Below the pieces are notes generated by a model. That model did no database searches. It worked only from the letters and a program-made list of their open reading frames with translations, and was not told the DNA's origin. Positions 1-64,000 of a stretch of 64,000 bases of DNA are shown in pieces. Location of the stretch: the IMG/VR virus record IMGVR_UViG_3300023202_000102, positions 66,700 to 130,699 of that record, one strand, 5' to 3'. The translations under genes were made by a program, and so were the position numbers. The stretch comes from a virus. The stretch's first letter is position 1. Each line of letters starts with the position of its first letter.

Positions 1-417
1 ACAGACAATGTCAATGATATGTACATTGACATTCAGTACCCGTCTGATTCTTTGGAAGAGTTTGAACCTCTTGATTTTAAGAACGCTAAAGCTTTGGCTG
101 ATACTAATAAAAAACTAAAGAACGAGATCAAAGAGCTTAAAAAGAAACTGAATAAATTTCCAGCTGTTGATAAGGCTGATAAAGCTATCGATGAGATGCT
201 GGGTTCTAAACCAGAGAGCCCATCAGAAGCTAGGAAGATAGATCTTCACAAGCTAAAGAACATTGTGAAGTCCACCGTTGAGCTGAGTGATGTGTTCGTA
301 TCTGAATCTAAAGAGGACCGCAAGCTAATCCTCAGAGAACTTGAGATTCTCTGTGAGAAACCAAACTCAACAATAGATGATTTGAAAGAAATAGCTCAGT
401 TGATAGTCAATGACTAA
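1..417 (+). CDS. Hypothetical coiled-coil protein, 5' end outside window
   Basis: The reading frame is open from the first base of the window to the TAA at 415-417. The first in-frame Met codon is at 19 but has no Shine-Dalgarno sequence before it, so the true start probably lies upstream and only the C-terminal ~138 residues are seen. A Lys/Glu-rich stretch near residues 30-50 counted from that Met looks like a coiled coil. No family is recognised. It converges on the sHSP gene. Confidence 0.6.
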   Translation, partial: TDNVNDMYIDIQYPSDSLEEFEPLDFKNAKALADTNKKLKNEIKELKKKLNKFPAVDKADKAIDEMLGSKPESPSEARKIDLHKLKNIVKSTVELSDVFVSESKEDRKLILRELEILCEKPNSTIDDLKEIAQLIVND

Positions 418-428
418 GAGATGAACCA

Positions 429-461
429 GAGGCCGTGCATCATGCAGATGAGCACGACCTC
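429..461. terminator. Hairpin between convergent genes, possible terminator
   Basis: Arms 429-438 and 452-461 form a 10-bp stem with one mismatch when read on plus. On the minus strand that position becomes a G-U pair, so the stem is fuller for the sHSP transcript. No clear U tract follows on either side. It sits between two converging genes, which is where a terminator is expected. Confidence 0.35.
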
Positions 462-469
462 ATTCAGTA

Positions 470-814
470 TTAACTCACCTCCACAAGAACCTTCTTAGGC
501 CCAGCCCGAGCTATCTTTATCTTTAGTAGGCCGTCGATAAGATCTGCAGATATCTCTTCTGGGTTTGCATCCCTTGGCAGAGTCCATGTACGAGAGACCT
601 TCTCTCGTAGACCCGTTCCGTTCTTTGCAGACACCCGAAGAGCAAGGTCAATGACCTCGATTTCTAGGTTTTCTTTGGTAAAACCAGGCAATTCAATGGT
701 AACATTGTAATTTGTATCGGTACTTTCTAGTAAGTAATCCCTGTGTGTTACAGGGTGTGTTAGAAAATGATCAAAAAAATCATCAAAAAAGTCTGTTTTT
801 GCTAGAGAATTCAT
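470..814 (-). CDS. Small heat-shock protein (Hsp20/alpha-crystallin)
   Basis: A 114-residue protein with an alpha-crystallin domain from about residue 30 to the end. It includes the conserved IELPGFTKENLEIEV strand pair and the later DGLLKIKI strand. The family forms ATP-independent oligomers that hold unfolding proteins; the short C-terminal tail here lacks an obvious IXI motif. The start at 814 is supported by an excellent SD (AAGGAGG on the minus strand). It is one of only two minus-strand genes and has its own promoter-like upstream region. sHSPs are known in cyanophages and other large myoviruses. It joins DnaJ and trigger factor elsewhere in the window as a chaperone. Confidence 0.9.
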   Translation of the reverse strand: MNSLAKTDFFDDFFDHFLTHPVTHRDYLLESTDTNYNVTIELPGFTKENLEIEVIDLALRVSAKNGTGLREKVSRTWTLPRDANPEEISADLIDGLLKIKIARAGPKKVLVEVS

Positions 815-847
815 ATTTCCTCCTTGGGCTTTCTGCCCGTTGAATGA

Positions 848-876
848 TAAGTTAAGTACACAAAAAGCTGTGTCAA
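848..876 (-). promoter_or_regulatory. Sigma70-like promoter candidate for the sHSP gene
   Basis: On the minus strand a perfect TTGACA (871-876) is followed 17 bases later by AACTTA(T) (848-853), a poor -10 match. The spacer holds a short inverted repeat, ACACA-N6-TGTGT, that could bind a regulator. It lies upstream of the minus-strand sHSP gene, in the intergenic space divergent from the gene at 895. Confidence 0.4.
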
Positions 877-894
877 TTAAAAAAAGGTAAAAAA

Positions 895-1224
895 ATGATT
901 GAAGGTTTACATTTTGATATTCAGTCTACTGAGCTGTCTGAAATTCTTCAGACCAGGATTGATCAGGCCACTAAAAAAGCAGACTTGTACGATGAACAGG
1001 CAAAGAAACAGGCCGAACTGACTAAGGAAATGGGTAAAGAGATTGAGGACATGCCTAAGATGAGCAGCGATCAGTCAAGCAATCTTGATAAAAAAGCTCA
1101 TGAGTATAGGCAGAAGGCCAAAGAGTATAAGTTTTTGAAAGAACACCTTATCAAGGATGAGGTGTATCGCCTTACAAGGCAAGAACTTAACTTCTTGGGA
1201 ATCACAAAGGATAGGTATTATTAA
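895..1224 (+). CDS. Hypothetical coiled-coil protein
   Basis: A 109-residue charged protein rich in Lys, Glu and Gln, with a long predicted helix (about residues 15-85) and no membrane segment. The gene is preceded by AAAAAAAGG and A-rich sequence. No family is recognised and no catalytic motif is visible. Confidence 0.65.
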   Translation: MIEGLHFDIQSTELSEILQTRIDQATKKADLYDEQAKKQAELTKEMGKEIEDMPKMSSDQSSNLDKKAHEYRQKAKEYKFLKEHLIKDEVYRLTRQELNFLGITKDRYY

Positions 1225-1257
1225 TAGCAACACTAAGGTTATTCACAGCCAAGAGTT

Positions 1258-1623
1258 ATGAGAGCAGATAACAAGAACAAACCCACTGGTACTCCTTGGA
1301 CACAAGATAGTGTGCGAGAGTTTATCACTGCGATTAGGCCTGAGCTGAACGCAGCTGGATTTGATCTTGCTCTGACCGGCTCTATGCTTTACCAGAAGGA
1401 AGAAGCCGGCGATCTGGATATCGTTATCTACCCAATGAATGGTTCTACATTCAATCGAGAGAAGCTGTATCTAGTATTGGATAGCCATTCAGAGCAGGAA
1501 TTTTCTCCAGGACAGCTGAAAAGAATCTGGGAGAAACGTCATCCCAAACCTATCGATTCAAAGACGGCTGAGAAGCGCAAGCTTCCTGATGGAAGATTGT
1601 TTGATGTGTTTCATCTGACTTGA
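1258..1623 (+). CDS. Minimal nucleotidyltransferase-like protein
   Basis: A 121-residue protein with the Pol-beta nucleotidyltransferase signature: Gly41-Ser42 followed by a DLDIVIYP strand, with Asp52 and Asp54 as the likely metal-binding pair. Such domains transfer nucleotides to nucleic acids, proteins or small molecules. The short length and missing partner domain resemble free-standing minimal NTases of the MNT type, but no HEPN-like partner gene is adjacent, so a toxin-antitoxin role is not supported. The substrate is unknown. The start follows an AAGAG SD-like sequence. Confidence 0.6.
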   Translation: MRADNKNKPTGTPWTQDSVREFITAIRPELNAAGFDLALTGSMLYQKEEAGDLDIVIYPMNGSTFNREKLYLVLDSHSEQEFSPGQLKRIWEKRHPKPIDSKTAEKRKLPDGRLFDVFHLT

Positions 1624-1630
1624 TGTTACC

Positions 1631-1807
1631 ATGAAGAATGTAAAAATAGTTCCATACAAAAGTGGGTACGCTATCAAGACAAGGACCATACTGATATTTG
1701 TATGGGCGTATGCCAGATGGCAACCTGATCATGGCCCTGACGGTGACATATTAGAGTTTGATACCGAGGAAGATGCAAAGGAATGGATTGATAAGTATGG
1801 TGTTTAA
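1631..1807 (+). CDS. Hypothetical 58-residue protein
   Basis: A short open frame from ATG 1631 to TAA 1805-1807 (58 residues), starting 8 bases after the previous stop. A hydrophobic run near residues 19-28 is followed by an acidic C-terminal helix (EEDAKEW). The stop overlaps the stop of the convergent helicase gene within a shared TTAA. No family is recognised. Confidence 0.55.
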   Translation: MKNVKIVPYKSGYAIKTRTILIFVWAYARWQPDHGPDGDILEFDTEEDAKEWIDKYGV

Positions 1808-4215
1808 AGCATCAACACTAGCTTATCAGAGCTTCTCGTGATCGCTGTATAAAGCCAGCGGCGGTAGTTCTCTTCAGATACAGGCGCAGGTCTTTCATTG
1901 AACAGAATCACATTGTTCATCTGGGTGCCTTGAGAATTCCATGCTGAGAATCCATTTTGAATAAAACGAGATCCGTTTGGAACAGTTATACAGTATGTAT
2001 ACTCTTCATTTGTGTGTTCAATTTTTTCTATTTTGGTATGGTGAAAAGATAATAATTCATCTTCGGTGTTTAATCGTGTTCTAGATATGTGGCCAGCAAA
2101 TTTTGCATTTCTTCTAGTAGACGAATCACTGATCAGTGATGCGTCTTTTTTAGATATAGGAACTCTATACCTTGAAGATTCTGATAGATTTGATAGCCTA
2201 TCGTTCTTAAAAGATGAAATGAATCCAATTTTTTCTTTAAATACTTTACAGAAAGATGAGTAGATAAAAATTCTGTGATGGCCTTTCTTGTCTTTGTAGT
2301 AAGTTGATACAATTCCAAGGCCAAGGAGCATAACTCTAACCTTATCTATTATTGATTTACTTGAAGAGGAAAATTCTATATGGTCTGCCTTACCTTTTTT
2401 TATATTGACAGATCCGTCTTCAAACAATCCCTTAAGAAATTTCGCTCTAATTCTATTTCCGGATTTTATAATTATGTTTGGTATATCTTTTTTATTTGGA
2501 GACAATCCGTCAATTGATAGTAGCCATTTTTTAAGGTGTGTTGAATTAAATTCAGAAACGTACCCTCCAAGAGTAAAATATTCCTTTACCTCTATGTTGA
2601 ATAAGTTTTTGCAAAGTGTTGAAAAACGATCTCTTACATTTTCATGGCGCTTCAAAAACCTGAACCCTTTGTTATAAATACAACCGTCTCCAACCATAAG
2701 TCCAAGAAATTCCGCAAAGTCATCGTTCATAATTTTTGGTATTTCATATCTTTTAGCACGGATATCGGTTTCAACATCTTTTGGTAGGTCTATATTTTTA
2801 TTGCAAATAGGTGGTTGTAAACTTAATCTAACAAAATCTCCTATTTTAACGTCAGATAATTCAATGCGTTCGTATTTTTCAGAGCTTGAATTCCAAACAT
2901 CTATCCCATGATCTTTCGTTGCCGTTAGCGAATAATTATCTTTTGTAGTTATTTTTATTAGAATTTCTTTTTCTTTTTTGAATTTGTTTTTGTATAACTG
3001 ACTACCTATTGGTGTAAGTATATTTCCATTATCATTGATGTCAGATATTTTTTGTAGGCCATTTTCAGTTTCCACTAATGTATCTGGATGAACACATTTG
3101 TGTACCGTCATAGCGTATCCGTAATCAAATAGAAGACCGGCCTGTTTCCATGTTTTGATTTTCATTCCAAAGTTCTCAAGCTCTGAGAAAGATGAGAATG
3201 TTTTAGGATGGCCAAATTGATACTTCAACATGTTAGGAACTTCTGTTTCAAACTTCTCATAGGGAAAGTCAATCTCAGATTCCCAGAAATGATCTTCCCA
3301 CTCATCAACACCAGTCTTTAGATACCCACGAAACCCATTGTAAAGAGGTTGCTTTCTTTGGATAGAATTCCTCAAACATATTACGATGTCATTTGAAAGA
3401 GGGATGTTAGCATAAGAACCAAAGATCATAGACCTAATTAATCTGTTCATGCGTGAGCGAGTAGCATTCTTATAACATAATAAGGCTGTCTCTAATGTCT
3501 TCTTTGGATCTTGAGATTCTTTGAACACACCTTTCAGATAGTCAATACTATGAGATTGTTTAACAATACTCACATGTGAATTGTCTTGGTAACTCTTTGG
3601 TACCTTGCCATTTTCACGAACTATCATAGACAGATTAATGATTGGATTGTCTGCGGCCTGCCTGTGAATCCTCTCCAACTTGATGTGAGGATTCTCCATG
3701 AGAGAAAACCTACCTTCAATAGGTGGAAGCTGGCCATGATCTCCAACGGCTAGTATCTGAACTCCATATCTAGCCAGGTCTTTGAATATACTTTCAGACA
3801 CCATAGATGCCTCATCTAAGACAATCACATCATATGGTAATGCATCTCTCCTTATCCATGAGATAACTTCACCATCATCGTTCTCAACTGGTTGATAAAT
3901 GAGACCATGTATTGTTCCACAGTAATGTCCATCATCTGATTTGTTTTCTCTGACATTCACACCGTGGTCTATAAGCTTTCGTCCGAGAATAGACGCAGCT
4001 CGCCCAGACAAAGCGCAGAAGGCAAAACGAATAGCTTTGCCAAAGTCCTTTGCAAGCGCTGATACGAGTGTTGTTTTGCCCGTCCCGGCGAACCCTCCCA
4101 TGCTGAGCAGCAAAGGATCTTTTTGACTGTCATGTACAATACCACCCTCTGCCATCCAACGAGCAATTGTGTTGTACGCTTTCTCTTGATCTTCTGAAAA
4201 CACTATTTCTGACAT
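1804..4215 (-). CDS. RecD/Dda-like SF1 helicase interrupted by an intein
   Basis: An 803-residue precursor. The extein is about 416 residues. It carries a Walker A motif (GGFAGTGKTTL, residues 40-50), Walker B (VLDEAS, ~132-137), the VGDHGQLPP motif (~157-165) and ERIHRQ, all typical of RecD2/Dda-type 5'-3' DNA helicases. The last helicase block, TVHK-SQGTQ, is interrupted between Lys373 and Ser761 by a 387-residue intein. Splicing is needed to rebuild the motif. Likely roles are replication restart and recombination. SD AGGAA precedes the start at 4215. It is transcribed against its neighbours. Confidence 0.92.
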   Translation of the reverse strand: MSEIVFSEDQEKAYNTIARWMAEGGIVHDSQKDPLLLSMGGFAGTGKTTLVSALAKDFGKAIRFAFCALSGRAASILGRKLIDHGVNVRENKSDDGHYCGTIHGLIYQPVENDDGEVISWIRRDALPYDVIVLDEASMVSESIFKDLARYGVQILAVGDHGQLPPIEGRFSLMENPHIKLERIHRQAADNPIINLSMIVRENGKVPKSYQDNSHVSIVKQSHSIDYLKGVFKESQDPKKTLETALLCYKNATRSRMNRLIRSMIFGSYANIPLSNDIVICLRNSIQRKQPLYNGFRGYLKTGVDEWEDHFWESEIDFPYEKFETEVPNMLKYQFGHPKTFSSFSELENFGMKIKTWKQAGLLFDYGYAMTVHKCVHPDTLVETENGLQKISDINDNGNILTPIGSQLYKNKFKKEKEILIKITTKDNYSLTATKDHGIDVWNSSSEKYERIELSDVKIGDFVRLSLQPPICNKNIDLPKDVETDIRAKRYEIPKIMNDDFAEFLGLMVGDGCIYNKGFRFLKRHENVRDRFSTLCKNLFNIEVKEYFTLGGYVSEFNSTHLKKWLLSIDGLSPNKKDIPNIIIKSGNRIRAKFLKGLFEDGSVNIKKGKADHIEFSSSSKSIIDKVRVMLLGLGIVSTYYKDKKGHHRIFIYSSFCKVFKEKIGFISSFKNDRLSNLSESSRYRVPISKKDASLISDSSTRRNAKFAGHISRTRLNTEDELLSFHHTKIEKIEHTNEEYTYCITVPNGSRFIQNGFSAWNSQGTQMNNVILFNERPAPVSEENYRRWLYTAITRSSDKLVLML
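1936..3096 (-). mobile_element. Intein in the RecD-like helicase, with LAGLIDADG endonuclease
   Basis: Residues 374-760 of the helicase precursor. The N-terminal block is CVHPDTLVET with Cys1; block B is TATKDHG. Two LAGLIDADG-type motifs (FLGLMVGDG and LKGLFEDGS) mark a homing endonuclease domain that looks intact. The C-terminal block ends NGFSAWN followed by Ser. The usual penultimate His is Trp here, an unusual change at the residue that normally assists Asn cyclisation. The insertion point lies inside the conserved HKSQG helicase motif, a typical choice for inteins. Confidence 0.92.
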
Positions 4216-4264
4216 GAACTTATTCCTGGTCGATTAGCTTTCCTCGTCTGGGAACCATATATCT

Positions 4265-5191
4265 ATGCGAAAAACACTTTCGATATTACTACTGTCTTTG
4301 ATTGGTTGTGATCCAAAGGAGCCGGAACCAAGAATTATTGAGATTCCAGATGTTCATGTTGAATCAAAGATAGACAAAGAACCTAAAGAGGTCAAAGAAA
4401 CTCTGCTGGACAGGTCTGTTCTTATCAAGAAGTATGGAGAAGTTCTCGATGCTTTCGTTGAAGAACAGCTCATGTTTGATGAGCCAATTCGCAACACTGA
4501 AGTTGGCCAAGAGGATGGAGTTTTGCGTGGTAAGTGGGCTAGTGCCTGGCGGCGTGGAGCTTGGCGCTATTCGTATCGAGGGATATGGTACTACACAAGG
4601 ACACAGGATTTCAAGCCCGCCCCTCCTCAGGTTTGTGCAGACTTCGTTATTGATACGCTTGATCGTACTGGTGGAAACTGGTGGTACAAGGATGGAACTA
4701 AACATGTTTGGAAAGGTTATCGTACTGACAACAACTCCTTTTCGGACTTTGTAAAGTCACATGATTGCGGAGTTGGTAAGGATGATGAACCGGTAGCCTG
4801 TTACCACAGAAGGGTAACGGATTTAATTTCAGTGCTTTTACAGCACCCAAAGTATTTTGAAGTCTTGTATGATAAGAAAGAGTTGGGAGCCAGAGTAGGT
4901 TCGAATATTCAGCGTTATAGTACGTTCAAGGAACTGGATGTACAGATGGGAGACATTGTATTCATTTATGGTGAGCTTCCAGGCAGGGGAAATCATTGGC
5001 ACTCCTTTGTTATCTATGGCTTTGATGAGGAGCGAGATGACTGGGAGCTTGTTGGTAATTCAGCTATCATTGCTAAGCGCTGGCTTACAACAGAAGGAAG
5101 AAGAACGCCACGCCGAAAGGTGTGGTATGTTTTCCGGCCAACAGATGAGCTACTCCACCGCATCCAAGAGAACCAACCTCTAGGAGAATGA
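4265..5191 (+). CDS. Lipoprotein with NlpC/P60-like cysteine peptidase domain
   Basis: A 308-residue protein. It begins with a signal peptide and lipobox (SLIGC, Cys15) followed by Asp16, a residue that in enterobacteria keeps lipoproteins in the inner membrane. The C-terminal half has the order Cys124 (PQVCADF), His244/His246 (GNHWHSF) and Asn265 (LVGNS), with a GDIVFIYG strand between, which fits an NlpC/P60 or CHAP-type papain-like fold. A role in cell-wall cleavage or in blocking superinfection at the membrane is inference. The ubiquitin-like gene follows after 1 base, suggesting co-translation. No strong SD is seen before the start. Confidence 0.6.
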   Translation: MRKTLSILLLSLIGCDPKEPEPRIIEIPDVHVESKIDKEPKEVKETLLDRSVLIKKYGEVLDAFVEEQLMFDEPIRNTEVGQEDGVLRGKWASAWRRGAWRYSYRGIWYYTRTQDFKPAPPQVCADFVIDTLDRTGGNWWYKDGTKHVWKGYRTDNNSFSDFVKSHDCGVGKDDEPVACYHRRVTDLISVLLQHPKYFEVLYDKKELGARVGSNIQRYSTFKELDVQMGDIVFIYGELPGRGNHWHSFVIYGFDEERDDWELVGNSAIIAKRWLTTEGRRTPRRKVWYVFRPTDELLHRIQENQPLGE

Positions 5192-5192
5192 T

Positions 5193-5453
5193 ATGGTCAA
5201 AGTATTTTTACCAACAAACTTTAGGTCTTATGTAGATGGTAAAGAGTTTGTTGAGGTAAACGCTACAACAGTTAGGGAAGTTGTTGAAGAGTTAGATACC
5301 TACGGTATAAAGAAAAGGATTATAGGTAACGAAGGAATTTTGCGCTTCATAAATATCTACATTGACGATGAGGATGTAAGATTTCTTGAGGGTCTAGACA
5401 CTGAAGTCGAAGACAAAGATGTAGTTATCATGGCTGCAATTTCTGGAGGATGA
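5193..5453 (+). CDS. MoaD/ThiS-like ubiquitin-fold protein with C-terminal Gly-Gly
   Basis: An 86-residue protein with beta-grasp pattern: N-terminal strands, a central helix (TTVREVVEEL), the INIYIDDEDVRFLEGLDT strand region and a final VVIMAAISGG. The exposed Gly-Gly end is the hallmark of MoaD, ThiS and CysO sulfur carriers, which are adenylated or thiocarboxylated by E1-like enzymes, and of bacterial ubiquitin-like modifiers. No E1-like or JAB protease gene is visible in the window, so a host E1 (MoeB/ThiF) would be needed. SD AGGAG precedes the start. It sits between a peptidase-like lipoprotein and a phosphatase. Confidence 0.75.
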   Translation: MVKVFLPTNFRSYVDGKEFVEVNATTVREVVEELDTYGIKKRIIGNEGILRFINIYIDDEDVRFLEGLDTEVEDKDVVIMAAISGG

Positions 5454-5456
5454 TCT

Positions 5457-6254
5457 ATGTCTATGTGGAGACCCACGGAGCCTGGGTGTCTGTACGTTAT
5501 ACCAGATATACATGGTATGTACGATCAGCTTCAGCTTATCCTTAACAGAATATTACCTCTGAGAAATACAGGAGGTGTAAGAGATCATTTAATCTTTCTT
5601 GGTGACTATGTTGATAGGAACGTGGACTCACATAAAGTGATTGATCTTGTGATGGAGGTCAAGGAAAACCAACCCTCCCAGGTTACTTGTCTCAATGGTA
5701 ATCATGAGATGCTATTCTTAACAGGCATCTCTCCAACATCAAATGCTACAGAGTATTTAATGTGGATGAGGAATGGTGGAGAGCAAACCTTGCGTGGATA
5801 CTTAGATCGAGCTGGATCAAATATTGAGAATGTTTATCTACTTGATCGTAAAAGAATTCATTCATTAATTCCAAAAGAACATGTTCGTTTCATAACCTTT
5901 CTTGAAAGTTATTATGAAACAGATGATTATATCTTTGTTCATGGTGGGTGCGATCCTTTGGTTCCACTACAACAGCAAGATAGGAAGGTTCTTGCATGGG
6001 ACAGATCTATGTACTATGCGATGTGGTCAATGGCAGAGAACAAAGCGCTATGCCCATGGATGAAGACAGTTGTAACAGGACATAACACAGAGAAAACTGG
6101 TGAAACATTTTATCATGACAAGTACATGATGATAGATAGCTCTGGTGTTGAAAAGCTGAATATCTTTGAGATGCATTCAAGGAAAGGTTTCTCTGCAAGG
6201 AAGGGTAAGAAAAGACTTGTAAAGGAAAAGTTGGATGTCTGGCGAGCGCACTAA
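5457..6254 (+). CDS. Serine/threonine protein phosphatase (metallophosphatase)
   Basis: 265 residues with the complete PPP-type metal site: PDIHG (16-20), GDYVDR (49-54), GNHE (81-84), HGG (162-164) and GHN (208-210). This is the lambda-phosphatase type of fold, which removes phosphate from proteins and sometimes from diadenosine polyphosphates or RNA 5' ends. It starts 3 bases after the ubiquitin-like gene with a GGAGG SD. Its last 20 bases overlap the next gene. The target is unknown. Confidence 0.9.
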   Translation: MSMWRPTEPGCLYVIPDIHGMYDQLQLILNRILPLRNTGGVRDHLIFLGDYVDRNVDSHKVIDLVMEVKENQPSQVTCLNGNHEMLFLTGISPTSNATEYLMWMRNGGEQTLRGYLDRAGSNIENVYLLDRKRIHSLIPKEHVRFITFLESYYETDDYIFVHGGCDPLVPLQQQDRKVLAWDRSMYYAMWSMAENKALCPWMKTVVTGHNTEKTGETFYHDKYMMIDSSGVEKLNIFEMHSRKGFSARKGKKRLVKEKLDVWRAH

Positions 6255-6597
6255 AAGAAATTCAGAGATAACAATAAATGTTAACCTAACTCCTGATCAG
6301 ATACATTCAGCACTGATGGAATATTGTCACAACAGAGAACTACTTCCCGAGGAAGGAAGTTGGGTTGGAAGTTCTTGTAAGTTCGAAGTTACAGACAGTG
6401 TCAAGGCAGCATACCTTACCTTTGTAATAAGAGAACGGACAGTCCCTGATGATCATGAACACCCTACAGTTCTAAACAATGAGATACCCGAAGAGGAAGA
6501 GCCAATTCCACTGTGCAATCTTTGCTCTGGTAGGGGTTTTCTCTATGCCGGAGGGGATGTAACTGTTGATTGTCCAGCATGTAGGGAGTTTAGGTAA
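6235..6597 (+). CDS. Hypothetical protein with C-terminal CxxC zinc pair
   Basis: 120 residues; the start overlaps the phosphatase gene by 20 bases. The C-terminal part has CNLCSGRG and CPAC, two CxxC knuckles in the style of a DnaJ zinc module, likely one zinc site. The N-terminal part has a TINVNLTPDQIHSALMEY strand-helix unit. Function is unknown. Confidence 0.65.
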   Translation: MSGERTKRNSEITINVNLTPDQIHSALMEYCHNRELLPEEGSWVGSSCKFEVTDSVKAAYLTFVIRERTVPDDHEHPTVLNNEIPEEEEPIPLCNLCSGRGFLYAGGDVTVDCPACREFR

Positions 6598-6618
6598 CCA
6601 ATAACCCAACATCCATGT

Positions 6619-6804
6619 ATGTTCCACAAGTTCGCTTCCAATATTCTACAAGATATCGCAGATGAATGCATGCTGAAATCTTTTGCCTGTAAAGATGACG
6701 TACAGGCAGAGCTGTATCGAAGTGTTTCCTCACGCCTTGATTGGGTTGTATCCAAGTTAGCGGTCGAGGAAGGGTCCGAGGCTGACCAACAAGAGTATGA
6801 GTAA
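6619..6804 (+). CDS. Hypothetical 61-residue protein
   Basis: A small acidic, helical protein whose end overlaps topA by 8 bases. There is no SD before ATG 6619; instead the start sits in an AACAT-N6-ATGTT inverted repeat (arms at about 6609-6613 and 6618-6622), so the start is uncertain. No family is recognised. Confidence 0.5.
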   Translation: MFHKFASNILQDIADECMLKSFACKDDVQAELYRSVSSRLDWVVSKLAVEEGSEADQQEYE

Positions 6805-8938
6805 TGCTCTTGTCATCGTTGAGTCACCCGGAAAAGTAAAAACCATCTCCAAAATCCTGGGGTCTAGCTATACCGTCAGACCAACAGTTGGACATATCAT
6901 TGATCTGTCCAAGGGTAGAGGTGGTGGAGACATCGGCATTGATATTCAGGACGGATTTAAGCCTCGATATGAGGTGATGCCCGATAAGAAAGATAAGATT
7001 AAGGCCATTGTTGATGCTGCAAAGACCGCAGATGTTATCTATGTAGCTTCAGATGCTGACCGTGAGGGAGAAGCCATAGCCTTTCATGTTGTTTCACAGA
7101 TTGAGAAGCTAGGTAAGCCCCTTAAGCGTATCGTTTTCAACGAGATTACCAAGGCGGCAATTGAAAAAGCCATCAAGAACCCCATTGAGTTCGACCAGAA
7201 CCTCTACGATGCACAGCAAGCACGCCGTGTGCTCGATAGAATCGTTGGGTTCATGGTAAGTCCCTACCTTTCACGGAAGTTAGGAGACAAATTGAGCGCT
7301 GGACGTGTTCAATCGGTTGCTTTACGCATGGTTGTGGACCGTGAGCGTGAGATTGAGGCGTTCGTACCGGATGTTTTCTACAACTTGAGTTGTAATTTGG
7401 CTAAAGATGATGTCAAGACCACCAAGTTCGTAGCAAAGTATCCCACCAGAGTGTCTGAAGAGGATAAAGCTAAGCTTATCAAAGAGGATTTAGAGCAAAG
7501 TACGTTCAAGGTATCGGACATTCAGGCCAAAGAGAACGTTCGTTCTGCTCCAGCACCACTTACAACAGCCGTAATGCTTCAAGAAGCCTCTACTAAGCTG
7601 AAGATGAAGGCTGATCGGACCACAAAGGCAGCCCAGGCGCTGTATGAAGCAGGCCTTGTGACGTACATCAGGACTGATTCGACCCGTAACTCACCCGAAT
7701 CTATCGCCGCACTGCGTACTTACCTTGGTAAGGAGGGGTTTGAAGTACCTTCCAAGCCCAATGAGTACTCAAATGATGACGCTGCACAGGATGCACACGA
7801 GGCAATCAGGCCTACAGACATCAATGCACTACCATCTAAGGTAGCTTTGGACGGCGATCAGGCCAAAGTATATGAGTTGGTTTGGAGATTCTTCACTGCA
7901 TCACAGATGAAACCGGCTGTGTTTGATGTGGTAAAGATTACTATAGATGCTAACAAGGGTCACAAGTTACTAGCAGAGGGTTCTATCCTACGTAAAGAGG
8001 GGTGGATGGCACTAGCTAAACCCTTTGTAAAGAAGGAGAAGGATGTAAAGCTACCTCTTTTAGAGGTGGGGGATACCGTAGTCCTGGTACCACCAGGGGT
8101 AAAGTCTGAGAAATCACAGACAAAACCACCTCCACGGTACAGTGAAGCATCTTTAGTGAAGGAGCTAAAGCGCAAGGGCATAGGGCGTCCTAGTACTTAC
8201 AACTCTATCTTAGCTAGAATTACTTCCCGGAAGTACGTTAAGAACACATCTAAGGGTTTCTATCCCACCGATCTTGGTAAGACTGTGACTGATGACCTAA
8301 AGGATATGTTCACTTTCATGGACTATATGTACACAGCAAAGATGGAGAAACAGCTAGACAAGGTAGCTGAGGGTAATATGGATTACCTCTCCATGATGAA
8401 TGAGTTTTTCGATGGTTTCAAGGTAGAGTTTCAGAAGGCCCGAGGGAACCAAGGAATGCCCACAGGGATTGAATGTCCTAAGTGTAAGGCGGATACCGTG
8501 GTTCGTAAATCTAAGTACGGGTTCTTTGCTGGTTGTGTTAAGTATCCTGATTGTAAAGGAATTGCATCGATTGATATCGTTGATGGCAAGGCCGTTCCCA
8601 AAGGACAGCAGGAAAAGATTGATGATGACGTGAAGTGTCCAGAGTGTAACTCTGGTATGGTGCCTCGTCCTGATGGAAAGTTTGGTCCGTTTTATTCATG
8701 TTCGAACTATCCCAAATGTAAAGGAAAGAGGAAGATGCCTTTCGGAAAGAAGTGTTCTAAATGTGGAGATGAATTGTATGCAACTCTAATGGGTGACAAG
8801 ATGAAGCTGGCATGTATGGGGTATCCAAAGTGCAAGCATGTCGAGAACCTTCCGGAGGGAGCCAAAGTTAATTGGCTAGATCCGAACAAGGTAACTCCAC
8901 CAAAGTATTCAAACAAGGTTGAGAAGGTTTTGAAATGA
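6797..8938 (+). CDS. topA: DNA topoisomerase I (type IA)
   Basis: 713 residues with a full type IA layout. The Toprim domain has LVIVESPGK (5-13) and DADREGEAIAFH (86-97). The active-site Tyr290 lies in GLVTYIRTDSTR. Three C-terminal four-cysteine zinc modules follow (about residues 555-700). The enzyme relaxes negative supercoils by single-strand passage and would control the topology of phage replication and transcription. Length is close to short bacterial TopA. Phage type IA enzymes are less common than T4-type topoisomerase II. The gene overlaps its neighbours on both sides. Confidence 0.96.
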   Translation: MSNALVIVESPGKVKTISKILGSSYTVRPTVGHIIDLSKGRGGGDIGIDIQDGFKPRYEVMPDKKDKIKAIVDAAKTADVIYVASDADREGEAIAFHVVSQIEKLGKPLKRIVFNEITKAAIEKAIKNPIEFDQNLYDAQQARRVLDRIVGFMVSPYLSRKLGDKLSAGRVQSVALRMVVDREREIEAFVPDVFYNLSCNLAKDDVKTTKFVAKYPTRVSEEDKAKLIKEDLEQSTFKVSDIQAKENVRSAPAPLTTAVMLQEASTKLKMKADRTTKAAQALYEAGLVTYIRTDSTRNSPESIAALRTYLGKEGFEVPSKPNEYSNDDAAQDAHEAIRPTDINALPSKVALDGDQAKVYELVWRFFTASQMKPAVFDVVKITIDANKGHKLLAEGSILRKEGWMALAKPFVKKEKDVKLPLLEVGDTVVLVPPGVKSEKSQTKPPPRYSEASLVKELKRKGIGRPSTYNSILARITSRKYVKNTSKGFYPTDLGKTVTDDLKDMFTFMDYMYTAKMEKQLDKVAEGNMDYLSMMNEFFDGFKVEFQKARGNQGMPTGIECPKCKADTVVRKSKYGFFAGCVKYPDCKGIASIDIVDGKAVPKGQQEKIDDDVKCPECNSGMVPRPDGKFGPFYSCSNYPKCKGKRKMPFGKKCSKCGDELYATLMGDKMKLACMGYPKCKHVENLPEGAKVNWLDPNKVTPPKYSNKVEKVLK

Positions 8939-9108
8939 ACTTAAACAAACCAAAGATTGAATCATACTCTTTGTTGACAATTAAATCTCCATTAAGAAAG
9001 ACATTGAGATTTAGAAACAAAGAGGGTTTAAACCTTTCAAGGTATGCCGAGCACTCTCATAAGTTCAAAGAGAACAGAAAGTATAAGAACAATGAACCGC
9101 TTTTCTGA
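8935..9108 (+). CDS. Hypothetical basic 57-residue protein
   Basis: ATG 8935 overlaps the topA stop in an ATGA junction, and the frame runs to TGA 9106-9108. The product is very basic (many Lys and Arg) with no hydrophobic segment, so nucleic-acid binding is possible. Its end overlaps the start of the AAA+ ATPase gene. The overlap arrangement supports translational coupling. Confidence 0.5.
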   Translation: MNLNKPKIESYSLLTIKSPLRKTLRFRNKEGLNLSRYAEHSHKFKENRKYKNNEPLF

Positions 9109-10414
9109 GAGCGAAATCTCAAAACAAGAGGCATTAACAACTAAGCGTCTTTCAGACATTAGTGCTCCATTTTTATCCTATGAAACAAGACCTAAAGAAA
9201 GTCTTGTTGGACTAATGCATTGGGCTAAGAAAGTTCTTATAGGAGATGGTGACTCTAGTCAGTGGCAGTGCTACATTCATAACAAGATTAGCATGGATGG
9301 TTCTTTCATGCAGTTCTGTGAAGAGAACAGAGTTGCATTAGATCCTGTTCACTCTGATGCGATTACATCTTGGAAAGCAGACAACACTGATGATGAACAC
9401 TTTGTTGCTGTTGGTATGTTTCAGATAACAACAAAAGACTTGGCATTTTATCATTGCTCACTATTCCATAAAGGCAATCAGAATGAAGATGAAGTCTCTT
9501 ACTTCTCTGTTGTTAACAATAACGAGCTTGAAAAGTACTTGAACTTTCGCAACAAGTATGCGGAGTGGGAGAAGAAACGAGACCGTGAAAGCCTAGAGAT
9601 TGAGGTGATTGGTGGTAATCCAATTCCTTATACATTGGATCCAGATTGGAATTCCCTGTTTTTACCGGAGGATTTGAGGCAGAGGATCATCACTAGGGTT
9701 GATGGTTTTCTAAACTCTAAGGAGATCTATCAGAAGTTGGGAGTTCCATGGCGCTCCTCTTTTGGTATGTGGGGTCCACGAGGAAACGGAAAGACCTCAT
9801 GCCTGCGCGTTATCATGGCTCAGTATCCTCAGCTCAAGCCAGTAACAATCCAGCCAGGCCACAGTTCTCCTGATGAGATTCTTGGCGAGGCATTTGAGTA
9901 TGCAGCAGAGCACGCACCATCCCTTCTGTTCTTTGAGGATTTGCAGGAACTGATTGGTACTGTAGACATGAGGCATCTGCTTCAGCTGTTAGACGGTTTG
10001 CAGAAGCTTGATGGCATTCTAACTATTGTTACTGGTAACGATTTCTCAAATCTAGAACAGAACTTGAAGAGTCGTCCTAGAAGATTTGATGCATTCTTTG
10101 AGTTTCCACTACCAGATGTTGAACAATGTAAGAAGTATTTAGCAAAGCATTTTGCTGATATAGTATCAGATACTAAGATAGAACAGATGGCAAAGACCGC
10201 AGTGAAAAAGAAGTTCACTTATGCACACTTGCAAGAGGTTTACTTCAACGCTGTGTTTATTGCTATTCCTGAAGGTCGAGAAGTCCCTAACGAATCAGAT
10301 ATAGATTTGTCTTTGACTCAGGTCATTGCGGAGAAGAACTCTGCTGATGCTGATTTCACTGAGGAAAAGCGAGACTTGACCGATGATGTTGAAGAAGAAA
10401 GTGAAGGTTTGTAA
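9092..10414 (+). CDS. AAA+ ATPase (BCS1/FtsH-like core)
   Basis: About 440 residues from ATG 9092; an upstream in-frame ATG at 9044 would add 16 residues that overlap the 57-residue gene and look non-native. The N-terminal 210 residues are of unknown type. The AAA+ core has Walker A GPRGNGKTS (228-236), Walker B LLFFED (278-283), a sensor-1 Asn (TGND, ~316) and arginine-finger-like RPRRFD (~328-333). The order resembles BCS1-type ATPases, which remodel or translocate proteins. An acidic tail follows. The stop overlaps the bS21 gene start in TAATG. Substrate unknown; no protease domain is seen. Confidence 0.85.
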   Translation: MNRFSESEISKQEALTTKRLSDISAPFLSYETRPKESLVGLMHWAKKVLIGDGDSSQWQCYIHNKISMDGSFMQFCEENRVALDPVHSDAITSWKADNTDDEHFVAVGMFQITTKDLAFYHCSLFHKGNQNEDEVSYFSVVNNNELEKYLNFRNKYAEWEKKRDRESLEIEVIGGNPIPYTLDPDWNSLFLPEDLRQRIITRVDGFLNSKEIYQKLGVPWRSSFGMWGPRGNGKTSCLRVIMAQYPQLKPVTIQPGHSSPDEILGEAFEYAAEHAPSLLFFEDLQELIGTVDMRHLLQLLDGLQKLDGILTIVTGNDFSNLEQNLKSRPRRFDAFFEFPLPDVEQCKKYLAKHFADIVSDTKIEQMAKTAVKKKFTYAHLQEVYFNAVFIAIPEGREVPNESDIDLSLTQVIAEKNSADADFTEEKRDLTDDVEEESEGL

Positions 10415-10770
10415 TGCCGTATAAGACAAAGGGACCTACCCTAGATGATTTGAAGAAGGTCCGTGAAAAAGTTAGGCCTATTGAGGTGACAGTTGAGAGT
10501 GGTTCTCGTGAAGATCTTGAGCGTGCTTTGAGAACGTTCAAGAGAATATTCCAGAATGAGAGAGTCATTGGACAACTCAAGGAGAAGTCAACTTACGAAA
10601 AGCCAAGCGAGAAGAAGCGCAGGAAACGCCGTGAGGCCTGCAACCGTAGACTTATGGCTGAAAGAAGAGAGCGCATGATTAAGTCTGGCGAGTGGGATCG
10701 TGTACAGAAAAAGAAGGCGCAACGAAAGATTATCAAGGAAGAGAAGCGAGCCGGAGTATTTGATGACTGA
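10414..10770 (+). CDS. rpsU: Ribosomal protein bS21 homologue with N-terminal extension
   Basis: 118 residues. Residues ~22-95 match bS21: an IEVTVESG strand start, LERALRTFKRIFQ, a YEKPSEKKRRKRREA block and a long Arg/Lys helix. Bacterial bS21 is about 70 residues, so this one has about 20 extra at the N-terminus and a basic C-terminal extension. bS21 sits near the anti-SD end of 16S rRNA on the 30S platform and affects mRNA choice at initiation. Phage bS21 copies are known in huge phages and are thought to replace the host protein. The gene overlaps both neighbours (TAATG and ATGACTGA). Confidence 0.85.
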   Translation: MPYKTKGPTLDDLKKVREKVRPIEVTVESGSREDLERALRTFKRIFQNERVIGQLKEKSTYEKPSEKKRRKRREACNRRLMAERRERMIKSGEWDRVQKKKAQRKIIKEEKRAGVFDD

Positions 10771-11725
10771 TAAACCAATGGTTAGAAGGGCACTGGAGAA
10801 TAAAACACAGCTGCCAGAGTATAAAAAGAGAGACATAGATCCACCAATGGGTGGTCGGTCTTTGCTTCATGATGAACATGGGATACCAAAGGTGTCTGCC
10901 AATCCTAAGTCAAAAGGAGATATCCCAATGATGAAAGAGATTCCTAATGAACCAGTTGCTGTTCAAGCCTCAGAGGTAGAGAACAGTGCACAGGTTTCTA
11001 TGGGAGTTCCGCGTCGAGGAGCGCCAGTAACTTCAGAGAATGAAGATAAGTTCTTTCCTCCGAAGTCTAACTTCGTCAACGTTGGAGCTGTTGAGCAGTC
11101 CTGGCATTCAGAGGAGGTGACTGGAATTCCAGACGAGCCCATGATTGATAACAATGATGAGGTAGATGTTGAGTCTATGCAGGGTTCATTTCACAATGAC
11201 CTTGAGGATAATGAGACGACTCAGCTCAAAGCAGAATGGTCAAAGCGCATGGATCTTGTTAGGGCGAATGTTATTGCTGAGCTTTCTAGGGTAAGTACTT
11301 ATGATGAGTATGAGGATCTGAAGAGCAAAGTCTTTGGAAGGTCTGGAGTGATTGCTAGACTTGCAAAGCAGTTCAAAAATATCAAGGCATCTCATCGTTC
11401 CATTATCGGACCTCTAACAAATGAGTTGGTTGACTCATTGTCCATGGAGTTTCAGACTGTTGAGTCTGAGTTCGATGATGAGCCTCAGATGCAAGAAGAT
11501 CATGCCACGCCAGAAGACGTGGCAAAGGCCAAGTCACCAGCGTTTGACCTTCAAGAAGGTCAGTATTGTGTTATTGTTAGGGGAGTTCCGGTCAAGGTTC
11601 TTAATTCTAAGAAAGAAGCGCAGCTAGTTCTTTCTAAGATCCTTCTTGGTAACAATGTAGACTTGAAAGATGTTGAACTTATCACTAGGGTTAGTATTGA
11701 TTTTGGTGTTCTGATTGGAGATTGA
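10763..11725 (+). CDS. Hypothetical protein with PheRS-alpha-N-like helical region
   Basis: 320 residues from ATG 10763, which overlaps the bS21 stop and follows CGGAG. Residues 1-150 are polar, Pro- and acid-rich and probably disordered. Residues 163-230 (RVSTYDEYEDLKSKVFGRSG then IARL...RSIIGPLTNELVD) resemble by eye the N-terminal tRNA-binding coiled coil of phenylalanyl-tRNA synthetase alpha (LRVxYLGKKG...GxxIN). No catalytic aminoacylation domain is present. The C-terminal 60 residues form a separate small domain. Its position after bS21 makes an RNA or ribosome role worth testing, but this is weak. Confidence 0.55.
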   Translation: MTDKPMVRRALENKTQLPEYKKRDIDPPMGGRSLLHDEHGIPKVSANPKSKGDIPMMKEIPNEPVAVQASEVENSAQVSMGVPRRGAPVTSENEDKFFPPKSNFVNVGAVEQSWHSEEVTGIPDEPMIDNNDEVDVESMQGSFHNDLEDNETTQLKAEWSKRMDLVRANVIAELSRVSTYDEYEDLKSKVFGRSGVIARLAKQFKNIKASHRSIIGPLTNELVDSLSMEFQTVESEFDDEPQMQEDHATPEDVAKAKSPAFDLQEGQYCVIVRGVPVKVLNSKKEAQLVLSKILLGNNVDLKDVELITRVSIDFGVLIGD

Positions 11726-11726
11726 T

Positions 11727-12020
11727 ATGTCTAAGCTTCAAGTAAGGTTTGGAAAGATGATTCCGGCCAATGGTTGGGCTGCTATTTATGAAAGCGATCA
11801 TTCATCAACTGCTTTACCTTTAGTTTGTTGGGCTGATATTAATGCCTGGGAAGAAAATAAAGAGGGAGTTATAAATGAGATAGACTATGGTATTGGTGGA
11901 ATGGTTGTTAGCGATGATGGTAATGTGGTTCCAGCGAGAGCTTTGTCAGGATTCAAGACTTACCAGTACGATTTAGAAGGGGCGAACGTTGACTTCGTAA
12001 CGATGAGTAATGACGGATAG
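11727..12020 (+). CDS. Hypothetical 97-residue protein
   Basis: Starts at ATG 11727 just after the preceding TGA, with a GGAG SD at about 11718. An alternative in-frame ATG at 11715 lies inside that SD. The protein is beta-rich with an acidic middle; no family is recognised. Its end overlaps the next gene by 11 bases. Confidence 0.65.
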   Translation: MSKLQVRFGKMIPANGWAAIYESDHSSTALPLVCWADINAWEENKEGVINEIDYGIGGMVVSDDGNVVPARALSGFKTYQYDLEGANVDFVTMSNDG

Positions 12021-12756
12021 AAAGGCAACAGATATACTTCTTGGCATTGAGTCAGAGCTTAAGACGCTCTCTCGAAGGCTACAGAATGTAGAGAATCTTC
12101 AGAAGCTTCTTGTCAAAAAAGCTAATGAGATTCCTTCGCCTACTCCAGCACATCATCCACAACAACACTTACCACACCCTCAGACATCTCACACTCCTGT
12201 AGAGACCAGGGCAGAAGAACATGATAGGCAGGTTCAGGAAGAACAAACCTGGGAACCAACTATCACAAGAGATAACTTTGACGCTAGACAAAAGACCAAT
12301 AGGTTTAGCGAGATGGCAGCAGAAGCCGGTGTGAAAGTAGAGGAGGACAACCCCTCCTCAATGCAGACTTTTGTTGCACGTCAATCAGAGCTTCCTCCAG
12401 ATCCAAGGGGAGAGGATTTGATTGAAGCCCCTGGGCGTTCGCCATCACGAGGACAGCGAGGCCCCAAAGGAAAGGTTTCTAAGTCTTCTGTATCACAAGT
12501 GATTACCAGAGGAGATACGCCTCTGTTTCTTGCAAACATAGAGGTGTTAGATAATACTGGGCAGATGATTAATCAGACTAGGACCAATCCAAAAGGTCGA
12601 TGGTTGATGGCTTTGGCCCCAGGAGATTATCAGGTACATGTTGTCAAACGTTTTCCTCCCGATTCTGGGAAAGAATCCATAGACACAATGTATCAGATAC
12701 AAGTACCTCCATCGGATAAACCAATGGAGCTTGACCAACTCTCATTGGGAGAGTGA
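12010..12756 (+). CDS. Protein with coiled coil and carboxypeptidase-regulatory-like beta domain
   Basis: 248 residues. A short N-terminal coiled coil (about 5-38) leads into a Pro/His-rich linker and a disordered middle. From about residue 160 the pattern LANIEVLDNTGQMINQTRT, PKGRW and APGDYQVHV fits a CarboxypepD_reg/SpaA-like beta sandwich. Such domains occur in phage decoration and tail proteins and in adhesins. It is the last gene before a strong terminator. Confidence 0.6.
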   Translation: MTDRKATDILLGIESELKTLSRRLQNVENLQKLLVKKANEIPSPTPAHHPQQHLPHPQTSHTPVETRAEEHDRQVQEEQTWEPTITRDNFDARQKTNRFSEMAAEAGVKVEEDNPSSMQTFVARQSELPPDPRGEDLIEAPGRSPSRGQRGPKGKVSKSSVSQVITRGDTPLFLANIEVLDNTGQMINQTRTNPKGRWLMALAPGDYQVHVVKRFPPDSGKESIDTMYQIQVPPSDKPMELDQLSLGE

Positions 12757-12850
12757 CCTAGAAGGGTGGTGATAAACCAAGTGCGATTCCTGATACATAA
12801 ACTCTTCCTCTTCCATTTATAAAACGGTCGAGGCCTGAGGCAGGATCGTA

Positions 12851-12887
12851 TCAAAGGGCGGGCGTAAACCCGCCCTTTGATTTTTTT
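12851..12887 (+). terminator. Rho-independent terminator
   Basis: A perfect 12-bp stem (12851-12862 with 12869-12880), GC-rich, closes a 6-base loop and is followed by seven T. It ends the block that begins with the lipoprotein gene at 4265. The 94 bases between the last stop and this stem (12757-12850) contain no gene that I can support. Confidence 0.95.
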
Positions 12888-12899
12888 AAGGAATACATC

Positions 12900-13328
12900 A
12901 TGAAGATTTATCTTGCATCGTTTTGGGAACCCGAGAACCATGGACCTGGGAGAAAGATTGGTATCTCTCCTTCTAAACCAAGAAACCTAGTCGAAGAGTG
13001 TGGCTATGATTGTGACTTTGTCTATGAGGGATTGTCACCAGAAGATGTATATTGGGATTATCATAAGGCAAAGAAGGCTGCCGGTGATGATGATTCAGCA
13101 ATGAAGAAAGCTGGAGACAACTTTGTATCTGGATACAAAGCTCGTCTTGCTGAGTTTAAGGATCTTGTTGAGAGGGAAGCGAAGAAGACAGAGTCCTCTG
13201 TTGAGGATCTAATTGGTCTTGAGGATGGTGACACACTTCTTTCTTGGGAACGTGGTGGTCACACAAGTTTCCGTGAGCACACAGCTGAATTTCTGAGGGG
13301 TTTGGGTTATGAAGTTGAAGAGCGCTAA
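12900..13328 (+). CDS. DUF488-like conserved protein
   Basis: 142 residues. The start MKIYLASFWEP, the phrase KIGISPSKP and the C-terminal block DTLLSWERGGHTSFREHTAE with a following GLGYEVEE resemble DUF488-family proteins, whose function is not established. It is the first gene after the 12851 terminator. The end overlaps the next gene by 20 bases. Confidence 0.55.
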   Translation: MKIYLASFWEPENHGPGRKIGISPSKPRNLVEECGYDCDFVYEGLSPEDVYWDYHKAKKAAGDDDSAMKKAGDNFVSGYKARLAEFKDLVEREAKKTESSVEDLIGLEDGDTLLSWERGGHTSFREHTAEFLRGLGYEVEER

Positions 13329-13677
13329 CTCAGATTACAAGAACTTACGAAGAGTAAAACGAAGAGTCAAGCAAGCAACTCTTGAACTTCAAATGATTGA
13401 AGAGGAGCACGATGAATATCGCATTGATGGTTCTATTGAAGACATTGAAGATTGGTTTCACTCCTTACCAATTGAATCCCTAAGGGAATCTCTGAATCAA
13501 GAATATGGTCTTCCAAGAGAGAGTTACTCTCTCAAGGATATGCTTATGAAGTTTGGGCTTCAGCGTGAGTATGATAGTGTTCAGGAGAACCTTACTCAAT
13601 TAAAGCGTGAACTTTACATTGCTAAGATTGATTGTGTTCTTTCAGAGATAGAGAGGATTCAAGAGCTGAGTGACTAA
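13309..13677 (+). CDS. Hypothetical charged helical protein
   Basis: 122 residues, mostly helical and charged, with coiled-coil-like segments at both ends. It overlaps the upstream gene by 20 bases, and its own stop overlaps the GTG that opens the methyltransferase remnant. No family is recognised. Confidence 0.6.
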   Translation: MKLKSANSDYKNLRRVKRRVKQATLELQMIEEEHDEYRIDGSIEDIEDWFHSLPIESLRESLNQEYGLPRESYSLKDMLMKFGLQREYDSVQENLTQLKRELYIAKIDCVLSEIERIQELSD

Positions 13678-13732
13678 GTACAGAGTGATAGTCAGCGATC
13701 CTCCCTGGCATACTTTACCATATGGTTTCTGA
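13670..13732 (+). pseudogene. N-terminal stub of an MT-A70-type methyltransferase
   Basis: GTG 13670 opens a 20-residue frame, VTKYRVIVSDPPWHTLPYGF, ended by TGA 13730-13732. It is a clear paralogue of the N-terminus of the intact gene at 14427 (MSKFRVIVADCPWPFSD) and carries the canonical DPPW catalytic motif. The HNH-type sequence continues in the same frame directly after the stop. This looks like a methyltransferase gene broken by a nuclease insertion or by deletion. Confidence 0.75.
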
Positions 13733-14434
13733 AAAAGACAACAGTTAAGAAGTTCCTATTCTGATAGGAATGAGGGTGATTTTGATTCCCTCAAAGGTCG
13801 TCAAAAAGTTTGGTGGAAATGTGATTTAGGCCATGAATGGTTAGCAACTATACGGGATCGATTAGATTCTGGAAGTGGCTGTCATGTTTGTTCCGGATAT
13901 TCTGATCAGAAGAAATGTGAATACAATAAAGACAGGACAAAGAAGAGATGTAATTATTGTAGTGATATGAAAAACGTCTCTGAGTTTAGAACCAGAAGAA
14001 GATCTGGAAGCTGGTTAAACTCAATATGTAAAAAATGTGAACAATTACAAGTTGCTCAATACAGGACAATGACACCAGAAGGTATGGTGGCCGAAATAAT
14101 TAGGCGTAAAAAATCACATTGTAAGAAAAACAATATTGAATTTGATTTAACTAAGAAGTTTGTACTTGAAAAACTTAACAATATTGATTGGAAATGTGAG
14201 CTAACCAGACTGCCAATGAGATCCACAAAATCTGATGTTAATGATAGATATCAAGGTTTTCATTTAGACTCTATATCACTTGATAGAATAAATCATGGCG
14301 GAGGTTATACAATGGATAATGTTAGGTTTGTATTAAATCAAGTTAATGTTTTTAGATCTAATGGTGATGATGATAGAATGTATAAAATAGCAGAGGCTTT
14401 ATTATCACACAGAGAAAGTAAGTGTAATGAGTAA
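13733..14434 (+). CDS. HNH homing endonuclease with zinc-finger N-terminus, start codon unclear
   Basis: The coding frame is continuous from the TGA at 13732 to TGA 14434. The first ATG is at 13967, which would give 155 residues and cut off a treble-clef zinc repeat (VWWKCDLGHEW...GCHVCSG) and part of a second knuckle (CNYC). The C-terminal half has the HNH core CELTRLPM, then SLDRINHGGGYTMDNVRFV. I infer that the N-terminal zinc module is real but has lost its own start, or that the nuclease was once fused in frame to the methyltransferase stub. Its stop overlaps the intact methyltransferase gene. Confidence 0.75.
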   Translation, partial: KRQQLRSSYSDRNEGDFDSLKGRQKVWWKCDLGHEWLATIRDRLDSGSGCHVCSGYSDQKKCEYNKDRTKKRCNYCSDMKNVSEFRTRRRSGSWLNSICKKCEQLQVAQYRTMTPEGMVAEIIRRKKSHCKKNNIEFDLTKKFVLEKLNNIDWKCELTRLPMRSTKSDVNDRYQGFHLDSISLDRINHGGGYTMDNVRFVLNQVNVFRSNGDDDRMYKIAEALLSHRESKCNE

Positions 14435-15200
14435 ATTTAGAGTCATTGTTGCTGATTGTCCCTGGCCGTTCTCAGATAAGCTCAGGATGTCCAAGGTGAA
14501 GCGAGGAGCAGATGACAACTATGATGGCATCATGTCATTCAAGGACATCAAAGAACTTGATGTTGAGTCTCTCGCAGATGAAGATTGTGTCTTGGCTTTA
14601 TGGTGTCCATCTTCTATGCTGGTTCAAGGAATTGAGACACTAGAAACTTGGGGTTTCAAATTAAAACAGACACACATTTGGGTGAAAACAAAAAACAAAC
14701 CATTTGATTTTATCAGAAAGTATGTGTCGAGACTTTTCAGGAACCTTGCAAAAGGTGACAGATCGTATTCCGAAGGGCTGAAAGAGCTTGACAAGTTCCT
14801 TTGGGCCAAGGAGAATCAGGAAGCTGAAGAGATTGGAGATCCCGATCCTGAGGGTCCAGATAATATTCTGGCATTCGGAATGGGACACCTGTTCCGGCAA
14901 ACCCATGAGATTGTTCTCATTGGAGTTCGCGGAAAAGTACACAAGCATCAGAAGAACAAGGCCCAGCGCTCTGTTCATTTCTATCCGGTAACGAAACATT
15001 CGGCTAAACCCGAGGCGTTACAGGACATGTTGGAAGAGATATTTCCAGGCGGCAAGCGCCTGGAGATGTTTGCACGAAGGGACCGTAATGGCTGGACGTG
15101 CATTGGAAATCAATGTCCAAGCTCATATGGAGAGGACATTAATGATAGCATAAATAGGTTACAAGACCATGAGAACACTAGTACTAGACAAGCAGTATAG
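14427..15200 (+). CDS. MT-A70-family N6-adenine methyltransferase
   Basis: 257 residues. Motif IV is DCPW (residues 10-13) instead of the usual DPPW. The C-terminal family block KPEALQDMLEEIFPGGKRLE, then MFARRDRNGW and CIGNQ, is intact and forms the SAM-binding part. Family members methylate N6 of adenine in DNA or RNA; in phages the usual role is DNA modification against restriction. A broken paralogue N-terminus lies 760 bases upstream beyond an HNH gene. The Cys-for-Pro change in motif IV may lower activity or alter the target. Confidence 0.88.
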   Translation: MSKFRVIVADCPWPFSDKLRMSKVKRGADDNYDGIMSFKDIKELDVESLADEDCVLALWCPSSMLVQGIETLETWGFKLKQTHIWVKTKNKPFDFIRKYVSRLFRNLAKGDRSYSEGLKELDKFLWAKENQEAEEIGDPDPEGPDNILAFGMGHLFRQTHEIVLIGVRGKVHKHQKNKAQRSVHFYPVTKHSAKPEALQDMLEEIFPGGKRLEMFARRDRNGWTCIGNQCPSSYGEDINDSINRLQDHENTSTRQAV

Positions 15201-15705
15201 GCCGATCTCATTTGTTGGATACAGACGAATGATTAAGCATGTTGCCAAGGGAAAGGTAGATATTCTTTCTCGCTGGGACGGTGTGTCTTTTTATAATGGT
15301 CAGGACCTACCGGCAATTATTCGCCTGAAGAGTTACGTTAGAAAGAAGCCCTTACTTCCAAGGTTCAACTTCCGTGGTGTATTTCGTAGGGATTTCTTTA
15401 CCTGTCAGTACACTGGTGAGATTTTGCACCCATCAAAGCTCACTGTTGATCACGTTGTTCCAAGGGCTGCTGGTGGTAAATCTACCTGGGAAAACTGCGT
15501 TACTGCTTCACTTGAAGTGAATGCAGCCAAGGGTAATAGAACCCCAGAGGAGGCTGGCCTCAAGCTGCTCAATGAGCCAAAAGCTCCTAAGGATCAGCTT
15601 GCTTTGGAGTACGCTGTGATGCAGTATATTCATGATGATTGGGAGATGTATTTTCCTGGAATCGTGCGTAGGTGTCGTACCACAGGTGACAAAATAGCCT
15701 CCTAA
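15169..15705 (+). CDS. HNH endonuclease (HNH_5-like)
   Basis: 178 residues. The N-terminal VLDKQYRPISFVGYRRMIK and KGKVDIL, then CQYTGEILHPSKLTVDHVVP, RAAGGKSTWENCVTA and the KGNRTPEEAGLKL tail, match a widespread stand-alone HNH family. DHVVP contains the catalytic His. Unlike the intron/intein-linked HNHs nearby it has no zinc-finger DNA-recognition module, so it may serve phage DNA processing. It overlaps the methyltransferase gene by 32 bases. Confidence 0.88.
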   Translation: MRTLVLDKQYRPISFVGYRRMIKHVAKGKVDILSRWDGVSFYNGQDLPAIIRLKSYVRKKPLLPRFNFRGVFRRDFFTCQYTGEILHPSKLTVDHVVPRAAGGKSTWENCVTASLEVNAAKGNRTPEEAGLKLLNEPKAPKDQLALEYAVMQYIHDDWEMYFPGIVRRCRTTGDKIAS

Positions 15706-15716
15706 TCAACCAGGTT

Positions 15717-15757
15717 ACCGCCGATATAGGGATAGTTATGCATCTCTTTACGGCGGT
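15717..15757 (+). promoter_or_regulatory. Hairpin covering the ribosome-binding region of the next gene
   Basis: ACCGCCG (15717-15723) pairs perfectly with CGGCGGT (15751-15757) across a 27-base loop. The 3' arm ends 5 bases before ATG 15763 and includes the only G-rich sequence that could serve as SD. Folding would hinder initiation. Confidence 0.4.
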
Positions 15758-15762
15758 GATCT

Positions 15763-16011
15763 ATGGTTGATTCTACATATTCAGTAAATTGTCAGGCTTG
15801 CGGAGCTGAGCATTTCCGAGAGGAACTCAAGACCGTTAAGTTTGCGGGATTTGACAGCCCCCTTACTGTCTGTGACTCCTGTGTTCAGAAGAGCGCCGAG
15901 GATTCGTTCAAGGATGCCGCCGATCTCATCAATGATATTGTGAGAATCGCGAAGTCATCTAACGATCCTGAGATTCGCCTAGAGGCTATCAAGTCTTTGC
16001 TTGGTGAGTGA
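15763..16011 (+). CDS. Small zinc-finger protein
   Basis: 82 residues with two CxxC pairs (CQACG near residue 10 and CDSCV near 37) that would bind one zinc, followed by a C-terminal helix. The stop TGA overlaps the next ATG. Function unknown; it is sandwiched between two HNH genes. Confidence 0.65.
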   Translation: MVDSTYSVNCQACGAEHFREELKTVKFAGFDSPLTVCDSCVQKSAEDSFKDAADLINDIVRIAKSSNDPEIRLEAIKSLLGE

Positions 16012-16424
16012 TGGCTTATTTTGACAGGAAGGATGACTATGCCTACGTCCGTTGGGCGCGGGAGGTAAAGAACAGAGACCATTGGTCATGTGTCATCTGT
16101 GCAAGACGCGGAGTTGCACTTAACTCTCACCATCTTAATGCCTGGGCAGAGTATCCAGACCAGAGATATGATGTAGATAATGGAGTGACCCTCTGTACAT
16201 TCCATCATGAAGACTTTCATGAACGGTATGGTAAAGGCAAGAATACCGCAGACCAATTCGAAGAGTATCGAGAAGTGGCCGAGGCTATTATTAAGGTAGC
16301 TAATGATGAGGCGTTCATTCAAAGCGCCTCTACAAGACTTCTTCAACAGGCTGAAAAAGATGATGCCATTGAAGCAATCTTGAAGGACATGGAAGAATAC
16401 TCTGATGGATACGAAGATAGCTGA
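16011..16424 (+). CDS. HNH endonuclease
   Basis: 137 residues from ATG 16011 (a GTG one codon upstream is also in frame). The HNH core is CVICARRGVALNSHHLNAW followed by NGVTLCTFHHEDFHERYG, giving two CxxC-like zinc ligand sets around the catalytic His pair. Stand-alone HNH proteins of this kind are often homing nucleases in phages. The end overlaps the next gene by 20 bases. Confidence 0.85.
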   Translation: MAYFDRKDDYAYVRWAREVKNRDHWSCVICARRGVALNSHHLNAWAEYPDQRYDVDNGVTLCTFHHEDFHERYGKGKNTADQFEEYREVAEAIIKVANDEAFIQSASTRLLQQAEKDDAIEAILKDMEEYSDGYEDS

Positions 16425-17058
16425 TGAACGATGGCTGCAAGCTCTTGGATTGCTTTACCAAGCATGTGAACCACTAACACACGATTGCATACTCTATGCT
16501 GATGATATTAAAACTCAGCGAGAGAATATAGCTCATCAAACCTTTTACTGTATGCATGTAAAGGGAGCGATTGAAGACGGGATAACACCACTCTCTTATG
16601 ATGAGTGGGACAACAGAGCGCAGGCATTTGAAGTAAATGCCTCTGTGTCTGTAGCTCCTGGCATGAGTGTAGAGCCAGAGCCAGAGCCAGAGCCAGAGCA
16701 AGAAGAGATATCAGAGGAACAATCTAGGTTTATCAGGGTTGCTAAAATAGCAGCTCAGATGGTTGAGCGTGGGATGATCTCTGCTGAGCAGGTTCAGACT
16801 CAGGTTGAAGAGGGTTTGAAATGGAATGATGATGCTATCAAAATGATGGAGAATGTTATCTCAAAGATTCCAATCCCTACTGTAGCCAATAGGGTTGAGA
16901 GAACCGTTCAGCAACAATTGAACGAGGCTTTTGGTGGTGAGTATGATACTAAGACTCCTAATAAGGAGCGAGCGAAGACTGGTGGTTTTGCCGAGAAGCA
17001 ACCTATCTTTTATGACGACGTAAGAATGACAGCTTCTTACGGAAGAAGAGACGAATGA
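16405..17058 (+). CDS. Hypothetical protein with Glu-Pro repeat
   Basis: 217 residues. A central (EP) run near residues 90-97 is encoded by a hexamer repeat and separates an N-terminal helical domain from a C-terminal domain. No family is recognised. The stop overlaps the next gene by 4 bases. Confidence 0.6.
   Translation: MDTKIADERWLQALGLLYQACEPLTHDCILYADDIKTQRENIAHQTFYCMHVKGAIEDGITPLSYDEWDNRAQAFEVNASVSVAPGMSVEPEPEPEPEQEEISEEQSRFIRVAKIAAQMVERGMISAEQVQTQVEEGLKWNDDAIKMMENVISKIPIPTVANRVERTVQQQLNEAFGGEYDTKTPNKERAKTGGFAEKQPIFYDDVRMTASYGRRDE
16672..16699 (+). repeat. GAGCCA tandem repeat inside a gene
   Basis: Four perfect copies of GAGCCA plus a partial fifth encode the Glu-Pro linker of the surrounding protein. 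Such arrays can change copy number by slippage in whole codon pairs. Confidence 0.9.
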
Positions 17059-17240
17059 CAAACGCAAGCAAGCCACCAAGGTCATACCCTCATAACGACT
17101 GGGATCTTTCTGATAGCAATACATACAATGAGAGAGTAAAGGAAGTAGATGTGGTTAAACCTATGCCCGGAACCTTTCCTTGGCGTGTGTTAATTATTCC
17201 TGCAATTATCTTTGCAAGCATTTATTTTCTATTGAGGTGA
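17055..17240 (+). CDS. Small tail-anchored membrane protein
   Basis: 61 residues: a polar N-terminal part and a single C-terminal hydrophobic segment (about 44-60, VLIIPAIIFASIYFLL) ending in Arg. No signal peptide or lipobox. The N-terminus is predicted to be cytoplasmic. Function unknown; overlaps the upstream stop. Confidence 0.6.
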   Translation: MTNASKPPRSYPHNDWDLSDSNTYNERVKEVDVVKPMPGTFPWRVLIIPAIIFASIYFLLR

Positions 17241-17243
17241 ACA

Positions 17244-18419
17244 ATGACTTTCGATCTATACAAACATACAATCTTTCTTTGCGTTGGAGGATCTCATGCT
17301 TACGGAATGGCTAAGCCAACTTCCGATCATGACTATCGTGGCGTAGCCATTCCTCCAATGGATAACTACATTGGATTGTTGAACAACTTTGAGCAGGCTG
17401 TAAGTACTGATACTTACATGACCTATCCTGTTGGATTGTTAAAGGATGACCCGCGAGTTGATGGAGCCGATCCTACAGTTGTACCTGACATGCAGGTATT
17501 CAACTTGTTAAAGTTCATGCGCCTTGCCCTGCAGAACAACCCATCCATCTTAGAACTGTTGTTTACAGATGAGTCTGAACACATCATCTGCACCCCAGCA
17601 ATGGAAAAGATCCTTGAGCATAGGGATAAGGTTCTGTCCAAGCAGGTTAAGGCACGTTTCTGTGGTTATGCTTTGTCACAGCTTAAGCGTATCAAGGGCC
17701 ATAAAAAGTGGCTTGACAATCCTCCAAAGAAGAAACCAACTCGCGAAGACTTCGGACTTCCTGAGCAGGGACTTCTATCTCCCGATCAGATTGGAGCTGC
17801 ACAGGCTCTCATCCAAAAGGAGATTGATGAGTTCATGATTGATCAGACTCACCTTCCTGAGGACATTAAGATTGAACTTGGTCCGGCAATGAAGCGTCAG
17901 ATGGAAGCTGTTTGGAATGCTATCAACTCTGATAAGATTTATCCTATCGGAGAGGGACAAGTGTTTGAACACTCTGATGATGCTTTGTTTTGGGGAGCCG
18001 CAAAGGACCAGGGGTTCTCTGAGAACTTCTTGCTTGTGTTAGCTCACGAGAAGTCCTACCGCGCCGCAAAGCGAGAGTGGGACCAGTACCAGACATGGAA
18101 GAGACAAAGGAATGAGAAGCGTGCTGCTCTGGAAGCAAAGTTTGGTTTTGATGTAAAGCATGCATCTCATCTTGTTCGTCTTCTTAGGATGGCTCGTGAA
18201 ATCCTGGAGACAGGAGAGGTTCATGTCAAAAGACCTGATGCTGAAGAGTTGCTAAAGATCCGTAATGGAGCTTGGTCTTATGAGCAAATCATTGAATTTG
18301 CCGAGAAGGAGGACCACGATCTCATTGAGGTGGCAAGTAACTCAAACCTACCCAAGGTTCCAGACATGAAGTTCTTTGATAACTTGGTTCGTGAAACAAT
18401 CTTGGGACGTACATCATGA
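17244..18419 (+). CDS. RlaP-like nucleotidyltransferase
   Basis: 391 residues. The N-terminus has the Pol-beta-type signature GSHAYGMAKPTSDHDYRG with Gly15-Ser17, Asp28 and Asp30, as in the YcgL/RlaP family (RNA-ligase-associated nucleotidyltransferases). The long helical C-terminal part is typical of phage members. RlaP is often linked to RNA repair; no RNA ligase lies in this window, so the substrate is open. The stop overlaps the next start (ATGA). Confidence 0.8.
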   Translation: MTFDLYKHTIFLCVGGSHAYGMAKPTSDHDYRGVAIPPMDNYIGLLNNFEQAVSTDTYMTYPVGLLKDDPRVDGADPTVVPDMQVFNLLKFMRLALQNNPSILELLFTDESEHIICTPAMEKILEHRDKVLSKQVKARFCGYALSQLKRIKGHKKWLDNPPKKKPTREDFGLPEQGLLSPDQIGAAQALIQKEIDEFMIDQTHLPEDIKIELGPAMKRQMEAVWNAINSDKIYPIGEGQVFEHSDDALFWGAAKDQGFSENFLLVLAHEKSYRAAKREWDQYQTWKRQRNEKRAALEAKFGFDVKHASHLVRLLRMAREILETGEVHVKRPDAEELLKIRNGAWSYEQIIEFAEKEDHDLIEVASNSNLPKVPDMKFFDNLVRETILGRTS

Positions 18420-18631
18420 CAGTAAAAGAGCTAATTAAACTTCTTGAGAAACAACCACAAGACCATGAGGTGTTAATAACCTCTGGTAAGTATGGAAGTC
18501 CATGCAACATTGTTGGTGCTGAGCTTGGAGAGTGGGACGGTTCTTCGTCAAATGAAGGTTATATTCCAGATCATTGTATGGAAGATGAGGAGACTAATTG
18601 TGTTCGCCTTATCGATAATTATAGCAACTAA
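18416..18631 (+). CDS. Conserved small phage protein
   Basis: 71 residues with N-terminal [18 protein letters not shown], a phrase common to small phage proteins of unknown role that begin with a helix and then a strand. Overlaps the RlaP-like gene by 4 bases. Confidence 0.6.
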
Positions 18632-18642
18632 AGAAAGACAAT

Positions 18643-19110
18643 ATGATACCGGTAAAATTCAAGAAGCTGAGTGAGAGTGCGGTCGTTCCCGAGTACAAGA
18701 CAGAGGGAGCTGCTGGTATGGATCTTTGCTCTGCCGAAGATGTAACAGTCAAAGCATGTGCAGGGAGAGGTGCTACTGGTGGCTTTGGAAACAACCGCGC
18801 TCTCGTTAAAACAAACATAGCCATTGAGATTCCGAAAGGATATGAGGCGCAGGTACGGCCTCGCTCAGGTTTAGCATACAAGCATGGCATCACTGTGCTG
18901 AACTCTCCCGGTACGATTGATTCTGATTACCGAGGAGATGTTGGAGTGATTCTTATCAATCACGGACCTACAGACTTTGTAGTTAAGAAGGGTGATAGGA
19001 TTGCTCAGCTTGTACTTGCAGCGGTTGAGCGAGCTGATTTTGTAGAGATTGAGGAAGAGCTTGAAGAAACATCGCGTGGCGATGGTGGTTTTGGATCAAC
19101 AGGAAAGTAA
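18643..19110 (+). CDS. dut: dUTP diphosphatase
   Basis: 155 residues with all five motifs of trimeric dUTPase: AAGMDL (23-28), PRSGLA (73-78), [13 protein letters not shown] (90-102), GDRIAQLV (117-124) and the C-terminal [10 protein letters not shown] (145-154). It hydrolyses dUTP to dUMP and PPi, preventing uracil in DNA and supplying dTMP synthesis. It fits with the dCMP deaminase and dNMP kinase in this window. A ~12-residue Gly-rich insert lies between motifs 1 and 2 ([11 protein letters not shown]). Confidence 0.97.
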
Positions 19111-19114
19111 AGAT

Positions 19115-19327
19115 ATGAATAGAGAACAACGTGAAAACAGAATGATATTACACAAGTGCCTCATTCCATGGCACAAGTTATTATTCTCATACCCAAACTC
19201 ATGGAAGAGTAAGTACATTCCGTTTCAACCAAAGACAAAGGTTGAGGAAAAAGAAATGTTAGAGCTTAGGGCGTCATTAGATAAGATGATGATTCCTACG
19301 CTTAGACTTTTAGTGCGCGGAAAATAA
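19115..19327 (+). CDS. Hypothetical 70-residue protein
   Basis: ATG 19115 follows the dut stop by 4 bases with AGGAAAG as SD. A basic, helical protein with no recognised family; the final bases overlap the next ATG (TAATG). Confidence 0.55.
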   Translation: MNREQRENRMILHKCLIPWHKLLFSYPNSWKSKYIPFQPKTKVEEKEMLELRASLDKMMIPTLRLLVRGK

Positions 19328-19938
19328 TGTCCATAACAATAGTTGGCCCAAGTGAAGCGCCAAAGGATCCTAAAGGAGATTTCCCGTGGTTTATCAACAC
19401 CACATCGAGGTCTTCTAATCCTTTTGGCAGGGAGTTTTCTCCTTTCTTCCTTGGGCCTGTTGTTATGTACAAAGGCTCACCAGCTGGTGAGGCTCTCAAC
19501 GTAGAGAATGCTTGGCAGTTCTCCAAGGTGTATAAGAAGTACGTTGGTGAAGATGGTGAGCCCTCTAATGATTGGAGAGTCTGGGCCCGGAAAGGTTTCA
19601 GGAACCCTAAGGCTTTTAGATATCCAATGGGTAAAGGGGCAATTCCAGAGTATTCGTATTGGAATGGAGAGAAACTTTCTTATATTCAAGCAAGAAAGAA
19701 GATTTATATTCCTCTTTACAAGACTGCAATAAAACAACACAGACAAGAACCTTTCAAGAAGCTGTGTAATATTTATGAAAGAGAACGTAGACTAACTCTG
19801 TGGGACTATGATGGTTACAATAGAAAGAACTTAAACATGTCTCCAGAGGAAGTTGTTAACAACGAAGAGTTAACGATGGGGCATGCGTTTGTAGTCGAGC
19901 AGCTTTTGCTGGAACATTTTGGTGGAGAGTTAGAATGA
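19327..19938 (+). CDS. Conserved phage protein (DUF6939-like)
   Basis: 203 residues with strongly patterned blocks: ALNVENAWQFSKVYKKYV, RYPMGKGAIPEYSYWNGEKL and SYIQARKKIYIPLY. I recall these from a conserved large-phage family (DUF6939) but cannot verify it here. No catalytic site is assigned. The stop overlaps the start of the frameshifted gene in ATGA. Confidence 0.6.
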   Translation: MSITIVGPSEAPKDPKGDFPWFINTTSRSSNPFGREFSPFFLGPVVMYKGSPAGEALNVENAWQFSKVYKKYVGEDGEPSNDWRVWARKGFRNPKAFRYPMGKGAIPEYSYWNGEKLSYIQARKKIYIPLYKTAIKQHRQEPFKKLCNIYERERRLTLWDYDGYNRKNLNMSPEEVVNNEELTMGHAFVVEQLLLEHFGGELE

Positions 19939-20415
19939 ACATTCAAGACATTGTAAAAAAATAGGTTCCAAGATGATGATGGTTCCTGTCCTTTCTGTAC
20001 TGAAAAGTATACATTACTTCCCGGTATAACGGCTACATTAGTGGGATCTCTTATTGAGGGATATGATCCTAATCATTCCTGGCAGAAATGTACATGCTCT
20101 TGTGGAGAGTCCTTTACCAGAGAGAGTAAGGGGTATGCCCCCTATAAGAAAAATGTCTGGCTTACTCAGAAGGGTAAGCTCCTGAGAGGAGCGCCTTCAT
20201 GTTTTGAGTCTTATGAGTATCAGTGCTCAAGGTGTGAAGGCCCTGTACGAAGAGTTTACCTTGGTAAAGATGGTAAACCTGCAAAGTCATTATCTAGTAC
20301 AAATGAAGACGGCAAGTGGGTGAATAATTATACTATTCACTTCAATTGTAAAGACTGTGGGTACGGTGGTGAAGTGGATGATGAATACATGGATCCGAAA
20401 GTGAGTATTGAATGA
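19935..20415 (+). CDS. Zinc-ribbon protein split by an A7 frameshift site
   Basis: ATG 19935, with a GGAG SD and an ATGA overlap, opens MNIQDIVKK and meets TAG at 19962-19964. The -1 frame carries straight on from the same point (NRFQDDDGSCPFCTEKY...) to TGA 20413-20415 with no start codon of its own before GTG 20041. A -1 shift on A AAA AAA (19955-19961) gives one continuous ~160-residue protein. It has Cys pairs CPFC, CTCSC, CSRC and CKDC, suggesting two zinc ribbons. Without the shift only the part after 20041 would be made. Confidence 0.65.
19955..19961 (+). other. Candidate -1 slippery heptamer A_AAA_AAA
   Basis: Seven A in the phase A AAA AAA are followed immediately by TAG. Slippage by -1 continues into AAT AGG TTC and the long downstream frame. 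Programmed ribosomal frameshifting, transcriptional slippage or a single-base deletion would all explain it. Confidence 0.55.
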
Positions 20416-20675
20416 GCGTAACAGGAAACATAGCCCTTGAGTCAGCTCTCATCAATGATGCTGTTAGAAAGTTACCAAAGAATGGCCATGACTGGGGCCA
20501 GGTACGATTGAAATACAACCCTCATGGTGGTCCAGAGGGTACGGCTGTTTGCATTATTTGTAGAACCAACATTCGTTATGAAGATGATTATTGGCGTATG
20601 GCTGATGTAAATCTTCTAGGCGATATTGATGTGGATACAATATCAGAATGTAATCCTGATATCCATGAAGACTAA
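20412..20675 (+). CDS. Hypothetical 87-residue protein
   Basis: Starts in an ATGA overlap with the frameshifted gene. It has one CxxC pair (VCIICR) and a short acidic C-terminus. No family recognised. The HNH gene that follows is in the same frame after the stop. Confidence 0.6.
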   Translation: MSVTGNIALESALINDAVRKLPKNGHDWGQVRLKYNPHGGPEGTAVCIICRTNIRYEDDYWRMADVNLLGDIDVDTISECNPDIHED

Positions 20676-20690
20676 CCTACTTTACTTAAC

Positions 20691-21143
20691 GTGGCCTCAC
20701 AAAAGAAACGATGCACTAAGTGTGACAGGCTTAAAGATGTCAAGCACTTTCACAGTAACGGTAACCGCAAAGGTTTGGGTGCATACAGATGCCGCTGCAA
20801 GCTTTGTGTAAGAGAAGTTAAGATGAAGAATTGGCATAAGAGGGTGTATCTAAGTTCTTTAGATAGAGCAAACAGGTTCTCTTTGCCGTTTGACATCACC
20901 CCTGAGTTTGTTCTTTCATTGTACCGAAAGCAAAATGGCAAGTGCTTTTGGTTTGGTGTTGACTTAAAATCATCACGTAATCAGAAAGATCCTCAGATAC
21001 CAACCCTTGATAGAATAGACTGCAAGGGCGGATATACAAAGAACAATGTTGTACTAGCATGTTTCGCTGCCAACATTGGAAGAAACACGACGACACCAAG
21101 AAGGTTCAAAGAGTTCGTTAAACTTGTCAAGGGGAGTGTATGA
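20691..21143 (+). CDS. HNH endonuclease with zinc-finger N-terminus
   Basis: 150 residues from GTG 20691; no SD is visible and no ATG is available. The N-terminal CTKCDRLKDVKHFH and CRCKLC form a zinc knuckle as in other phage HNH proteins. The nuclease core is PTLDRIDCKGGYTKNNVVLA, close to the HNH at 13733 in layout. A free-standing homing endonuclease is the likely identity. The stop overlaps the next ATG. Confidence 0.82.
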   Translation: MASQKKRCTKCDRLKDVKHFHSNGNRKGLGAYRCRCKLCVREVKMKNWHKRVYLSSLDRANRFSLPFDITPEFVLSLYRKQNGKCFWFGVDLKSSRNQKDPQIPTLDRIDCKGGYTKNNVVLACFAANIGRNTTTPRRFKEFVKLVKGSV

Positions 21144-21466
21144 TTTCTCTTGAACAGTTCGGTAATGAATTTACTGAACGCCATGAGTTTGATTATGAAG
21201 ACTCTGACTTCTTGGTGTCTAAGTATGCGCACATTTCATTTGAAAACATTCCAGAGGCGTGGGTTTGTTTGATAGATATGTTTGTTTCAAGATTGAAACA
21301 ACAACAAAAAGTTATTTCAATTTCCCAAGTTATGGGACAGTTGGTTGTAAACTACCAAGGAACATCAGAGTTTGATAAAAAGAGCTTACAAAAACTAGAT
21401 TGTAAACTTTCACAACTAGATGTTGACCTTGTAAATGAGTTAGAGGCGGGCATAATTTTGAATTAA
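21140..21466 (+). CDS. Hypothetical 108-residue protein
   Basis: An acidic, helical protein; overlaps the HNH stop by 4 bases with a GGGGAG SD. No motif recognised. Confidence 0.6.
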   Translation: MISLEQFGNEFTERHEFDYEDSDFLVSKYAHISFENIPEAWVCLIDMFVSRLKQQQKVISISQVMGQLVVNYQGTSEFDKKSLQKLDCKLSQLDVDLVNELEAGIILN

Positions 21467-21478
21467 TGTGGAGGTACT

Positions 21479-21649
21479 ATGTACGACTATTCCAAAGATA
21501 AGCAGAAGAAAGAAAAATTTGTTCAAGAGTACGCTTACGTTGAGGATTACTCACTGTATTATCCACTGACACATAAGAAAGACGAGGACGAGGAGTCCTA
21601 TGCTGTCGTGGTAATAGATACAAACAATGTCACAACGTTCGAAATCTAG
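21479..21649 (+). CDS. Hypothetical 56-residue protein
   Basis: ATG 21479 follows a strong SD (GTGGAGG) and runs to TAG 21647-21649. The product is Tyr-, Lys- and acid-rich with a C-terminal beta-like segment (SYAVVVIDTNN). Its end overlaps the following gene by 23 bases. Confidence 0.55.
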   Translation: MYDYSKDKQKKEKFVQEYAYVEDYSLYYPLTHKKDEDEESYAVVVIDTNNVTTFEI

Positions 21650-21944
21650 GAAGAAATTCTTCGTCAAAGAAGAGGATGGAATTTTCTCTGTCTATCAAGA
21701 CTTTTTTGACGACATTGAATCCCGCGATGAGGCCTTAGCGATAGCTTTGCGCACGCTCGGAGAAGTTCATTCAAACCTGTTGGAAGAAACAGAAGCTGGC
21801 CATGAGTTATACATAGGCAACATGAAGGTAAGCACTGGTCTTAAGCGAACACTAGATGAGCTAGACGTTCGATGGCCAGGTCTTACACAAGAGATCTTTT
21901 CTGTACCAAGAAAGATCAATGGACATATTTTGTCCATGTCATAA
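21627..21944 (+). CDS. Hypothetical 105-residue protein
   Basis: A basic N-terminus is followed by a mixed alpha/beta protein; no family recognised. The stop TAA overlaps the ATG of the IF3 gene. Confidence 0.55.
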   Translation: MSQRSKSRKKFFVKEEDGIFSVYQDFFDDIESRDEALAIALRTLGEVHSNLLEETEAGHELYIGNMKVSTGLKRTLDELDVRWPGLTQEIFSVPRKINGHILSMS

Positions 21945-22594
21945 TGAAAATAATCAAAAGAGAATACATTATGGAAGGGCAGACACTGCTTCTTCAAACT
22001 ACATACGAATTAGGAGATGACAACTTGAGAAACACCCGCAGAAGACCACAAAGAAGGAGAGAGCAGCACAAGTATATTTACGGAAGATTTATCCGCGACA
22101 AACAAGTCGTGGTCATTGATCACAACAATGAAAACATTGGTTTGATTGATACTAGAGATGCTCTAAACATTGCGCGAGATGCCGGACTTGAGTTGGTTGT
22201 AGTTTCACAGGGCAAGAATGGAAAGCCTAGCACTTGCAAAGTACTTGACTTTGGTAAGTACAAGTTTGAGCAGGAGAAGCGTGAGAAGGCTGCAAAGAAA
22301 AAGCAGCGCGAGAATGCCGTAAAGATTAAGGAAGTTAAACTCAGACCCAACACAGAAGATAATGATATCCAGACCAAGGCTAGACAAATCAAAGAATTCT
22401 TTGATGACGGCAACCGAGTGAAGCTTACTGTTGTTTTCCGTGGTCGTGAGATGGCTCACCGAGAGGTTGGATTGGAAACAATGAACACATTTGCCAAGCT
22501 AATTTCAGGTAGATTTGAGGCCGACCCCTCCATGAGCGGGAGACAAATGACAGCTATTCTGGTAAAGAATGAGCAAGAAGCAAAAGCGGTATGA
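21944..22594 (+). CDS. infC: Translation initiation factor IF-3
   Basis: 216 residues from ATG 21944 (ATG 21971 is the alternative). The N-terminal domain has GRFIRDKQVVVID...NIGLIDTRDALNIA and the linker STCKVLDFGKYKFEQEKREK typical of IF3. The C-terminal domain has VKEVKLRP-like KIKEVKLRP, DIQTKARQIKEFFDDGNRVK and VFRGREMAH. IF3 binds the 30S platform, blocks early 50S joining and checks the start codon and initiator tRNA. A phage copy could bias initiation towards phage mRNA. It is the second 30S-binding factor in this window after bS21. Confidence 0.95.
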   Translation: MKIIKREYIMEGQTLLLQTTYELGDDNLRNTRRRPQRRREQHKYIYGRFIRDKQVVVIDHNNENIGLIDTRDALNIARDAGLELVVVSQGKNGKPSTCKVLDFGKYKFEQEKREKAAKKKQRENAVKIKEVKLRPNTEDNDIQTKARQIKEFFDDGNRVKLTVVFRGREMAHREVGLETMNTFAKLISGRFEADPSMSGRQMTAILVKNEQEAKAV

Positions 22595-22752
22595 TTGAAG
22601 CAAAGTTAGATTTGCAAGCACTTAGAGCTGCGGCGAAAGAAGCTAGAAAAGCTATGGCGACTTGGCCCGAGTGGCAGAGGCAAGCAGCCAAAGAGATAAG
22701 TTATGTAGCAGCATCTGAAGAAGCGAGAAAGGTTCTTTATGATCATTACTGA
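22591..22752 (+). CDS. Hypothetical 53-residue protein
   Basis: ATG 22591 overlaps the infC stop (ATGA) and TGA 22750-22752 overlaps the deformylase start. The product is an Ala/Lys-rich helix. Tight overlaps on both sides place it in the infC-def translation unit, so it may be expressed together with these translation factors. Confidence 0.55.
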   Translation: MIEAKLDLQALRAAAKEARKAMATWPEWQRQAAKEISYVAASEEARKVLYDHY

Positions 22753-23176
22753 TGAGGAGGCTCTCAGGATTGATTGTGAGCCCGTTCTATCTGATGAGGT
22801 AGATGACCTTCGAAAAAAGTTAGAAGAGGGACTGGCGTGGTCTGAGAAGCAAGGACGACCTGGTGTTGGGTTGGCATGTCCACAGATTGGCATTGCAAAG
22901 TCAATGGCAATTGTTCGTGTCAATGATCGGACCAGAGTAGATTTAGTTAATGCAAAGATTGTAGAGAAGAGTGATCTGGTAAAGTTTCATGGAGAGGGTT
23001 GTTTGAGTTACCCAGATCGCTTTGAGACTACCATGCGTTACCAAGAGATCGTGGTCGAGAATAATCTTGTATGGCCACATAGGTTTGTAGCTACTGGGTT
23101 TGTTGCAGTAGTTGTGCAGCATGAGATGGATCATCTAAAAGGGGTGCTCCTACCAGATGTCGCAGTTGAAAAGTAA
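22739..23176 (+). CDS. def: Peptide deformylase
   Basis: 145 residues with the three family motifs: GVGLACPQIG (42-51), EGCLS (86-90, metal-binding Cys) and QHEMDHLKG (127-135, metal-binding His pair and catalytic Glu). It removes the formyl group from the N-terminal Met of new chains at the ribosomal exit. Phage deformylases are known in cyanophages and other myoviruses; like those, this one is short and lacks the long bacterial C-terminal helix. It lies just after infC. Confidence 0.95.
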   Translation: MIITDEEALRIDCEPVLSDEVDDLRKKLEEGLAWSEKQGRPGVGLACPQIGIAKSMAIVRVNDRTRVDLVNAKIVEKSDLVKFHGEGCLSYPDRFETTMRYQEIVVENNLVWPHRFVATGFVAVVVQHEMDHLKGVLLPDVAVEK

Positions 23177-23259
23177 GCATTGGATGTACCTGAAATCATG
23201 GCTCAAAAATCGTTTGGCCAGATATAGGCATTCTTTTGCGTAACCCAAACGGAGCAGTG

Positions 23260-23490
23260 ATGGATAGCGAAACCGAACTCAAGAAAGTGATAGCCAGACA
23301 AGGCCAGGTAATATCAACCCTGGCCTTACGCATCACGGTCCTAGAGCAACTCTTACTTGGTAAACAGATTCTTACCGAAGATGAGGCTAGGGCAAAGGCA
23401 ACAGAGCTGGGCGAGGCATTTGCCAAAGAAACAGAGGCGGCATTGAAGAAGGCCGCTGAGCAGGCAAACAAGAAAGCAGATGATAACTAA
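23260..23490 (+). CDS. Hypothetical coiled-coil protein
   Basis: 76 residues from ATG 23260, which has GGAG upstream; a TTG at 23236 is less likely. The sequence is one long Ala/Glu/Lys-rich helix. No family recognised. The 83 bases before it (23177-23259) hold nothing I can support. Confidence 0.6.
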   Translation: MDSETELKKVIARQGQVISTLALRITVLEQLLLGKQILTEDEARAKATELGEAFAKETEAALKKAAEQANKKADDN

Positions 23491-23510
23491 TTGAAAAAAT
23501 TCAATTAGTT
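23485..23510 (+). terminator. AT-rich hairpin after the coiled-coil gene
   Basis: AACTAATTGAA (23485-23495) pairs perfectly with TTCAATTAGTT (23500-23510) around a 4-base loop and includes the upstream stop codon. A short T-rich stretch follows. Weak terminator or mRNA-end stabiliser; low GC makes strong termination doubtful. Confidence 0.45.
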
Positions 23511-23575
23511 TGTTCATCTGCTTTTGTGATCACTGTTATTTTACTTAAGTACATCTTAGAATTTGGAGAGTTTAA

Positions 23576-23869
23576 ATGCTAGAAATTGATAATGGAATTA
23601 GTCTTGTAAAGTTTGCTGCAACATGGTGCGGGCCCTGTAAGGTGCTTTCAAGAACACTTGATAAGGTAACACCAGAGTTCCCAACAGTGAACTTTCAGGA
23701 AGTGGATGTTGATGATCATCCAGAGCTAGCTAAAGATTACAAGATCAGATCTGTTCCAACTGTTATAGTGTTCCGGAACGGTGAAGAACTCACCAGATTG
23801 GTAGGCAGCGTGAAGGTTGATGCATTGAGAAAATCTCTAAGAGACATCACCAAGGAGCAGGCCGCCTAA
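23576..23869 (+). CDS. Thioredoxin
   Basis: 97 residues with the WCGPC active site (Cys18, Cys21) and the cis-Pro loop SVPTVIVF. Slightly short for the family. It would reduce disulfides, for example as electron donor to ribonucleotide reductase, which is not in this window. SD TTGGAGAG precedes the start. Confidence 0.95.
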   Translation: MLEIDNGISLVKFAATWCGPCKVLSRTLDKVTPEFPTVNFQEVDVDDHPELAKDYKIRSVPTVIVFRNGEELTRLVGSVKVDALRKSLRDITKEQAA

Positions 23870-23884
23870 GTAAGGAGACGTAAG

Positions 23885-24406
23885 ATGGCAACCAAGAGGA
23901 AGACCACAAGTTCGAAGCCTTCAGCTGCAGCAAAGAAAGCCGCAGCAAAGAAGGCTCCGGCAAAGAACAAAGTTGTAGTGAAGAAAGCTGCAGATGAGCC
24001 CGCAACAGTAGAAACCGCAGAGGGTGTTGATGAACAGCCCGTAGCTGTAGTTGGTATGAGCACCATTCCATTGAACAGCAATGACGAAAAGCATAAAGCG
24101 CAGCTTAAGAAATTAAGCGGAGGTGATGCTGATAAGGTTCTTGCAACAGAGCTTTGGGATAGAATTAAAGATCAACAAATTGATATTTTTGCTTTACCTA
24201 ACCAAACAATTTCAGATCATGTAACCAGGCATGAAGAGCTTGAGAAAGCAAGCCCTGAATCATTGCATCTAACATTACGTTCTGATGCGGTTTTACCAGC
24301 TCTTGAAGATACTTTGTCAAAACTTAGATTAAAAGCTAATGAGCAGATTGATATCTCAAAGCTATCAAGATACACAGTTGTAAAGATTGTGACCCGGACG
24401 TTCTAA
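23885..24406 (+). CDS. Protein with histone-H1-like Lys/Ala tail
   Basis: 173 residues. Residues 1-36 are a low-complexity Lys/Ala/Pro/Ser tail (AAAKKAAAKKAPAKNK) like those of histone H1, AlgP and other nucleoid-binding proteins. The C-terminal 120 residues form a separate helical domain of unknown type. DNA or RNA binding through the tail is inference. SD AAGGAG precedes the start. Confidence 0.6.
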   Translation: MATKRKTTSSKPSAAAKKAAAKKAPAKNKVVVKKAADEPATVETAEGVDEQPVAVVGMSTIPLNSNDEKHKAQLKKLSGGDADKVLATELWDRIKDQQIDIFALPNQTISDHVTRHEELEKASPESLHLTLRSDAVLPALEDTLSKLRLKANEQIDISKLSRYTVVKIVTRTF

Positions 24407-24417
24407 GATGGGCATGA

Positions 24418-24873
24418 TTGGTTCAAGTGGAGGAAAGTGCTTATCTAGTTTTAGGTTGCTATGGTAGGGAGGAGAACGGATTCGTTCTCTGTCCCTCTAC
24501 GCAGAACCGTATTTTGAAACTGGATGACACTCTGGTAAATTCTGATAAGATTATCGAATACCTAGATACGGTTAATTTATTTGACCGTCCTATGCTTAGC
24601 CAGAACGCCATCCGGCATCTTGTATATGGTTTACAAGATCGTTTTGACCAAAAGTTTAAACGATTATGGACAGACCATGAGTATCATTTGCTCGAAAGAT
24701 TTATGCACATGCATAAAGATTGTGGCTTGTACGCTCAGCTAATTTTAGTTCCAGAAGAATTAGAACAACCTCAACAAGAAGAGGAACAAATCTCTTTCGT
24801 GAAAGGAACCCCACTCCGTGATAAGGAAAAGAAACCAAACCTTGGAGCGGTGCGTGGCAGGAAATATGGATAA
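24418..24873 (+). CDS. Hypothetical 151-residue protein
   Basis: The frame opens after TGA 24415-24417 with TTG 24418, or GTG 24427; no ATG is available near the beginning. A second frame starting at ATG 24408 ends after 19 codons, so a frameshift cannot be excluded. The protein is mixed alpha/beta with a Gln/Glu-rich linker near residue 115. No family recognised. Confidence 0.55.
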   Translation: MVQVEESAYLVLGCYGREENGFVLCPSTQNRILKLDDTLVNSDKIIEYLDTVNLFDRPMLSQNAIRHLVYGLQDRFDQKFKRLWTDHEYHLLERFMHMHKDCGLYAQLILVPEELEQPQQEEEQISFVKGTPLRDKEKKPNLGAVRGRKYG

Positions 24874-24876
24874 CTT

Positions 24877-25110
24877 GTGAAATTCAATTTGATACACCCC
24901 AGCATAGTAGAGCTGTACATAGATGCCCTTTCGTTACATGTATTAGAGGAGAGGGTTGATAGTTCTGATGATGATCTATCAGAAGAATTGAGTGTCGCTG
25001 CTGGTAGGTTTGCAAAGTCTGCCAAGGATGCTGAGGCTATCTTCGGCTCTCCCCAAATTGTCCAGGAGCAACTGGATGCTTTTACAGAACAATCTCAAGG
25101 AGAAGCATGA
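24877..25110 (+). CDS. Hypothetical 77-residue protein
   Basis: GTG start at 24877. An acidic, helical protein; the stop overlaps the next ATG by 4 bases. No family recognised. Confidence 0.55.
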   Translation: MKFNLIHPSIVELYIDALSLHVLEERVDSSDDDLSEELSVAAGRFAKSAKDAEAIFGSPQIVQEQLDAFTEQSQGEA

Positions 25111-25454
25111 GTGATATTGTACAGCGGCTTGCTAAGGGCGAGCTGACAAATAATGAGAGGCGTGGAGTCTCTGAAACGAATAAACAATGGGATAGAGATG
25201 AGATGGAACCTCATGAACCCATTGCTGTTGATTTTAGACTTACTGAAGACCAAAAGCGCGCAATATACCAAGACGTTAAAGAGCGTGTAATTCGGGGAGC
25301 CACGCCTGATGATATCGGTAAGGCTGTAGTTGCCTGCATGGAGCAGCACATCAACGAGAAACAGGCCGAAGCATACCCTGGTGTTTACGGTGGTGGAACC
25401 AAAGAATTCACAGGCAAGAAGGGGCAGAAGGGCGGTTTCCGCCGTGTGGAATAA
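25107..25454 (+). CDS. Hypothetical 115-residue protein
   Basis: A charged protein with a central helix-rich unit (RLTEDQKRAIYQDVKERVI) and a Gly/Lys-rich C-terminus ending KGGFRRVE. SD AAGGAG lies inside the previous gene. Function unknown. Confidence 0.6.
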   Translation: MSDIVQRLAKGELTNNERRGVSETNKQWDRDEMEPHEPIAVDFRLTEDQKRAIYQDVKERVIRGATPDDIGKAVVACMEQHINEKQAEAYPGVYGGGTKEFTGKKGQKGGFRRVE

Positions 25455-25468
25455 CCCAGCATAAATGC

Positions 25469-25729
25469 ATGGGCGAATCTCTGCAAAAAGCTATCAAGGA
25501 TGTGACTCGAAAGGAGAGATCCAATCGAAGGTTAAAGCTGTTTCAGCTTATCCAATCCATCCTTAATGGCGAGGTAGATAGCTCAGAAACCCCGCTAGCG
25601 GAAATGTTTAACCGTGGTGGTCCTCGGAAAGAGTTCGTGGCACCCAGAGATAGGGGAACTTTCAACTACGGGTATATGGACCGAGGAGAGTTCCCTATGG
25701 CGGGAACACCATTCTATGGAGAATCCTAA
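25469..25729 (+). CDS. Hypothetical 86-residue protein
   Basis: Basic N-terminal helix followed by an aromatic- and Gly-rich tail. ATG 25469 has no SD; the start lies in a CCCAGCAT-AA-ATGC-A-TGGG near-palindrome. The stop overlaps the next ATG (TAATG). Confidence 0.5.
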   Translation: MGESLQKAIKDVTRKERSNRRLKLFQLIQSILNGEVDSSETPLAEMFNRGGPRKEFVAPRDRGTFNYGYMDRGEFPMAGTPFYGES

Positions 25730-26115
25730 TGAGAACTATTTCTAAGAGTCATAAGAAGAGACTGGTAGCACAGGCAGAGGAAGCTAAATTCCAGGGCCTA
25801 CACAAAGTAGCAGATAAGCTTGCACACCAAGCTGACAACAACCCAATACGACAGAACCTGGAAGAGTATGTGTATTCTTCTAAGTCTTTACAGAGTGATG
25901 TTGAGAATCTTCTGTGGAGCGTAGCGATTCGCACACAGGATTACTACGGTAAGACAGCTGATGCAAAGGCTATTGGAGAGTTGATTGAGTCTTCTGCTAG
26001 CGAACTGATTGCTTCTATCCGGTCTAAGATTGGTGGAGATGTTATAGGTCCACATGAACCTCTCGTCCCAGGTGAGGAGAGATTGACCGTGGAGATTGAC
26101 GAGGATGTCAAATAA
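25729..26115 (+). CDS. Conserved helical phage protein
   Basis: 128 residues, almost entirely helical. The opening (KKRLVAQAEEAKFQGLHKVA then DKLAHQ) resembles small proteins I recall from other large phages. Function unknown. Confidence 0.55.
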   Translation: MRTISKSHKKRLVAQAEEAKFQGLHKVADKLAHQADNNPIRQNLEEYVYSSKSLQSDVENLLWSVAIRTQDYYGKTADAKAIGELIESSASELIASIRSKIGGDVIGPHEPLVPGEERLTVEIDEDVK

Positions 26116-26665
26116 GAACAACAACCCCTTTACTAATAACATCAACGGACGAGGACCAGTACAACCTAATCAACAGCCCCCTGCTCAGAAGCGTATGGGG
26201 TTTTCTGATATCAATAAAGAGGTTGTGGCTACTCGTGGCGTGAAGATCAAGTCCAAGACTCAACAGAGACAAGAGTCAGATAAGGCCGCAAAAGAAGAGT
26301 ATCGCAAGAAGTTTGAGGCAAATGCTGAAAAGACAATTGCCTATCACAGTGAACGATCAGATACAATTGTTGAAGCCATTTCTTCATTTATGAAGATGTC
26401 GCAGGATAAGACGCTCAACATCAATAAAGGAACGATTGCTGAAGATGTCGAGAGAGAGGTTCGTACACAGTTGCTAGAACTGTCATTGGAGTTGAACAAT
26501 GACGAAAACGAAGAGGACAATGGTAAAGGATCGATTGTAATCCTGAGCGCTGTCCTGAAGATCATTCTGATGTACAGAGATCGAATTAACGAATTAGAAT
26601 ATGAACTGGCGCAGCTGAAGCGTGAACAGCAGAAAGTAAATGCGTCGAGCGCAAAGCAAGGGTGA
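26105..26665 (+). CDS. Hypothetical protein with disordered N-terminus
   Basis: 186 residues from ATG 26105, overlapping the previous gene by 11 bases. An Asn/Pro/Gln-rich start is followed by a charged helical body and a C-terminal coiled coil. No family recognised. Confidence 0.55.
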   Translation: MSNKNNNPFTNNINGRGPVQPNQQPPAQKRMGFSDINKEVVATRGVKIKSKTQQRQESDKAAKEEYRKKFEANAEKTIAYHSERSDTIVEAISSFMKMSQDKTLNINKGTIAEDVEREVRTQLLELSLELNNDENEEDNGKGSIVILSAVLKIILMYRDRINELEYELAQLKREQQKVNASSAKQG

Positions 26666-26671
26666 GGTCAA

Positions 26672-26854
26672 ATGGAGTTCGGCAACTCTTTAAGAACTGA
26701 GGTCATCAAAATGATCACTGAGGAAAAAGAAGCTTTGTCGGCTTACAAAAGTCTATGCGCAAGGTTCAAGATAACTCCAGATCCGATTCCGGAAGTAAGA
26801 ACGGAAGCAAAACTTCAGGTTCTGGAAATGGTTCTCAGAAGTTTGTCCACATAA
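26672..26854 (+). CDS. Hypothetical 60-residue protein
   Basis: Good SD (GTGAGG) before ATG 26672. A helical, acidic protein. Its last 100 bases overlap, in another frame, the start of the primase zinc-binding gene, so this stretch is coding in two frames. Confidence 0.6.
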   Translation: MEFGNSLRTEVIKMITEEKEALSAYKSLCARFKITPDPIPEVRTEAKLQVLEMVLRSLST

Positions 26855-27396
26855 AGTCTGCTAATAGGAAGGTTCGTCTTCTCGATATTCTCCGTCACTA
26901 CGGACTTCGGATCGAAAAGAATCATCAAAGACCTACTTGGAGCAACAACATGCGCTGTCCCCTTCCTACCCATAAGGGTGGAAGAGAGAGAACGGCATCA
27001 TTTGGATATTGTTTTGTCTCTGATCATTACAACTGTATGGGGTGCGGACAAAGCGGACGTGCAGTTGAGTTCATCTCTTTGATGGAAGGAACCTCTCGTT
27101 CCTCTGTAGCTGAGAGGATTCTTTCTCAATACGGAGAGGACATTAACTCTGATGACTACGAATATGAAGATGACTTGACACCGATTTTAATCGAGGGGTC
27201 GAGCTTTGTTCAGGCCCTGACTCAGAAATACAAAGACAACCCAGCTGCACTCAAGAAGATAGATAAGATTGTGTGGTGGCTTGACTTCTATTTGATGGCA
27301 AAGGCTCCAGGTCAAAACGTAACAGCGGAAGACCTGAAGCATCGAATTGCCAAAGCAAAGGAATTACTTACAGATGAAATGCTTAATTCTGGGTGA
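26755..27396 (+). CDS. CHC2 zinc-binding protein, N-terminal half of a split primase
   Basis: 213 residues. After a Ser/Gly/Lys-rich tail (1-28), a CHC2-type zinc site is visible: Cys68, His73, Cys94 and Cys97 in RCPLPTH...YNCMGCGQSG, followed by GRAVEFISLMEG, as in DnaG zinc-binding domains that read template priming sites. No Toprim catalytic domain follows; that is encoded separately at 48782. ATG 26755 is the only start in frame and forces a 100-base overlap with the upstream gene. Confidence 0.85.
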   Translation: MRKVQDNSRSDSGSKNGSKTSGSGNGSQKFVHIKSANRKVRLLDILRHYGLRIEKNHQRPTWSNNMRCPLPTHKGGRERTASFGYCFVSDHYNCMGCGQSGRAVEFISLMEGTSRSSVAERILSQYGEDINSDDYEYEDDLTPILIEGSSFVQALTQKYKDNPAALKKIDKIVWWLDFYLMAKAPGQNVTAEDLKHRIAKAKELLTDEMLNSG

Positions 27397-28588
27397 TTTA
27401 CATCTTGGAAAGGGTGTGTCAATTGGCCGACCCGCCGAGTTTGGAAACCTTAACTCCCGTATCCAAGATCAGATTGATCTATTAGACTGGTCTCTTAACC
27501 TGTGCAGCACAGAGGGTGCAAAGCACATCGTTCTTACGGGTGATGTATACCAAGATTACCGTCCACACCCAGCTGTTATCTCCATCTTCATGCAGTGGCT
27601 CAAACGCTGCAAGGCAAAGGGCGTAGAGGTTCATGTCATTATGGGAAATCATGACATCCTTCGTTCTGGTAACTACATCGTTACTGCGCTTGACCTTGTA
27701 GATGACACTCATCTTGAGTTAGCAACCGTACACAAAACGTTTGATAGACTAGAGCTTGATGACTTCACTATCGTTTTAGTTCCCTTCAGGGATAAGCGCA
27801 TGTACGAAGTTAAGACCAAGGAAGAGGCGGCACTGGCTCTTGAAAAAGAGTTAGGTAAAGCATGTAAAGAAGACTCAAACAAAACCAAGGTAGCTATTGG
27901 TCATCTTGCTTTGGAGGGCTCCCTTTCGATTGGTGATGAGATTTCTGACCAACTCAATGAGCTGTATGTTTCGCCAGAGATGTTTAGTTGGTTTGACTTT
28001 GTTTGGATGGGACACATCCATCACCCACAGGTTATTCAAAATCAGAAACCTTATGCTGCTCATGTTGGAAGCTTAGACAGATCAGACTTTTCCAAGACTG
28101 AGATTGAACATGATAAGATAGCTATCATGCTTGACTCTGATCATAAGAATAAGTTCAGAGAGATACCTCTTCCAGTAAGAGACCTTCGCCCAATTAAGAT
28201 TGAGGTACCTTCCGGAAAGGACTCAACAGAATTTGTGGTGAATGAACTCTGCTTGCTATCAAAGACTACAAGGTTCAAGGGCTCTATTGTGCGTCTTGAT
28301 ATTACTCTTAATGGGGCTGAACTTGAAAATGTTCAGCGCGATAAGGTTGAAGATTATCTTTACAACAATCTTGAGACGCATCATCTATGCGGGTTCTCTG
28401 AGTCCAGATCTATCTCTACGATTCAGATTAACCCAGAAGATGCTTTTGACAATACCATGGAGGTTACACAGAGCATCAACAAGTGGGCCGAGACTAGGGA
28501 CCATTTCGAAGACGAACATGAACGTGCTGCATTCAAAGCAGCAGCACACGATACATTCAAAGAGTATGAGGAGAAGTATCTTAAATGA
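27374..28588 (+). CDS. SbcD/Mre11-type nuclease (T4 gp47-like)
   Basis: 404 residues from ATG 27374, overlapping the CHC2 gene by 23 bases. Metal motifs are GDLHLGKG (7-14), TGDVYQD, MGNHD, GHLAL and GHIHHPQ, complete for the Mre11 phosphoesterase. With the adjacent SbcC-like ATPase it would resect DNA ends for recombination-dependent replication. It overlaps the next gene by 4 bases. Confidence 0.95.
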   Translation: MKCLILGDLHLGKGVSIGRPAEFGNLNSRIQDQIDLLDWSLNLCSTEGAKHIVLTGDVYQDYRPHPAVISIFMQWLKRCKAKGVEVHVIMGNHDILRSGNYIVTALDLVDDTHLELATVHKTFDRLELDDFTIVLVPFRDKRMYEVKTKEEAALALEKELGKACKEDSNKTKVAIGHLALEGSLSIGDEISDQLNELYVSPEMFSWFDFVWMGHIHHPQVIQNQKPYAAHVGSLDRSDFSKTEIEHDKIAIMLDSDHKNKFREIPLPVRDLRPIKIEVPSGKDSTEFVVNELCLLSKTTRFKGSIVRLDITLNGAELENVQRDKVEDYLYNNLETHHLCGFSESRSISTIQINPEDAFDNTMEVTQSINKWAETRDHFEDEHERAAFKAAAHDTFKEYEEKYLK

Positions 28589-30726
28589 GGCCGCTTAGAA
28601 TTTACCTTAAGAACTTCATGAACCACCGATTGAGTGAGGTGGATTGTACGAATTTTCAGAGTGTTCTGGTTGTGGGAAAGTCTCACAAGAATGATCGTAT
28701 CTCCAATGGTGTTGGCAAAACAACTCTATTCAGAGCTGTCGAATATGCATTGTTTAACCAGTCCCACGCTACAACTCTAGACAAGGTTGTTCGTGATGGA
28801 AAGAAGAAGGCGATTGTTGAGCTGGACTTTGAGCTGGGTGGTTCTGTTTATCGCATCTATCGTCATAGAACAAGTACAGGATCTGCTGATGTTAGGATGT
28901 ACAAGAAGGTAGATGGCTTATGGGAATCTATCTCTGAACGCACACCCTCCGCAACAGACGCCAAGATACGTGAGATGATCAAGATCACTCACAAGGCATT
29001 TACTTACTCAGTTCTATTCCGGCAGGCTGACCTCACAGGCATTACTTCGGTAACAGATCCAAAGAAGCGTAGAGAGATCCTCAAAGAGCCATTGAACCTT
29101 AGTACATACACACGGCTTGAGGACATGGCTTCTAAAAAGGTTCGCCCTATTAAGAAAGAGATTGATCGAATCTCTGGCTCGATAGAGGTTATCGGAGAGC
29201 CAGCAGAGGATATTAAGAAGGCTAATGAGAAGCTAGTAGAAACTAATGAGCAGATAGAATCACAGAAGAAGTTGATTGCTGAGGCAGAGCTTTCCGTTAA
29301 GACGAAGCGGAAGACAATTGATGAGTTGAAGCAGTCTCTTTCCTCAGAAGATATCGACATTCACAAGCAGGTTTCTGACAAAGAGAATGAACTAAAAAAT
29401 CTTCGTGAGGATTCGGAACGCCTTGATAAAAGGCTGAAGGATTTGGCATCATCAATCTCTATTAGGGAAGAGGATGATAAACTCACAGAGAAGAGAAAGA
29501 TAGTTACTCAGGCCGAGCTAAATCCACTGCAGAATGCAGGCGTTAAAGACATCGAAGAGATCGAGGCTAATTACGATAAGGTATGTACAGATGAGCTTCG
29601 CGGCTCAGAATTAATAGCAGCAGCTAAAGCGCAGCAGAAGTTCATCAAGAAGTCATTACCTGAAGGTGATGAGTGTGGAACTTGTCACCAATCAATTACA
29701 CAAGACTACCGCAAGAAGATTGAGGGTGAAGTAGAAACAAAGCTGGAAGCACAGCAAAAGCACATCCAGGCTCTCGAAGATGCAATGGGCAAGTGCAAGC
29801 GTAAGAAGGCAAGGCTCTCAGTAGAGCTGAATGAAGAGCGGACAAAGCTGACTAAAATAACAGACCTGGAACGTACCTTAGAATCTTATGGTAAAGAGCA
29901 GAAGGCAAATCGTGAGAACTTAACAAGGCTGTATGCAGATCAAGAGGAGGCTAATAAGAAGTTTCAGAAGACAGAGGTTAGTGTTGCAGAGGTTGTGAAG
30001 CAGCTAAATGTGTTGAAGAAGGCAGCTTCAAAATCTAACGCTCCTCTTTTGAACAATCAAATATTTGCTATCAAGCAGGAGATTGTGGACCTAGAGAAGA
30101 ACATCTCTTCATTCAATGGACACATCTCTAATCTGAGTGGTATTCGTGGCGGTCTTGAAGAGAGAATCACCACCAGAAAAGCGGACAAGGTAAAGCTTAA
30201 GGAGTTGAAAGATGAGCTTATCAAGAACAAGAGAGAGCTTAAAATACGCCAGATGGTTGTTGATGCTTTTTCTAATCGCGGCATTCCTTCTTTCATTATC
30301 CAAACCGTACTTGATGAACTTCAGTTTGAGGCCAATACATCTTTAAAAGAGTTGCGCCCAGAGCTTGATGTACAAATAGATGCTGACTTAAATTTTGAGT
30401 ACAGGCGCAATGGTGTGGTCAGAGATTATGCCCAACTGTCTCATGGTCAGCATGTGTACATTGCCCTTGCGTTTAAGCGAGGTACCGCCCGAGTCATTCA
30501 AAAGAGATTAGGAATCGACATTCGAATGTTGGAGTTCGATGAGGTGGATGCTCATCTTGACGAGGCAGGAGCTGAAGCATTTGCCGATGCAATCCGCAAG
30601 TGGCAACAAGACTTCACGATTTTTGTGATTACTCATAACAAGGATCTAAAAGATAAGTTCTCTCATGCCATTCTGGTCGAGGAAGGTGACGATGGAGCAG
30701 AGGCAAGGTTAGTGACGACATGGTGA
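28585..30726 (+). CDS. SbcC/Rad50-type ATPase (T4 gp46-like)
   Basis: 713 residues. Walker A is NGVGKTTLF (41-49), separated from the first loop Gly31 by an unusual insert (KSHKNDRIS). Two long coiled coils flank a zinc hook Cys364-x-x-Cys367 (CGTC). The ABC signature is LSHGQHVYIAL and Walker B is RMLEFDEVDAHLDEAG, both in the C-terminal lobe, followed by the FVITHNKD switch. Partner of the SbcD-like nuclease encoded directly upstream. Confidence 0.95.
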   Translation: MRPLRIYLKNFMNHRLSEVDCTNFQSVLVVGKSHKNDRISNGVGKTTLFRAVEYALFNQSHATTLDKVVRDGKKKAIVELDFELGGSVYRIYRHRTSTGSADVRMYKKVDGLWESISERTPSATDAKIREMIKITHKAFTYSVLFRQADLTGITSVTDPKKRREILKEPLNLSTYTRLEDMASKKVRPIKKEIDRISGSIEVIGEPAEDIKKANEKLVETNEQIESQKKLIAEAELSVKTKRKTIDELKQSLSSEDIDIHKQVSDKENELKNLREDSERLDKRLKDLASSISIREEDDKLTEKRKIVTQAELNPLQNAGVKDIEEIEANYDKVCTDELRGSELIAAAKAQQKFIKKSLPEGDECGTCHQSITQDYRKKIEGEVETKLEAQQKHIQALEDAMGKCKRKKARLSVELNEERTKLTKITDLERTLESYGKEQKANRENLTRLYADQEEANKKFQKTEVSVAEVVKQLNVLKKAASKSNAPLLNNQIFAIKQEIVDLEKNISSFNGHISNLSGIRGGLEERITTRKADKVKLKELKDELIKNKRELKIRQMVVDAFSNRGIPSFIIQTVLDELQFEANTSLKELRPELDVQIDADLNFEYRRNGVVRDYAQLSHGQHVYIALAFKRGTARVIQKRLGIDIRMLEFDEVDAHLDEAGAEAFADAIRKWQQDFTIFVITHNKDLKDKFSHAILVEEGDDGAEARLVTTW

Positions 30727-30730
30727 GGTT

Positions 30731-31075
30731 ATGAAGCTGGTTAGCTACAGGCGTGTGAATATAAAAAAGGAAGATATTCCTAGCGAGATAAGAGATAGTA
30801 CTTCTTTTATTTACGGTGCGTTTGTAGCTGTTGTTGAAGCAGAGTCTGGTTTGATATTCAAGAAGAGAAAATCATACGGAGTATTCAATGGTCTGGGTGG
30901 TTGGTATTCGCTCTATCCGTTTGAACCAGCAAGCTACTCAGTGTCAGAAAGCATTAACAAACTAATCTCAGATAAAGCTAAGAGAGAAATAAGAGCTGAG
31001 GCTTTGAAGAGAGAAAAAGAAAGAGAGCAGTTGAAGATTTCTGTTTTCAAGAAAGCGGGTTTATATAATGACTGA
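30731..31075 (+). CDS. Hypothetical 114-residue protein
   Basis: Mixed beta N-terminal half and a strongly charged C-terminal helix. No family recognised. Its stop overlaps the next gene start by 8 bases. Confidence 0.6.
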   Translation: MKLVSYRRVNIKKEDIPSEIRDSTSFIYGAFVAVVEAESGLIFKKRKSYGVFNGLGGWYSLYPFEPASYSVSESINKLISDKAKREIRAEALKREKEREQLKISVFKKAGLYND

Positions 31076-31247
31076 GGAACACGAAGAGACTGCCTTTCAG
31101 GTGTTTACAAAAGACATTAGCAGTTCGTGGGATTCTGCGTATAGAGATTTTGAACCTATCAAATGGAACAAGAAACATACTAAAGTAGTTTGGGTTGCTG
31201 GGTTTTTATTGGGCATTTGGATAATGTCTATAGGAACTGGTCTGTAA
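31068..31247 (+). CDS. Small tail-anchored membrane protein
   Basis: 59 residues from ATG 31068 to TAA 31245-31247. A polar N-terminus is followed by one C-terminal hydrophobic segment (about 39-57, KVVWVAGFLLGIWIMSIG). No signal peptide. The stop overlaps the deaminase ATG (TAATG). Same architecture as the protein at 17055, without clear sequence similarity. Confidence 0.6.
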   Translation: MTEEHEETAFQVFTKDISSSWDSAYRDFEPIKWNKKHTKVVWVAGFLLGIWIMSIGTGL

Positions 31248-31702
31248 TGTTTACTGAGAAGTGGCAGAAACGATTCCTTGATATGGCAGAGGGAGTTGGT
31301 GAGTGGAGCAAAGACCGTTCTACCAAGGTTGGCTGTGTCATTGTGGATGATAACAGGGTTGTTTTAGCAACGGGATACAATGGCTTCCCACGCGGAATTG
31401 ATGACGATGTTGATGAACGCCATGAGCGTCCGGCTAAGTATATGTGGACTGAACACTCCGAAAGAAATGCGCTGTATTCAGCTGCGAGAAACGGAGTGAG
31501 ACTTGATAGAAGTACTATCTTTGTTCCCTGGCTTCCCTGTGCTGATTGTGCACGAGGAATTATTCAGTGTGGAATTAAGGCTGTCGTTACTAAGAAGCTT
31601 GATGATCTAGATCTGAAGAAAGCACGTTGGGCAGAGTCTCATTCTTTCAGTATGAAGCTGTTTGAAGAGTCTGGGATGAACTTGGTGTGGTATGAGGGTT
31701 AA
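31247..31702 (+). CDS. dCMP deaminase
   Basis: 151 residues from ATG 31247, coupled to the membrane protein by TAATG. Zinc and catalytic motifs are HSERNA (His70, Glu72) and PCADC (Cys98, Cys101). GYNGFPRG is the family's substrate loop. It converts dCMP to dUMP, feeding dTMP synthesis; it pairs logically with the dUTPase at 18643. Confidence 0.95.
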   Translation: MFTEKWQKRFLDMAEGVGEWSKDRSTKVGCVIVDDNRVVLATGYNGFPRGIDDDVDERHERPAKYMWTEHSERNALYSAARNGVRLDRSTIFVPWLPCADCARGIIQCGIKAVVTKKLDDLDLKKARWAESHSFSMKLFEESGMNLVWYEG

Positions 31703-32222
31703 GCTAACAAAGAATGACCTGAAGCTTGCAGAGTCTGTAGCTCACAAGCGTAACAAGTCTCAGCGGGACGGTGAGCGTGCTGACGGTAAGGTGATGGAAG
31801 ACTCCCTTGGCATCGACATTCAGGGCGCAGAGGCCGAGCTAGCCGTAGCAAAGGCACTCAAGCTTCCATGGGACGGATCCTTTCTTGAGCTGGAGAGTTG
31901 GTTCGACTGGAGAACCGCTGGACATGATGTGTCTGGTCTTGAGGTGCGAAGCACTCATCACAAGAAGGGTTCACTCATCCTTCATCACAAAGACAAGGAT
32001 GAAGCTCCGTTCATTCTGGTTATCACAGATGAGAGACCATACTTCAAACTGGTAGGTTGGAACCTTGGTCGAGAAGGAAAGACCCACAAGTATTGGAAGG
32101 ATGTTGGTTATGGGCGTCCATGCTTCTATCTACCACAAAATAAGCTGCGCCCAATGACCGAACTAGAGGAGCGAATAGGGTTTAGCGCGTCCGCCGAGAA
32201 TACAGAGGAGGTAGGCTCGTGA
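31692..32222 (+). CDS. Conserved phage protein, possible PD-(D/E)XK fold
   Basis: 176 residues. The opening helix AEAELAVAKALKLPWDG and the later DVSGLEVRSTHHKKG strand pair with PFILVITDERP look like a restriction-endonuclease-like core with Asp, Glu and Arg/Lys in the active strand. No nuclease family is confirmed. It overlaps the deaminase gene by 11 bases. Confidence 0.55.
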   Translation: MRVKLTKNDLKLAESVAHKRNKSQRDGERADGKVMEDSLGIDIQGAEAELAVAKALKLPWDGSFLELESWFDWRTAGHDVSGLEVRSTHHKKGSLILHHKDKDEAPFILVITDERPYFKLVGWNLGREGKTHKYWKDVGYGRPCFYLPQNKLRPMTELEERIGFSASAENTEEVGS

Positions 32223-32386
32223 ATCACGATGACATCATTGCTAAAGCAGAAATAACCGTAGAGATATCTAAACATATTCTTCCAAATGGTAAAGAAGAAG
32301 ATATTGAGAACTTAGCTTGTGCTCTTATGTTTTGTGAGGAAGATAAGCTCAAAGCACTTTTGGAACTTGTAGCCAATTTAGATTGA
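32219..32386 (+). CDS. Hypothetical 55-residue protein
   Basis: GTG 32219 follows a strong SD (GAGGAGG) and overlaps the previous stop; the frame ends at TGA 32384-32386. An acidic helical protein, unknown function. Confidence 0.6.
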   Translation: MNHDDIIAKAEITVEISKHILPNGKEEDIENLACALMFCEEDKLKALLELVANLD

Positions 32387-32393
32387 GGAAGAT

Positions 32394-33014
32394 ATGAACA
32401 TTATAGGTATTAGCGGACAGGCTGGTTCTGGTAAAGACACAGTAGCAGATATGCTGTTGGAACATGAGGGCTTCACCAAAGTATCTTTAGCAGACCCTAT
32501 CAAACGTTTTGCAAAAGAGATGTGGGGCTTTACTGATGAGCAGTTGTGGGGCGGTTCAGAACATCGCAACGAACCAGACGCTCGCTATGGCGGACTCACA
32601 CCACGCAAGGTACTTCAACATCTTGGTACTGAAGGAGGCCGAGCATTAGATTATGATGTATGGATTCGTTACGCAGTCAATACTGCTAGAACTTTGTTGG
32701 ATAATAGTGGATCCAAAGCGTACTCTCCAAAGCGAGGTGTTCATCGCTTGATGTTTCATACAGTTAATGCAGTTGTGATACCTGATGTTAGATTTATCAA
32801 CGAGGTACAACACCTTCGTAAAGAGGGTGGCAAACTACTCCGTGTAATTCGACCAGGCGCTGGTCTTGAAGGTGAGTTTGCACAGCACGAATCAGAGATT
32901 CAAATGTCAAAAATTTCTGACAATGAATTTGATTATGTTATCCTGAACACTGGAACTTTAGAAGACTTGCGTAGGAAAGTTGATCAATTTATAGACCAGC
33001 ACTTGGTTAGTTAA
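32394..33014 (+). CDS. Deoxynucleoside monophosphate kinase (T4 gp1-like)
   Basis: 206 residues. P-loop GQAGSGKDT near residues 8-16, the family phrases LADPIKRFAKEMWGFT and LQHLGTEGGR, and the DVRFINEVQ strand. It phosphorylates dNMPs to dNDPs for phage DNA synthesis. SD GAGGAAG precedes the start. Confidence 0.9.
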   Translation: MNIIGISGQAGSGKDTVADMLLEHEGFTKVSLADPIKRFAKEMWGFTDEQLWGGSEHRNEPDARYGGLTPRKVLQHLGTEGGRALDYDVWIRYAVNTARTLLDNSGSKAYSPKRGVHRLMFHTVNAVVIPDVRFINEVQHLRKEGGKLLRVIRPGAGLEGEFAQHESEIQMSKISDNEFDYVILNTGTLEDLRRKVDQFIDQHLVS

Positions 33015-33055
33015 ACAAGCTAAATATACGCATCAATCGACATTATTCTGTGGAG

Positions 33056-33067
33056 GGAAAGCTTTCC
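33056..33067 (+). promoter_or_regulatory. Palindrome between SD and start codon
   Basis: GGAAAGCTTTCC, a perfect 12-base palindrome, lies between the GGAGG SD (33052-33056) and ATG 33070. Folding would shorten an otherwise long SD-start spacing, as reported for T4 gene 38. Confidence 0.4.
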
Positions 33068-33069
33068 AA

Positions 33070-33381
33070 ATGAATAATGTCATGAGGGTAACTAAACGTA
33101 TTCGTGATGAGTACGAGACGCTGCTTAACGATGTTGGGGAAGCTCGTTTTTACAATCACATTCTGAGCAGTGGCGTCTTATCAAAAAAGCATGTTGATCA
33201 TCCTGAAAATACAATGGTTGATCAAGCTGAGGCTTTCTTTGCCCTATTCCGTACCACAGGCAATAAAAACTACTTTACTATAGGGAAAGTACTTAGGAGA
33301 GCTGCCCACAAGTTATATCGTGAGAGTAGGCGTAAGTGCTCTGAATACCCAAGGAACGCTAAGTTCCTGTATTCTGTGTGA
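33070..33381 (+). CDS. Hypothetical 103-residue protein
   Basis: Basic, helical protein, no family recognised. The SD is 13 bases upstream with a palindrome in the spacer. Confidence 0.6.
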   Translation: MNNVMRVTKRIRDEYETLLNDVGEARFYNHILSSGVLSKKHVDHPENTMVDQAEAFFALFRTTGNKNYFTIGKVLRRAAHKLYRESRRKCSEYPRNAKFLYSV

Positions 33382-33400
33382 ATACTTATGCATAAAGTGT

Positions 33401-34387
33401 ATGCCAATTACGATATCAATAACAGAATCCCCGCTGCATGTTATGGCAGGGATACCATCATCGGTAACACTAGACACTAACGTTCCCGCTACGGTTTTCT
33501 ATACTCTTAATGGCGCAGAGCCAACAGTGGAATCTTCCGTTGCTGTTGGTCCTATTGAAACACCAACAAATAGTGGCCAGGTAATACTTAAAGCATTTGC
33601 AACAGACGGTGTAGATACATCACCTACAATCACTCAAGAATGGATTACGAACGTTGCACCAGCACGTCATCCACACGATAAGGTAACTGTTCGTGATGAC
33701 AATTGCAACAAGGCAACTTATCCATTCGGTTCGTCTGCACAAGCATCAGGAGTACCCCCTATCTTTGGTAATACTGCAGGCCAAATTGTTGATGACAATA
33801 TGCAGCCACGAGTTTCAACCGCTGGTGATGGCATGGATGGTTACGGAGCTTTTGTAACCCCACCCGTTGAACAATATGACTTTAGGTTTTCAGAGACTGA
33901 TGCTGTTGGTCAAACAGGTCGTGGCATCGGAACATTACCAGGTCGTGTACTTTCTTCAGCTCCACGAAATGACAATGATCATCCAACAAGTACTACCGCA
34001 GAGTCTCCTTTGTTTGACGCAAAGGCAATGGTTATCTTTCAGGACTCAAGAGAAGATCCCTTTGATCCAGATGTTCCAAAGATTAATAGACCTTACTTTG
34101 ATTTAGAAGACCAGTCTAAAGCTAGAGACGGCAGATTGTTAACAGCTATTGATCCTGTGACACCACAGGGAAATTTTATCAAAGCACATTATAATCCAAC
34201 AGAAAACACCCTTACATATTATTACTACGACAATAGAGTTCATAGATGGATTATTTCAAAGGAACCATATCATCCATCTCAGAACCCAACAGTAAATATG
34301 TCTGGCATTGTTTCTAGGTCGAGTCGCGGTGAAGGCGTAGGTAAGATCTATAAATGGATTCCTTTCCAATATAGGCGTCTCATATAA
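33401..34387 (+). CDS. Probable virion protein with chitobiase-C-like beta domain
   Basis: 328 residues from ATG 33401. An in-frame start at 33320 would overlap the previous gene and add a Cys-rich non-native sequence. Residues about 1-80 form a beta-sandwich with ATVFYTLNGAEPT, the signature of CHB_HEX_C-type domains found in surface and tail proteins. The rest is beta-rich with Gly/Asp/Pro loops and no catalytic motif. A structural or adhesin role is likely although it sits among replication genes. Confidence 0.6.
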   Translation: MPITISITESPLHVMAGIPSSVTLDTNVPATVFYTLNGAEPTVESSVAVGPIETPTNSGQVILKAFATDGVDTSPTITQEWITNVAPARHPHDKVTVRDDNCNKATYPFGSSAQASGVPPIFGNTAGQIVDDNMQPRVSTAGDGMDGYGAFVTPPVEQYDFRFSETDAVGQTGRGIGTLPGRVLSSAPRNDNDHPTSTTAESPLFDAKAMVIFQDSREDPFDPDVPKINRPYFDLEDQSKARDGRLLTAIDPVTPQGNFIKAHYNPTENTLTYYYYDNRVHRWIISKEPYHPSQNPTVNMSGIVSRSSRGEGVGKIYKWIPFQYRRLI

Positions 34388-34400
34388 GCGAAAGACTAAA

Positions 34401-35252
34401 ATGAAAGTAATAGCATCGCTCTTAGAAGAGCGTGATACATCAAACGTTGACATGACTTTGTCTGTCAGCAAGTACAAAACATTTGATGAAGACTCAGGCG
34501 GGTGCAGAAAGAAATTTAAGTTCTGCTATATCGACAAGCTTCCAAGAATTGATAGAGACTTTCATATCTTTGGAAAGTACTTACATCAAGTTCTTGAGAA
34601 CTTCCATAACATTCTTCTAGAGGATCCTTCCAGGGAAGAAGACTGGAAATCGGCTCTGAAGGAGGCGCATGAAGCTGCCTACGAAGAGTATCAAGACCAG
34701 CTGACTGGCGATCAGTGCGCTGAGGCTGATCAGATTGTTGATGAATATAAAGAGATTCTTGAAGAAGAAGGTCTACCAAATGTTATTGCTAATGAGAAAT
34801 CATTTTACATCAATCTAAATGATAAGGTTTTGTTGAATGGTTTTATTGATAGGATCCAAATAGATCCGGATGGTGTTCTTCATGTTGCTGATTACAAGAC
34901 AACAAAGAACCCAAAGTATTTGAAAGACTTCTTTCAGTTAATAACTTACTGTTATGCAATGATGTTAGAAGACCCTGATTTAAAAAGAATCAGAGCATCA
35001 TTTATTTTGTTACGTCATTCCTTTGATTACATGACAGAGGAATATACCAGAGAAGAAGTGATAACCGTGGCCGAGAAGTTTCTCAAGAAGGCCTATGAGA
35101 TTGAAGATGAAAAGCTGTTTAGAGCAAACCCCCAGTTCCTATGTAAGTTCTGTGACTTTATAGAACACTGTGATGAGGGTAAGAAATTCATTGGAAGAAA
35201 AACCAGGAAGAGCAAAGATAAAAAGCCGGTTGTCGGCGTTAGGAAATGGTAA
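34401..35252 (+). CDS. RecB/Cas4-like PD-(D/E)XK exonuclease with Fe-S cluster ligands
   Basis: 283 residues. The nuclease core is GFIDRI (Asp150) and VADYKTTK (Asp164, Lys166) with a following Gln motif. Cys35, then Cys248, Cys251 and Cys257 at the C-terminus, match the AddB/Cas4 pattern for a 4Fe-4S cluster that pins the fold. Likely role: processing DNA ends in recombination. The stop overlaps the trigger-factor start. Confidence 0.9.
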   Translation: MKVIASLLEERDTSNVDMTLSVSKYKTFDEDSGGCRKKFKFCYIDKLPRIDRDFHIFGKYLHQVLENFHNILLEDPSREEDWKSALKEAHEAAYEEYQDQLTGDQCAEADQIVDEYKEILEEEGLPNVIANEKSFYINLNDKVLLNGFIDRIQIDPDGVLHVADYKTTKNPKYLKDFFQLITYCYAMMLEDPDLKRIRASFILLRHSFDYMTEEYTREEVITVAEKFLKKAYEIEDEKLFRANPQFLCKFCDFIEHCDEGKKFIGRKTRKSKDKKPVVGVRKW

Positions 35253-36547
35253 TGGAAGCACTAGAAACACCAGTAGAAACACAGGATATTGAGTATCCAA
35301 TCTTACGAATAGAAAACCCAGAGTACTGCATGCTTAAGGTGCATTACGAGGCAGATCCTGAGGTTGTTGAATCTAAGCTAGATGAAGCTATTGGAGCATT
35401 GCGCAACATGCGTGTACCCGGCTTTCGACCAGGCAAGGCTCCTGACTATGCTATCAAGGCTAAGCTGAAGCCTCAGCTTAATCAATACATTGCTCGTGAG
35501 ATGACTACTCATGCTATTGATGATATTGTGTTCGAGACCAATATCGAGCCAATTGGTATGCCTAAGTTTGAGAACATTAAGGTTAGTGGTAAAAAGTTCT
35601 CTTGTGATATTGAGGTTTGTTCTAAGCCGGAGTTTGAGCTGCAGGATTTCAAATTTGATATTCCTAAACCCCCTCAGGAGAGTGATGAGGAGTCTCTTGC
35701 AGAGAAGTCTCTATTCAACCTGCGTCAGCGTGTAGGTGAGATTGAACCTTATGAGGAAGGCGATGTGGTTGAGCTTGGCGATCAGGTGACCTTATCTTTT
35801 ACAGGCACCATTGATGGTGAAGAGTTTGATGGCTCTGTGGTTGAGGGAGAGATGTACCAGGTTGGCACTAACCGCTGGCCTGAGTTTGATAACTACATCA
35901 TTGGAATGCAGGCTGATGAGACTCGTGAGTTTGAACTCACCTTCGATGACTCTGCGCAGGGGTTGGTTCCAGAAGAACTTCAGGACAAGACTGCAAAGTT
36001 CTCTGTGACCATTCATATGGGAACAAAACGCAAGCCACACGAACTTAATGAAGAGTTTTATCAGAAGATGGGAGTGGAAAGTCATGATCAGATCATGGAC
36101 AAGCTACGTACAATCTCTCGTGATTCTCTCAAGAGATCAGAGCTGGAAGCGATTCGTTCTCAGGCTGCAATCAAATTGGTCGAGGCTCACGACTTCAGGG
36201 TGCCTCAGTTCTTGATCGACTCCGAGGCCAAGAGCATCGTTGGTCAATCTGGAATTGACTTCAATAAACTCAATGATGAAGAGAAGTCAAACATAACTGA
36301 GCAGGCAGAGAAGAACGTGAAACTGACTCTTATTTTGGATTCAGTACGAGAGAGTGAGCCGGATTCTGTTTTGAATGACAATGAGGCACAGCAACATCTT
36401 GCAAAGCACCTCCAGTCACAGGGACAAGACCCACAGCAAATCTTTGGTAACAAAAGTTTTGGTCCACAACTTGGAGTAATGCTCAACTCTATCAAAGATG
36501 AGTTCACTCTTCAGTGGATATCTGATCAGGCTAACATCATAGAGTAA
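35252..36547 (+). CDS. tig: Trigger factor (ribosome-associated chaperone)
   Basis: 431 residues from ATG 35252, which has AGGA at the right distance; ATG 35246 is too close to it. The N-terminal domain has the ribosome-docking signature GFRPGKAP (57-64). A FKBP-like domain (~176-256) has GDQVTLSFTGTIDGEEFDGS. The C-terminal helical arms follow (~260-431). Trigger factor binds uL23 at the exit tunnel and shields new chains. Length equals bacterial trigger factor. Phage copies are rare to my knowledge; this suggests capture from a host. Confidence 0.93.
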   Translation: MEALETPVETQDIEYPILRIENPEYCMLKVHYEADPEVVESKLDEAIGALRNMRVPGFRPGKAPDYAIKAKLKPQLNQYIAREMTTHAIDDIVFETNIEPIGMPKFENIKVSGKKFSCDIEVCSKPEFELQDFKFDIPKPPQESDEESLAEKSLFNLRQRVGEIEPYEEGDVVELGDQVTLSFTGTIDGEEFDGSVVEGEMYQVGTNRWPEFDNYIIGMQADETREFELTFDDSAQGLVPEELQDKTAKFSVTIHMGTKRKPHELNEEFYQKMGVESHDQIMDKLRTISRDSLKRSELEAIRSQAAIKLVEAHDFRVPQFLIDSEAKSIVGQSGIDFNKLNDEEKSNITEQAEKNVKLTLILDSVRESEPDSVLNDNEAQQHLAKHLQSQGQDPQQIFGNKSFGPQLGVMLNSIKDEFTLQWISDQANIIE

Positions 36548-36557
36548 AGGAAAACAA

Positions 36558-36920
36558 ATGGCAGCTAGAAAAAAGAAACCAGCATCATCCGCACCCGATG
36601 GATTCTCTCAGGCAGCTTGGGATAAACTCCCTGTTAGCTGGAGAGATGCAGCTCAGTCAAAGCAGACCGAGGAGTTAGAGAAGGATATCATTAAGTCTGT
36701 TCGTTCCATGTCTAATACAACGTTTGACATGAACAACGATCAGAAGCTTGAGGCCCTTCAAAATCAACTCAAGGATGCTAGAGATAAGGTTAAGGATTTG
36801 AAGTCAGGATATACAGAGGTTATTGCTGAAGAGAAAGCAAAGCTAGATTACTGTGTATACCTTATGAACAGCAGAGGAGCTGTTGTTGATACCTCAAATC
36901 TAGATAAGACAGGGTCATGA
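36558..36920 (+). CDS. Hypothetical 120-residue coiled-coil protein
   Basis: Lys-rich N-terminus and a coiled coil at about residues 55-95. SD AAAGGAAAA. No family recognised. Overlaps the next gene by 4 bases (ATGA). Confidence 0.6.
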   Translation: MAARKKKPASSAPDGFSQAAWDKLPVSWRDAAQSKQTEELEKDIIKSVRSMSNTTFDMNNDQKLEALQNQLKDARDKVKDLKSGYTEVIAEEKAKLDYCVYLMNSRGAVVDTSNLDKTGS

Positions 36921-37204
36921 AAAGACACTTAGTCAAATCTTGTTGTGGCGGTAAGGGATACGTCTTTGAACTTGACGGACCTGTAGCCAAAAAGGATCTC
37001 GCGTTCTTCAGGGACGCGGGGTATGCTACATCCGAAGTCTATACAAGAGTTGGTGTTTTCTTTGTGGAAAAGCAAGGGATGACAGCTAGCGGCCCATTCG
37101 GCGGAACTAAGATTCAGGTTCGTTGTGGTGGTGCCGCTAACTGTTCTCAGCTTCTTGATGGTCTAGAGAACACATTTACAATGGCAGCGGGTGAAAGCAA
37201 ATAA
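36917..37204 (+). CDS. Hypothetical 95-residue Cys-containing protein
   Basis: Cys pairs at the start (SCCGGKG) and end (RCGGAANC) could bind a metal. Beta-rich middle. The stop overlaps the next ATG (TAATG). Function unknown. Confidence 0.6.
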   Translation: MKRHLVKSCCGGKGYVFELDGPVAKKDLAFFRDAGYATSEVYTRVGVFFVEKQGMTASGPFGGTKIQVRCGGAANCSQLLDGLENTFTMAAGESK

Positions 37205-37593
37205 TGAAGATTGCAGATCACTTAGATGATTTCCTTGACTGCCTAGACATTGAGTCTTCTCGTGTTGAACCAACATGTCTCTCTGATATTGTGGGCTTTG
37301 TCAAGACAAGGCGTGAGGTGAACCCAATTACTATGTTTGCAAGGAACAATGGTGATTCATCCAACTATCTTTTCGATCTATGCGAAGCCTTCATAGAAAA
37401 TATTGATGAGGGAACCGATCTATACCTCGCCGCTTTGTTCGTCATCGCTAGCGAGCTAGATGATGATAGATACACTCGTTTGGCGTCGAGAGCCTCTCGT
37501 GAGTTGCAAGAATATCGCTGGTCAGCTGCGATGGCTGCCAGTTACTTGCTCTCTAAAGAGGTGAATAATGCGTCCGTATGTATCTCTGCATAA
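37204..37593 (+). CDS. Hypothetical 129-residue protein
   Basis: Acidic, helical protein directly upstream of dnaE with a 26-base overlap. No motif recognised. Confidence 0.6.
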   Translation: MKIADHLDDFLDCLDIESSRVEPTCLSDIVGFVKTRREVNPITMFARNNGDSSNYLFDLCEAFIENIDEGTDLYLAALFVIASELDDDRYTRLASRASRELQEYRWSAAMAASYLLSKEVNNASVCISA

Positions 37594-40297
37594 CCATACC
37601 ACCGGGTCGTTAGGTGGCAGCATCATCACGCCAAAGGCGTTGATTGATGCTACAAAGGAAGCTGGACAGACAGCCGTGGCCGTAACAGACCACGGCTCGA
37701 TGTCTAAGCTCTGGGAGACTTACAAGGCAGCAAAGAAAGCTGGTGTTAAGCTTATTGCTGGTTGTGAGTGTTACTTCGTAGATAACGCAGATGATGATGA
37801 AGACACAACCCTTCGTCACATTGTTCTTCTAGCGAAGAATGCCAAAGGTTACAAGAACCTTCTTACTCTAAATAAGCGGGGGTATGATAAGAAAACAGTT
37901 GCCTTCAAGCGTGCAATCCCAAGAGTGGATTGGAAGATGCTTGAAGAGTTCAGCGAAGGATTGATTTGTACATCTGCTTGTGGCAATGGAATCGTTGCCC
38001 AGCACATCATGTTGGACCAGCCCAGTGAGGCTGTGGCTGCTGCTATCAGACTCCAGAAGATTTTTGGCGATGACTTTGTTTTTGAGCTTCAGCCGCACAA
38101 CCTTCAGCGCAGAGCTAGCGCTTACTCCGGGGCCGTAAACCAACAGAAAATCAACATTGCCCTGAAAAAGCTCAGTGAGCAGTTGGGCATCAAATGTATT
38201 GTGGCTACCGATGCCCATTACATCAAGAAAGAAGATCACAAACTGCATGATGTTTACATCTGCAATGCTTCTGGCCAACCCATCAACTCCGGTGCCCGCC
38301 TCCGTTACGACAAGCCCGAGTTTTACGTAAAGAACTCTGACCAGGTGTATGAGCACTTCACTCGTCATATAAAGGTGTGGGGAGAAGAGTTTGTTGAGTC
38401 TCTGTTCACCAATGCTGTGGAGCTTGCAGATCGCTGCGAGATGGCTGACTGGATTGACCCAACAGTCTCAACTGGTGAGAAGTCACAGCTGCCAGAGTTT
38501 CCATACAAGGAAGAACCCGATTATGACAACTTCAAGACCTGGCAAAACACTTCTAAGGACAGCTTGGTTTACAATGCTAAAGCTGATGAGGACGCCCAGT
38601 TCTATCGTTACCGCTCCGAGAAGTATCTGAACGATAAGATCTCTCTTGGTAAAATACCAAAAGAAGACAAAGACGAATCCATTAAGCAGATGTTGGAAGA
38701 GTTCGATGTGTTTGAGTATCGTGGCTTCAGCTCCTATATGCTCATCACTGCTGATTTCCTTAACTGGGCTCGCAACAATGACATTGCCATTGGTCCTGGC
38801 CGTGGCTCTGTTGGTGGTTCTCTCACAGCTTATGTTCACAGGATTCACCAGGCGTATCCAAAGAAATACGGACTCATCTTTGCTCGCTTCTTAAACAAGT
38901 ACAAAGAAGCATTCCCTGACATTGACAATGACATCGCTCCGTCAGGTCGTGCGAAGCTACATGATTACCTACGCCGTAAGTATGGCGAGGCGAATGTTGC
39001 TCATGTCTCTAACATCAACACCATCACCCCAAAGGTGTACGCCAGAGACATCGCTCGTGTCTTTGAGTTTGGTGGTATGGGCCGCTCCATGGCTGCAGAG
39101 ATTGGTAACAACATTGCTGACTCTATCCCTGCCGACATCAAGAACATCAAACAAGCTCTGACCGAAGCCCCGCTATTTGCTGAGTACGCCAAGCAGTACC
39201 CTGAGCTGGCTCAGTACGCTGACCTCTGTGGCCTGCCGAGAGCATGGTCTACCCACGCTGGTGGCATTGTGATCTCCAAGAGACCGCTGGAAGGGCTGGT
39301 TCCACTACGCCGCGATACCAATGGTGCCCTCGTGCTTGAGTACGACAAGGAGATAGCAGAAGAGAATGGTCTGGTAAAGATCGATACTCTTGGCCTTGAG
39401 ACCTTGGACATCATTGGTGAGACGTATAGGTTAATCAAAGAAAATGGTAAGGTAGTTCACGAAGGTGAGTTCGATTACGAACTCATGGATGAACCTGCAT
39501 ACGATCTTGTTGGCACAGGCGATACGTTCGGTGTGTTTCAGCTTGGAAGTACGGCGGTCAATGTGTGTAAGAAGGTGAAGCCAAAGAACGTTGAAGATCT
39601 GGCTCTTATCTCATCACTCGTTCGTCCATCATCTAAGGATTCTATTCCTGAGGTGATTGACATTCGAAACGGTAAGAAGGAAGTTAAACTTCCGCACGAA
39701 TCATTGAATCGTTCCTTTGGTAACACCTACGGTATCGGACTCTTTGAAGAGTCCTTGTTATTCCTGGCCCAGGATGTAGCTGGTTGGGATCTTCATGATG
39801 CGGACAAGCTGCGTAAGCTTACCAAAGAGAAGGGTAAGAACCCTAAAAAGGTAAAGCAGTGGAGGGATGAGTTCGTTGAATCTTCAGTAAAGAATGGTTT
39901 TACTAAAGAGTTTGCTGAGGGTGTGTGGTCAGATTACGTTGAGTCCTTTGGTGGTTATGGCTTCAATCGGTCGGTGTACTTTTTCGAATCTGTTGATATA
40001 TATACTTCTGAAGGAAAGTTCATAACTTCAAAACCAATACAAGATGTAAAACCTGGAGAGTTTGTTCGGTCAAGGGATGAAGAAACGGGTAGTGATATTT
40101 ACATTGAGGTGATTGATAATCACGATCATGGAGAACTTGATGTGGTTGAGGTTGAGCTTGATACTGGAGAAAAAGTTAAATGCACAATGAATCACAAGTT
40201 CAGGACAGAGACTGGGGAGATGTTACCACTTCATCAGATTCTAAAGGACGGTCAGTCTATCGTTGTAAGCGATGTCATAAAAGATTCTGGAATTTAG
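37568..40297 (+). CDS. dnaE: DNA polymerase III alpha, N-terminal part, fused to split-intein N-half
   Basis: 909 residues, of which 1-801 are polymerase. The PHP domain has LHNHTTGS (His8, His10), VTDHGS (Asp41, His42) and ATDAHY, so its metal site looks largely intact. The catalytic palm has GPGRGSVGGS (409-418) and FPDIDNDI with Asp451 and Asp453. The extein stops at GYGFNR in the conserved GFNKSHA motif and is followed by a 108-residue intein N-half. The remaining 463 polymerase residues are encoded at 41439-42830, so trans-splicing is required for active enzyme. Joined length is 1264 residues, near normal for DnaE. Confidence 0.95.
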   Translation: MRPYVSLHNHTTGSLGGSIITPKALIDATKEAGQTAVAVTDHGSMSKLWETYKAAKKAGVKLIAGCECYFVDNADDDEDTTLRHIVLLAKNAKGYKNLLTLNKRGYDKKTVAFKRAIPRVDWKMLEEFSEGLICTSACGNGIVAQHIMLDQPSEAVAAAIRLQKIFGDDFVFELQPHNLQRRASAYSGAVNQQKINIALKKLSEQLGIKCIVATDAHYIKKEDHKLHDVYICNASGQPINSGARLRYDKPEFYVKNSDQVYEHFTRHIKVWGEEFVESLFTNAVELADRCEMADWIDPTVSTGEKSQLPEFPYKEEPDYDNFKTWQNTSKDSLVYNAKADEDAQFYRYRSEKYLNDKISLGKIPKEDKDESIKQMLEEFDVFEYRGFSSYMLITADFLNWARNNDIAIGPGRGSVGGSLTAYVHRIHQAYPKKYGLIFARFLNKYKEAFPDIDNDIAPSGRAKLHDYLRRKYGEANVAHVSNINTITPKVYARDIARVFEFGGMGRSMAAEIGNNIADSIPADIKNIKQALTEAPLFAEYAKQYPELAQYADLCGLPRAWSTHAGGIVISKRPLEGLVPLRRDTNGALVLEYDKEIAEENGLVKIDTLGLETLDIIGETYRLIKENGKVVHEGEFDYELMDEPAYDLVGTGDTFGVFQLGSTAVNVCKKVKPKNVEDLALISSLVRPSSKDSIPEVIDIRNGKKEVKLPHESLNRSFGNTYGIGLFEESLLFLAQDVAGWDLHDADKLRKLTKEKGKNPKKVKQWRDEFVESSVKNGFTKEFAEGVWSDYVESFGGYGFNRSVYFFESVDIYTSEGKFITSKPIQDVKPGEFVRSRDEETGSDIYIEVIDNHDHGELDVVEVELDTGEKVKCTMNHKFRTETGEMLPLHQILKDGQSIVVSDVIKDSGI
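39971..40294 (+). mobile_element. Split intein, N-terminal half (IntN of DnaE)
   Basis: 108 residues starting with Ser (SVYFFESVDIYTSEGK), then QDVKPGEFV and block B KCTMNHKFRT, ending at TAG 40295-40297 without endonuclease or C-terminal blocks. Ser instead of Cys as the first residue is uncommon. The 3' third is also coding in another frame for the homing endonuclease. Confidence 0.9.
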
Positions 40298-41208
40298 ATA
40301 AAGCATCAGATCATATTGAATGTTGTAAAATAAAATACGATCAGTTACCAAAAGGTATTGACTTTGTAGTTTGCAATGTATGCGGATGGCACGCGAAAAA
40401 GCTTGGTGCTCATTTAAAAAATGAGCACGGAATAAATTCAGCAGATTATGATGGACAAATTGTTTGCGAGTCTTCTAAGAAGAAATACGAATCAGTTGCA
40501 AAAGAAAATGGCAATTGGATAGAGAGAGCAAAAGAAAATGGAGAAGACCTTTCTGATTACAAACAAAAGATGGGCCAAGCTGTTAAAGAGTCAATACTAT
40601 CTAATCCATCTGAAAGAAAGCGTCGAGCATCTGTGATGGGAGCTGTCAATAAGACAGATCTGATGCGGAAGAAATCATCCGAGACGGCAATTAAAACATC
40701 AGCCAGAAAAGACATACAAGAGAAAAGATCAGCTCAGTTAAAGAAGTGGCGTGATGAAAACCCAGATGATTTTTACAATAAGTGTATAAAGAAAATGATT
40801 GAAACTTATAATAGCAAACCCGAAGCATTGTTATTTAAGATAGTTTCTGAAATTGACGGGTATTCATTTAAAAGAAGTCAATTTATGAAGTCCAATACAT
40901 TCATTTCTAAAACCAAAAGAAAACAGGTAGATATAGCTGATAAATCTAAAAGGGTATATGTAGAGTTTGATGGTAAATTACATTTTAAAAATACTAAATT
41001 CGATCAGTTGGAAATTAATAAGCTCAAAGATAAGTTGCTTGATGAACACATCATCAAACATAGATGGATTTTAATACGAGTATCATACGATCAGTTTTCA
41101 TATCGTAAATCAGATTATGGATTTAAGAAAGACTGTCTTGATAAAGTGTTTGAAATTCTAAACAACCCAACACCTGGTGTTTATAAAATAGGAGAAAGTT
41201 ATGTATAA
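40180..41208 (+). CDS. Vsr-like (EDxHD/PD-(D/E)XK) homing endonuclease inside the split dnaE
   Basis: 342 residues from ATG 40180, the only start in frame, with a GGAG SD; it overlaps IntN by 118 bases. The N-terminus has zinc-finger pairs (YRCKRCHKRF...CC and CNVCGWHAKKLGAHLKNEHG). A basic helical DNA-binding middle follows. The C-terminal nuclease has QVDI (Asp251), VYVEFDGKLHF (Glu262, Asp264, His268) and a late WILIRVS strand, as in Vsr-related homing enzymes known from fractured phage genes. It probably spreads the split-intein locus. Confidence 0.85.
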   Translation: MHNESQVQDRDWGDVTTSSDSKGRSVYRCKRCHKRFWNLDKASDHIECCKIKYDQLPKGIDFVVCNVCGWHAKKLGAHLKNEHGINSADYDGQIVCESSKKKYESVAKENGNWIERAKENGEDLSDYKQKMGQAVKESILSNPSERKRRASVMGAVNKTDLMRKKSSETAIKTSARKDIQEKRSAQLKKWRDENPDDFYNKCIKKMIETYNSKPEALLFKIVSEIDGYSFKRSQFMKSNTFISKTKRKQVDIADKSKRVYVEFDGKLHFKNTKFDQLEINKLKDKLLDEHIIKHRWILIRVSYDQFSYRKSDYGFKKDCLDKVFEILNNPTPGVYKIGESYV

Positions 41209-41272
41209 AGAATCAAAATTGGTGAAAGTTTTAACATTTGATAACAAACACGGAATGCAGATGGAGATTTAA
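41201..41272 (+). CDS. Mini-ORF of 23 residues
   Basis: ATG 41201 overlaps the endonuclease stop and is preceded by a good SD (AGGAGAAAG). It encodes MYKESKLVKVLTFDNKHGMQ plus three residues. Its TAA overlaps the next mini-ORF start. May only serve translational coupling. Confidence 0.35.
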   Translation: MYKESKLVKVLTFDNKHGMQMEI

Positions 41273-41331
41273 TGAGTGTTTCACATTTTATTCAAGAGAT
41301 GGTAAGTGAAGCTATGAGGTCAGCTAGATGA
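41272..41331 (+). CDS. Mini-ORF of 19 residues
   Basis: ATG 41272 in a TAATG junction encodes MSVSHFIQEMVSEAMRSAR; its TGA overlaps the ATG of the IntC-DnaE gene (ATGA). GAGG within it is the SD for that gene. Probably a coupling device. Confidence 0.35.
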   Translation: MSVSHFIQEMVSEAMRSAR

Positions 41332-41438
41332 CCAATATCAAATCAGTAACACCAGTTGGAAAGGCGCAAACATATGATTTAGAGGTAGCTCATCCTGATC
41401 ACCAGTACTATCTCAGCAATGGAATGCTTACGAGTAAC
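41328..41438 (+). mobile_element. Split intein, C-terminal half (IntC of DnaE)
   Basis: 37 residues: block F YDLEVAHPDHQYYLSNG and block G ending GMLTSN before Ser+1. The penultimate residue is Ser, not His. Length is typical of naturally split inteins with a small C-half. Confidence 0.9.
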
Positions 41439-42830
41439 TCACACGCTACCCTTTACTCAATGATTTCCCTCCACACAGGATACCTCAAAGCGAATTACCC
41501 AATTGAATTTCTGGTAGCTAACCTTATCTCTGAGGTGAAGTCCAACGCCAAACAGGCCAAGGATAATATCCTCAAGATCAAAACTGAGCTTCGTAATCGT
41601 AAGGTCAAGATTGTCCCTCCGGATATCAATACCTCTGGGCTGTCTTGGAAGATCAAGGATGAACACACTTTAATGACCGGCCTTGACTCATTGAAGTACA
41701 TGGGTGGGGATGCAATTCCTGAGCTGATTGCTAAGCGTCCATTCGTTTCTTTTCAAGATCTTGTATACCGTACAGAGTCTAGGAAGGTTCGATCTCCAAG
41801 CATTCAGTCAATGGCAGCTTCTGGTTCTTTAGATTCGTTTGAGCTGGAGCGTCACCTGATGTTTTACTACGCATCAGATTTCAGGGCCAAGCTTCGCGCT
41901 CATATGGAGAAGCTTGATAGAAAGATTATTCGAGAGTGGAGTAAAGAGAACAATTATTCCAAAGCCAAAGATGATGTTGGCAATGAGTTCTGGGTGGCGG
42001 AAGAGTCACCAGATGAGCTTATTGACCCACCAAAACCAACTGAGCAGGATAAGGCTGAGTGGCTGGCTGAATTCAAGTACCCATTCCCTGAAGAGGGTAC
42101 CATTGTTGAGGGCAAGGATGGTCCTGTAGAGATTCGCAAATGGACTATCCAAGAGCAGTTCGCCATGGAAGATTACTACATGGGTGAAGGTATCTCTGGA
42201 ACCATCTTCGATAGGTATCCTGATTTCTTCCATCCAAAAAGAACCGTTCCATTTGCTGCTCTAAAAGAGATGTTTCCATGGAAGCATCATTCTGATGATG
42301 AACGTACTAATCGAAAGGCAAATACCCACTATCTTGGTAACCAAAAGATTCGTCCACTAGAAGCTGTGATTACATCTATGTTTGTATTCACAGTGAAGAA
42401 GGAGGACTCTCCCATCTTTGGCCAGGAGATGGCGCGTATTACTTTGCAAGATCCTTGGGGCGATGATGCGTCGTTGTTGTGCTTCCCCGAGGCATGGGAG
42501 ATGATGAAGCAGAGGATTGAGCGAGAACTTTCTGGCGGAAAACAAGCGGTTGAGCCGGGTGTTGCAATTAGGTTCTTGGGTTCTTTTCAGTGGGAGAATG
42601 AAGCATCAACATCTTTCGTACTCTCCGATATATTGGCTTATAAGGCCCCACCAAGCATGCCGGAGGATAGAGCTTCTCGCAAAGTGAAAATGCCTAGAGC
42701 AAATAAGCTCAAGGCAGAGGAAGCTTCAACTTTGGATCAAGGGGACCTTCTTGAACGGTTGGAAAATGAAATGTTAGATGATGGCTATTCATTTATCAAT
42801 GACCCAACTGATGACGATATAGAGAGTTAA
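41328..42830 (+). CDS. dnaE: Split-intein C-half fused to DNA polymerase III alpha C-terminal part
   Basis: 500 residues. The first 37 are IntC; residue 38 is the Ser of SHATLYSMISLHTGYLKANY, the direct continuation of the GFNR end of the N-part. The polymerase part (463 residues) covers the rest of the fingers region, helix-hairpin-helix-like segments and an OB-like region, ending acidic. It can only act after splicing to the product of 37568. GAGG SD is present before ATG 41328. Confidence 0.95.
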   Translation: MTNIKSVTPVGKAQTYDLEVAHPDHQYYLSNGMLTSNSHATLYSMISLHTGYLKANYPIEFLVANLISEVKSNAKQAKDNILKIKTELRNRKVKIVPPDINTSGLSWKIKDEHTLMTGLDSLKYMGGDAIPELIAKRPFVSFQDLVYRTESRKVRSPSIQSMAASGSLDSFELERHLMFYYASDFRAKLRAHMEKLDRKIIREWSKENNYSKAKDDVGNEFWVAEESPDELIDPPKPTEQDKAEWLAEFKYPFPEEGTIVEGKDGPVEIRKWTIQEQFAMEDYYMGEGISGTIFDRYPDFFHPKRTVPFAALKEMFPWKHHSDDERTNRKANTHYLGNQKIRPLEAVITSMFVFTVKKEDSPIFGQEMARITLQDPWGDDASLLCFPEAWEMMKQRIERELSGGKQAVEPGVAIRFLGSFQWENEASTSFVLSDILAYKAPPSMPEDRASRKVKMPRANKLKAEEASTLDQGDLLERLENEMLDDGYSFINDPTDDDIES

Positions 42831-42832
42831 GT

Positions 42833-43600
42833 ATGAGATGTATGTCTTGTGGAGCCAATATCCCACCTGAGTGGGTGATGGCTATTCAGTCTAATCAATG
42901 TCCAGGTTGCGGTAATGAAATCATGGACGAGAAAACCCAGGAGCTTCTTAAAGAGCTTTCTGAAGCTATGGATAAAATGCCTAACGATCCACAGGGCGTG
43001 GCTGGGTGGCTCATTTCTAACTATAGATTTATGAAGATGGGCTCGGGGGAGCCGGTGGAAAAGTTCCATCGAAAGGGCTCTGGAGCTGGTGATGTTGATA
43101 CTGGTAATTTAAAGGTAGATCCTTCTTTTGATAAGTTTATGAAGAATTCAGATGGTGCACAGATTGCATCACGCTCTGCTGAGCTTGCGGAGAGGTTTAA
43201 GGGAGCTAAGGGAGGCTTTGCAGAGATGGGTGCAATGATTGCGGAGGCGGGAGATCCTTATGGTGACACTACAACTTCTGATATTGATGTTTCATCTTCT
43301 GGCCCCAATGATGATGATACTAATTTTATGCAGCAGTTGCATGCCCAAGGTATCAATCCCTTTGCCGCATCTGAGGGTGCAGCCATAGCTGCCGCTGGGG
43401 CGGGTTCAGGTGACCTGTATCAAGCGATTGACCCAGGTGAGGTGACCAACCTCATGAAAGACCCAGACGCCCCCTCTAAGGTTGAGAAGGAGTTAGCAAT
43501 GTCATCTGATGGTCAGAAACATCTTCAAAGAGAGCAGTTCAAGAAGCTCAAAGCACAAGATGCCGTCAGTGGAGGCGGTGGTGGAGCCTTTAGGAGATAA
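42833..43600 (+). CDS. Hypothetical protein with N-terminal zinc ribbon
   Basis: 255 residues. CMSC and CPGC near residues 3-26 form a zinc ribbon; the rest is Gly/Ala/Asp-rich and probably flexible, ending in a poly-Gly run then AFRR. The FRR codons (TTTAGGAGA) also contain the SD for the next gene. Function unknown. Confidence 0.6.
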   Translation: MRCMSCGANIPPEWVMAIQSNQCPGCGNEIMDEKTQELLKELSEAMDKMPNDPQGVAGWLISNYRFMKMGSGEPVEKFHRKGSGAGDVDTGNLKVDPSFDKFMKNSDGAQIASRSAELAERFKGAKGGFAEMGAMIAEAGDPYGDTTTSDIDVSSSGPNDDDTNFMQQLHAQGINPFAASEGAAIAAAGAGSGDLYQAIDPGEVTNLMKDPDAPSKVEKELAMSSDGQKHLQREQFKKLKAQDAVSGGGGGAFRR

Positions 43601-43602
43601 CA

Positions 43603-43836
43603 ATGAGTTTCACAAAAGATGGAAAGAAAAAGACTGATGACCGAACAAAGTTCGGTGATGATGCAGATATTACAAATGAAGAAGTTGATTCTTTGATTAA
43701 CGAATATGATAATGAGCAGAGGATCAAAGAGGATACCGAAAGACCTGAAGAAACATTTAAGAAGAAAAGGGTTGCCTACAATCAGGAGAGGGCAAAAGAA
43801 AACTTCGAGAATGGCAAGGGTAGCTTTAGGAGATAA
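43603..43836 (+). CDS. Hypothetical 77-residue charged protein
   Basis: Lys/Asp/Glu-rich, likely disordered. Ends GKGSFRR, and the same TTTAGGAGA again doubles as SD, here for a 21-codon mini-ORF at 43839 and the gene at 43864. Confidence 0.55.
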   Translation: MSFTKDGKKKTDDRTKFGDDADITNEEVDSLINEYDNEQRIKEDTERPEETFKKKRVAYNQERAKENFENGKGSFRR

Positions 43837-43863
43837 TAATGAGTTACCCTTTAAGAGAGAATA

Positions 43864-44322
43864 ATGAGCAGAAGAAAACCTGTAGAAATAAAACCAACCG
43901 TTAGGATCATTGACAACAAGAAAGTGTTGATGACTCCTGACGAGTATCAATTCTATGAACATATCTGTACTGGATATAATCGTCCAAACTTTCAAGGCTC
44001 AGAACTCTTTCAAGATCATTTTGAGGTTAATGATGATGGCATTATCATTTTCGTTAAACCACCACACAAGAAGTATTCTTCGCTAGAGGTTTTTACATTC
44101 TTGGTAAGTCTAATGGTGAATCAACAACTGCGTATTGCTCAAGGGCAAGTACAGACATTGATTGATGAAGGACGTAAGAAATATCAAGAAGAACTAGCCG
44201 AAGTAAACAAGCTCAAAGAAGAGTTGAAGTCAGCTCTAAATGAGGTCGAGCAGCTTAAGAAGTCATCAGTAAAGTCTACTTCCAAGAGGAGAAAAAAGAC
44301 TGATGACGGAACCAATAAGTGA
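43864..44322 (+). CDS. Hypothetical protein with C-terminal coiled coil
   Basis: 152 residues. A globular N-terminal part is followed by a coiled coil (~95-140) and a Ser/Lys-rich tail. SD AGAGAG. A 21-codon frame from ATG 43839 overlaps its start. Overlaps the UvsY-like gene by 20 bases. Confidence 0.6.
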   Translation: MSRRKPVEIKPTVRIIDNKKVLMTPDEYQFYEHICTGYNRPNFQGSELFQDHFEVNDDGIIIFVKPPHKKYSSLEVFTFLVSLMVNQQLRIAQGQVQTLIDEGRKKYQEELAEVNKLKEELKSALNEVEQLKKSSVKSTSKRRKKTDDGTNK

Positions 44323-44746
44323 AGAAAAAGTTGATGAACTGCTGGGTAACTTCCAGCAGAAATACCACCTCGTTTTGAATGAGCTGGATTCACTACATAA
44401 AGGATCTTTTGACGAGGAAGAGGCATCGCAGATGGCGGCCCTTTGCCTGCTTTCACAAGCTGCTTTGCTTGCTGATTTAGCAGCTGCTGACCTCCGATCT
44501 AGATCTCTCAAGCGTGATATAGATTTCGCTAAGGCTACAGCTTATGCAGAGATTAAGTCCAATCCTCCCGATGGGAAGAAGGTGACTGAAGCTGCACTGG
44601 CTAACCTTATAGTAAAGGACGATGAAGTTCGGCGCATAACCAAAGAGCAAACAGAAGCTGAAAGGGATTATAAACACCTTGCTAACATTCACGCTCTACT
44701 TAAAGAAGCGCACATAACATTCCGAGGAATTAAAAAAGGAGTATAA
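44303..44746 (+). CDS. UvsY-like recombination mediator candidate
   Basis: 147 residues, fully helical, Ala- and charge-rich, of the same size as T4 UvsY (137). It lies directly upstream of the uvsX/recA homologue with a TAATG overlap. UvsY loads UvsX on SSB-coated ssDNA, and phages with UvsX and a gp32-like SSB normally need such a factor. Sequence similarity to UvsY is not convincing by eye; the call rests on size, helix content and context. Confidence 0.45.
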   Translation: MTEPISEEKVDELLGNFQQKYHLVLNELDSLHKGSFDEEEASQMAALCLLSQAALLADLAAADLRSRSLKRDIDFAKATAYAEIKSNPPDGKKVTEAALANLIVKDDEVRRITKEQTEAERDYKHLANIHALLKEAHITFRGIKKGV

Positions 44747-45696
44747 TGCCATCGAAGAAGACAACTAAGAAAATAGATATTGCCAATCTAGTAAAAAAGG
44801 CACAGGGCAGATTCGACAAGAAGAAAGCACATCTTGCAGCCCGAATGACAGCGGGAGATCAGATCGTTCTCTCACAAGATCCTTCAGATTATATATACTC
44901 AGAACAGATTGATAAGTTCTGGAAACCACTGACTGGAGTAATGGGTGGACCTTACGGACGCATTTGGCAGTTCGCAGGAAAGCCAGATAGTGGAAAGTCA
45001 ACAGCAGCAATGTTGTTCATGAAGGCCGCGCAAGAACAAGAAGCAATCGTAGTACTTTGGGATACAGAGGGTAAGTTCGATTCTTCAAGATTTAGGGACC
45101 AGCTGAAGGGTGACCCATCACAGATTCCTGTTGCTCCATCGAGAAACATCACAGAGGGAGTTCAACAGGTTGTTGCTTATGTGAAGACAATTAAGGAGAT
45201 GGATCCTGATCAGAAGATTCTTCTTGTCTGGGACTCCGTAGGAGCTTCCATCAATTCAGCGGAAGATGAGGAGAATGATGATTACTCAAAGCAGCCGGGT
45301 GTTACAGCTAAAGAGGTCTCTTGGGCAATCAGAAGATTTAATCAGCTCATGGAGAAATTCAGAGATGCTAATGGTAACTACACTATTGGAGTTCTTTGCG
45401 TGAACCAGGTTTACGCAAACATTGGTTCTGTTGGTAACAAGCAGAAAGGTGGAGCTGAACTTGAATACCTTAGCTCCCTAATTATCGAAATGTCGAGGAA
45501 GCAAACGCTGACGAGAACTAGGAATAAGCAGAAGGTTAAGTACGGAATCAAGACCGTGGCAAGGGTGAAGAAAAACCACCTTCATGGCGGTCAGGATTGT
45601 GTTGCCGAGCTTGACTTGATTGTGTCCGCAGATGGTATTGAGCTGGCTGATAAGATCAAGGAAATTGTCCCTGATATCGAAGGGTTAGAGGAGTAA
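44746..45696 (+). CDS. RecA/UvsX-like recombinase
   Basis: 316 residues. Walker A is GKPDSGKST (78-86), with LWDTEGKFD, then LLVWDSVGAS (Walker B) and a VLCVNQVYAN strand with Gln. Shorter than bacterial RecA and lacking its C-terminal domain, as in UvsX-type phage proteins. It catalyses homologous pairing and strand exchange. Cotranscribed with SSB and near EndoVII. Confidence 0.93.
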   Translation: MPSKKTTKKIDIANLVKKAQGRFDKKKAHLAARMTAGDQIVLSQDPSDYIYSEQIDKFWKPLTGVMGGPYGRIWQFAGKPDSGKSTAAMLFMKAAQEQEAIVVLWDTEGKFDSSRFRDQLKGDPSQIPVAPSRNITEGVQQVVAYVKTIKEMDPDQKILLVWDSVGASINSAEDEENDDYSKQPGVTAKEVSWAIRRFNQLMEKFRDANGNYTIGVLCVNQVYANIGSVGNKQKGGAELEYLSSLIIEMSRKQTLTRTRNKQKVKYGIKTVARVKKNHLHGGQDCVAELDLIVSADGIELADKIKEIVPDIEGLEE

Positions 45697-45701
45697 AAAA
45701 A

Positions 45702-45983
45702 ATGGCAAATATTCCCTCAGTTGTTCAAAGATCTAGCGTTAAAGTGGCATGGTTAATAGTAGTTGAAGACCCTACTGTAAAGGGTAATGTCCAGTATTAT
45801 AGATCGAAAGATTTGATTGAATCAAATTTTGTGGTCGAGATACGGGGCGAGCTACTAACTAAAACAAACGCGGACAAAATAGCTAAAAATCCTAATGCAG
45901 AAATTACTGGCCAAACAGTCAACGTCAAGTTGCCATGGCAAAAAGTAATACGCATTCTTAACGTAAACTATCAAGCTAAATAA
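45702..45983 (+). CDS. Hypothetical 93-residue protein between recombinase and SSB
   Basis: A basic, beta-rich small protein without signal peptide. Its position between uvsX and the SSB gene suggests a recombination accessory role, but no family is recognised. Confidence 0.6.
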   Translation: MANIPSVVQRSSVKVAWLIVVEDPTVKGNVQYYRSKDLIESNFVVEIRGELLTKTNADKIAKNPNAEITGQTVNVKLPWQKVIRILNVNYQAK

Positions 45984-46004
45984 TTCCGCAAGGAGAAATA
46001 TAAA

Positions 46005-46766
46005 ATGAGTGATAATAAACCAACAATTGGCGTAAAACCATGGGGCAGCTCCCCATCAAAGAATAGAAAGTATGACGATGACGACACTCCTCGTCTACCT
46101 TTCATGAAGCTCAACCCGAGCCCTGGCATCAACGACTTGCGTATCGTTTCTGATTACGCAACTTACTACCAGGCCCGCTACAAGGGACCTGAATCTAAGA
46201 AGTCTTATGGTGATAAGGTTCGTACAGCTTGGCCTACCTATGATGACTGTCCTGTCTTTAACGACTTGGGCATTCAGCCAAAGGAGCGCTTCTTCGTTGT
46301 GGTGGTTGACCGTAGCGATAACCAGTTGAAGATTCTGGACATGAGCGTCCTCGTCAAGGACCAGATTGAGACCAATCTAAATGTCATAAATCAGAGGCGC
46401 AAGGACGGTGAGAAGATTACTCCTCGCCACTTTGAGATCTCTCTTAGCTTTGATCCTAAGGCTAAGAAAGCAACTGGTTTCTACAATGTAGTTATCGTTG
46501 AGACCTCCCCTCCTTCCGAGGAGGATCTTGCCCTTGTCAATGACATCGGTGGTGAAGAGGTGCTCACTAAGATCCTCAACCGTCAGTCTATGTGCTACAA
46601 GCGTGAGGCTGTTGTCAAGCGTCTCATGGGCCTTGGCTGGGATGGAAAACCTGTCGTTCAGGAGACTGAGGAGACAGGGGCTTCCCACGAGGAGCCTGCG
46701 GAAGATGACTACACCTTCCCTAATGCAGAGGCTGGTTCTGAGGAACCATCAGCTGCAAACGGATAA
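46005..46766 (+). CDS. Single-stranded DNA-binding protein (gp32-like) candidate
   Basis: 253 residues. A basic, Pro-rich N-terminus; a beta-rich core (NDLRIVSDYATYYQARYKG, RFFVVVVDRSDNQLKILDMS) like phage gp32-type OB folds; and a strongly acidic C-terminal tail (from ~225) as used by SSBs for partner binding. The zinc Cys ligands of T4 gp32 are missing. Context next to UvsX supports the call. It is the last gene before a terminator. Confidence 0.7.
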   Translation: MSDNKPTIGVKPWGSSPSKNRKYDDDDTPRLPFMKLNPSPGINDLRIVSDYATYYQARYKGPESKKSYGDKVRTAWPTYDDCPVFNDLGIQPKERFFVVVVDRSDNQLKILDMSVLVKDQIETNLNVINQRRKDGEKITPRHFEISLSFDPKAKKATGFYNVVIVETSPPSEEDLALVNDIGGEEVLTKILNRQSMCYKREAVVKRLMGLGWDGKPVVQETEETGASHEEPAEDDYTFPNAEAGSEEPSAANG

Positions 46767-46785
46767 GTAAACCTATCTTAGCTTA

Positions 46786-46821
46786 GAAAAGGGAACTGCT
46801 TCGGTAGTTCCCTTTTCTTTT
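46786..46821 (+). terminator. Rho-independent terminator
   Basis: A perfect 12-bp stem (46786-46797 with 46806-46817) extended by C-G around a UUCG tetraloop, followed by a T-rich tail. It ends the DnaE-SSB block. Confidence 0.93.
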
Positions 46822-46837
46822 GGTTATAGCTCCATGT

Positions 46838-47371
46838 ATGAGCTTAAGGCAGTTGAAAAGAAAAGATCTCAAAGCACTCAAGGAGAGGTGGCACCAAGAG
46901 CAGAATAATATCTGTCCACTTTTTGGTAATGAATATCCTTTAGAAGAGATGGTTGTTGACCATTTTCACAAACTAAAATCAGAGTTACCCGATGAATCGG
47001 GAAAGGGTTTGTGTCGTGGCGTCCTGCACTTTCAAGCAAACTCAATTGAAGGAAAAATCACTAATGCGTATAAGAGATATGGTGGAGACAAGCATAAAGA
47101 CCTACCAACCTTCCTAAGAAACTTAGCAGATTATCTTGAATCAAATAAGATTCATACAGATGAGAAATGGATACATCCATCAGAAGAACCGAAAGCACCC
47201 AAGTTAATGAAGTCGTCATACAATAAGTTGGTTAAGGCTGTAAATGGAAAGCAGAAGGTTCCGAAGTACACTGGTAAGTTCACAAAGGTTATTGAGAAGC
47301 TGTTTGAGAAGTATGAGGTACAGCCAGCATTTGCTAAGTCTAAGCAAGTCGAGACCGCCAATAATGAATAG
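46838..47371 (+). CDS. Recombination endonuclease VII-like Holliday junction resolvase
   Basis: 177 residues from ATG 46838. The His-Me core is MVVDHFHKLKSELPDESGKG then LCRGVLHFQANSIEGK; the N-terminal CPLFG would be CPLCG in T4 gp49, so one zinc Cys is lost. The enzyme cuts four-way and Y junctions before packaging. C-terminal Lys-rich helices follow. It starts 17 bases after a terminator, so a promoter must lie close by or read-through occurs. Confidence 0.85.
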   Translation: MSLRQLKRKDLKALKERWHQEQNNICPLFGNEYPLEEMVVDHFHKLKSELPDESGKGLCRGVLHFQANSIEGKITNAYKRYGGDKHKDLPTFLRNLADYLESNKIHTDEKWIHPSEEPKAPKLMKSSYNKLVKAVNGKQKVPKYTGKFTKVIEKLFEKYEVQPAFAKSKQVETANNE

Positions 47372-47382
47372 TTGAGGAATAG

Positions 47383-48420
47383 ATGAACACTTTAGAGGCA
47401 TGCGATATACTAGGAGTCGCAGCAGGGGCTTCGAAAGATGAAGTCAAATCAGCCTTCAAAAGGATGGCTGTTAAGTACCACCCAGATAGAAACAAATCTG
47501 AAGGTGCGGAAGAGAAGTTCAAAGAGATCAATGAGGCATTCCAGCTAATTGATAAGTATGGAACATCTGGAAGTCACAGCTCCAGTACAAATCAGTATAG
47601 CTCTTATGCTGCAGCAGATCATCTTGCGGAAGAACTCAGACGAAAGATGGAAGAAACTTTTGGGTTTGGGAAGTCTACAAACCCATTTGTTAACCTAAAG
47701 CCAGAGCCAGTAATCGAGACTGTTCAGATATCTTTCAAAGAGTCTGTGCTTGGCTTGGAAAAAGAAGTACCAATTAAAAGAAGAGAAAGATGTGGTACAT
47801 GTAAGGGCACAAAGAAAGTCTACATCAACAAGAAGATGTGTCCGAAGTGTGGTGGTAACAAGTACAGATCTTATGGTGGAAATAAAAGTGGCAAGAAACT
47901 TCCATGTGTAACCTGTGATGCTACTGGATATGTTGGAGATACTAAGCCATGCGCTACCTGTATGGGGTTGGGAACAAAAACAAATGAACATATATTGAAA
48001 GTAAAGATTCCTGCAAGATCAAAACACTCAGAAAGAATAGTAGTTAATAATGCAGGTCACTGGCAGGTTGGAGAAGTGTTTGGAAATGTAGTTATTGTTG
48101 TTGGTGTTTCAGAAGATATGGACATGCACCTTGACGGGAGTGACGTTATATCAGTAATAGAACTATCTTTGCTAGAAGCATTGCAAGGTGCGAAGAAAAG
48201 ACTGCGTACAATCAATGGCGAGAGAACATTGGCATTTAAGCCAATGACCAAGAACAGAGATACGATAAGAGTTAAAGGTTTCGGAGTGCCCCCAGATGGA
48301 GCACACGTCTTTGTAATAAATGTAAATTACCCGGAAGATGCGGACGGATTGATTGAATATCTTTCTGGTAACGATGGGTATCAAGAGTCAGTCGAAAACG
48401 ATTCGGAACCAAATGATTAG
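47383..48420 (+). CDS. dnaJ: DnaJ/Hsp40 co-chaperone
   Basis: 345 residues. The J domain (1-60) has the HPD motif (33-35). The long Gly/Phe region is replaced by a Ser-rich stretch. Four CxxC zinc repeats (CGTCKG, CPKCGG, CVTCDATG, CATCMGLG) and the two beta substrate domains follow. It would recruit host DnaK; no phage DnaK is in the window. With sHSP and trigger factor it makes a third chaperone. Confidence 0.95.
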   Translation: MNTLEACDILGVAAGASKDEVKSAFKRMAVKYHPDRNKSEGAEEKFKEINEAFQLIDKYGTSGSHSSSTNQYSSYAAADHLAEELRRKMEETFGFGKSTNPFVNLKPEPVIETVQISFKESVLGLEKEVPIKRRERCGTCKGTKKVYINKKMCPKCGGNKYRSYGGNKSGKKLPCVTCDATGYVGDTKPCATCMGLGTKTNEHILKVKIPARSKHSERIVVNNAGHWQVGEVFGNVVIVVGVSEDMDMHLDGSDVISVIELSLLEALQGAKKRLRTINGERTLAFKPMTKNRDTIRVKGFGVPPDGAHVFVINVNYPEDADGLIEYLSGNDGYQESVENDSEPND

Positions 48421-48428
48421 GAGAGAAA

Positions 48429-48785
48429 GTGGAATACAGAACATTTTGTGACAACAAAGGATGCCATAAGGAAATGAGGCCCGTTGTCGAGAAAGAGACG
48501 CTAGAGGCATACTGTACTGAGTGCGGAAAACCTGTGAACAATATTTCAATTTTCATGAGAAGACAGATGGTTTCACACGGTCAGGTTCGTAAAAACGACA
48601 AGAAGAAATTAGCCTGGGCCGTGAAATGTTCAGGATGCGGTAAGGAAGGACCTCCAAAACTGAGTAAAGATGGAAAAACCTTGAACTGCTCTTTCTGCGA
48701 AGAAGAGCTAAGTAATTTGGCAAAGCCTTTTGCCCAGATGATCAAGGTTAATCTTCAAGCTCAACGGAGAGCTGATGGAGAATGA
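48429..48785 (+). CDS. Hypothetical zinc-ribbon protein
   Basis: 118 residues from GTG 48429 with SD AGGAGAG. Eight Cys in four pairs (C..C, CTEC, CSGC, CSFC) suggest two zinc ribbons. Directly upstream of the Toprim primase gene with a 4-base overlap, so a nucleic-acid role is plausible. Confidence 0.65.
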   Translation: MEYRTFCDNKGCHKEMRPVVEKETLEAYCTECGKPVNNISIFMRRQMVSHGQVRKNDKKKLAWAVKCSGCGKEGPPKLSKDGKTLNCSFCEEELSNLAKPFAQMIKVNLQAQRRADGE

Positions 48786-49585
48786 ACGAAGCATTCAAAG
48801 AATATAAACTACGTCAGAAGGCCCTTAAGAGGGTTGTCAGAGCCAGCCAGCGTTTGCTTACAGCTACTTTTGCTAAAGATGCTAGAGACTATCTTGAGTC
48901 CAGGATATGTTTAGAAGATCAGATTGCGTGGCAGTTTGGTTACTTCCCTACCGATGATCGGATAGGGGAGTTAACCTCCATGGTTCCTAAAAAGGACTTA
49001 GAGGTCTTGAATTTGTATTACCCAAAGTTCTTGGCTGGAGGCACAATGCCTCATGGACACTTCTCAGATCACAATCTTATCATGCCATTTCACAATGTTG
49101 ATGGTGATATTGTAGCAATGCTGGGGCGATGCTTGCTTACCGAAGAGGTGCGGCAGGAGCAGCTTTTGCACAAGTACAAGTACTCTCACGGATGCCAAAA
49201 AGATCTATATGTGTATGGTCTTCACAAGGCAAAGGACTCAATTATCAAGAAAAACTGTGTGATTGGAGTAGAGGGTCAGTTCGATTGTATTGCCTTGCAC
49301 TCTAGGGGCATCACAAATGCGGTAGCTTTTGGCTGGGCCAATATGTCCAGGTATCAATTCTTTCAGTTACACAGGTATACGAACAACATTGTTTTGATGT
49401 TGGACAATGATGAGGCTGGTCAGAAAGCTAAGAAACGAGTCAAAGATAGATTTAAAGAGTACTCAAACATTAAGTTAATGTCTTCCCCAAAGGGATTTAA
49501 AGACATAGATGAATTTTTCCAAGGTTGTAGCGATCAAAGTTATGTACAGTCTGTTATAGACATGATCACCAACCTTGGAGAATAA
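48782..49585 (+). CDS. DnaG-type primase catalytic (Toprim) protein, C-terminal half of a split primase
   Basis: 267 residues. DnaG core motifs are NLIMPFHNVDGDIVAMLGR, YKYSHG, LYVYGLHKA, then Toprim VEGQFDCIAL (Glu164) and LMLDNDEAG (Asp208, Asp210). There is no zinc-binding domain; a CHC2 protein is encoded at 26755. The two would form the primase. No helicase-interaction domain is visible. Confidence 0.9.
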   Translation: MNEAFKEYKLRQKALKRVVRASQRLLTATFAKDARDYLESRICLEDQIAWQFGYFPTDDRIGELTSMVPKKDLEVLNLYYPKFLAGGTMPHGHFSDHNLIMPFHNVDGDIVAMLGRCLLTEEVRQEQLLHKYKYSHGCQKDLYVYGLHKAKDSIIKKNCVIGVEGQFDCIALHSRGITNAVAFGWANMSRYQFFQLHRYTNNIVLMLDNDEAGQKAKKRVKDRFKEYSNIKLMSSPKGFKDIDEFFQGCSDQSYVQSVIDMITNLGE

Positions 49586-50025
49586 TGGGTAAAAAATCTA
49601 ATCGATCAAATGGATACCAGTTCTTGTTCGCTGAGCAGCCGTACTCTAATGAGATGATGGCTGAGTTCTCAGAAGCTCAGGGACTTACCGAAAATTATGA
49701 CCCAGAGGACCGGGAGAGACTCTTGGACCTCCGGGAGGAGTTGCATTTGGAGTTTTGGCGCTTAGCAAAGGACAGCCTAACTTCCCGGCAGCTTGAAGTA
49801 ATTCAGCTCTTAGCTCAAGGCTACACCCAGATAGAAATAGCAAAACAGCTGAATGTTAATCAATCCTCCATCACAAAGTCTGTAAATGGCAATTGTGACT
49901 ACCGTAATGGAAAAAAGATTTATGGCGGCGCGAAGAAGAAATTACGCCGTCTAGCAGATAAGGACCCAGATATTCAGGCAATATTCGCGCAGATAGCTGA
50001 GATTCACTCTCAATATGATAGCTGA
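49585..50025 (+). CDS. Sigma-region-4-like helix-turn-helix protein
   Basis: 146 residues. Residues about 64-100 (SLTSRQLEVIQLLAQGYTQI then EIAKQLNVNQSSITK) form a sigma-70 region 4/LuxR-type HTH. No region 2 is seen, so it is either a minimal sigma-like factor or a DNA-binding regulator. As the last gene before the terminator that precedes the virion block, it is a candidate late-gene activator. TAATG overlap with the primase gene. Confidence 0.8.
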   Translation: MGKKSNRSNGYQFLFAEQPYSNEMMAEFSEAQGLTENYDPEDRERLLDLREELHLEFWRLAKDSLTSRQLEVIQLLAQGYTQIEIAKQLNVNQSSITKSVNGNCDYRNGKKIYGGAKKKLRRLADKDPDIQAIFAQIAEIHSQYDS

Positions 50026-50049
50026 TTCGGCACTGCGAGGAACCCTTAT

Positions 50050-50079
50050 AAAGCCCACGCTCAGCCGTGGGCTTTTGTA
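50050..50079 (+). terminator. Rho-independent terminator
   Basis: A perfect 10-bp GC-rich stem (50050-50059 with 50066-50075), 6-base loop, then TTTTGTAATTTT. It separates the replication block from the virion-type block. The following 70 bases must hold a promoter, but I see no convincing consensus. Confidence 0.92.
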
Positions 50080-50150
50080 ATTTTGCTTCTATCACTACTT
50101 TTGCATGGTTTTAGCGCAGACCATTGCCACACTATTTCACTGGAGAATCA

Positions 50151-50957
50151 ATGAAGGATAAGTTTACTGTAGACTTTGATAGCTTGGCCTCAACCCTTCT
50201 TCCAAAGAAGGCTCACAGGCTTGCGGACGTAGAAGGCCGAATCGAAAAAGTTGCTTACGATTTGGTACGTTACCGCGACAATGACGACACCGATCAGCTC
50301 TGGAAGATCGAAGAAGGAGCAGATGGCCCTGTCATCGTAGCTCTCTACGGAGACGATGGAGGTCTTGTTGTTGAGTCTGAGAAGGAAGAGAAGACAGACT
50401 GGGATGCTGTTCCGGATAAAACCGCAATGCACATCTACTACAAGAACGAACCTATCGTAACTCTTTCATCTAAGGATTTGGGTATCTCTTCTTTGGAGTT
50501 CAGCCTTGCACGCAAGTGGCTCCCAAAGAAGCTGGCAGCAGATGAGCGGCTCCAGGCTAATCTGCTTACCAAGGTGGCTAGCGCTAGCCGAGCACTCATT
50601 CCTGATCGATTCCCAGAGTTACGTAAGGTTGTAAAGATTGCTGACGAAATGTACAGCACTGACCGAGAGATGTTCATGAAAGATCCCCAGTTTGGATATG
50701 AGCAAGAGCAGCTTGAATGGGAAGATGAAACCGGAGGCGTGGGCATGCTTGGCGAGGGTGATGTCGAACCATCAGAAATGACAGACGAGAAGACCGATGA
50801 AGTAACAGTTGATGACTTTATGGGTCTTGTAGATCAGCTTTACGGCATGTCTGAGGAGAAGCAGAAGGAGTTCAAGCCTTCCCTTGTAAAGCTTTATAAA
50901 GCGCTACCTCATGATATGAAAGAAGAAATCACAGAAAGAATGGGGCCACAGGCATAA
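50151..50957 (+). CDS. Hypothetical protein, first gene of the virion-type block
   Basis: 268 residues from ATG 50151 with a GGAG SD. An alpha/beta N-terminal half and an acidic C-terminal third with helices. Internal LLTKVASASRAL resembles helices repeated in neighbouring proteins. No family recognised. Confidence 0.65.
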   Translation: MKDKFTVDFDSLASTLLPKKAHRLADVEGRIEKVAYDLVRYRDNDDTDQLWKIEEGADGPVIVALYGDDGGLVVESEKEEKTDWDAVPDKTAMHIYYKNEPIVTLSSKDLGISSLEFSLARKWLPKKLAADERLQANLLTKVASASRALIPDRFPELRKVVKIADEMYSTDREMFMKDPQFGYEQEQLEWEDETGGVGMLGEGDVEPSEMTDEKTDEVTVDDFMGLVDQLYGMSEEKQKEFKPSLVKLYKALPHDMKEEITERMGPQA

Positions 50958-50968
50958 CGAGGATAACT

Positions 50969-52492
50969 ATGAATCTCCAGGAAATTAGTTTACTGATAAC
51001 AAAGGCAGCTTCCGCTATTGATGCGAATGAGAAGCTCCCACTACCTATCCTTGCAGCAAAGGCCCGCAGGGAAGCACAGGCACGACCAACTGATACTCAG
51101 CTTGTCAATGCCTCACAGGTTCTAACGAAGATGGCCTCAGATAAAACCTTCATTGGTAAGGAAGAGCTTCGTGAGATTGTGAATCGTTTCACAGCATCTC
51201 ACTCTAAGCTTGCTTCTGTATTTGCTGAAGAGCTGGGAAGCCCACAGGCTAAAGTTTCAACCTTCCAACGAGAGGGTGAAGGAGCTACTCTTGAGCAGGA
51301 TTATCAGAGGTTTGCAGACCCAACGCTTTCTAATGCATTGTCTGCAGCTCTTTCTGAGAATCCAACCGAGAAGCTTTATACAGACGCTGCGGCCAAGAGA
51401 GCACATCGTGCAGCTCATGCACAGCTTCTGGCAATCGGTTTTGAGCCAGACAAGATGAGCACCTTCGCAGGACGAGGAGAGTTCATTATCTGTCAGGCAA
51501 CTCACGAGACTCCAAAGGGTCAGGCACATGTACTTGTTCCCGTTGAGATGAGGGATGATAGAGCAATTCTTCCAACCTTATTTCTTTCCCGAGCTGGTTT
51601 CCAGGACATCGAGGCAAAGCCATACGCAGAGCAGATTGTAAGCTCAGCTGGTAAGGCTTTCCGAGTAGATGGCGCTAAGCTTCTTGACGTTCTTGAAAGA
51701 GCAAAGAGAGGCTCTGATGGACCAGTTGATGCGGTTGAGATGGCAGCAATCAAGATTGCATCTGAGGCAGGAGAAGGAGTTCTTCATGATCCAAATAGTG
51801 TTCTTTACAAGGAGCTTGAGGATGTGAAGGAGGATGTTGCTCTTCCACATTACGAAGCTACTGAGGAAGCTAAGTTCGCAGAGACATTGGGCAAGCCAGA
51901 TGGTGTTGCTCGTTTCGTTCACGGTGACCGAGTGGTTGAAGCTGGTCGTTCCATGCTGGTTCGTAAGTTTGCAGAGATGGGATATGGCAATGTTCAGGTC
52001 CGTGTCTCTGATGTTGAAGAGGATAAGATTTTCTATGCCGTTGCTGTAGCAACCACAGCTGGTCTTAAGGTTCCAGTAGAGGTGAACGGCAATATGATTA
52101 TTCCACCTAAGGTTGTTTTTGCTAATGACTTCGTTACTTCTTTTTCTAAGGAAGCAATTGATGAAGTGATTGCGAATGGCGACGGTGGAAACAAGAGGGC
52201 TCTTGCAGCAGCATCTGCTTGCTACGACATGAAGCCAACCGAGCTTCTTGAAGTTGTTAAGGAGTCTGTTGCTGAGGGCAACTACCTACGAGCAGAGGAA
52301 GCTATCAATGTTCTCGGCGAGGTAGATCAGCACGCACAAAAAGTCGCAATTGCGCACATGATGATGAACATCTATGAGCCTGGACAGAAGCCTGAAGGTG
52401 AGATGCAGGAAATGCAGCGTATCGCTAACCAGGAGGTTAAGGATACTCCACAGTTCATGACATCTAAGATCTTCTTTCCAGAAGGAGCATAA
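50969..52492 (+). CDS. Hypothetical 507-residue protein, probable virion-associated
   Basis: Ala-rich, soluble, with a long helical N-terminus (residues 1-90) and several alpha/beta segments. No enzyme motif. Starts after SD GAGGA and ends in a TAATG overlap with the next gene. Expression as part of the structural block is inferred from position and size. Confidence 0.65.
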   Translation: MNLQEISLLITKAASAIDANEKLPLPILAAKARREAQARPTDTQLVNASQVLTKMASDKTFIGKEELREIVNRFTASHSKLASVFAEELGSPQAKVSTFQREGEGATLEQDYQRFADPTLSNALSAALSENPTEKLYTDAAAKRAHRAAHAQLLAIGFEPDKMSTFAGRGEFIICQATHETPKGQAHVLVPVEMRDDRAILPTLFLSRAGFQDIEAKPYAEQIVSSAGKAFRVDGAKLLDVLERAKRGSDGPVDAVEMAAIKIASEAGEGVLHDPNSVLYKELEDVKEDVALPHYEATEEAKFAETLGKPDGVARFVHGDRVVEAGRSMLVRKFAEMGYGNVQVRVSDVEEDKIFYAVAVATTAGLKVPVEVNGNMIIPPKVVFANDFVTSFSKEAIDEVIANGDGGNKRALAAASACYDMKPTELLEVVKESVAEGNYLRAEEAINVLGEVDQHAQKVAIAHMMMNIYEPGQKPEGEMQEMQRIANQEVKDTPQFMTSKIFFPEGA

Positions 52493-55400
52493 TGGCTATT
52501 TCAATGGACCTAAGAGTTCTAGCTAAGAAGCTAGAGAAGAGCAGCGATTCGGTGCTCGCAAAAGCAGCAGAGAAAGGGCAGGATAAACTTGACAGAGTGG
52601 CAGCGGCAGTAGCTGCGGCATCTACTCTTCTTGAAGGTGTGGCTGATGATATGGATGAGAATCCAGAACTCGAAATCACTGAGCGCCAGCTTGATGAGAT
52701 GGCTGCGCTTGCAAGTGCTTTTGATGAGTCTGGAGATCCTCTTCTAAAAAAGCAGGCATCTGTTCTTGATGAAATTCTTCTGTCCATTGCTTCACCAAAG
52801 AATGCGGTTGCCGCAGCTAACAAGGTGAAGGAAGATGAGCTGAAGAGGGTTCGTGAGGAGCGTCGTAGAGCACGCCGTGAGGAAGCTTACGAAGAGCCTG
52901 TAAAAGCACATGCTGAGATGAGCAATCAAAAGGCTCAGGCTAAAGCTGTTGAGCAACAGGTTAAGCGATACATCCCAATGGAAGGACCGCTTCAGACCAG
53001 GTACCCACCAGACCGTCCGGGAGGACACATGACTCGTATTACCGATCATGTATACCAGGATGTATTGACAGGTATTGTTTATGATTTCAAGGCTGGGTAC
53101 AAGACTCAGCGAGGTAACGAGATTCCTGGAGGCTCGGTAGAGAACCAGACTCGTATGCTTGGTGATTACCGTAACCAGGGAGCATCTTTGTTTGAGACTC
53201 GTGAGTCTCTAGTGAATCGTTATGCATCTGGTGGAGAGCTTCATCACCTAAAGAAGTATGCGATGCACAATGAGATTGCTAATGTGCTGATTACTGCGAG
53301 AGATCATGCACCATCATTCTTGGACTACGCCATTGATAAGGCGAATGAGGATGGTCTTTCTACCCAGGAGGTAGCGGATATTCTTTCTACTGCCGACCTT
53401 GCTGATGCAGATACTTTGCTTGCGCCCGTGGCCCCTCCAGCACAGGAGAATCTAGGCGATGAGTTTGATAAGTTCATGACCTTTGAAAATCTTGAGAAGG
53501 TGCTTATGGCTCTCAAAGAGGCTGGCCAGCTTGATCCTATGATGATCAAGGATAAGATTGATGAGGCAAAGGATGTACTAACAAATGAGCAGTACGAATC
53601 TTTGGTAAGTCGCTTTGTTCCAGAGTTTGAAGAGGTTTCTCTTCAACGTCCTGATGAAGGATCCTTTAACCTCACGGACTTTATCTTTGAGGGAGAAGAT
53701 TTTGATGAGGACATGCCGGCTGCAGTTAACTCTGCAGTGGCTGCAACTCAAGAGCTTGCACCACATCTTCTTAAGGAGGTTGTTGCTCTGGCTCGTAAGA
53801 CGTTGAGTGACCAGGCTGTTAAGCAAGTGCTAGCATCTGACTTCAGCACTAAGTTTAGTAAGGCTTCTTTCGGAGAAAAGGCTGAGCTAGACGCTGCAAA
53901 GATTCTTCTTCCAAGATACAAGAAGCTTGGATGGGATTCTGTAATCGCCAAGCACCTTAAGGTGATGGCTTCTTTAGGGGTTAACAAAGAGGCGGTTAGT
54001 AAGATAGGTGACTATTTTTTAGGCGAACTGGGGCCGAATAAGTCTAGGCTCCAGTGTATCCTGAGTCTTGCTGGAGGTGAAGAATTCGCCTGGAATCTTT
54101 ACGACGAGGAAAGTCAGGAGCAGCATGAGCCTGAATTAGATCCTATTGTAGAGGGCGGTGGTGAATTTCCAGAAGAGGAACAAGTACCAGCCCAGCCAGA
54201 GACCGCACCAGAGCAGGTCCCCGAAGGAGAGCCTGGGTATGGTACAGAAGAGCCAAAGCTAAATGATCTTTTTGAAGATGGTGAGGGTGTTAAGCCGGAT
54301 AAGGTTCCTTCATCTAATCTCAAAACACCCCGTGACGATGTTCATGCTTGGGCAAGTGCTTACAATGAGATTGTTCAAGAGAGTAAGGATCAGGAATTTG
54401 AGAATCAGCAAAGCAAGAGTACTTGGTTTACTGACAGAATGCATGATAAAGGTTTTGTTTCTCCTCTAGAAAGAGAAGGTGATAAGACCTGGATGGATAT
54501 TGCTAAGCAGTTGGCAAAGGAAACTCCCAACACAAGCTATGAGAGCGAAGGCTTTAACTGGGAGGACTATCAGTCAAAGCATAATCTTGGTATTACTAGC
54601 GCTCGTCTTCAGAAAATAGAGCAGCAGATTCAGGATACATTTGCAGAAGTAAGAGCTGATGCAAACAAAGCATTCAATGAAATGACGTTCATTGGTAAGG
54701 AAATTCCAATGAGTGTTCGTCAGCTTCCAAAACCTATTCGCGAAGCCGTGTATGATATGATGGCGTCACGAGAATATTCTATTGGTGTGATAGAAAATCT
54801 TCAAAAGATCATCTCAGATTACAATGCTAAGAACAATGCAGAAGTTCCAGTACCTAACCAAAAGGATTTGAAGCAGGCAAGAGAGGCTCTTGGTAACAAC
54901 AAAAAGATGGAAGCCAAGGAGCTTCTTAAGAAGAGAGTGAGTGACCTTAGAAGGTGGAGCGTTAACCAGGTTCTAAAGAAGAACGGCCTTCCAGAAATGT
55001 GGGATGATGTTAGAATCATGCCTAATAGTGACTTCAAAGAAGAGCTAGAAGAGCTGAGCACTGGAAAGTCCAGGTCTGACTTTAAGATGTATCGATCATG
55101 GGACAACACACTTGCCGATGGAAGTGTTGTTGCAGCTCCTTGGCAGACCGGCGCAGGTTACGTTGAAGCTCTAACAGAGGCTTGGCAGCAATTCCCAAAG
55201 AAGGATGAAGATGGCAATACGCTTGATGCTGCGGCTTTAGAGGAACGAGTCCGTAATATCGGTAAGTTCATGGAGTCCAAGGGTTTACTTGATCCTTCCA
55301 CTAAGGTCTTTGGTAACAGAGGCATGCATCAAATGCTGATGGATGCAGCTCCACCAAGGCTTGATAAGTTTGGAAGACCAAAGAGAAACCCAGTGACCAA

Positions 55401-56496
55401 AGAGGTTATGCCAGACCTTAATGCTTTGATGGAGATGGGTGATGATATGGTTGCCGACTATGGTGATATGAAAACACTCTTCACACATCCCGAGGAATAC
55501 ACCAAAGCATTGGCCGAGGGTGAGAAAGCACTTAAGAATAAGGGTGAAAAGCAGCTCCCACCCCCTGTTGAGTTTGATAAGATTGTTGGGTCTATGCATG
55601 AGGCTAAGAGTATTCCTGATAATATCAAGCGTGATATTAGGGATAATCTAGACATGGGTAAGAAAGGTCTTGTGGCTATGCTTGAGTCTAAGTATGGTGA
55701 TGAGTCTGCTGAGGGAGAGCTTGAATCATATGTAAATTCTTACTACAGATTCACCAGAGGTAGTGGCAATAAGATTCGTAATACATTCAAGGGTATCATT
55801 GGGTCTGGACTTAGAGACATTCAATCACAGAACCTTTCCGGTGATGAACTTAAGAAAGCATTGCGCAACCTTTTATCTAAGGCGAAGAAAGAAATCTATG
55901 AGAAGTATTTCTTCCAGAAAGATAGAGATGGCAATCTTGTAGAGGTTCCTGACGAGCAGAAGCCAACCATTCCAAAGGGTGCGTTTGAGGAGATGTTCAA
56001 GGTTATCATTACCAATCAAGCCAGAACTAATCAGTTCAAGAATCAGTGGAGAAAGTTCATGGCTGCAAAAGGCATGGTCTCTCCTTATGATAGGGCCATT
56101 GGTAACTCTAGCTTTAAGCAGCTTGTGTCTAGAAAGAAGGGTCAGTTTGATACTGATTCCAAGGCTGGTCAGGTTGATGGAACTATATCTCCAGATGCTA
56201 AGTTCAAGATGGAGACGGATACAGGGCCTAAGGCAAGTGGAACAACCCCTCTTCAGGATCTTTCCGGATGGAAGGCTGCGCAAGCTAAGGCATTAGCGGG
56301 TATCGATAAGGCTCTTAAAGAAGAAGCAAAATCAGAGATTGCTAAGAGGAAAAATTGGAAGGGAGAAAAGGCTGGCGAGTTCATGAAGAACGTCAACAAA
56401 GCTATGCAAGCAGAGGGGTTTGCTGGAGCATATGAGTATGGCAAAGAGCCTGGTGGAAGGTCAAGGCCTTGGTTCCAGATTGCTAAGAGTATGTAA
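52492..56496 (+). CDS. Very large hypothetical protein (1334 residues), probable virion protein
   Basis: The longest gene in the window. N-terminal Ala/Glu/Lys helices (1-150), an acidic Pro/Glu-rich linker near 540-610, and a long, basic, helical C-terminal half. No Walker, protease, lysozyme or polymerase motif is visible. Long helical proteins of this kind in phages are often internal or ejected virion proteins; this is inference. It lies 6.8 kb upstream of terL. Confidence 0.7.
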   Translation: MAISMDLRVLAKKLEKSSDSVLAKAAEKGQDKLDRVAAAVAAASTLLEGVADDMDENPELEITERQLDEMAALASAFDESGDPLLKKQASVLDEILLSIASPKNAVAAANKVKEDELKRVREERRRARREEAYEEPVKAHAEMSNQKAQAKAVEQQVKRYIPMEGPLQTRYPPDRPGGHMTRITDHVYQDVLTGIVYDFKAGYKTQRGNEIPGGSVENQTRMLGDYRNQGASLFETRESLVNRYASGGELHHLKKYAMHNEIANVLITARDHAPSFLDYAIDKANEDGLSTQEVADILSTADLADADTLLAPVAPPAQENLGDEFDKFMTFENLEKVLMALKEAGQLDPMMIKDKIDEAKDVLTNEQYESLVSRFVPEFEEVSLQRPDEGSFNLTDFIFEGEDFDEDMPAAVNSAVAATQELAPHLLKEVVALARKTLSDQAVKQVLASDFSTKFSKASFGEKAELDAAKILLPRYKKLGWDSVIAKHLKVMASLGVNKEAVSKIGDYFLGELGPNKSRLQCILSLAGGEEFAWNLYDEESQEQHEPELDPIVEGGGEFPEEEQVPAQPETAPEQVPEGEPGYGTEEPKLNDLFEDGEGVKPDKVPSSNLKTPRDDVHAWASAYNEIVQESKDQEFENQQSKSTWFTDRMHDKGFVSPLEREGDKTWMDIAKQLAKETPNTSYESEGFNWEDYQSKHNLGITSARLQKIEQQIQDTFAEVRADANKAFNEMTFIGKEIPMSVRQLPKPIREAVYDMMASREYSIGVIENLQKIISDYNAKNNAEVPVPNQKDLKQAREALGNNKKMEAKELLKKRVSDLRRWSVNQVLKKNGLPEMWDDVRIMPNSDFKEELEELSTGKSRSDFKMYRSWDNTLADGSVVAAPWQTGAGYVEALTEAWQQFPKKDEDGNTLDAAALEERVRNIGKFMESKGLLDPSTKVFGNRGMHQMLMDAAPPRLDKFGRPKRNPVTKEVMPDLNALMEMGDDMVADYGDMKTLFTHPEEYTKALAEGEKALKNKGEKQLPPPVEFDKIVGSMHEAKSIPDNIKRDIRDNLDMGKKGLVAMLESKYGDESAEGELESYVNSYYRFTRGSGNKIRNTFKGIIGSGLRDIQSQNLSGDELKKALRNLLSKAKKEIYEKYFFQKDRDGNLVEVPDEQKPTIPKGAFEEMFKVIITNQARTNQFKNQWRKFMAAKGMVSPYDRAIGNSSFKQLVSRKKGQFDTDSKAGQVDGTISPDAKFKMETDTGPKASGTTPLQDLSGWKAAQAKALAGIDKALKEEAKSEIAKRKNWKGEKAGEFMKNVNKAMQAEGFAGAYEYGKEPGGRSRPWFQIAKSM

Positions 56497-56504
56497 GAGA
56501 TGAA

Positions 56505-57284
56505 ATGGGTAACAGTAAATTTTCAAAGATCGTCGATCATCCAGAGAAGAAAACTATAATCACGAAGCTTGTTAGCGGAGAGAGCCCTAGTACTGTATCT
56601 CGTTACCTCAAAGATAAATACTCCAAGCCAGACGAAGACCATCTAAGAATCCCAGCTACAGTCCTCAAGGAGTTTCTTGAGGGCTATGCCGATCATCACG
56701 GTTACGTTAAGAAAATTGTTCAGCGTCAAGCAGACTCTAAGATGGAGAAGCAGATTGCGGACTCTCTTCTTGACACTCGTGCATGGAAAGATCGTCTCGC
56801 CGATGTAGCTGATAAAGAAATCAACTATTTAGAGAAGCTTGACAACGTGCTAACTATCTTGGAAACAAGAGCTGAGCAGTTGTTTGATATGATGCAGAGC
56901 GATCCTGAGGACACTCGTAAGGTAGATTACGTCTTCACCAAGTACATGGAACTTCTCATGATGGCCATTGAGAAGGGTGATAAGATTCGTAATGATCGTC
57001 CAGATGTTCGTGTTGAGCACACTTACACAGTACAGATGGTTGAGCAACAGACCGTGGCTTTCCAGGAAGCAATTCGTGAGACGCTAGAGCAGATGGGTCC
57101 AGAGCACACTTCGTTGTTTATGGATATCCTTGGACAAAAAATGGCTAAGATGAAGCCACAGATTGATGCACCTCCAACCCCTAACACCAAGCAGTTTGAA
57201 AAAGAAAGGGCCGCTATAGACAAGTTAGATACTGATGTTAGGGAGTTTGATCAGAAGTTCCTGGAGGAAAATCGTGCTGAATGA
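56505..57284 (+). CDS. Terminase small subunit candidate
   Basis: 259 residues. The N-terminal 75 residues (HPEKKTIITKLVSGESPSTV then SRYLKDKY) look like a helix-turn-helix unit, followed by long helices suited to oligomerisation and an acidic, Pro-containing tail. Small terminase proteins combine just such parts, and terL follows 6 kb downstream. No direct family match is claimed. Confidence 0.4.
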   Translation: MGNSKFSKIVDHPEKKTIITKLVSGESPSTVSRYLKDKYSKPDEDHLRIPATVLKEFLEGYADHHGYVKKIVQRQADSKMEKQIADSLLDTRAWKDRLADVADKEINYLEKLDNVLTILETRAEQLFDMMQSDPEDTRKVDYVFTKYMELLMMAIEKGDKIRNDRPDVRVEHTYTVQMVEQQTVAFQEAIRETLEQMGPEHTSLFMDILGQKMAKMKPQIDAPPTPNTKQFEKERAAIDKLDTDVREFDQKFLEENRAE

Positions 57285-59295
57285 TCACTTTAGAAAGCAA
57301 TTCGACTCATCAAATTGTCAGTACCTACCTGATGATATCAAGGATGATGTACTCTCAGACTTTAAAGTGATGTCTCAGATGGGTGTTGATAATGATGAAG
57401 ATCAGAATAAGTTCTTTGTTATCCGTAATCATGTGCCTGAAATCATTCACAGCATGTTCAATCGTCCCGTGAATGATAAGGTGGCGCAAGCGATTGCTGC
57501 AGAAATCTTTAGAAACAGAAAAAAAAGACCCCTAAATTCCCTGTTAGAGTTAATAGAAGCTACTGATTTGGCATTAAAGAAGATGGTGCCACCAAACACA
57601 AGACCAAAGCTGGCATACCCGCAACCTAATATTAAGCAGCAGTTGCCACACTATGATATTGGTAGCTGGGTAGAAGCCACACGTAAAATCTATAGCCTGG
57701 TATCTAGAGGTTATAGTCAATCACAGGCTAAAGATCTGGTGATTAGCAAATGGGAGCCGAGTGAAAAGATGGATTACGAACAGTGGTTAAAGTTCTATAC
57801 AGAGAAAGTTCCTGAGAAATATCCAAAGCTTGCAACTGATCAGGATTTTGGATTCATGGGCGGCTTTCCTATTGCAAGAAGAGATACTGATGAGTTGAGG
57901 GTTATGCCAAATCAGATGGGCATCCCAACTCAGGGTCGTGGAATTAAGTCTCCAGGACCAGGACTTCCACAGGAAGTTTCAGATGTTCGTGATGCTATTG
58001 AGACACAGCGTAGAAAGCTAATCTCTCGATTGAACTCTGCAGAAAAACTATTGTCATCTATGGATGGACAGACCTTTGCTGGTAACGATCAGGAGTTAAT
58101 GCTTAAGCTCCTTCAGGATTTGAAGCGCAGAATTCAAACTGCAAATAAGAGAACGGCCCGATCAACACTTTTTGAAGATCAGATTATCAAAGAGGCTAAT
58201 CGTCTTCAGCTTCATGGAAAGGATAGAGCTGCAGGGTTCTTTTATAAACTTGCGCAGCTTCCCCCACCTCCAGGAGGATTGGATCTTGGACCACCAGGCG
58301 GTGGATTAGACGGACCTCCAAGTGGAGATACAGGTGGCGATTCCGATAGTGACAAACCACCAACAGGCAAAGGGGACAAGAAAGAGACAGAATCCCTTCT
58401 CAAAGAATTCTTTGACAACCTCAAGCGTGGGGTGAATGATAAGGATGATACAATCGAGGAACGTGAAGCTCTTGAGGGCAGGCCAGAGGAAGACCTAGAA
58501 GTTTCTGCACCTCCAGCTGCACCTACTGCAGACGCTGCTCCACCAGCACCTCCCGCAGCACCGGCAACAGCTAGTGCTGATATTGAGGTTATTAAGATTG
58601 GTGATAGGTATGTTAATGCTGATGAGTTCTTGAAGATAGCTCAGCTTCCACCAGAGCCAGAGCCAGCTAAACCGCCACCAGCACCTGGCGCTATGGGCGC
58701 TCCGACACCAGAGGTTCCTGAAAAGAAACCTAAGACAGAAGAAGTTGTTGTTGAGCAGGGCGCAGAGGGTAGGGGCGTTGAAGATCATACAGATGATGTG
58801 ATTGAGGCAGCCCTTAATCAGGTGAGTGTGAATGATGTAATTCATCGTCTTGAGATGCTTGTAAGTATCTACAATCAGCGTGAGATTTCGCGTCAGCTAG
58901 CTATCTTGGATATTATGATGGATAAGCTTGGCATTGCTTCTTACTTCCCATCTCTTGGAGAGTCTATGTCCAAGGCGCTTGAGGCAAACCAGTACATTGG
59001 TAATCGTCTTAGTGACATTCTAACTAAGCTTAAGGGTTCTGTTAATATTCCTGGTGGGCATGATTGGATTGAAAGCCCAAAAAGCAAGGCCAACCCAGAG
59101 ACAGCCGGCCTGAGAAGGTCTCTTGAGCAAGACCAAGTTCAAGAAGAGGAGCGCAAAGAGCTAAGAAAGCAGAAGGATCTGGAAAAGCTCAAGGGCGGTC
59201 CAGAGGCAGGTAAGCCAGCAGCTCCAGCTGGCGCAGCAGAGAACCTGGCAGGCCCGGCAAAAGTAGAGAGAGCACCAAAGATTGATGTGAGGTAA
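57274..59295 (+). CDS. Hypothetical 673-residue protein with Pro/Ala-rich linkers
   Basis: GTG 57274 is chosen because GGAGG lies 7 bases upstream; an ATG at 57235 in frame lacks SD and would overlap the previous gene by 50 bases. Two Pro/Gly/Ala-rich linkers (~330-360 and ~430-500) separate three helical domains. The motifs GFFYKLAQLPP and EFLKIAQLPP repeat within it. No enzyme motif. Probably virion-associated. Confidence 0.65.
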   Translation: MLNDHFRKQFDSSNCQYLPDDIKDDVLSDFKVMSQMGVDNDEDQNKFFVIRNHVPEIIHSMFNRPVNDKVAQAIAAEIFRNRKKRPLNSLLELIEATDLALKKMVPPNTRPKLAYPQPNIKQQLPHYDIGSWVEATRKIYSLVSRGYSQSQAKDLVISKWEPSEKMDYEQWLKFYTEKVPEKYPKLATDQDFGFMGGFPIARRDTDELRVMPNQMGIPTQGRGIKSPGPGLPQEVSDVRDAIETQRRKLISRLNSAEKLLSSMDGQTFAGNDQELMLKLLQDLKRRIQTANKRTARSTLFEDQIIKEANRLQLHGKDRAAGFFYKLAQLPPPPGGLDLGPPGGGLDGPPSGDTGGDSDSDKPPTGKGDKKETESLLKEFFDNLKRGVNDKDDTIEEREALEGRPEEDLEVSAPPAAPTADAAPPAPPAAPATASADIEVIKIGDRYVNADEFLKIAQLPPEPEPAKPPPAPGAMGAPTPEVPEKKPKTEEVVVEQGAEGRGVEDHTDDVIEAALNQVSVNDVIHRLEMLVSIYNQREISRQLAILDIMMDKLGIASYFPSLGESMSKALEANQYIGNRLSDILTKLKGSVNIPGGHDWIESPKSKANPETAGLRRSLEQDQVQEEERKELRKQKDLEKLKGGPEAGKPAAPAGAAENLAGPAKVERAPKIDVR

Positions 59296-59296
59296 T

Positions 59297-60043
59297 ATGG
59301 CCATTCGTGACGTACTGCTTGAAATCAAGCGTATTGCTAAAGACAATGGCCTATCCGAGCCTTACGTCGTAGGTGGTCTGCCTCGTGACAAAATACTTGG
59401 TCGTTCAAATCTTGTAGAAGATGTGGACTTGACCTCAGGGGATGAGTCTATTCACAGACTGGCTGAGCTTGTTGCTCATCATTACAGGGTAAACCCAATG
59501 CGTTTTCCTGATGGACACTATCAGGTTTATGTTGATGGTATTAAGTATGACTTCTCCTCTAATTACAACTCACCTGATGTAGAATATTTTCTTGGTAAGG
59601 CCGGGTTGGATGATGCAACAGAAATGCAGAAGGAGTTGTTCAGTAGGGATTTTACAATCAACACACTGACAGTTCCAATGCATCTTCGAAAGATCGTAGA
59701 CCCTACTGGATTGGGTCTTGACGATGCTAAAAACAAGATTATTCGCACCCCTCTTCCGCCAAGGATTACCTTGCGTGATGATACTAAGAGAGTGATTCGT
59801 GCCATTTATCTAGCAGCAAAGCTCGGGTTTGAAGTAGAGCCTGATATTATCAAGTGGGTTCGTAAGAATCACGAGAGGATTGCCAAGGAAGTTTCAGAAG
59901 GTTTTGCCAAGAAGAAACTTGCAGCCGCTACCAGAGAAGATGCCGCTAAGACAATTAGATTGATGAATGAAATGAACCTTTGGAATATCGTTGGAGTTCC
60001 CAGAGTTCTTGAGGAGGCTCGGATGATGGGAGGAACACGATGA
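59297..60043 (+). CDS. CCA-adding enzyme/poly(A) polymerase-like nucleotidyltransferase
   Basis: 248 residues. Class II NTase head with VVGGLPRDKILGR (24-36) and EDVDLTSGD (Asp42, Asp44), then RDFTINTL (117-124), DPTGLGLDDAKNKIIRT and DDTKRVIRAIYLAAKLGF. The usual C-terminal body and tail are missing, so it is shorter than bacterial Cca (about 400). Possible roles are repair of tRNA 3' ends or RNA tailing. It sits within the virion-type block with a GAGG SD. Confidence 0.88.
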   Translation: MAIRDVLLEIKRIAKDNGLSEPYVVGGLPRDKILGRSNLVEDVDLTSGDESIHRLAELVAHHYRVNPMRFPDGHYQVYVDGIKYDFSSNYNSPDVEYFLGKAGLDDATEMQKELFSRDFTINTLTVPMHLRKIVDPTGLGLDDAKNKIIRTPLPPRITLRDDTKRVIRAIYLAAKLGFEVEPDIIKWVRKNHERIAKEVSEGFAKKKLAAATREDAAKTIRLMNEMNLWNIVGVPRVLEEARMMGGTR

Positions 60044-60378
60044 AAAGAAAAGCATATTTTCAAGGAACAGCAGATCCGAAAGAGAAGCGTAAGCCTGATA
60101 AGCTTCCTGTATCTAGGAAGAATCTGGATGTAAGGTCTCCAAAGATCTATACTTGGTTTACCAATTATGATTACTCAGATGAGGATCCTTCTGAGACTTC
60201 TCCGGGTGGTGGCCCGTACCACGGCCCAATGGACAAGTACAAATCTGTAAAGGATTTTCTTGATAAGAGAAGGAAGAAGCAGAAGAAGAAGTACGAGGAG
60301 GGTTTGAAAGAATCAAACTCTGAATCTCGCCTTGCTGCTTTTACTAAGCTAGCTAGTGAGGTTAAGAAAAATGACTAA
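60040..60378 (+). CDS. Hypothetical basic 112-residue protein
   Basis: Lys-rich, with a Gly/Pro loop (SPGGGPYHGPMD) and a C-terminal AAFTKLASEVK segment like others in this block. Overlaps the NTase gene by 4 bases. Confidence 0.6.
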   Translation: MKRKAYFQGTADPKEKRKPDKLPVSRKNLDVRSPKIYTWFTNYDYSDEDPSETSPGGGPYHGPMDKYKSVKDFLDKRRKKQKKKYEEGLKESNSESRLAAFTKLASEVKKND

Positions 60379-60907
60379 GAGAAGACTTAAGCTAGCAGAG
60401 GTTCGTAAAAACAATCATGAGCCATGTCCATTTGGGCTGCCTATTCCTTTTGGGTGCAAGCATGCGGGGAATGCTATTAAGAACATGGCTAAGCTGGATA
60501 CTCTGGGCAAGGACGCTTCAGAGGAAGAGAAGGCTATGATTGCTAAGGCAAACACTAAGCTGCTAGCTTGGACTCTTCTTAGAAGCCAAGAAGCTCCAAC
60601 AAAATGCCCCTATGCCGGGGTAATTATGGAAGAGCAAGAGGCAGTGGAGTGTAATGTCAATGACTCTGCTCCTGGTCAAAACCCTACTAAACCACTGATG
60701 GCCGCTCCATTTTACTCCAAGATGTTCTCTGGAGTTATCAATGGGCTCTACACTTATCCGGTGGGTTTCTACTCGGATTACAATGTAAGTCGTAATCTAT
60801 ACATGGGAACATATTCGCTTCAAGGAGCGGAAAGGCTGGATTTATTGAAGATGGCAGCGGAAGTAGTAGAGGAAGGGCGTAATATACGAATAACTCGGAA
60901 TAGGTAA
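60371..60907 (+). CDS. Conserved Cys-containing phage protein
   Basis: 178 residues from ATG 60371, overlapping the previous stop. Conserved-looking CPFGLPIPFGCKHAG, CPYAG and VECN suggest a metal site. A basic N-terminal segment is followed by alpha/beta parts. I recall similar proteins from other large phages but no function. Confidence 0.6.
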   Translation: MTKRRLKLAEVRKNNHEPCPFGLPIPFGCKHAGNAIKNMAKLDTLGKDASEEEKAMIAKANTKLLAWTLLRSQEAPTKCPYAGVIMEEQEAVECNVNDSAPGQNPTKPLMAAPFYSKMFSGVINGLYTYPVGFYSDYNVSRNLYMGTYSLQGAERLDLLKMAAEVVEEGRNIRITRNR

Positions 60908-60929
60908 TGTACCCACATGAGGTTGTAAA

Positions 60930-61778
60930 ATGGTAGAAAAGAACGCATATGAAGCAGACGATTTGAATCTCGGTGATATTCTGTCACCTCTGGGCAGTCT
61001 TCCGTCCATCGATGTTACCCCTAGTGACATTGAGGTTTCTGAGGATAAGCCTGATGAGGTTATTTTCGTTCTCGATGACATCCCAGGGGCCCCTACGGCA
61101 CAGGAGATTATTATCGAAGATGACGAAGATGACGTAGAGGTGGAGGTTTCACCTGGAGAGTCAGACATGTGGAGCTGGGAGCCAAATAACTTCCTCACAT
61201 GGTTACAGGGAATGTTTGATGGTGTACCACAACATTCTGGTTATGATACCACAGGATTAGAAAAGGCCATCTCTTACTTTGAGGTTTTGGATAAAGAGAT
61301 TACCAAAGCAATGAGAACAGACTTTAAGAACGAGATTGACTCTGCAAAAGCAGAGAAAGCTCGCGAACAGATTGAAAATGGTCTAGAGCGTCTTGTTGAG
61401 CGTTTGGAAAAGGTTAACTCTGATAAGTACAAGAGAAAGGGCAAGAAGTCTAAGGCTTGGTATCAGGAAAATGGGTTTACAAAAGAAGCTCAGAAGGCAA
61501 CCAACATTACTGGAATTACCATTACCGTTCCTCTTCTTATCTCTCGCATTGCGCGTGTATGTATCAATAGCGTTGTGTCTGGCGGTCATGATCTTGAGGA
61601 TATGTATAAGCGCCAGGTTGAGGAATACAGTTTAGATAAGCGTGAGCAGGCTGAAGTGAATCAGCTGCTTGCAGATATGGGTTACCCAATTCATCAGGAC
61701 CGAGGCTATCCACCAGGTGAGCCAGTGGAGATTTGGCGTAATGATAACTATGACTGGTCAGCACAGTACAGAGGATAA
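60930..61778 (+). CDS. Hypothetical 282-residue protein
   Basis: Very acidic N-terminal third (EDDEDDVEVEV), then a helical body and a hydrophobic helix (ITITVPLLISRIARV) that is probably buried rather than membrane. No family recognised. Confidence 0.6.
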   Translation: MVEKNAYEADDLNLGDILSPLGSLPSIDVTPSDIEVSEDKPDEVIFVLDDIPGAPTAQEIIIEDDEDDVEVEVSPGESDMWSWEPNNFLTWLQGMFDGVPQHSGYDTTGLEKAISYFEVLDKEITKAMRTDFKNEIDSAKAEKAREQIENGLERLVERLEKVNSDKYKRKGKKSKAWYQENGFTKEAQKATNITGITITVPLLISRIARVCINSVVSGGHDLEDMYKRQVEEYSLDKREQAEVNQLLADMGYPIHQDRGYPPGEPVEIWRNDNYDWSAQYRG

Positions 61779-61779
61779 T

Positions 61780-61926
61780 ATGAACGCTAAATTACTAAGA
61801 TTCGCAGATATTTTCAAGACAGCAGCTAAGGCATCTTCTGATAAAGAGGATGACAAGGATAAGAAGTCCAAGGATAAGAAGGACGAAAAGGATAAGAAGT
61901 CTGAAAAGAAGGAGAAGGATGAATGA
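61780..61926 (+). CDS. Small Lys/Asp-rich protein, 48 residues
   Basis: ATG 61780 with SD AGAGG. N-terminal MNAKLLRFADIFKTAAKAS is followed by a charged Lys/Asp/Glu tail. The N-terminus is like that of the next gene product, suggesting a shared docking helix. Confidence 0.6.
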   Translation: MNAKLLRFADIFKTAAKASSDKEDDKDKKSKDKKDEKDKKSEKKEKDE

Positions 61927-62254
61927 TGAGCTACTAAAATTTGCAGAGCTATTCAGAGCAGCGGTCGATATGATTGATCTGTCTGAAGAAGCTGTGCTTG
62001 AAGACGAGCCCGTATCCGATCCAGAAGCGGAGACTGGTGATTTTATGACGGATACCGATGAGGATGTGTTTGCTCTTTCTGCAGCAGACCTGCTTACATT
62101 GGACGCTGGCGTTATTGAAAACGCTCAAAAGATTACAGAGACCTTAAGAGACTTAGGAAGTTCAACTTTAGATATTGAGCAGAAGCAGAGACTTATTGAT
62201 AAATGGAAGGCGGATGTTGAAGCCGCGAAAGCAAAAGCACGAGGCGCACTATGA
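61919..62254 (+). CDS. Hypothetical acidic protein sharing an N-terminal helix with its neighbour
   Basis: 111 residues from ATG 61919 (SD AAGGAG inside the previous gene). Opens MNDELLKFAELFRAAVDM, parallel to the previous protein's start. Acidic middle and a C-terminal helix. Overlaps both neighbours. Confidence 0.6.
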   Translation: MNDELLKFAELFRAAVDMIDLSEEAVLEDEPVSDPEAETGDFMTDTDEDVFALSAADLLTLDAGVIENAQKITETLRDLGSSTLDIEQKQRLIDKWKADVEAAKAKARGAL

Positions 62255-63207
62255 GAGGAACTAAAGGATCATTCGAAAGGACTGGCGAAATCAGCCGTGA
62301 AGCAAGCAAGACTTCTGACTGGCTTGAGGAGTTTGCTGAGAAGCTTGCTATTGCTGAGGTTACATCTGAGGCACGAGTTAAGACAGCATCTAAGACTGCC
62401 GTTGAGGTTTCTCGTGATCGCAACATCGGACCATCTGTTTACGAAATGATGTCAGCTATTGTATCTCCAACAGGTCACAAGCACAGCTCTGTTGAAGAGG
62501 CCGTTGTTGATTACCAGAAGCGAACAGGACTGGCACAGCATCTTGAGCGCACAGCTGAGGAGCAGATGCAGGCTGTGGCCTCTTTGGTAACAGCATCTTA
62601 TGGAGAAGACGAGGCCTGTGCTCACGGAGAGCACGGGGACTGTGCAGAGTGTGATGCAGCAGATGCGGCAGATGCAGATACCGCAAACGCAGACACCGAA
62701 GAAGAGGAAGAAGATTCCCCAAAAGCTGATGGCCACGGAGAGGTGGCCGAAGACGATGAGGACATTGAGCATTTTCTAGAGCTTCTCGAAGGCTTCGACT
62801 ACCCAGACAGTTATGAGCGCACAGACATTGGTAATGCAGAGTGGTCAGAGGAGCATGACTCTTTGGTAGCACAGGCAGAGCATGGACACCCAGCTCTAGT
62901 CATTCAGGTTCCAGCCATCGATAGTTTTCTTGATAACCTAATTGATACCAACCCAGGCATTCAATTACCGGCACTTCTACACTCTTTGGTAGAAACATTC
63001 AGCCGTGATGGTGCTGATCAATCTTCTTGTCGTGAAAAGGATTTCCTTCAGTACGTTAACAAGAAATTGATTGATAAGGAACGGGATATCATTGATCCAA
63101 CCTCTTCTGAGATTGGTCGAGGGGTAGGTCTCCAAGTTGATTATACTGGTGAATCTGATCAAAACAAGCATCCATTTGCACTACTTGAGCCTCAAGAGTC
63201 CGAGTAA
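62251..63207 (+). CDS. Hypothetical acidic 318-residue protein
   Basis: Helical N-terminus with WLEEFAEKLAIAE, an acidic Ala/Asp/Glu region with a CAHGEHGDCAEC cluster (~125-137) that could bind metal, and a globular C-terminal half. Directly upstream of terL. No family recognised; virion or head-assembly role is inference. Confidence 0.6.
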   Translation: MRGTKGSFERTGEISREASKTSDWLEEFAEKLAIAEVTSEARVKTASKTAVEVSRDRNIGPSVYEMMSAIVSPTGHKHSSVEEAVVDYQKRTGLAQHLERTAEEQMQAVASLVTASYGEDEACAHGEHGDCAECDAADAADADTANADTEEEEEDSPKADGHGEVAEDDEDIEHFLELLEGFDYPDSYERTDIGNAEWSEEHDSLVAQAEHGHPALVIQVPAIDSFLDNLIDTNPGIQLPALLHSLVETFSRDGADQSSCREKDFLQYVNKKLIDKERDIIDPTSSEIGRGVGLQVDYTGESDQNKHPFALLEPQESE

Positions 63208-63232
63208 GCCTATGATTTAACTGATTTTCTAT

Positions 63233-63271
63233 TCATAAGTCCACATATTTCTACGTAAGGAGGACTTATGA
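63233..63271 (+). promoter_or_regulatory. Inverted repeat enclosing the terL SD and start codon
   Basis: TCATAAGTCC (63233-63242) and GGACTTATGA (63262-63271) are perfect 10-base complements. The right arm contains the terL ATG (63268-63270) and part of the SD AAGGAGG (63257-63263). Folding would mask initiation of terL. Confidence 0.5.
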
Positions 63272-64000
63272 ATCCAGTAGAATCTAGTGTCCATGGGCTA
63301 TTTAACCAGCTCAGAGACAACATTATGGGGATGGACCCCGTGTATTTTTGTGAGAGATTTCTCACTATCGATGGTAAGCCATTTGACCTAAGTGGTGCGT
63401 GGAAACCATTCGCAGACATCTATAGGTACGTTGGGCTGAAGGCTATTGAAAAGGATGCCAAACCTATCGTACTGGTCAAGGGGCGACAGGTAGGTGCAAC
63501 AACAATGGCAGCTGCACTAGAATGTTATTTTGCAGCATGCGGTATCTTTGGGAAGAATGGTCATGCGCCAATGCGTCTGATGCACCTCTTCCCAACGTTA
63601 TCTTTGGCTGCAGCTTATTCCAAAGATAAGTTAGATCCAATGATTGGTCAATCTGTATCCGTTGCAGGGGCTTACAAGTCTAATGGACTTCTCAAGTCTT
63701 ACATGGAAAATTCCATGGCTACAGGAGACCCCTCCAATAACAACATGCACTTTAAGAAGTTCAACTTCGGTAACCAGGTTTGGATTGAATCCACTGGTCT
63801 TACGGGTGACCGTATTCGTGGTCGTCAGCTTTGTTTGGATACAGAACTTCCAACGCCTGATCGAGGATTTATCAAACTAAGAGATTTGAAGCAGGGAGAT
63901 AGGCTATTCGATGAAAATGGAAATGTTTGTAATGTAACCAAACTTCATCCAATTCAAGAGTCTCCAGAATCTTATCGTGTAACATTTGATGATGGAACAC
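63268..64000 (+). CDS. terL: Terminase large subunit, partial, interrupted by an intein
   Basis: 244 residues seen; runs past the window end without a stop. The ATPase starts with an adenine-binding-type segment and Walker A GRQVGATTMAA (~73-83), then a long segment to STGLTGDRIRGRQL. In TerL this is followed by the Walker B DxxxxDE region, but here an intein begins at Cys (63832). TerL is the motor that packages DNA and cuts genome ends. Splicing will be needed for Walker B. The start is set by AAGGAGG and lies in a hairpin. Confidence 0.9.
   Translation, partial: MNPVESSVHGLFNQLRDNIMGMDPVYFCERFLTIDGKPFDLSGAWKPFADIYRYVGLKAIEKDAKPIVLVKGRQVGATTMAAALECYFAACGIFGKNGHAPMRLMHLFPTLSLAAAYSKDKLDPMIGQSVSVAGAYKSNGLLKSYMENSMATGDPSNNNMHFKKFNFGNQVWIESTGLTGDRIRGRQLCLDTELPTPDRGFIKLRDLKQGDRLFDENGNVCNVTKLHPIQESPESYRVTFDDGT
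63832..64000 (+). mobile_element. Intein in TerL, N-terminal part
   Basis: Cys1 block CLDTELPTPDRGFIKLRDL, then KQGDRLFDENG, as in inteins found in other phage TerL proteins. The rest, including any endonuclease domain, is beyond the window. The upstream extein sequence GDRIRGRQL places the insertion just before Walker B. Confidence 0.85.

What the first reader, a model, noticed from the sequence alone, without database searches (positions are those of the whole stretch)
37568..42830. Fractured dnaE: split intein plus free-standing Vsr-like homing endonuclease
The polymerase stops at GYGFNR, continues as a 108-residue intein N-half, and resumes as a 37-residue intein C-half followed by SHATLYS in a second gene. 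A 342-residue zinc-finger/Vsr-like nuclease lies between. This matches the fractured-gene layout described from metagenomes for gp41, NrdJ and others, here in DnaE. The site is within a few residues of the cyanobacterial split DnaE intein, but the nucleophile is Ser1 and the penultimate residue is Ser.
Basis: partly seen in the sequence, partly recalled or inferred. Interest (0 to 1): 0.85.

Follow-up and report, generated by a model that had tools for sequence, protein, structure and literature searches.

The report
Split intein overprinted by homing nuclease
A phage's DNA-replication polymerase gene is broken in two by a self-splicing protein element whose coding sequence also carries, in another reading frame, the start of the nuclease gene that probably spreads it, and related phages show the same site in continuous, split, fully overlapped and decayed forms, which suggests how split proteins arise.

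Summary
dnaE is one gene in two pieces: 801 aa plus a 108-aa IntN (37568-40297), and a 37-aa IntC plus 463 aa (41328-42830). The halves meet at the same profile position. It is no assembly error: 29 divergent members carry the split intein at the same GFN[x]|SH site, and a relative 74% identical across the junction has the empty site.

Its start codon, ribosome site and first ~39 codons are overprinted on IntN in another frame. That frame is open in 18/18 overlapping loci; in 9/11 others a synonymous change of the catalytic His codon (CAC to CAT) stops it at codon 6. In six further loci dnaE is continuous and the whole nuclease (273-347 aa) is overprinted inside a cis intein, with 0 stops where 12-18 are expected.

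The nuclease has a Vsr-like fold. The intein has moved between unrelated dnaE genes. Its nearest solved relatives are cyanobacterial split DnaE inteins, inserted 4 residues away. Trans-splicing and homing are inferred. The kind (fractured genes) is known; the overprinting is a new variant.

The parts
37568..39970 (+). DnaE N-extein, 801 aa: PHP, NTPase/palm and finger domains, ends GYGFNR
39971..40297 (+). IntN, 108 aa (Ser1, block B CTMNH with His75) plus stop codon
40166..40169 (+). GGAG, Shine-Dalgarno-like site of the nuclease gene, inside intein codons for TGE
   Evidence: similar site in most overlapping relatives
40180..41208 (+). Vsr-like nuclease gene, 342 aa: zinc fingers (C29, C32, H45, C49; C65, C68, H78, H83), helical linker, Vsr-like core (D251, E262, D264, H268, D284)
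40180..40297 (+). overprinted stretch: IntN C-terminal part and nuclease N-terminus in two frames
40193..40195 (+). CAC codon of the block-B catalytic His; CAT here would put a stop at codon 6 of the nuclease frame
   Evidence: CAC in 18/18 overlapping loci, 2/11 others
41201..41272 (+). small ORF (23 aa) overlapping the nuclease stop; no known function, not conserved in length
41272..41331 (+). small ORF (19 aa) whose stop overlaps the IntC start (ATGA), possible translational coupling
41316..41320 (+). GAGGT, Shine-Dalgarno-like site of the IntC gene
41328..41438 (+). IntC, 37 aa (block F YDLEV, ends LTSN); start codon 37 codons before the junction in most relatives
41439..42830 (+). DnaE C-extein, 463 aa (begins SHATLYS; helix-hairpin-helix domain) plus stop codon

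Best explanation
This is a mobile split intein in a phage replicative polymerase gene. Shown from sequence: dnaE is broken at a conserved site (GYGFNR|SHA) into two genes that carry complementary halves of a class 1 (Hint) intein with its catalytic residues intact (Ser1, block B TxxH, block F Asp, terminal Asn, +1 Ser). Shown: a zinc-finger, Vsr-fold nuclease gene sits in the intein and shares its first 118 nt with the IntN coding sequence in another frame; its predicted start codon and ribosome site also lie inside IntN. Inferred: the halves are made as separate proteins, IntN and IntC associate, and trans-splicing yields a 1264-aa DnaE. Inferred: the nuclease cuts intein-free dnaE at or near this site, so that repair copies intein and nuclease together, which is how the element spread between unrelated dnaE genes. 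Inferred order of events: the nuclease gene entered an intein out of frame. While the intein frame stays free of stops the intein remains cis; once stops arise and an internal start codon before IntC is used, the gene becomes fractured. The nuclease can later be replaced or deleted while the split persists.
For: Seamless extein junction. 29-member all-split clade at the same site. Empty site in a DnaE 74% identical across the junction (L112), and 46 of 80 listed DnaE relatives have an uninterrupted site. Horizontal movement: twelve clade members have only 29-33% extein identity to the window but 50-58% intein identity. Overprinting: the MH..SQ-type frame is open in 18/18 overlapping loci, with CAC for the block-B His; 9/11 loci without the overlapping nuclease have a stop at codon 6 (CAT), and the other two are deletion remnants, L003 and L048 (nominal hypergeometric 55/10,015,005, rows are related). 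Fully overprinted cis inteins: L017, L018, L019, L081, L198, L199 have 0 stops in the intein frame where 12-18 are expected from the nuclease protein and its own codon usage. Nuclease-frame identity is 49-58% against 29-36% for the insert read in the intein frame, with changes concentrated at nuclease codon position 3. The cis intein model is a confident Hint domain (pLDDT about 90) with a 246-aa low-confidence insert. Nuclease model: Vsr is the top fold hit. Decay series: L003, L048 and L025 keep nuclease ends only; L029 and L047 have none. Only one DnaE in the record.
Against: No experiment: neither splicing nor cleavage was observed. Relative frames differ: the nuclease is +2 to the intein in window-type loci and +1 in the cis-overprinted loci, so the cis forms are not direct point-mutation ancestors of the window form; an indel or a separate insertion is needed. 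The general third-base conservation in the overlap is only slightly raised (0.52 against 0.48). Deep branches of the 139-146-column trees are weakly supported. The Vsr fold match has a moderate E-value (9.9e-3, probability 1.00) and there is no sequence-level match to a Vsr or EDxHD structure.
Confidence: 0.86

Rival explanations
1. An ordinary fractured gene: the nuclease is a free-standing gene between the halves and the N-terminal overlap is incidental, with the true nuclease start downstream of IntN.
For: Residues 1-23 of the nuclease model have pLDDT below 50. Some relatives (L023, L028, L032) start the nuclease after the IntN stop.
Against: 18/18 open frames against 9/11 closed in controls, CAC codon bias, conserved ATG or GTG with a Shine-Dalgarno-like site in intein codons, and zinc-finger cysteines 29 and 32 inside the overlap. 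Full-length overprints exist in six cis loci.
Confidence: 0.08
2. The dnaE gene is a decaying pseudogene, or the halves work as a non-covalent two-subunit enzyme without splicing.
For: No splicing data; some phage relatives have very heavily interrupted dnaE (L038).
Against: Both halves have long intact frames, and splice-site residues are conserved across the clade (IntC ends TSN|SH in all clade members read). No second DnaE is in the record. Conserved start codons and frames point to selection.
Confidence: 0.04
3. The interruption is removed at RNA level (group I or II intron) or bypassed by frameshifting.
For: Phage genes are often interrupted by introns that carry nuclease genes.
Against: No Rfam match even at E 1. 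The flanks of the insert encode Hint halves that match solved inteins, and the empty site joins exactly at the intein boundaries.
Confidence: 0.01

Closest known systems
Fractured genes with split inteins and Vsr-like homing endonucleases (Dassa et al. 2009, doi 10.1093/nar/gkp095; paper not held, content from own knowledge, cited in PMC3229294 and PMC7090010)
   Same: Host enzyme broken in two by a split intein with a nuclease gene, often of Vsr-like type, between the halves, in phage-like DNA.
   Different: Here the nuclease gene is overprinted on IntN, and relatives carry it fully overprinted within a cis intein. Whether DnaE was among the published loci could not be checked.
Cyanobacterial split DnaE inteins (Npu, Ssp)
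   Same: Host protein DnaE; closest solved relatives of the intein (E 1.5e-23 against 8e-10 for gp41-1); similar split position; penultimate Ser or Ala instead of His.
   Different: Inserted four residues upstream (Y|CFNK); Cys1; halves not adjacent and no nuclease (own knowledge). Tree join 93/85 only after long-branch references are removed.
ShiLan element: out-of-frame HNH nuclease in a phage methylase (PMC11855218)
   Same: A homing-type nuclease encoded out of frame in a host gene whose own frame stays open.
   Different: HNH rather than Vsr fold; no intein or other splicing element, so the insert stays in the host protein.
AceL NrdHF split class 3 intein (PMC7891396)
   Same: Fractured-gene layout from a phage-like metagenomic contig.
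   Different: GIY-YIG nuclease, class 3 chemistry, ribonucleotide reductase host.
EDxHD homing endonucleases, I-Bth0305I (described in PMC3943268)
   Same: Phage homing endonuclease with an extended DNA-binding region; the conserved E, D, H, D pattern here resembles it.
   Different: No sequence-level match to that structure was found; N-terminal zinc fingers; resides in an intein, not a group I intron.

Membership tests
Class 1 split intein | Hint fold with blocks A, B, F and G in two complementary fragments | tested here: met
   Profile of fused halves matches solved DnaE inteins at 1.5e-23; alignments show TxxH, D, N and +1 S
Class 1 split intein | Cys or Ser at position 1 | tested here: met
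   Ser1 in the window; C, S or T in relatives
Class 1 split intein | Protein trans-splicing | not testable with these tools
   needs expression of both fusions
Fractured gene (Dassa type) | Conserved enzyme broken by a split intein with a nuclease gene between the halves | tested here: met
Fractured gene (Dassa type) | Nuclease gene free-standing, apart from the intein coding sequence | tested here: not met
   118-nt overlap with IntN in another frame, with signs of selection
Vsr-like / EDxHD homing endonuclease | Vsr-like catalytic fold with conserved acidic and His residues | tested here: met
   Fold hits 1cw0 and 1vsr, probability 1.00 and 0.99; D251, D264, H268, D284 invariant in 26 sequences
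Vsr-like / EDxHD homing endonuclease | Cuts the intein-free allele and drives its own copying | not testable with these tools
   indirect only: empty sites and intein transfer
Cyanobacterial DnaE split intein allele | Insertion between Y and CFNK of DnaE | tested here: not met
   Inserted after GYGFNR, four residues downstream
Cyanobacterial DnaE split intein allele | Common ancestry of the intein sequence | tested here: inconclusive
   Best PDB matches; tree 93/85 not starred; grouping with the window clade not rejected, p 0.465
ShiLan-type out-of-frame nuclease insertion | HNH nuclease out of frame, no splicing domain | tested here: not met
   Vsr fold and a complete Hint domain

The most novel reading that the evidence does not exclude
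Out-of-frame overprinting of a homing nuclease on a cis intein is a natural route by which contiguous genes become permanently split, and phage dnaE inteins of this family are the source, or a sister line of the source, of the cyanobacterial split DnaE inteins used throughout biotechnology.
Probability: 0.35. Interest if true: 0.92.

Novelty: new variant of a known kind. Interest (0 to 1): 0.8.

Why it matters
The origin of split inteins is an open question, and this one insertion site offers many of the needed states: empty, cis mini-intein, cis with a fully overprinted nuclease, split with an overlapping, adjacent, swapped or decayed nuclease, and split with none. The overlap ties a catalytic intein codon to the nuclease's reading frame, so past overlap and its loss can be read from a single codon. 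The relatives also supply many new natural split inteins with S, C or T at position 1, close in sequence to the widely used DnaE inteins, for protein-ligation work. If the link to the cyanobacterial inteins holds, their phage origin becomes testable.

Tried and rejected
RNA intron: no Rfam match. Own promoter or terminator for the insert: promoter-like sites do not exceed shuffles (7 against 10.9) and terminator-like sites only slightly (7 against 4.4). Direct search for the nuclease in viral contigs with the window protein alone, and in cultured phages, found nothing; alignments or the DnaE half were needed. PDB sequence search with the nuclease found only zinc fingers. The first hypothesis, that the window form arose from the cis-overprinted form by a single nonsense mutation, was rejected because the relative frames differ (+2 against +1). 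A first tree put the cyanobacterial inteins among long-branch references; it was rebuilt without the longest. Third-base conservation across the whole overlap was a weak test. Dassa et al. 2009 could not be opened. IMG/VR duplicates of one contig under several locus ids were collapsed by hand.

Full report
What is there. The window is positions 66700-130699 of a 193,802-bp virus record. At 37568-42830 lie three open frames on the + strand: DnaE residues 1-801 followed by a 108-residue IntN; a 342-aa ORF; and a 37-residue IntC followed by 463 residues of DnaE. The polymerase profile NF004226 is matched to position 752 by the first and from 752 by the last, so splicing would restore an uninterrupted 1264-aa protein. 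The record holds no other DnaE. The intein halves match curated intein models only weakly, but a profile made from nine related fused halves finds solved DnaE inteins in the PDB at E 1.5e-23.

The same element elsewhere. Searches with DnaE-N, the nuclease and IntN in IMG/VR and in genome contigs gave a clade of 29 members, window included, all split, all at GFN[x]|SH of DnaE. Eighteen carry the overlapping nuclease; four carry it after IntN or close to its end in another relative frame (L023, L028, L032, L040); one has a different 661-aa homing-type nuclease (L027); six have lost it or keep remnants (L003, L025, L029, L041, L047, L048). L003 shows the scar best: the nuclease start and its last residues (GIYRIGDAYGKY) remain around a deletion. 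Position 1 of the intein is S, C or T.

Mobility. A DnaE 74% identical to the window's across the junction has the empty site GYGFNRSHATLYS (L112). Of the 80 best DnaE relatives listed, 46 have the uninterrupted site by a simple motif test. In twelve clade members the exteins are only 29-33% identical to the window's, the same level as in DnaE genes that hold quite different inteins, while the inteins are 50-58% identical. This is the pattern of horizontal movement of the intein.

The nuclease. Twenty-six sequences share D251, D264, H268 and D284, and most share zinc-finger cysteines. The AlphaFold model (mean pLDDT 87.5) has the Vsr mismatch endonuclease as its best PDB match: 1cw0, E 9.9e-3, probability 1.00, and 1vsr, probability 0.99. 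No sequence search reached a Vsr structure, so the assignment rests on fold and residue pattern.

Overprinting in the window type. The nuclease ORF starts at 40180 inside IntN, one base before the TGC codon of block B, and overlaps IntN to its stop at 40297. The overlap does not look incidental. The frame begins MH..SQ or close to it in the overlapping loci. Its Q codon is made of the last base of the block-B His codon and the next two bases, so CAC gives CAA and CAT gives TAA. All 18 overlapping loci keep this frame open; of 11 loci without the overlapping nuclease nine stop at codon 6, and the two that do not are the remnants L003 and L048. The probability of that arrangement if the stops were dealt at random is 55/10,015,005 (hand calculation); relatedness makes this nominal. 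A Shine-Dalgarno-like GGAG lies about ten bases upstream, within codons for TGE of the intein, in most overlapping loci, and zinc-finger cysteines 29 and 32 are encoded within the overlap. The IntC gene has its start 37 codons before the junction in nearly all members, usually with its own ribosome site.

Full overprinting in cis relatives. In L017, L018, L019, L081, L198 and L199 (L201 is a near-identical second contig of L199) dnaE is one continuous frame, the intein at the same site is cis, and the whole nuclease gene of 273-347 codons lies inside it in the +1 frame. Given the nuclease proteins and their own codon usage, 12-18 stops are expected in the intein frame; none is found in any, and none of 3000-5000 simulations per locus had none. 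Among the four compared pairwise (L017, L018, L019, L081) the nuclease frame is conserved (49-58% identity) and the insert read in the intein frame is less so (29-36%); base changes concentrate at nuclease third positions. The L081 intein is modelled as a confident Hint domain with a 246-residue low-confidence insert. So the insert frame appears to be kept open without being kept in sequence. L062 and L070 have lost the nuclease core but keep the intein frame. A precedent for an out-of-frame homing-type nuclease exists in a phage methylase without any splicing element (PMC11855218); I found none inside an intein, within a library that lacks most subscription papers.

Other occupants of the site. 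Further clades have split inteins with DUF559/NUMOD3-type nucleases (L061, L067 and others) or a free-standing LAGLIDADG gene (L075), one has an in-frame insert that looks HNH-like by eye (L100), one is a 130-aa cis mini-intein (L057), one is split with no nuclease (L060). Two cultured Rhodococcus phages, NiceHouse and Francesca, have cis mini-inteins here inside single annotated DnaE genes.

Relation to cyanobacterial DnaE inteins. The fourteen best PDB matches to the fused profile are DnaE inteins, nearly all cyanobacterial (1.5e-23 to 4e-13); gp41-1 follows at 8e-10. A profile of the 29-member clade scores Npu DnaE at 86.8 bits, like some other inteins of the same phage site, against 44.6 for gp41-1. 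In a tree without the longest reference branches the cyanobacterial and phage DnaE inteins lie together, 93/85, and a join with the window clade is not rejected, p 0.465. The insertion sites differ by four residues, so this is a shared-ancestry hypothesis, not membership.

How it most likely works. Trans-splicing of DnaE, and homing by the nuclease into intein-free dnaE, are inferred from anatomy and distribution. The order cis, overprinted, split, nuclease loss is the simplest reading, but the two overlap types have different relative frames (+1 and +2), so at least one frame change or a second insertion separates them.

Verdict. The observation and most of the interpretation stand. The kind, fractured genes, is known. 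The overprinting of intein and homing nuclease, and the series of states at one site, are a new variant with real bearing on how split inteins arise.

Noticed in passing
window 1804-4215 (-): RecD/Dda-like helicase ORF (803 aa) with a complete cis intein with LAGLIDADG-like features at TVHK|SQGTQ.
   Followed up: no
window 35246-36547, 44746-45696, 47383-48420: Phage-encoded trigger-factor-like protein, RecA and DnaJ-like protein around the dnaE locus (by eye).
   Followed up: no
window 13967-14434, 15169-15705, 20691-21143: Several small HNH-like nuclease ORFs (by eye).
   Followed up: no
L108 (reverse strand of G001:1-17000); L038: A dnaE broken into at least four pieces, with split inteins at two or more sites and free-standing nucleases among the pieces; the C-terminal piece was not found.
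   Followed up: partly
L006 5989-9427 and 10580-10750: A second split intein in the same dnaE at GPARG|SAAGS, so three pieces; the C-extein frame is broken again near 10630-10715 for an unknown reason.
   Followed up: partly
L024 2248-6315: A second, cis intein with LAGLIDADG-like features in the same dnaE at GPGRG|SVGGS.
   Followed up: no
L112-L157 junctions: In empty sites the residue before the insertion point is M, V, I or C in 29 of 46; none of these occurs in the occupied 29-member clade. It could be a splicing requirement, a resistance allele or shared descent.
   Followed up: partly
L075 3796-4806: A free-standing LAGLIDADG gene between split intein halves of dnaE.
   Followed up: partly
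L109 (G007:4292-16737): In the L081 phage the N-terminal part of dnaE lies about 11.6 kb from the rest, so there may be another fracture upstream.
   Followed up: no
L041, L042, L043: The same intein on contigs binned as Thioploca, an archaeon and Paracaedibacteraceae; these may be phage contigs in the bins.
   Followed up: no
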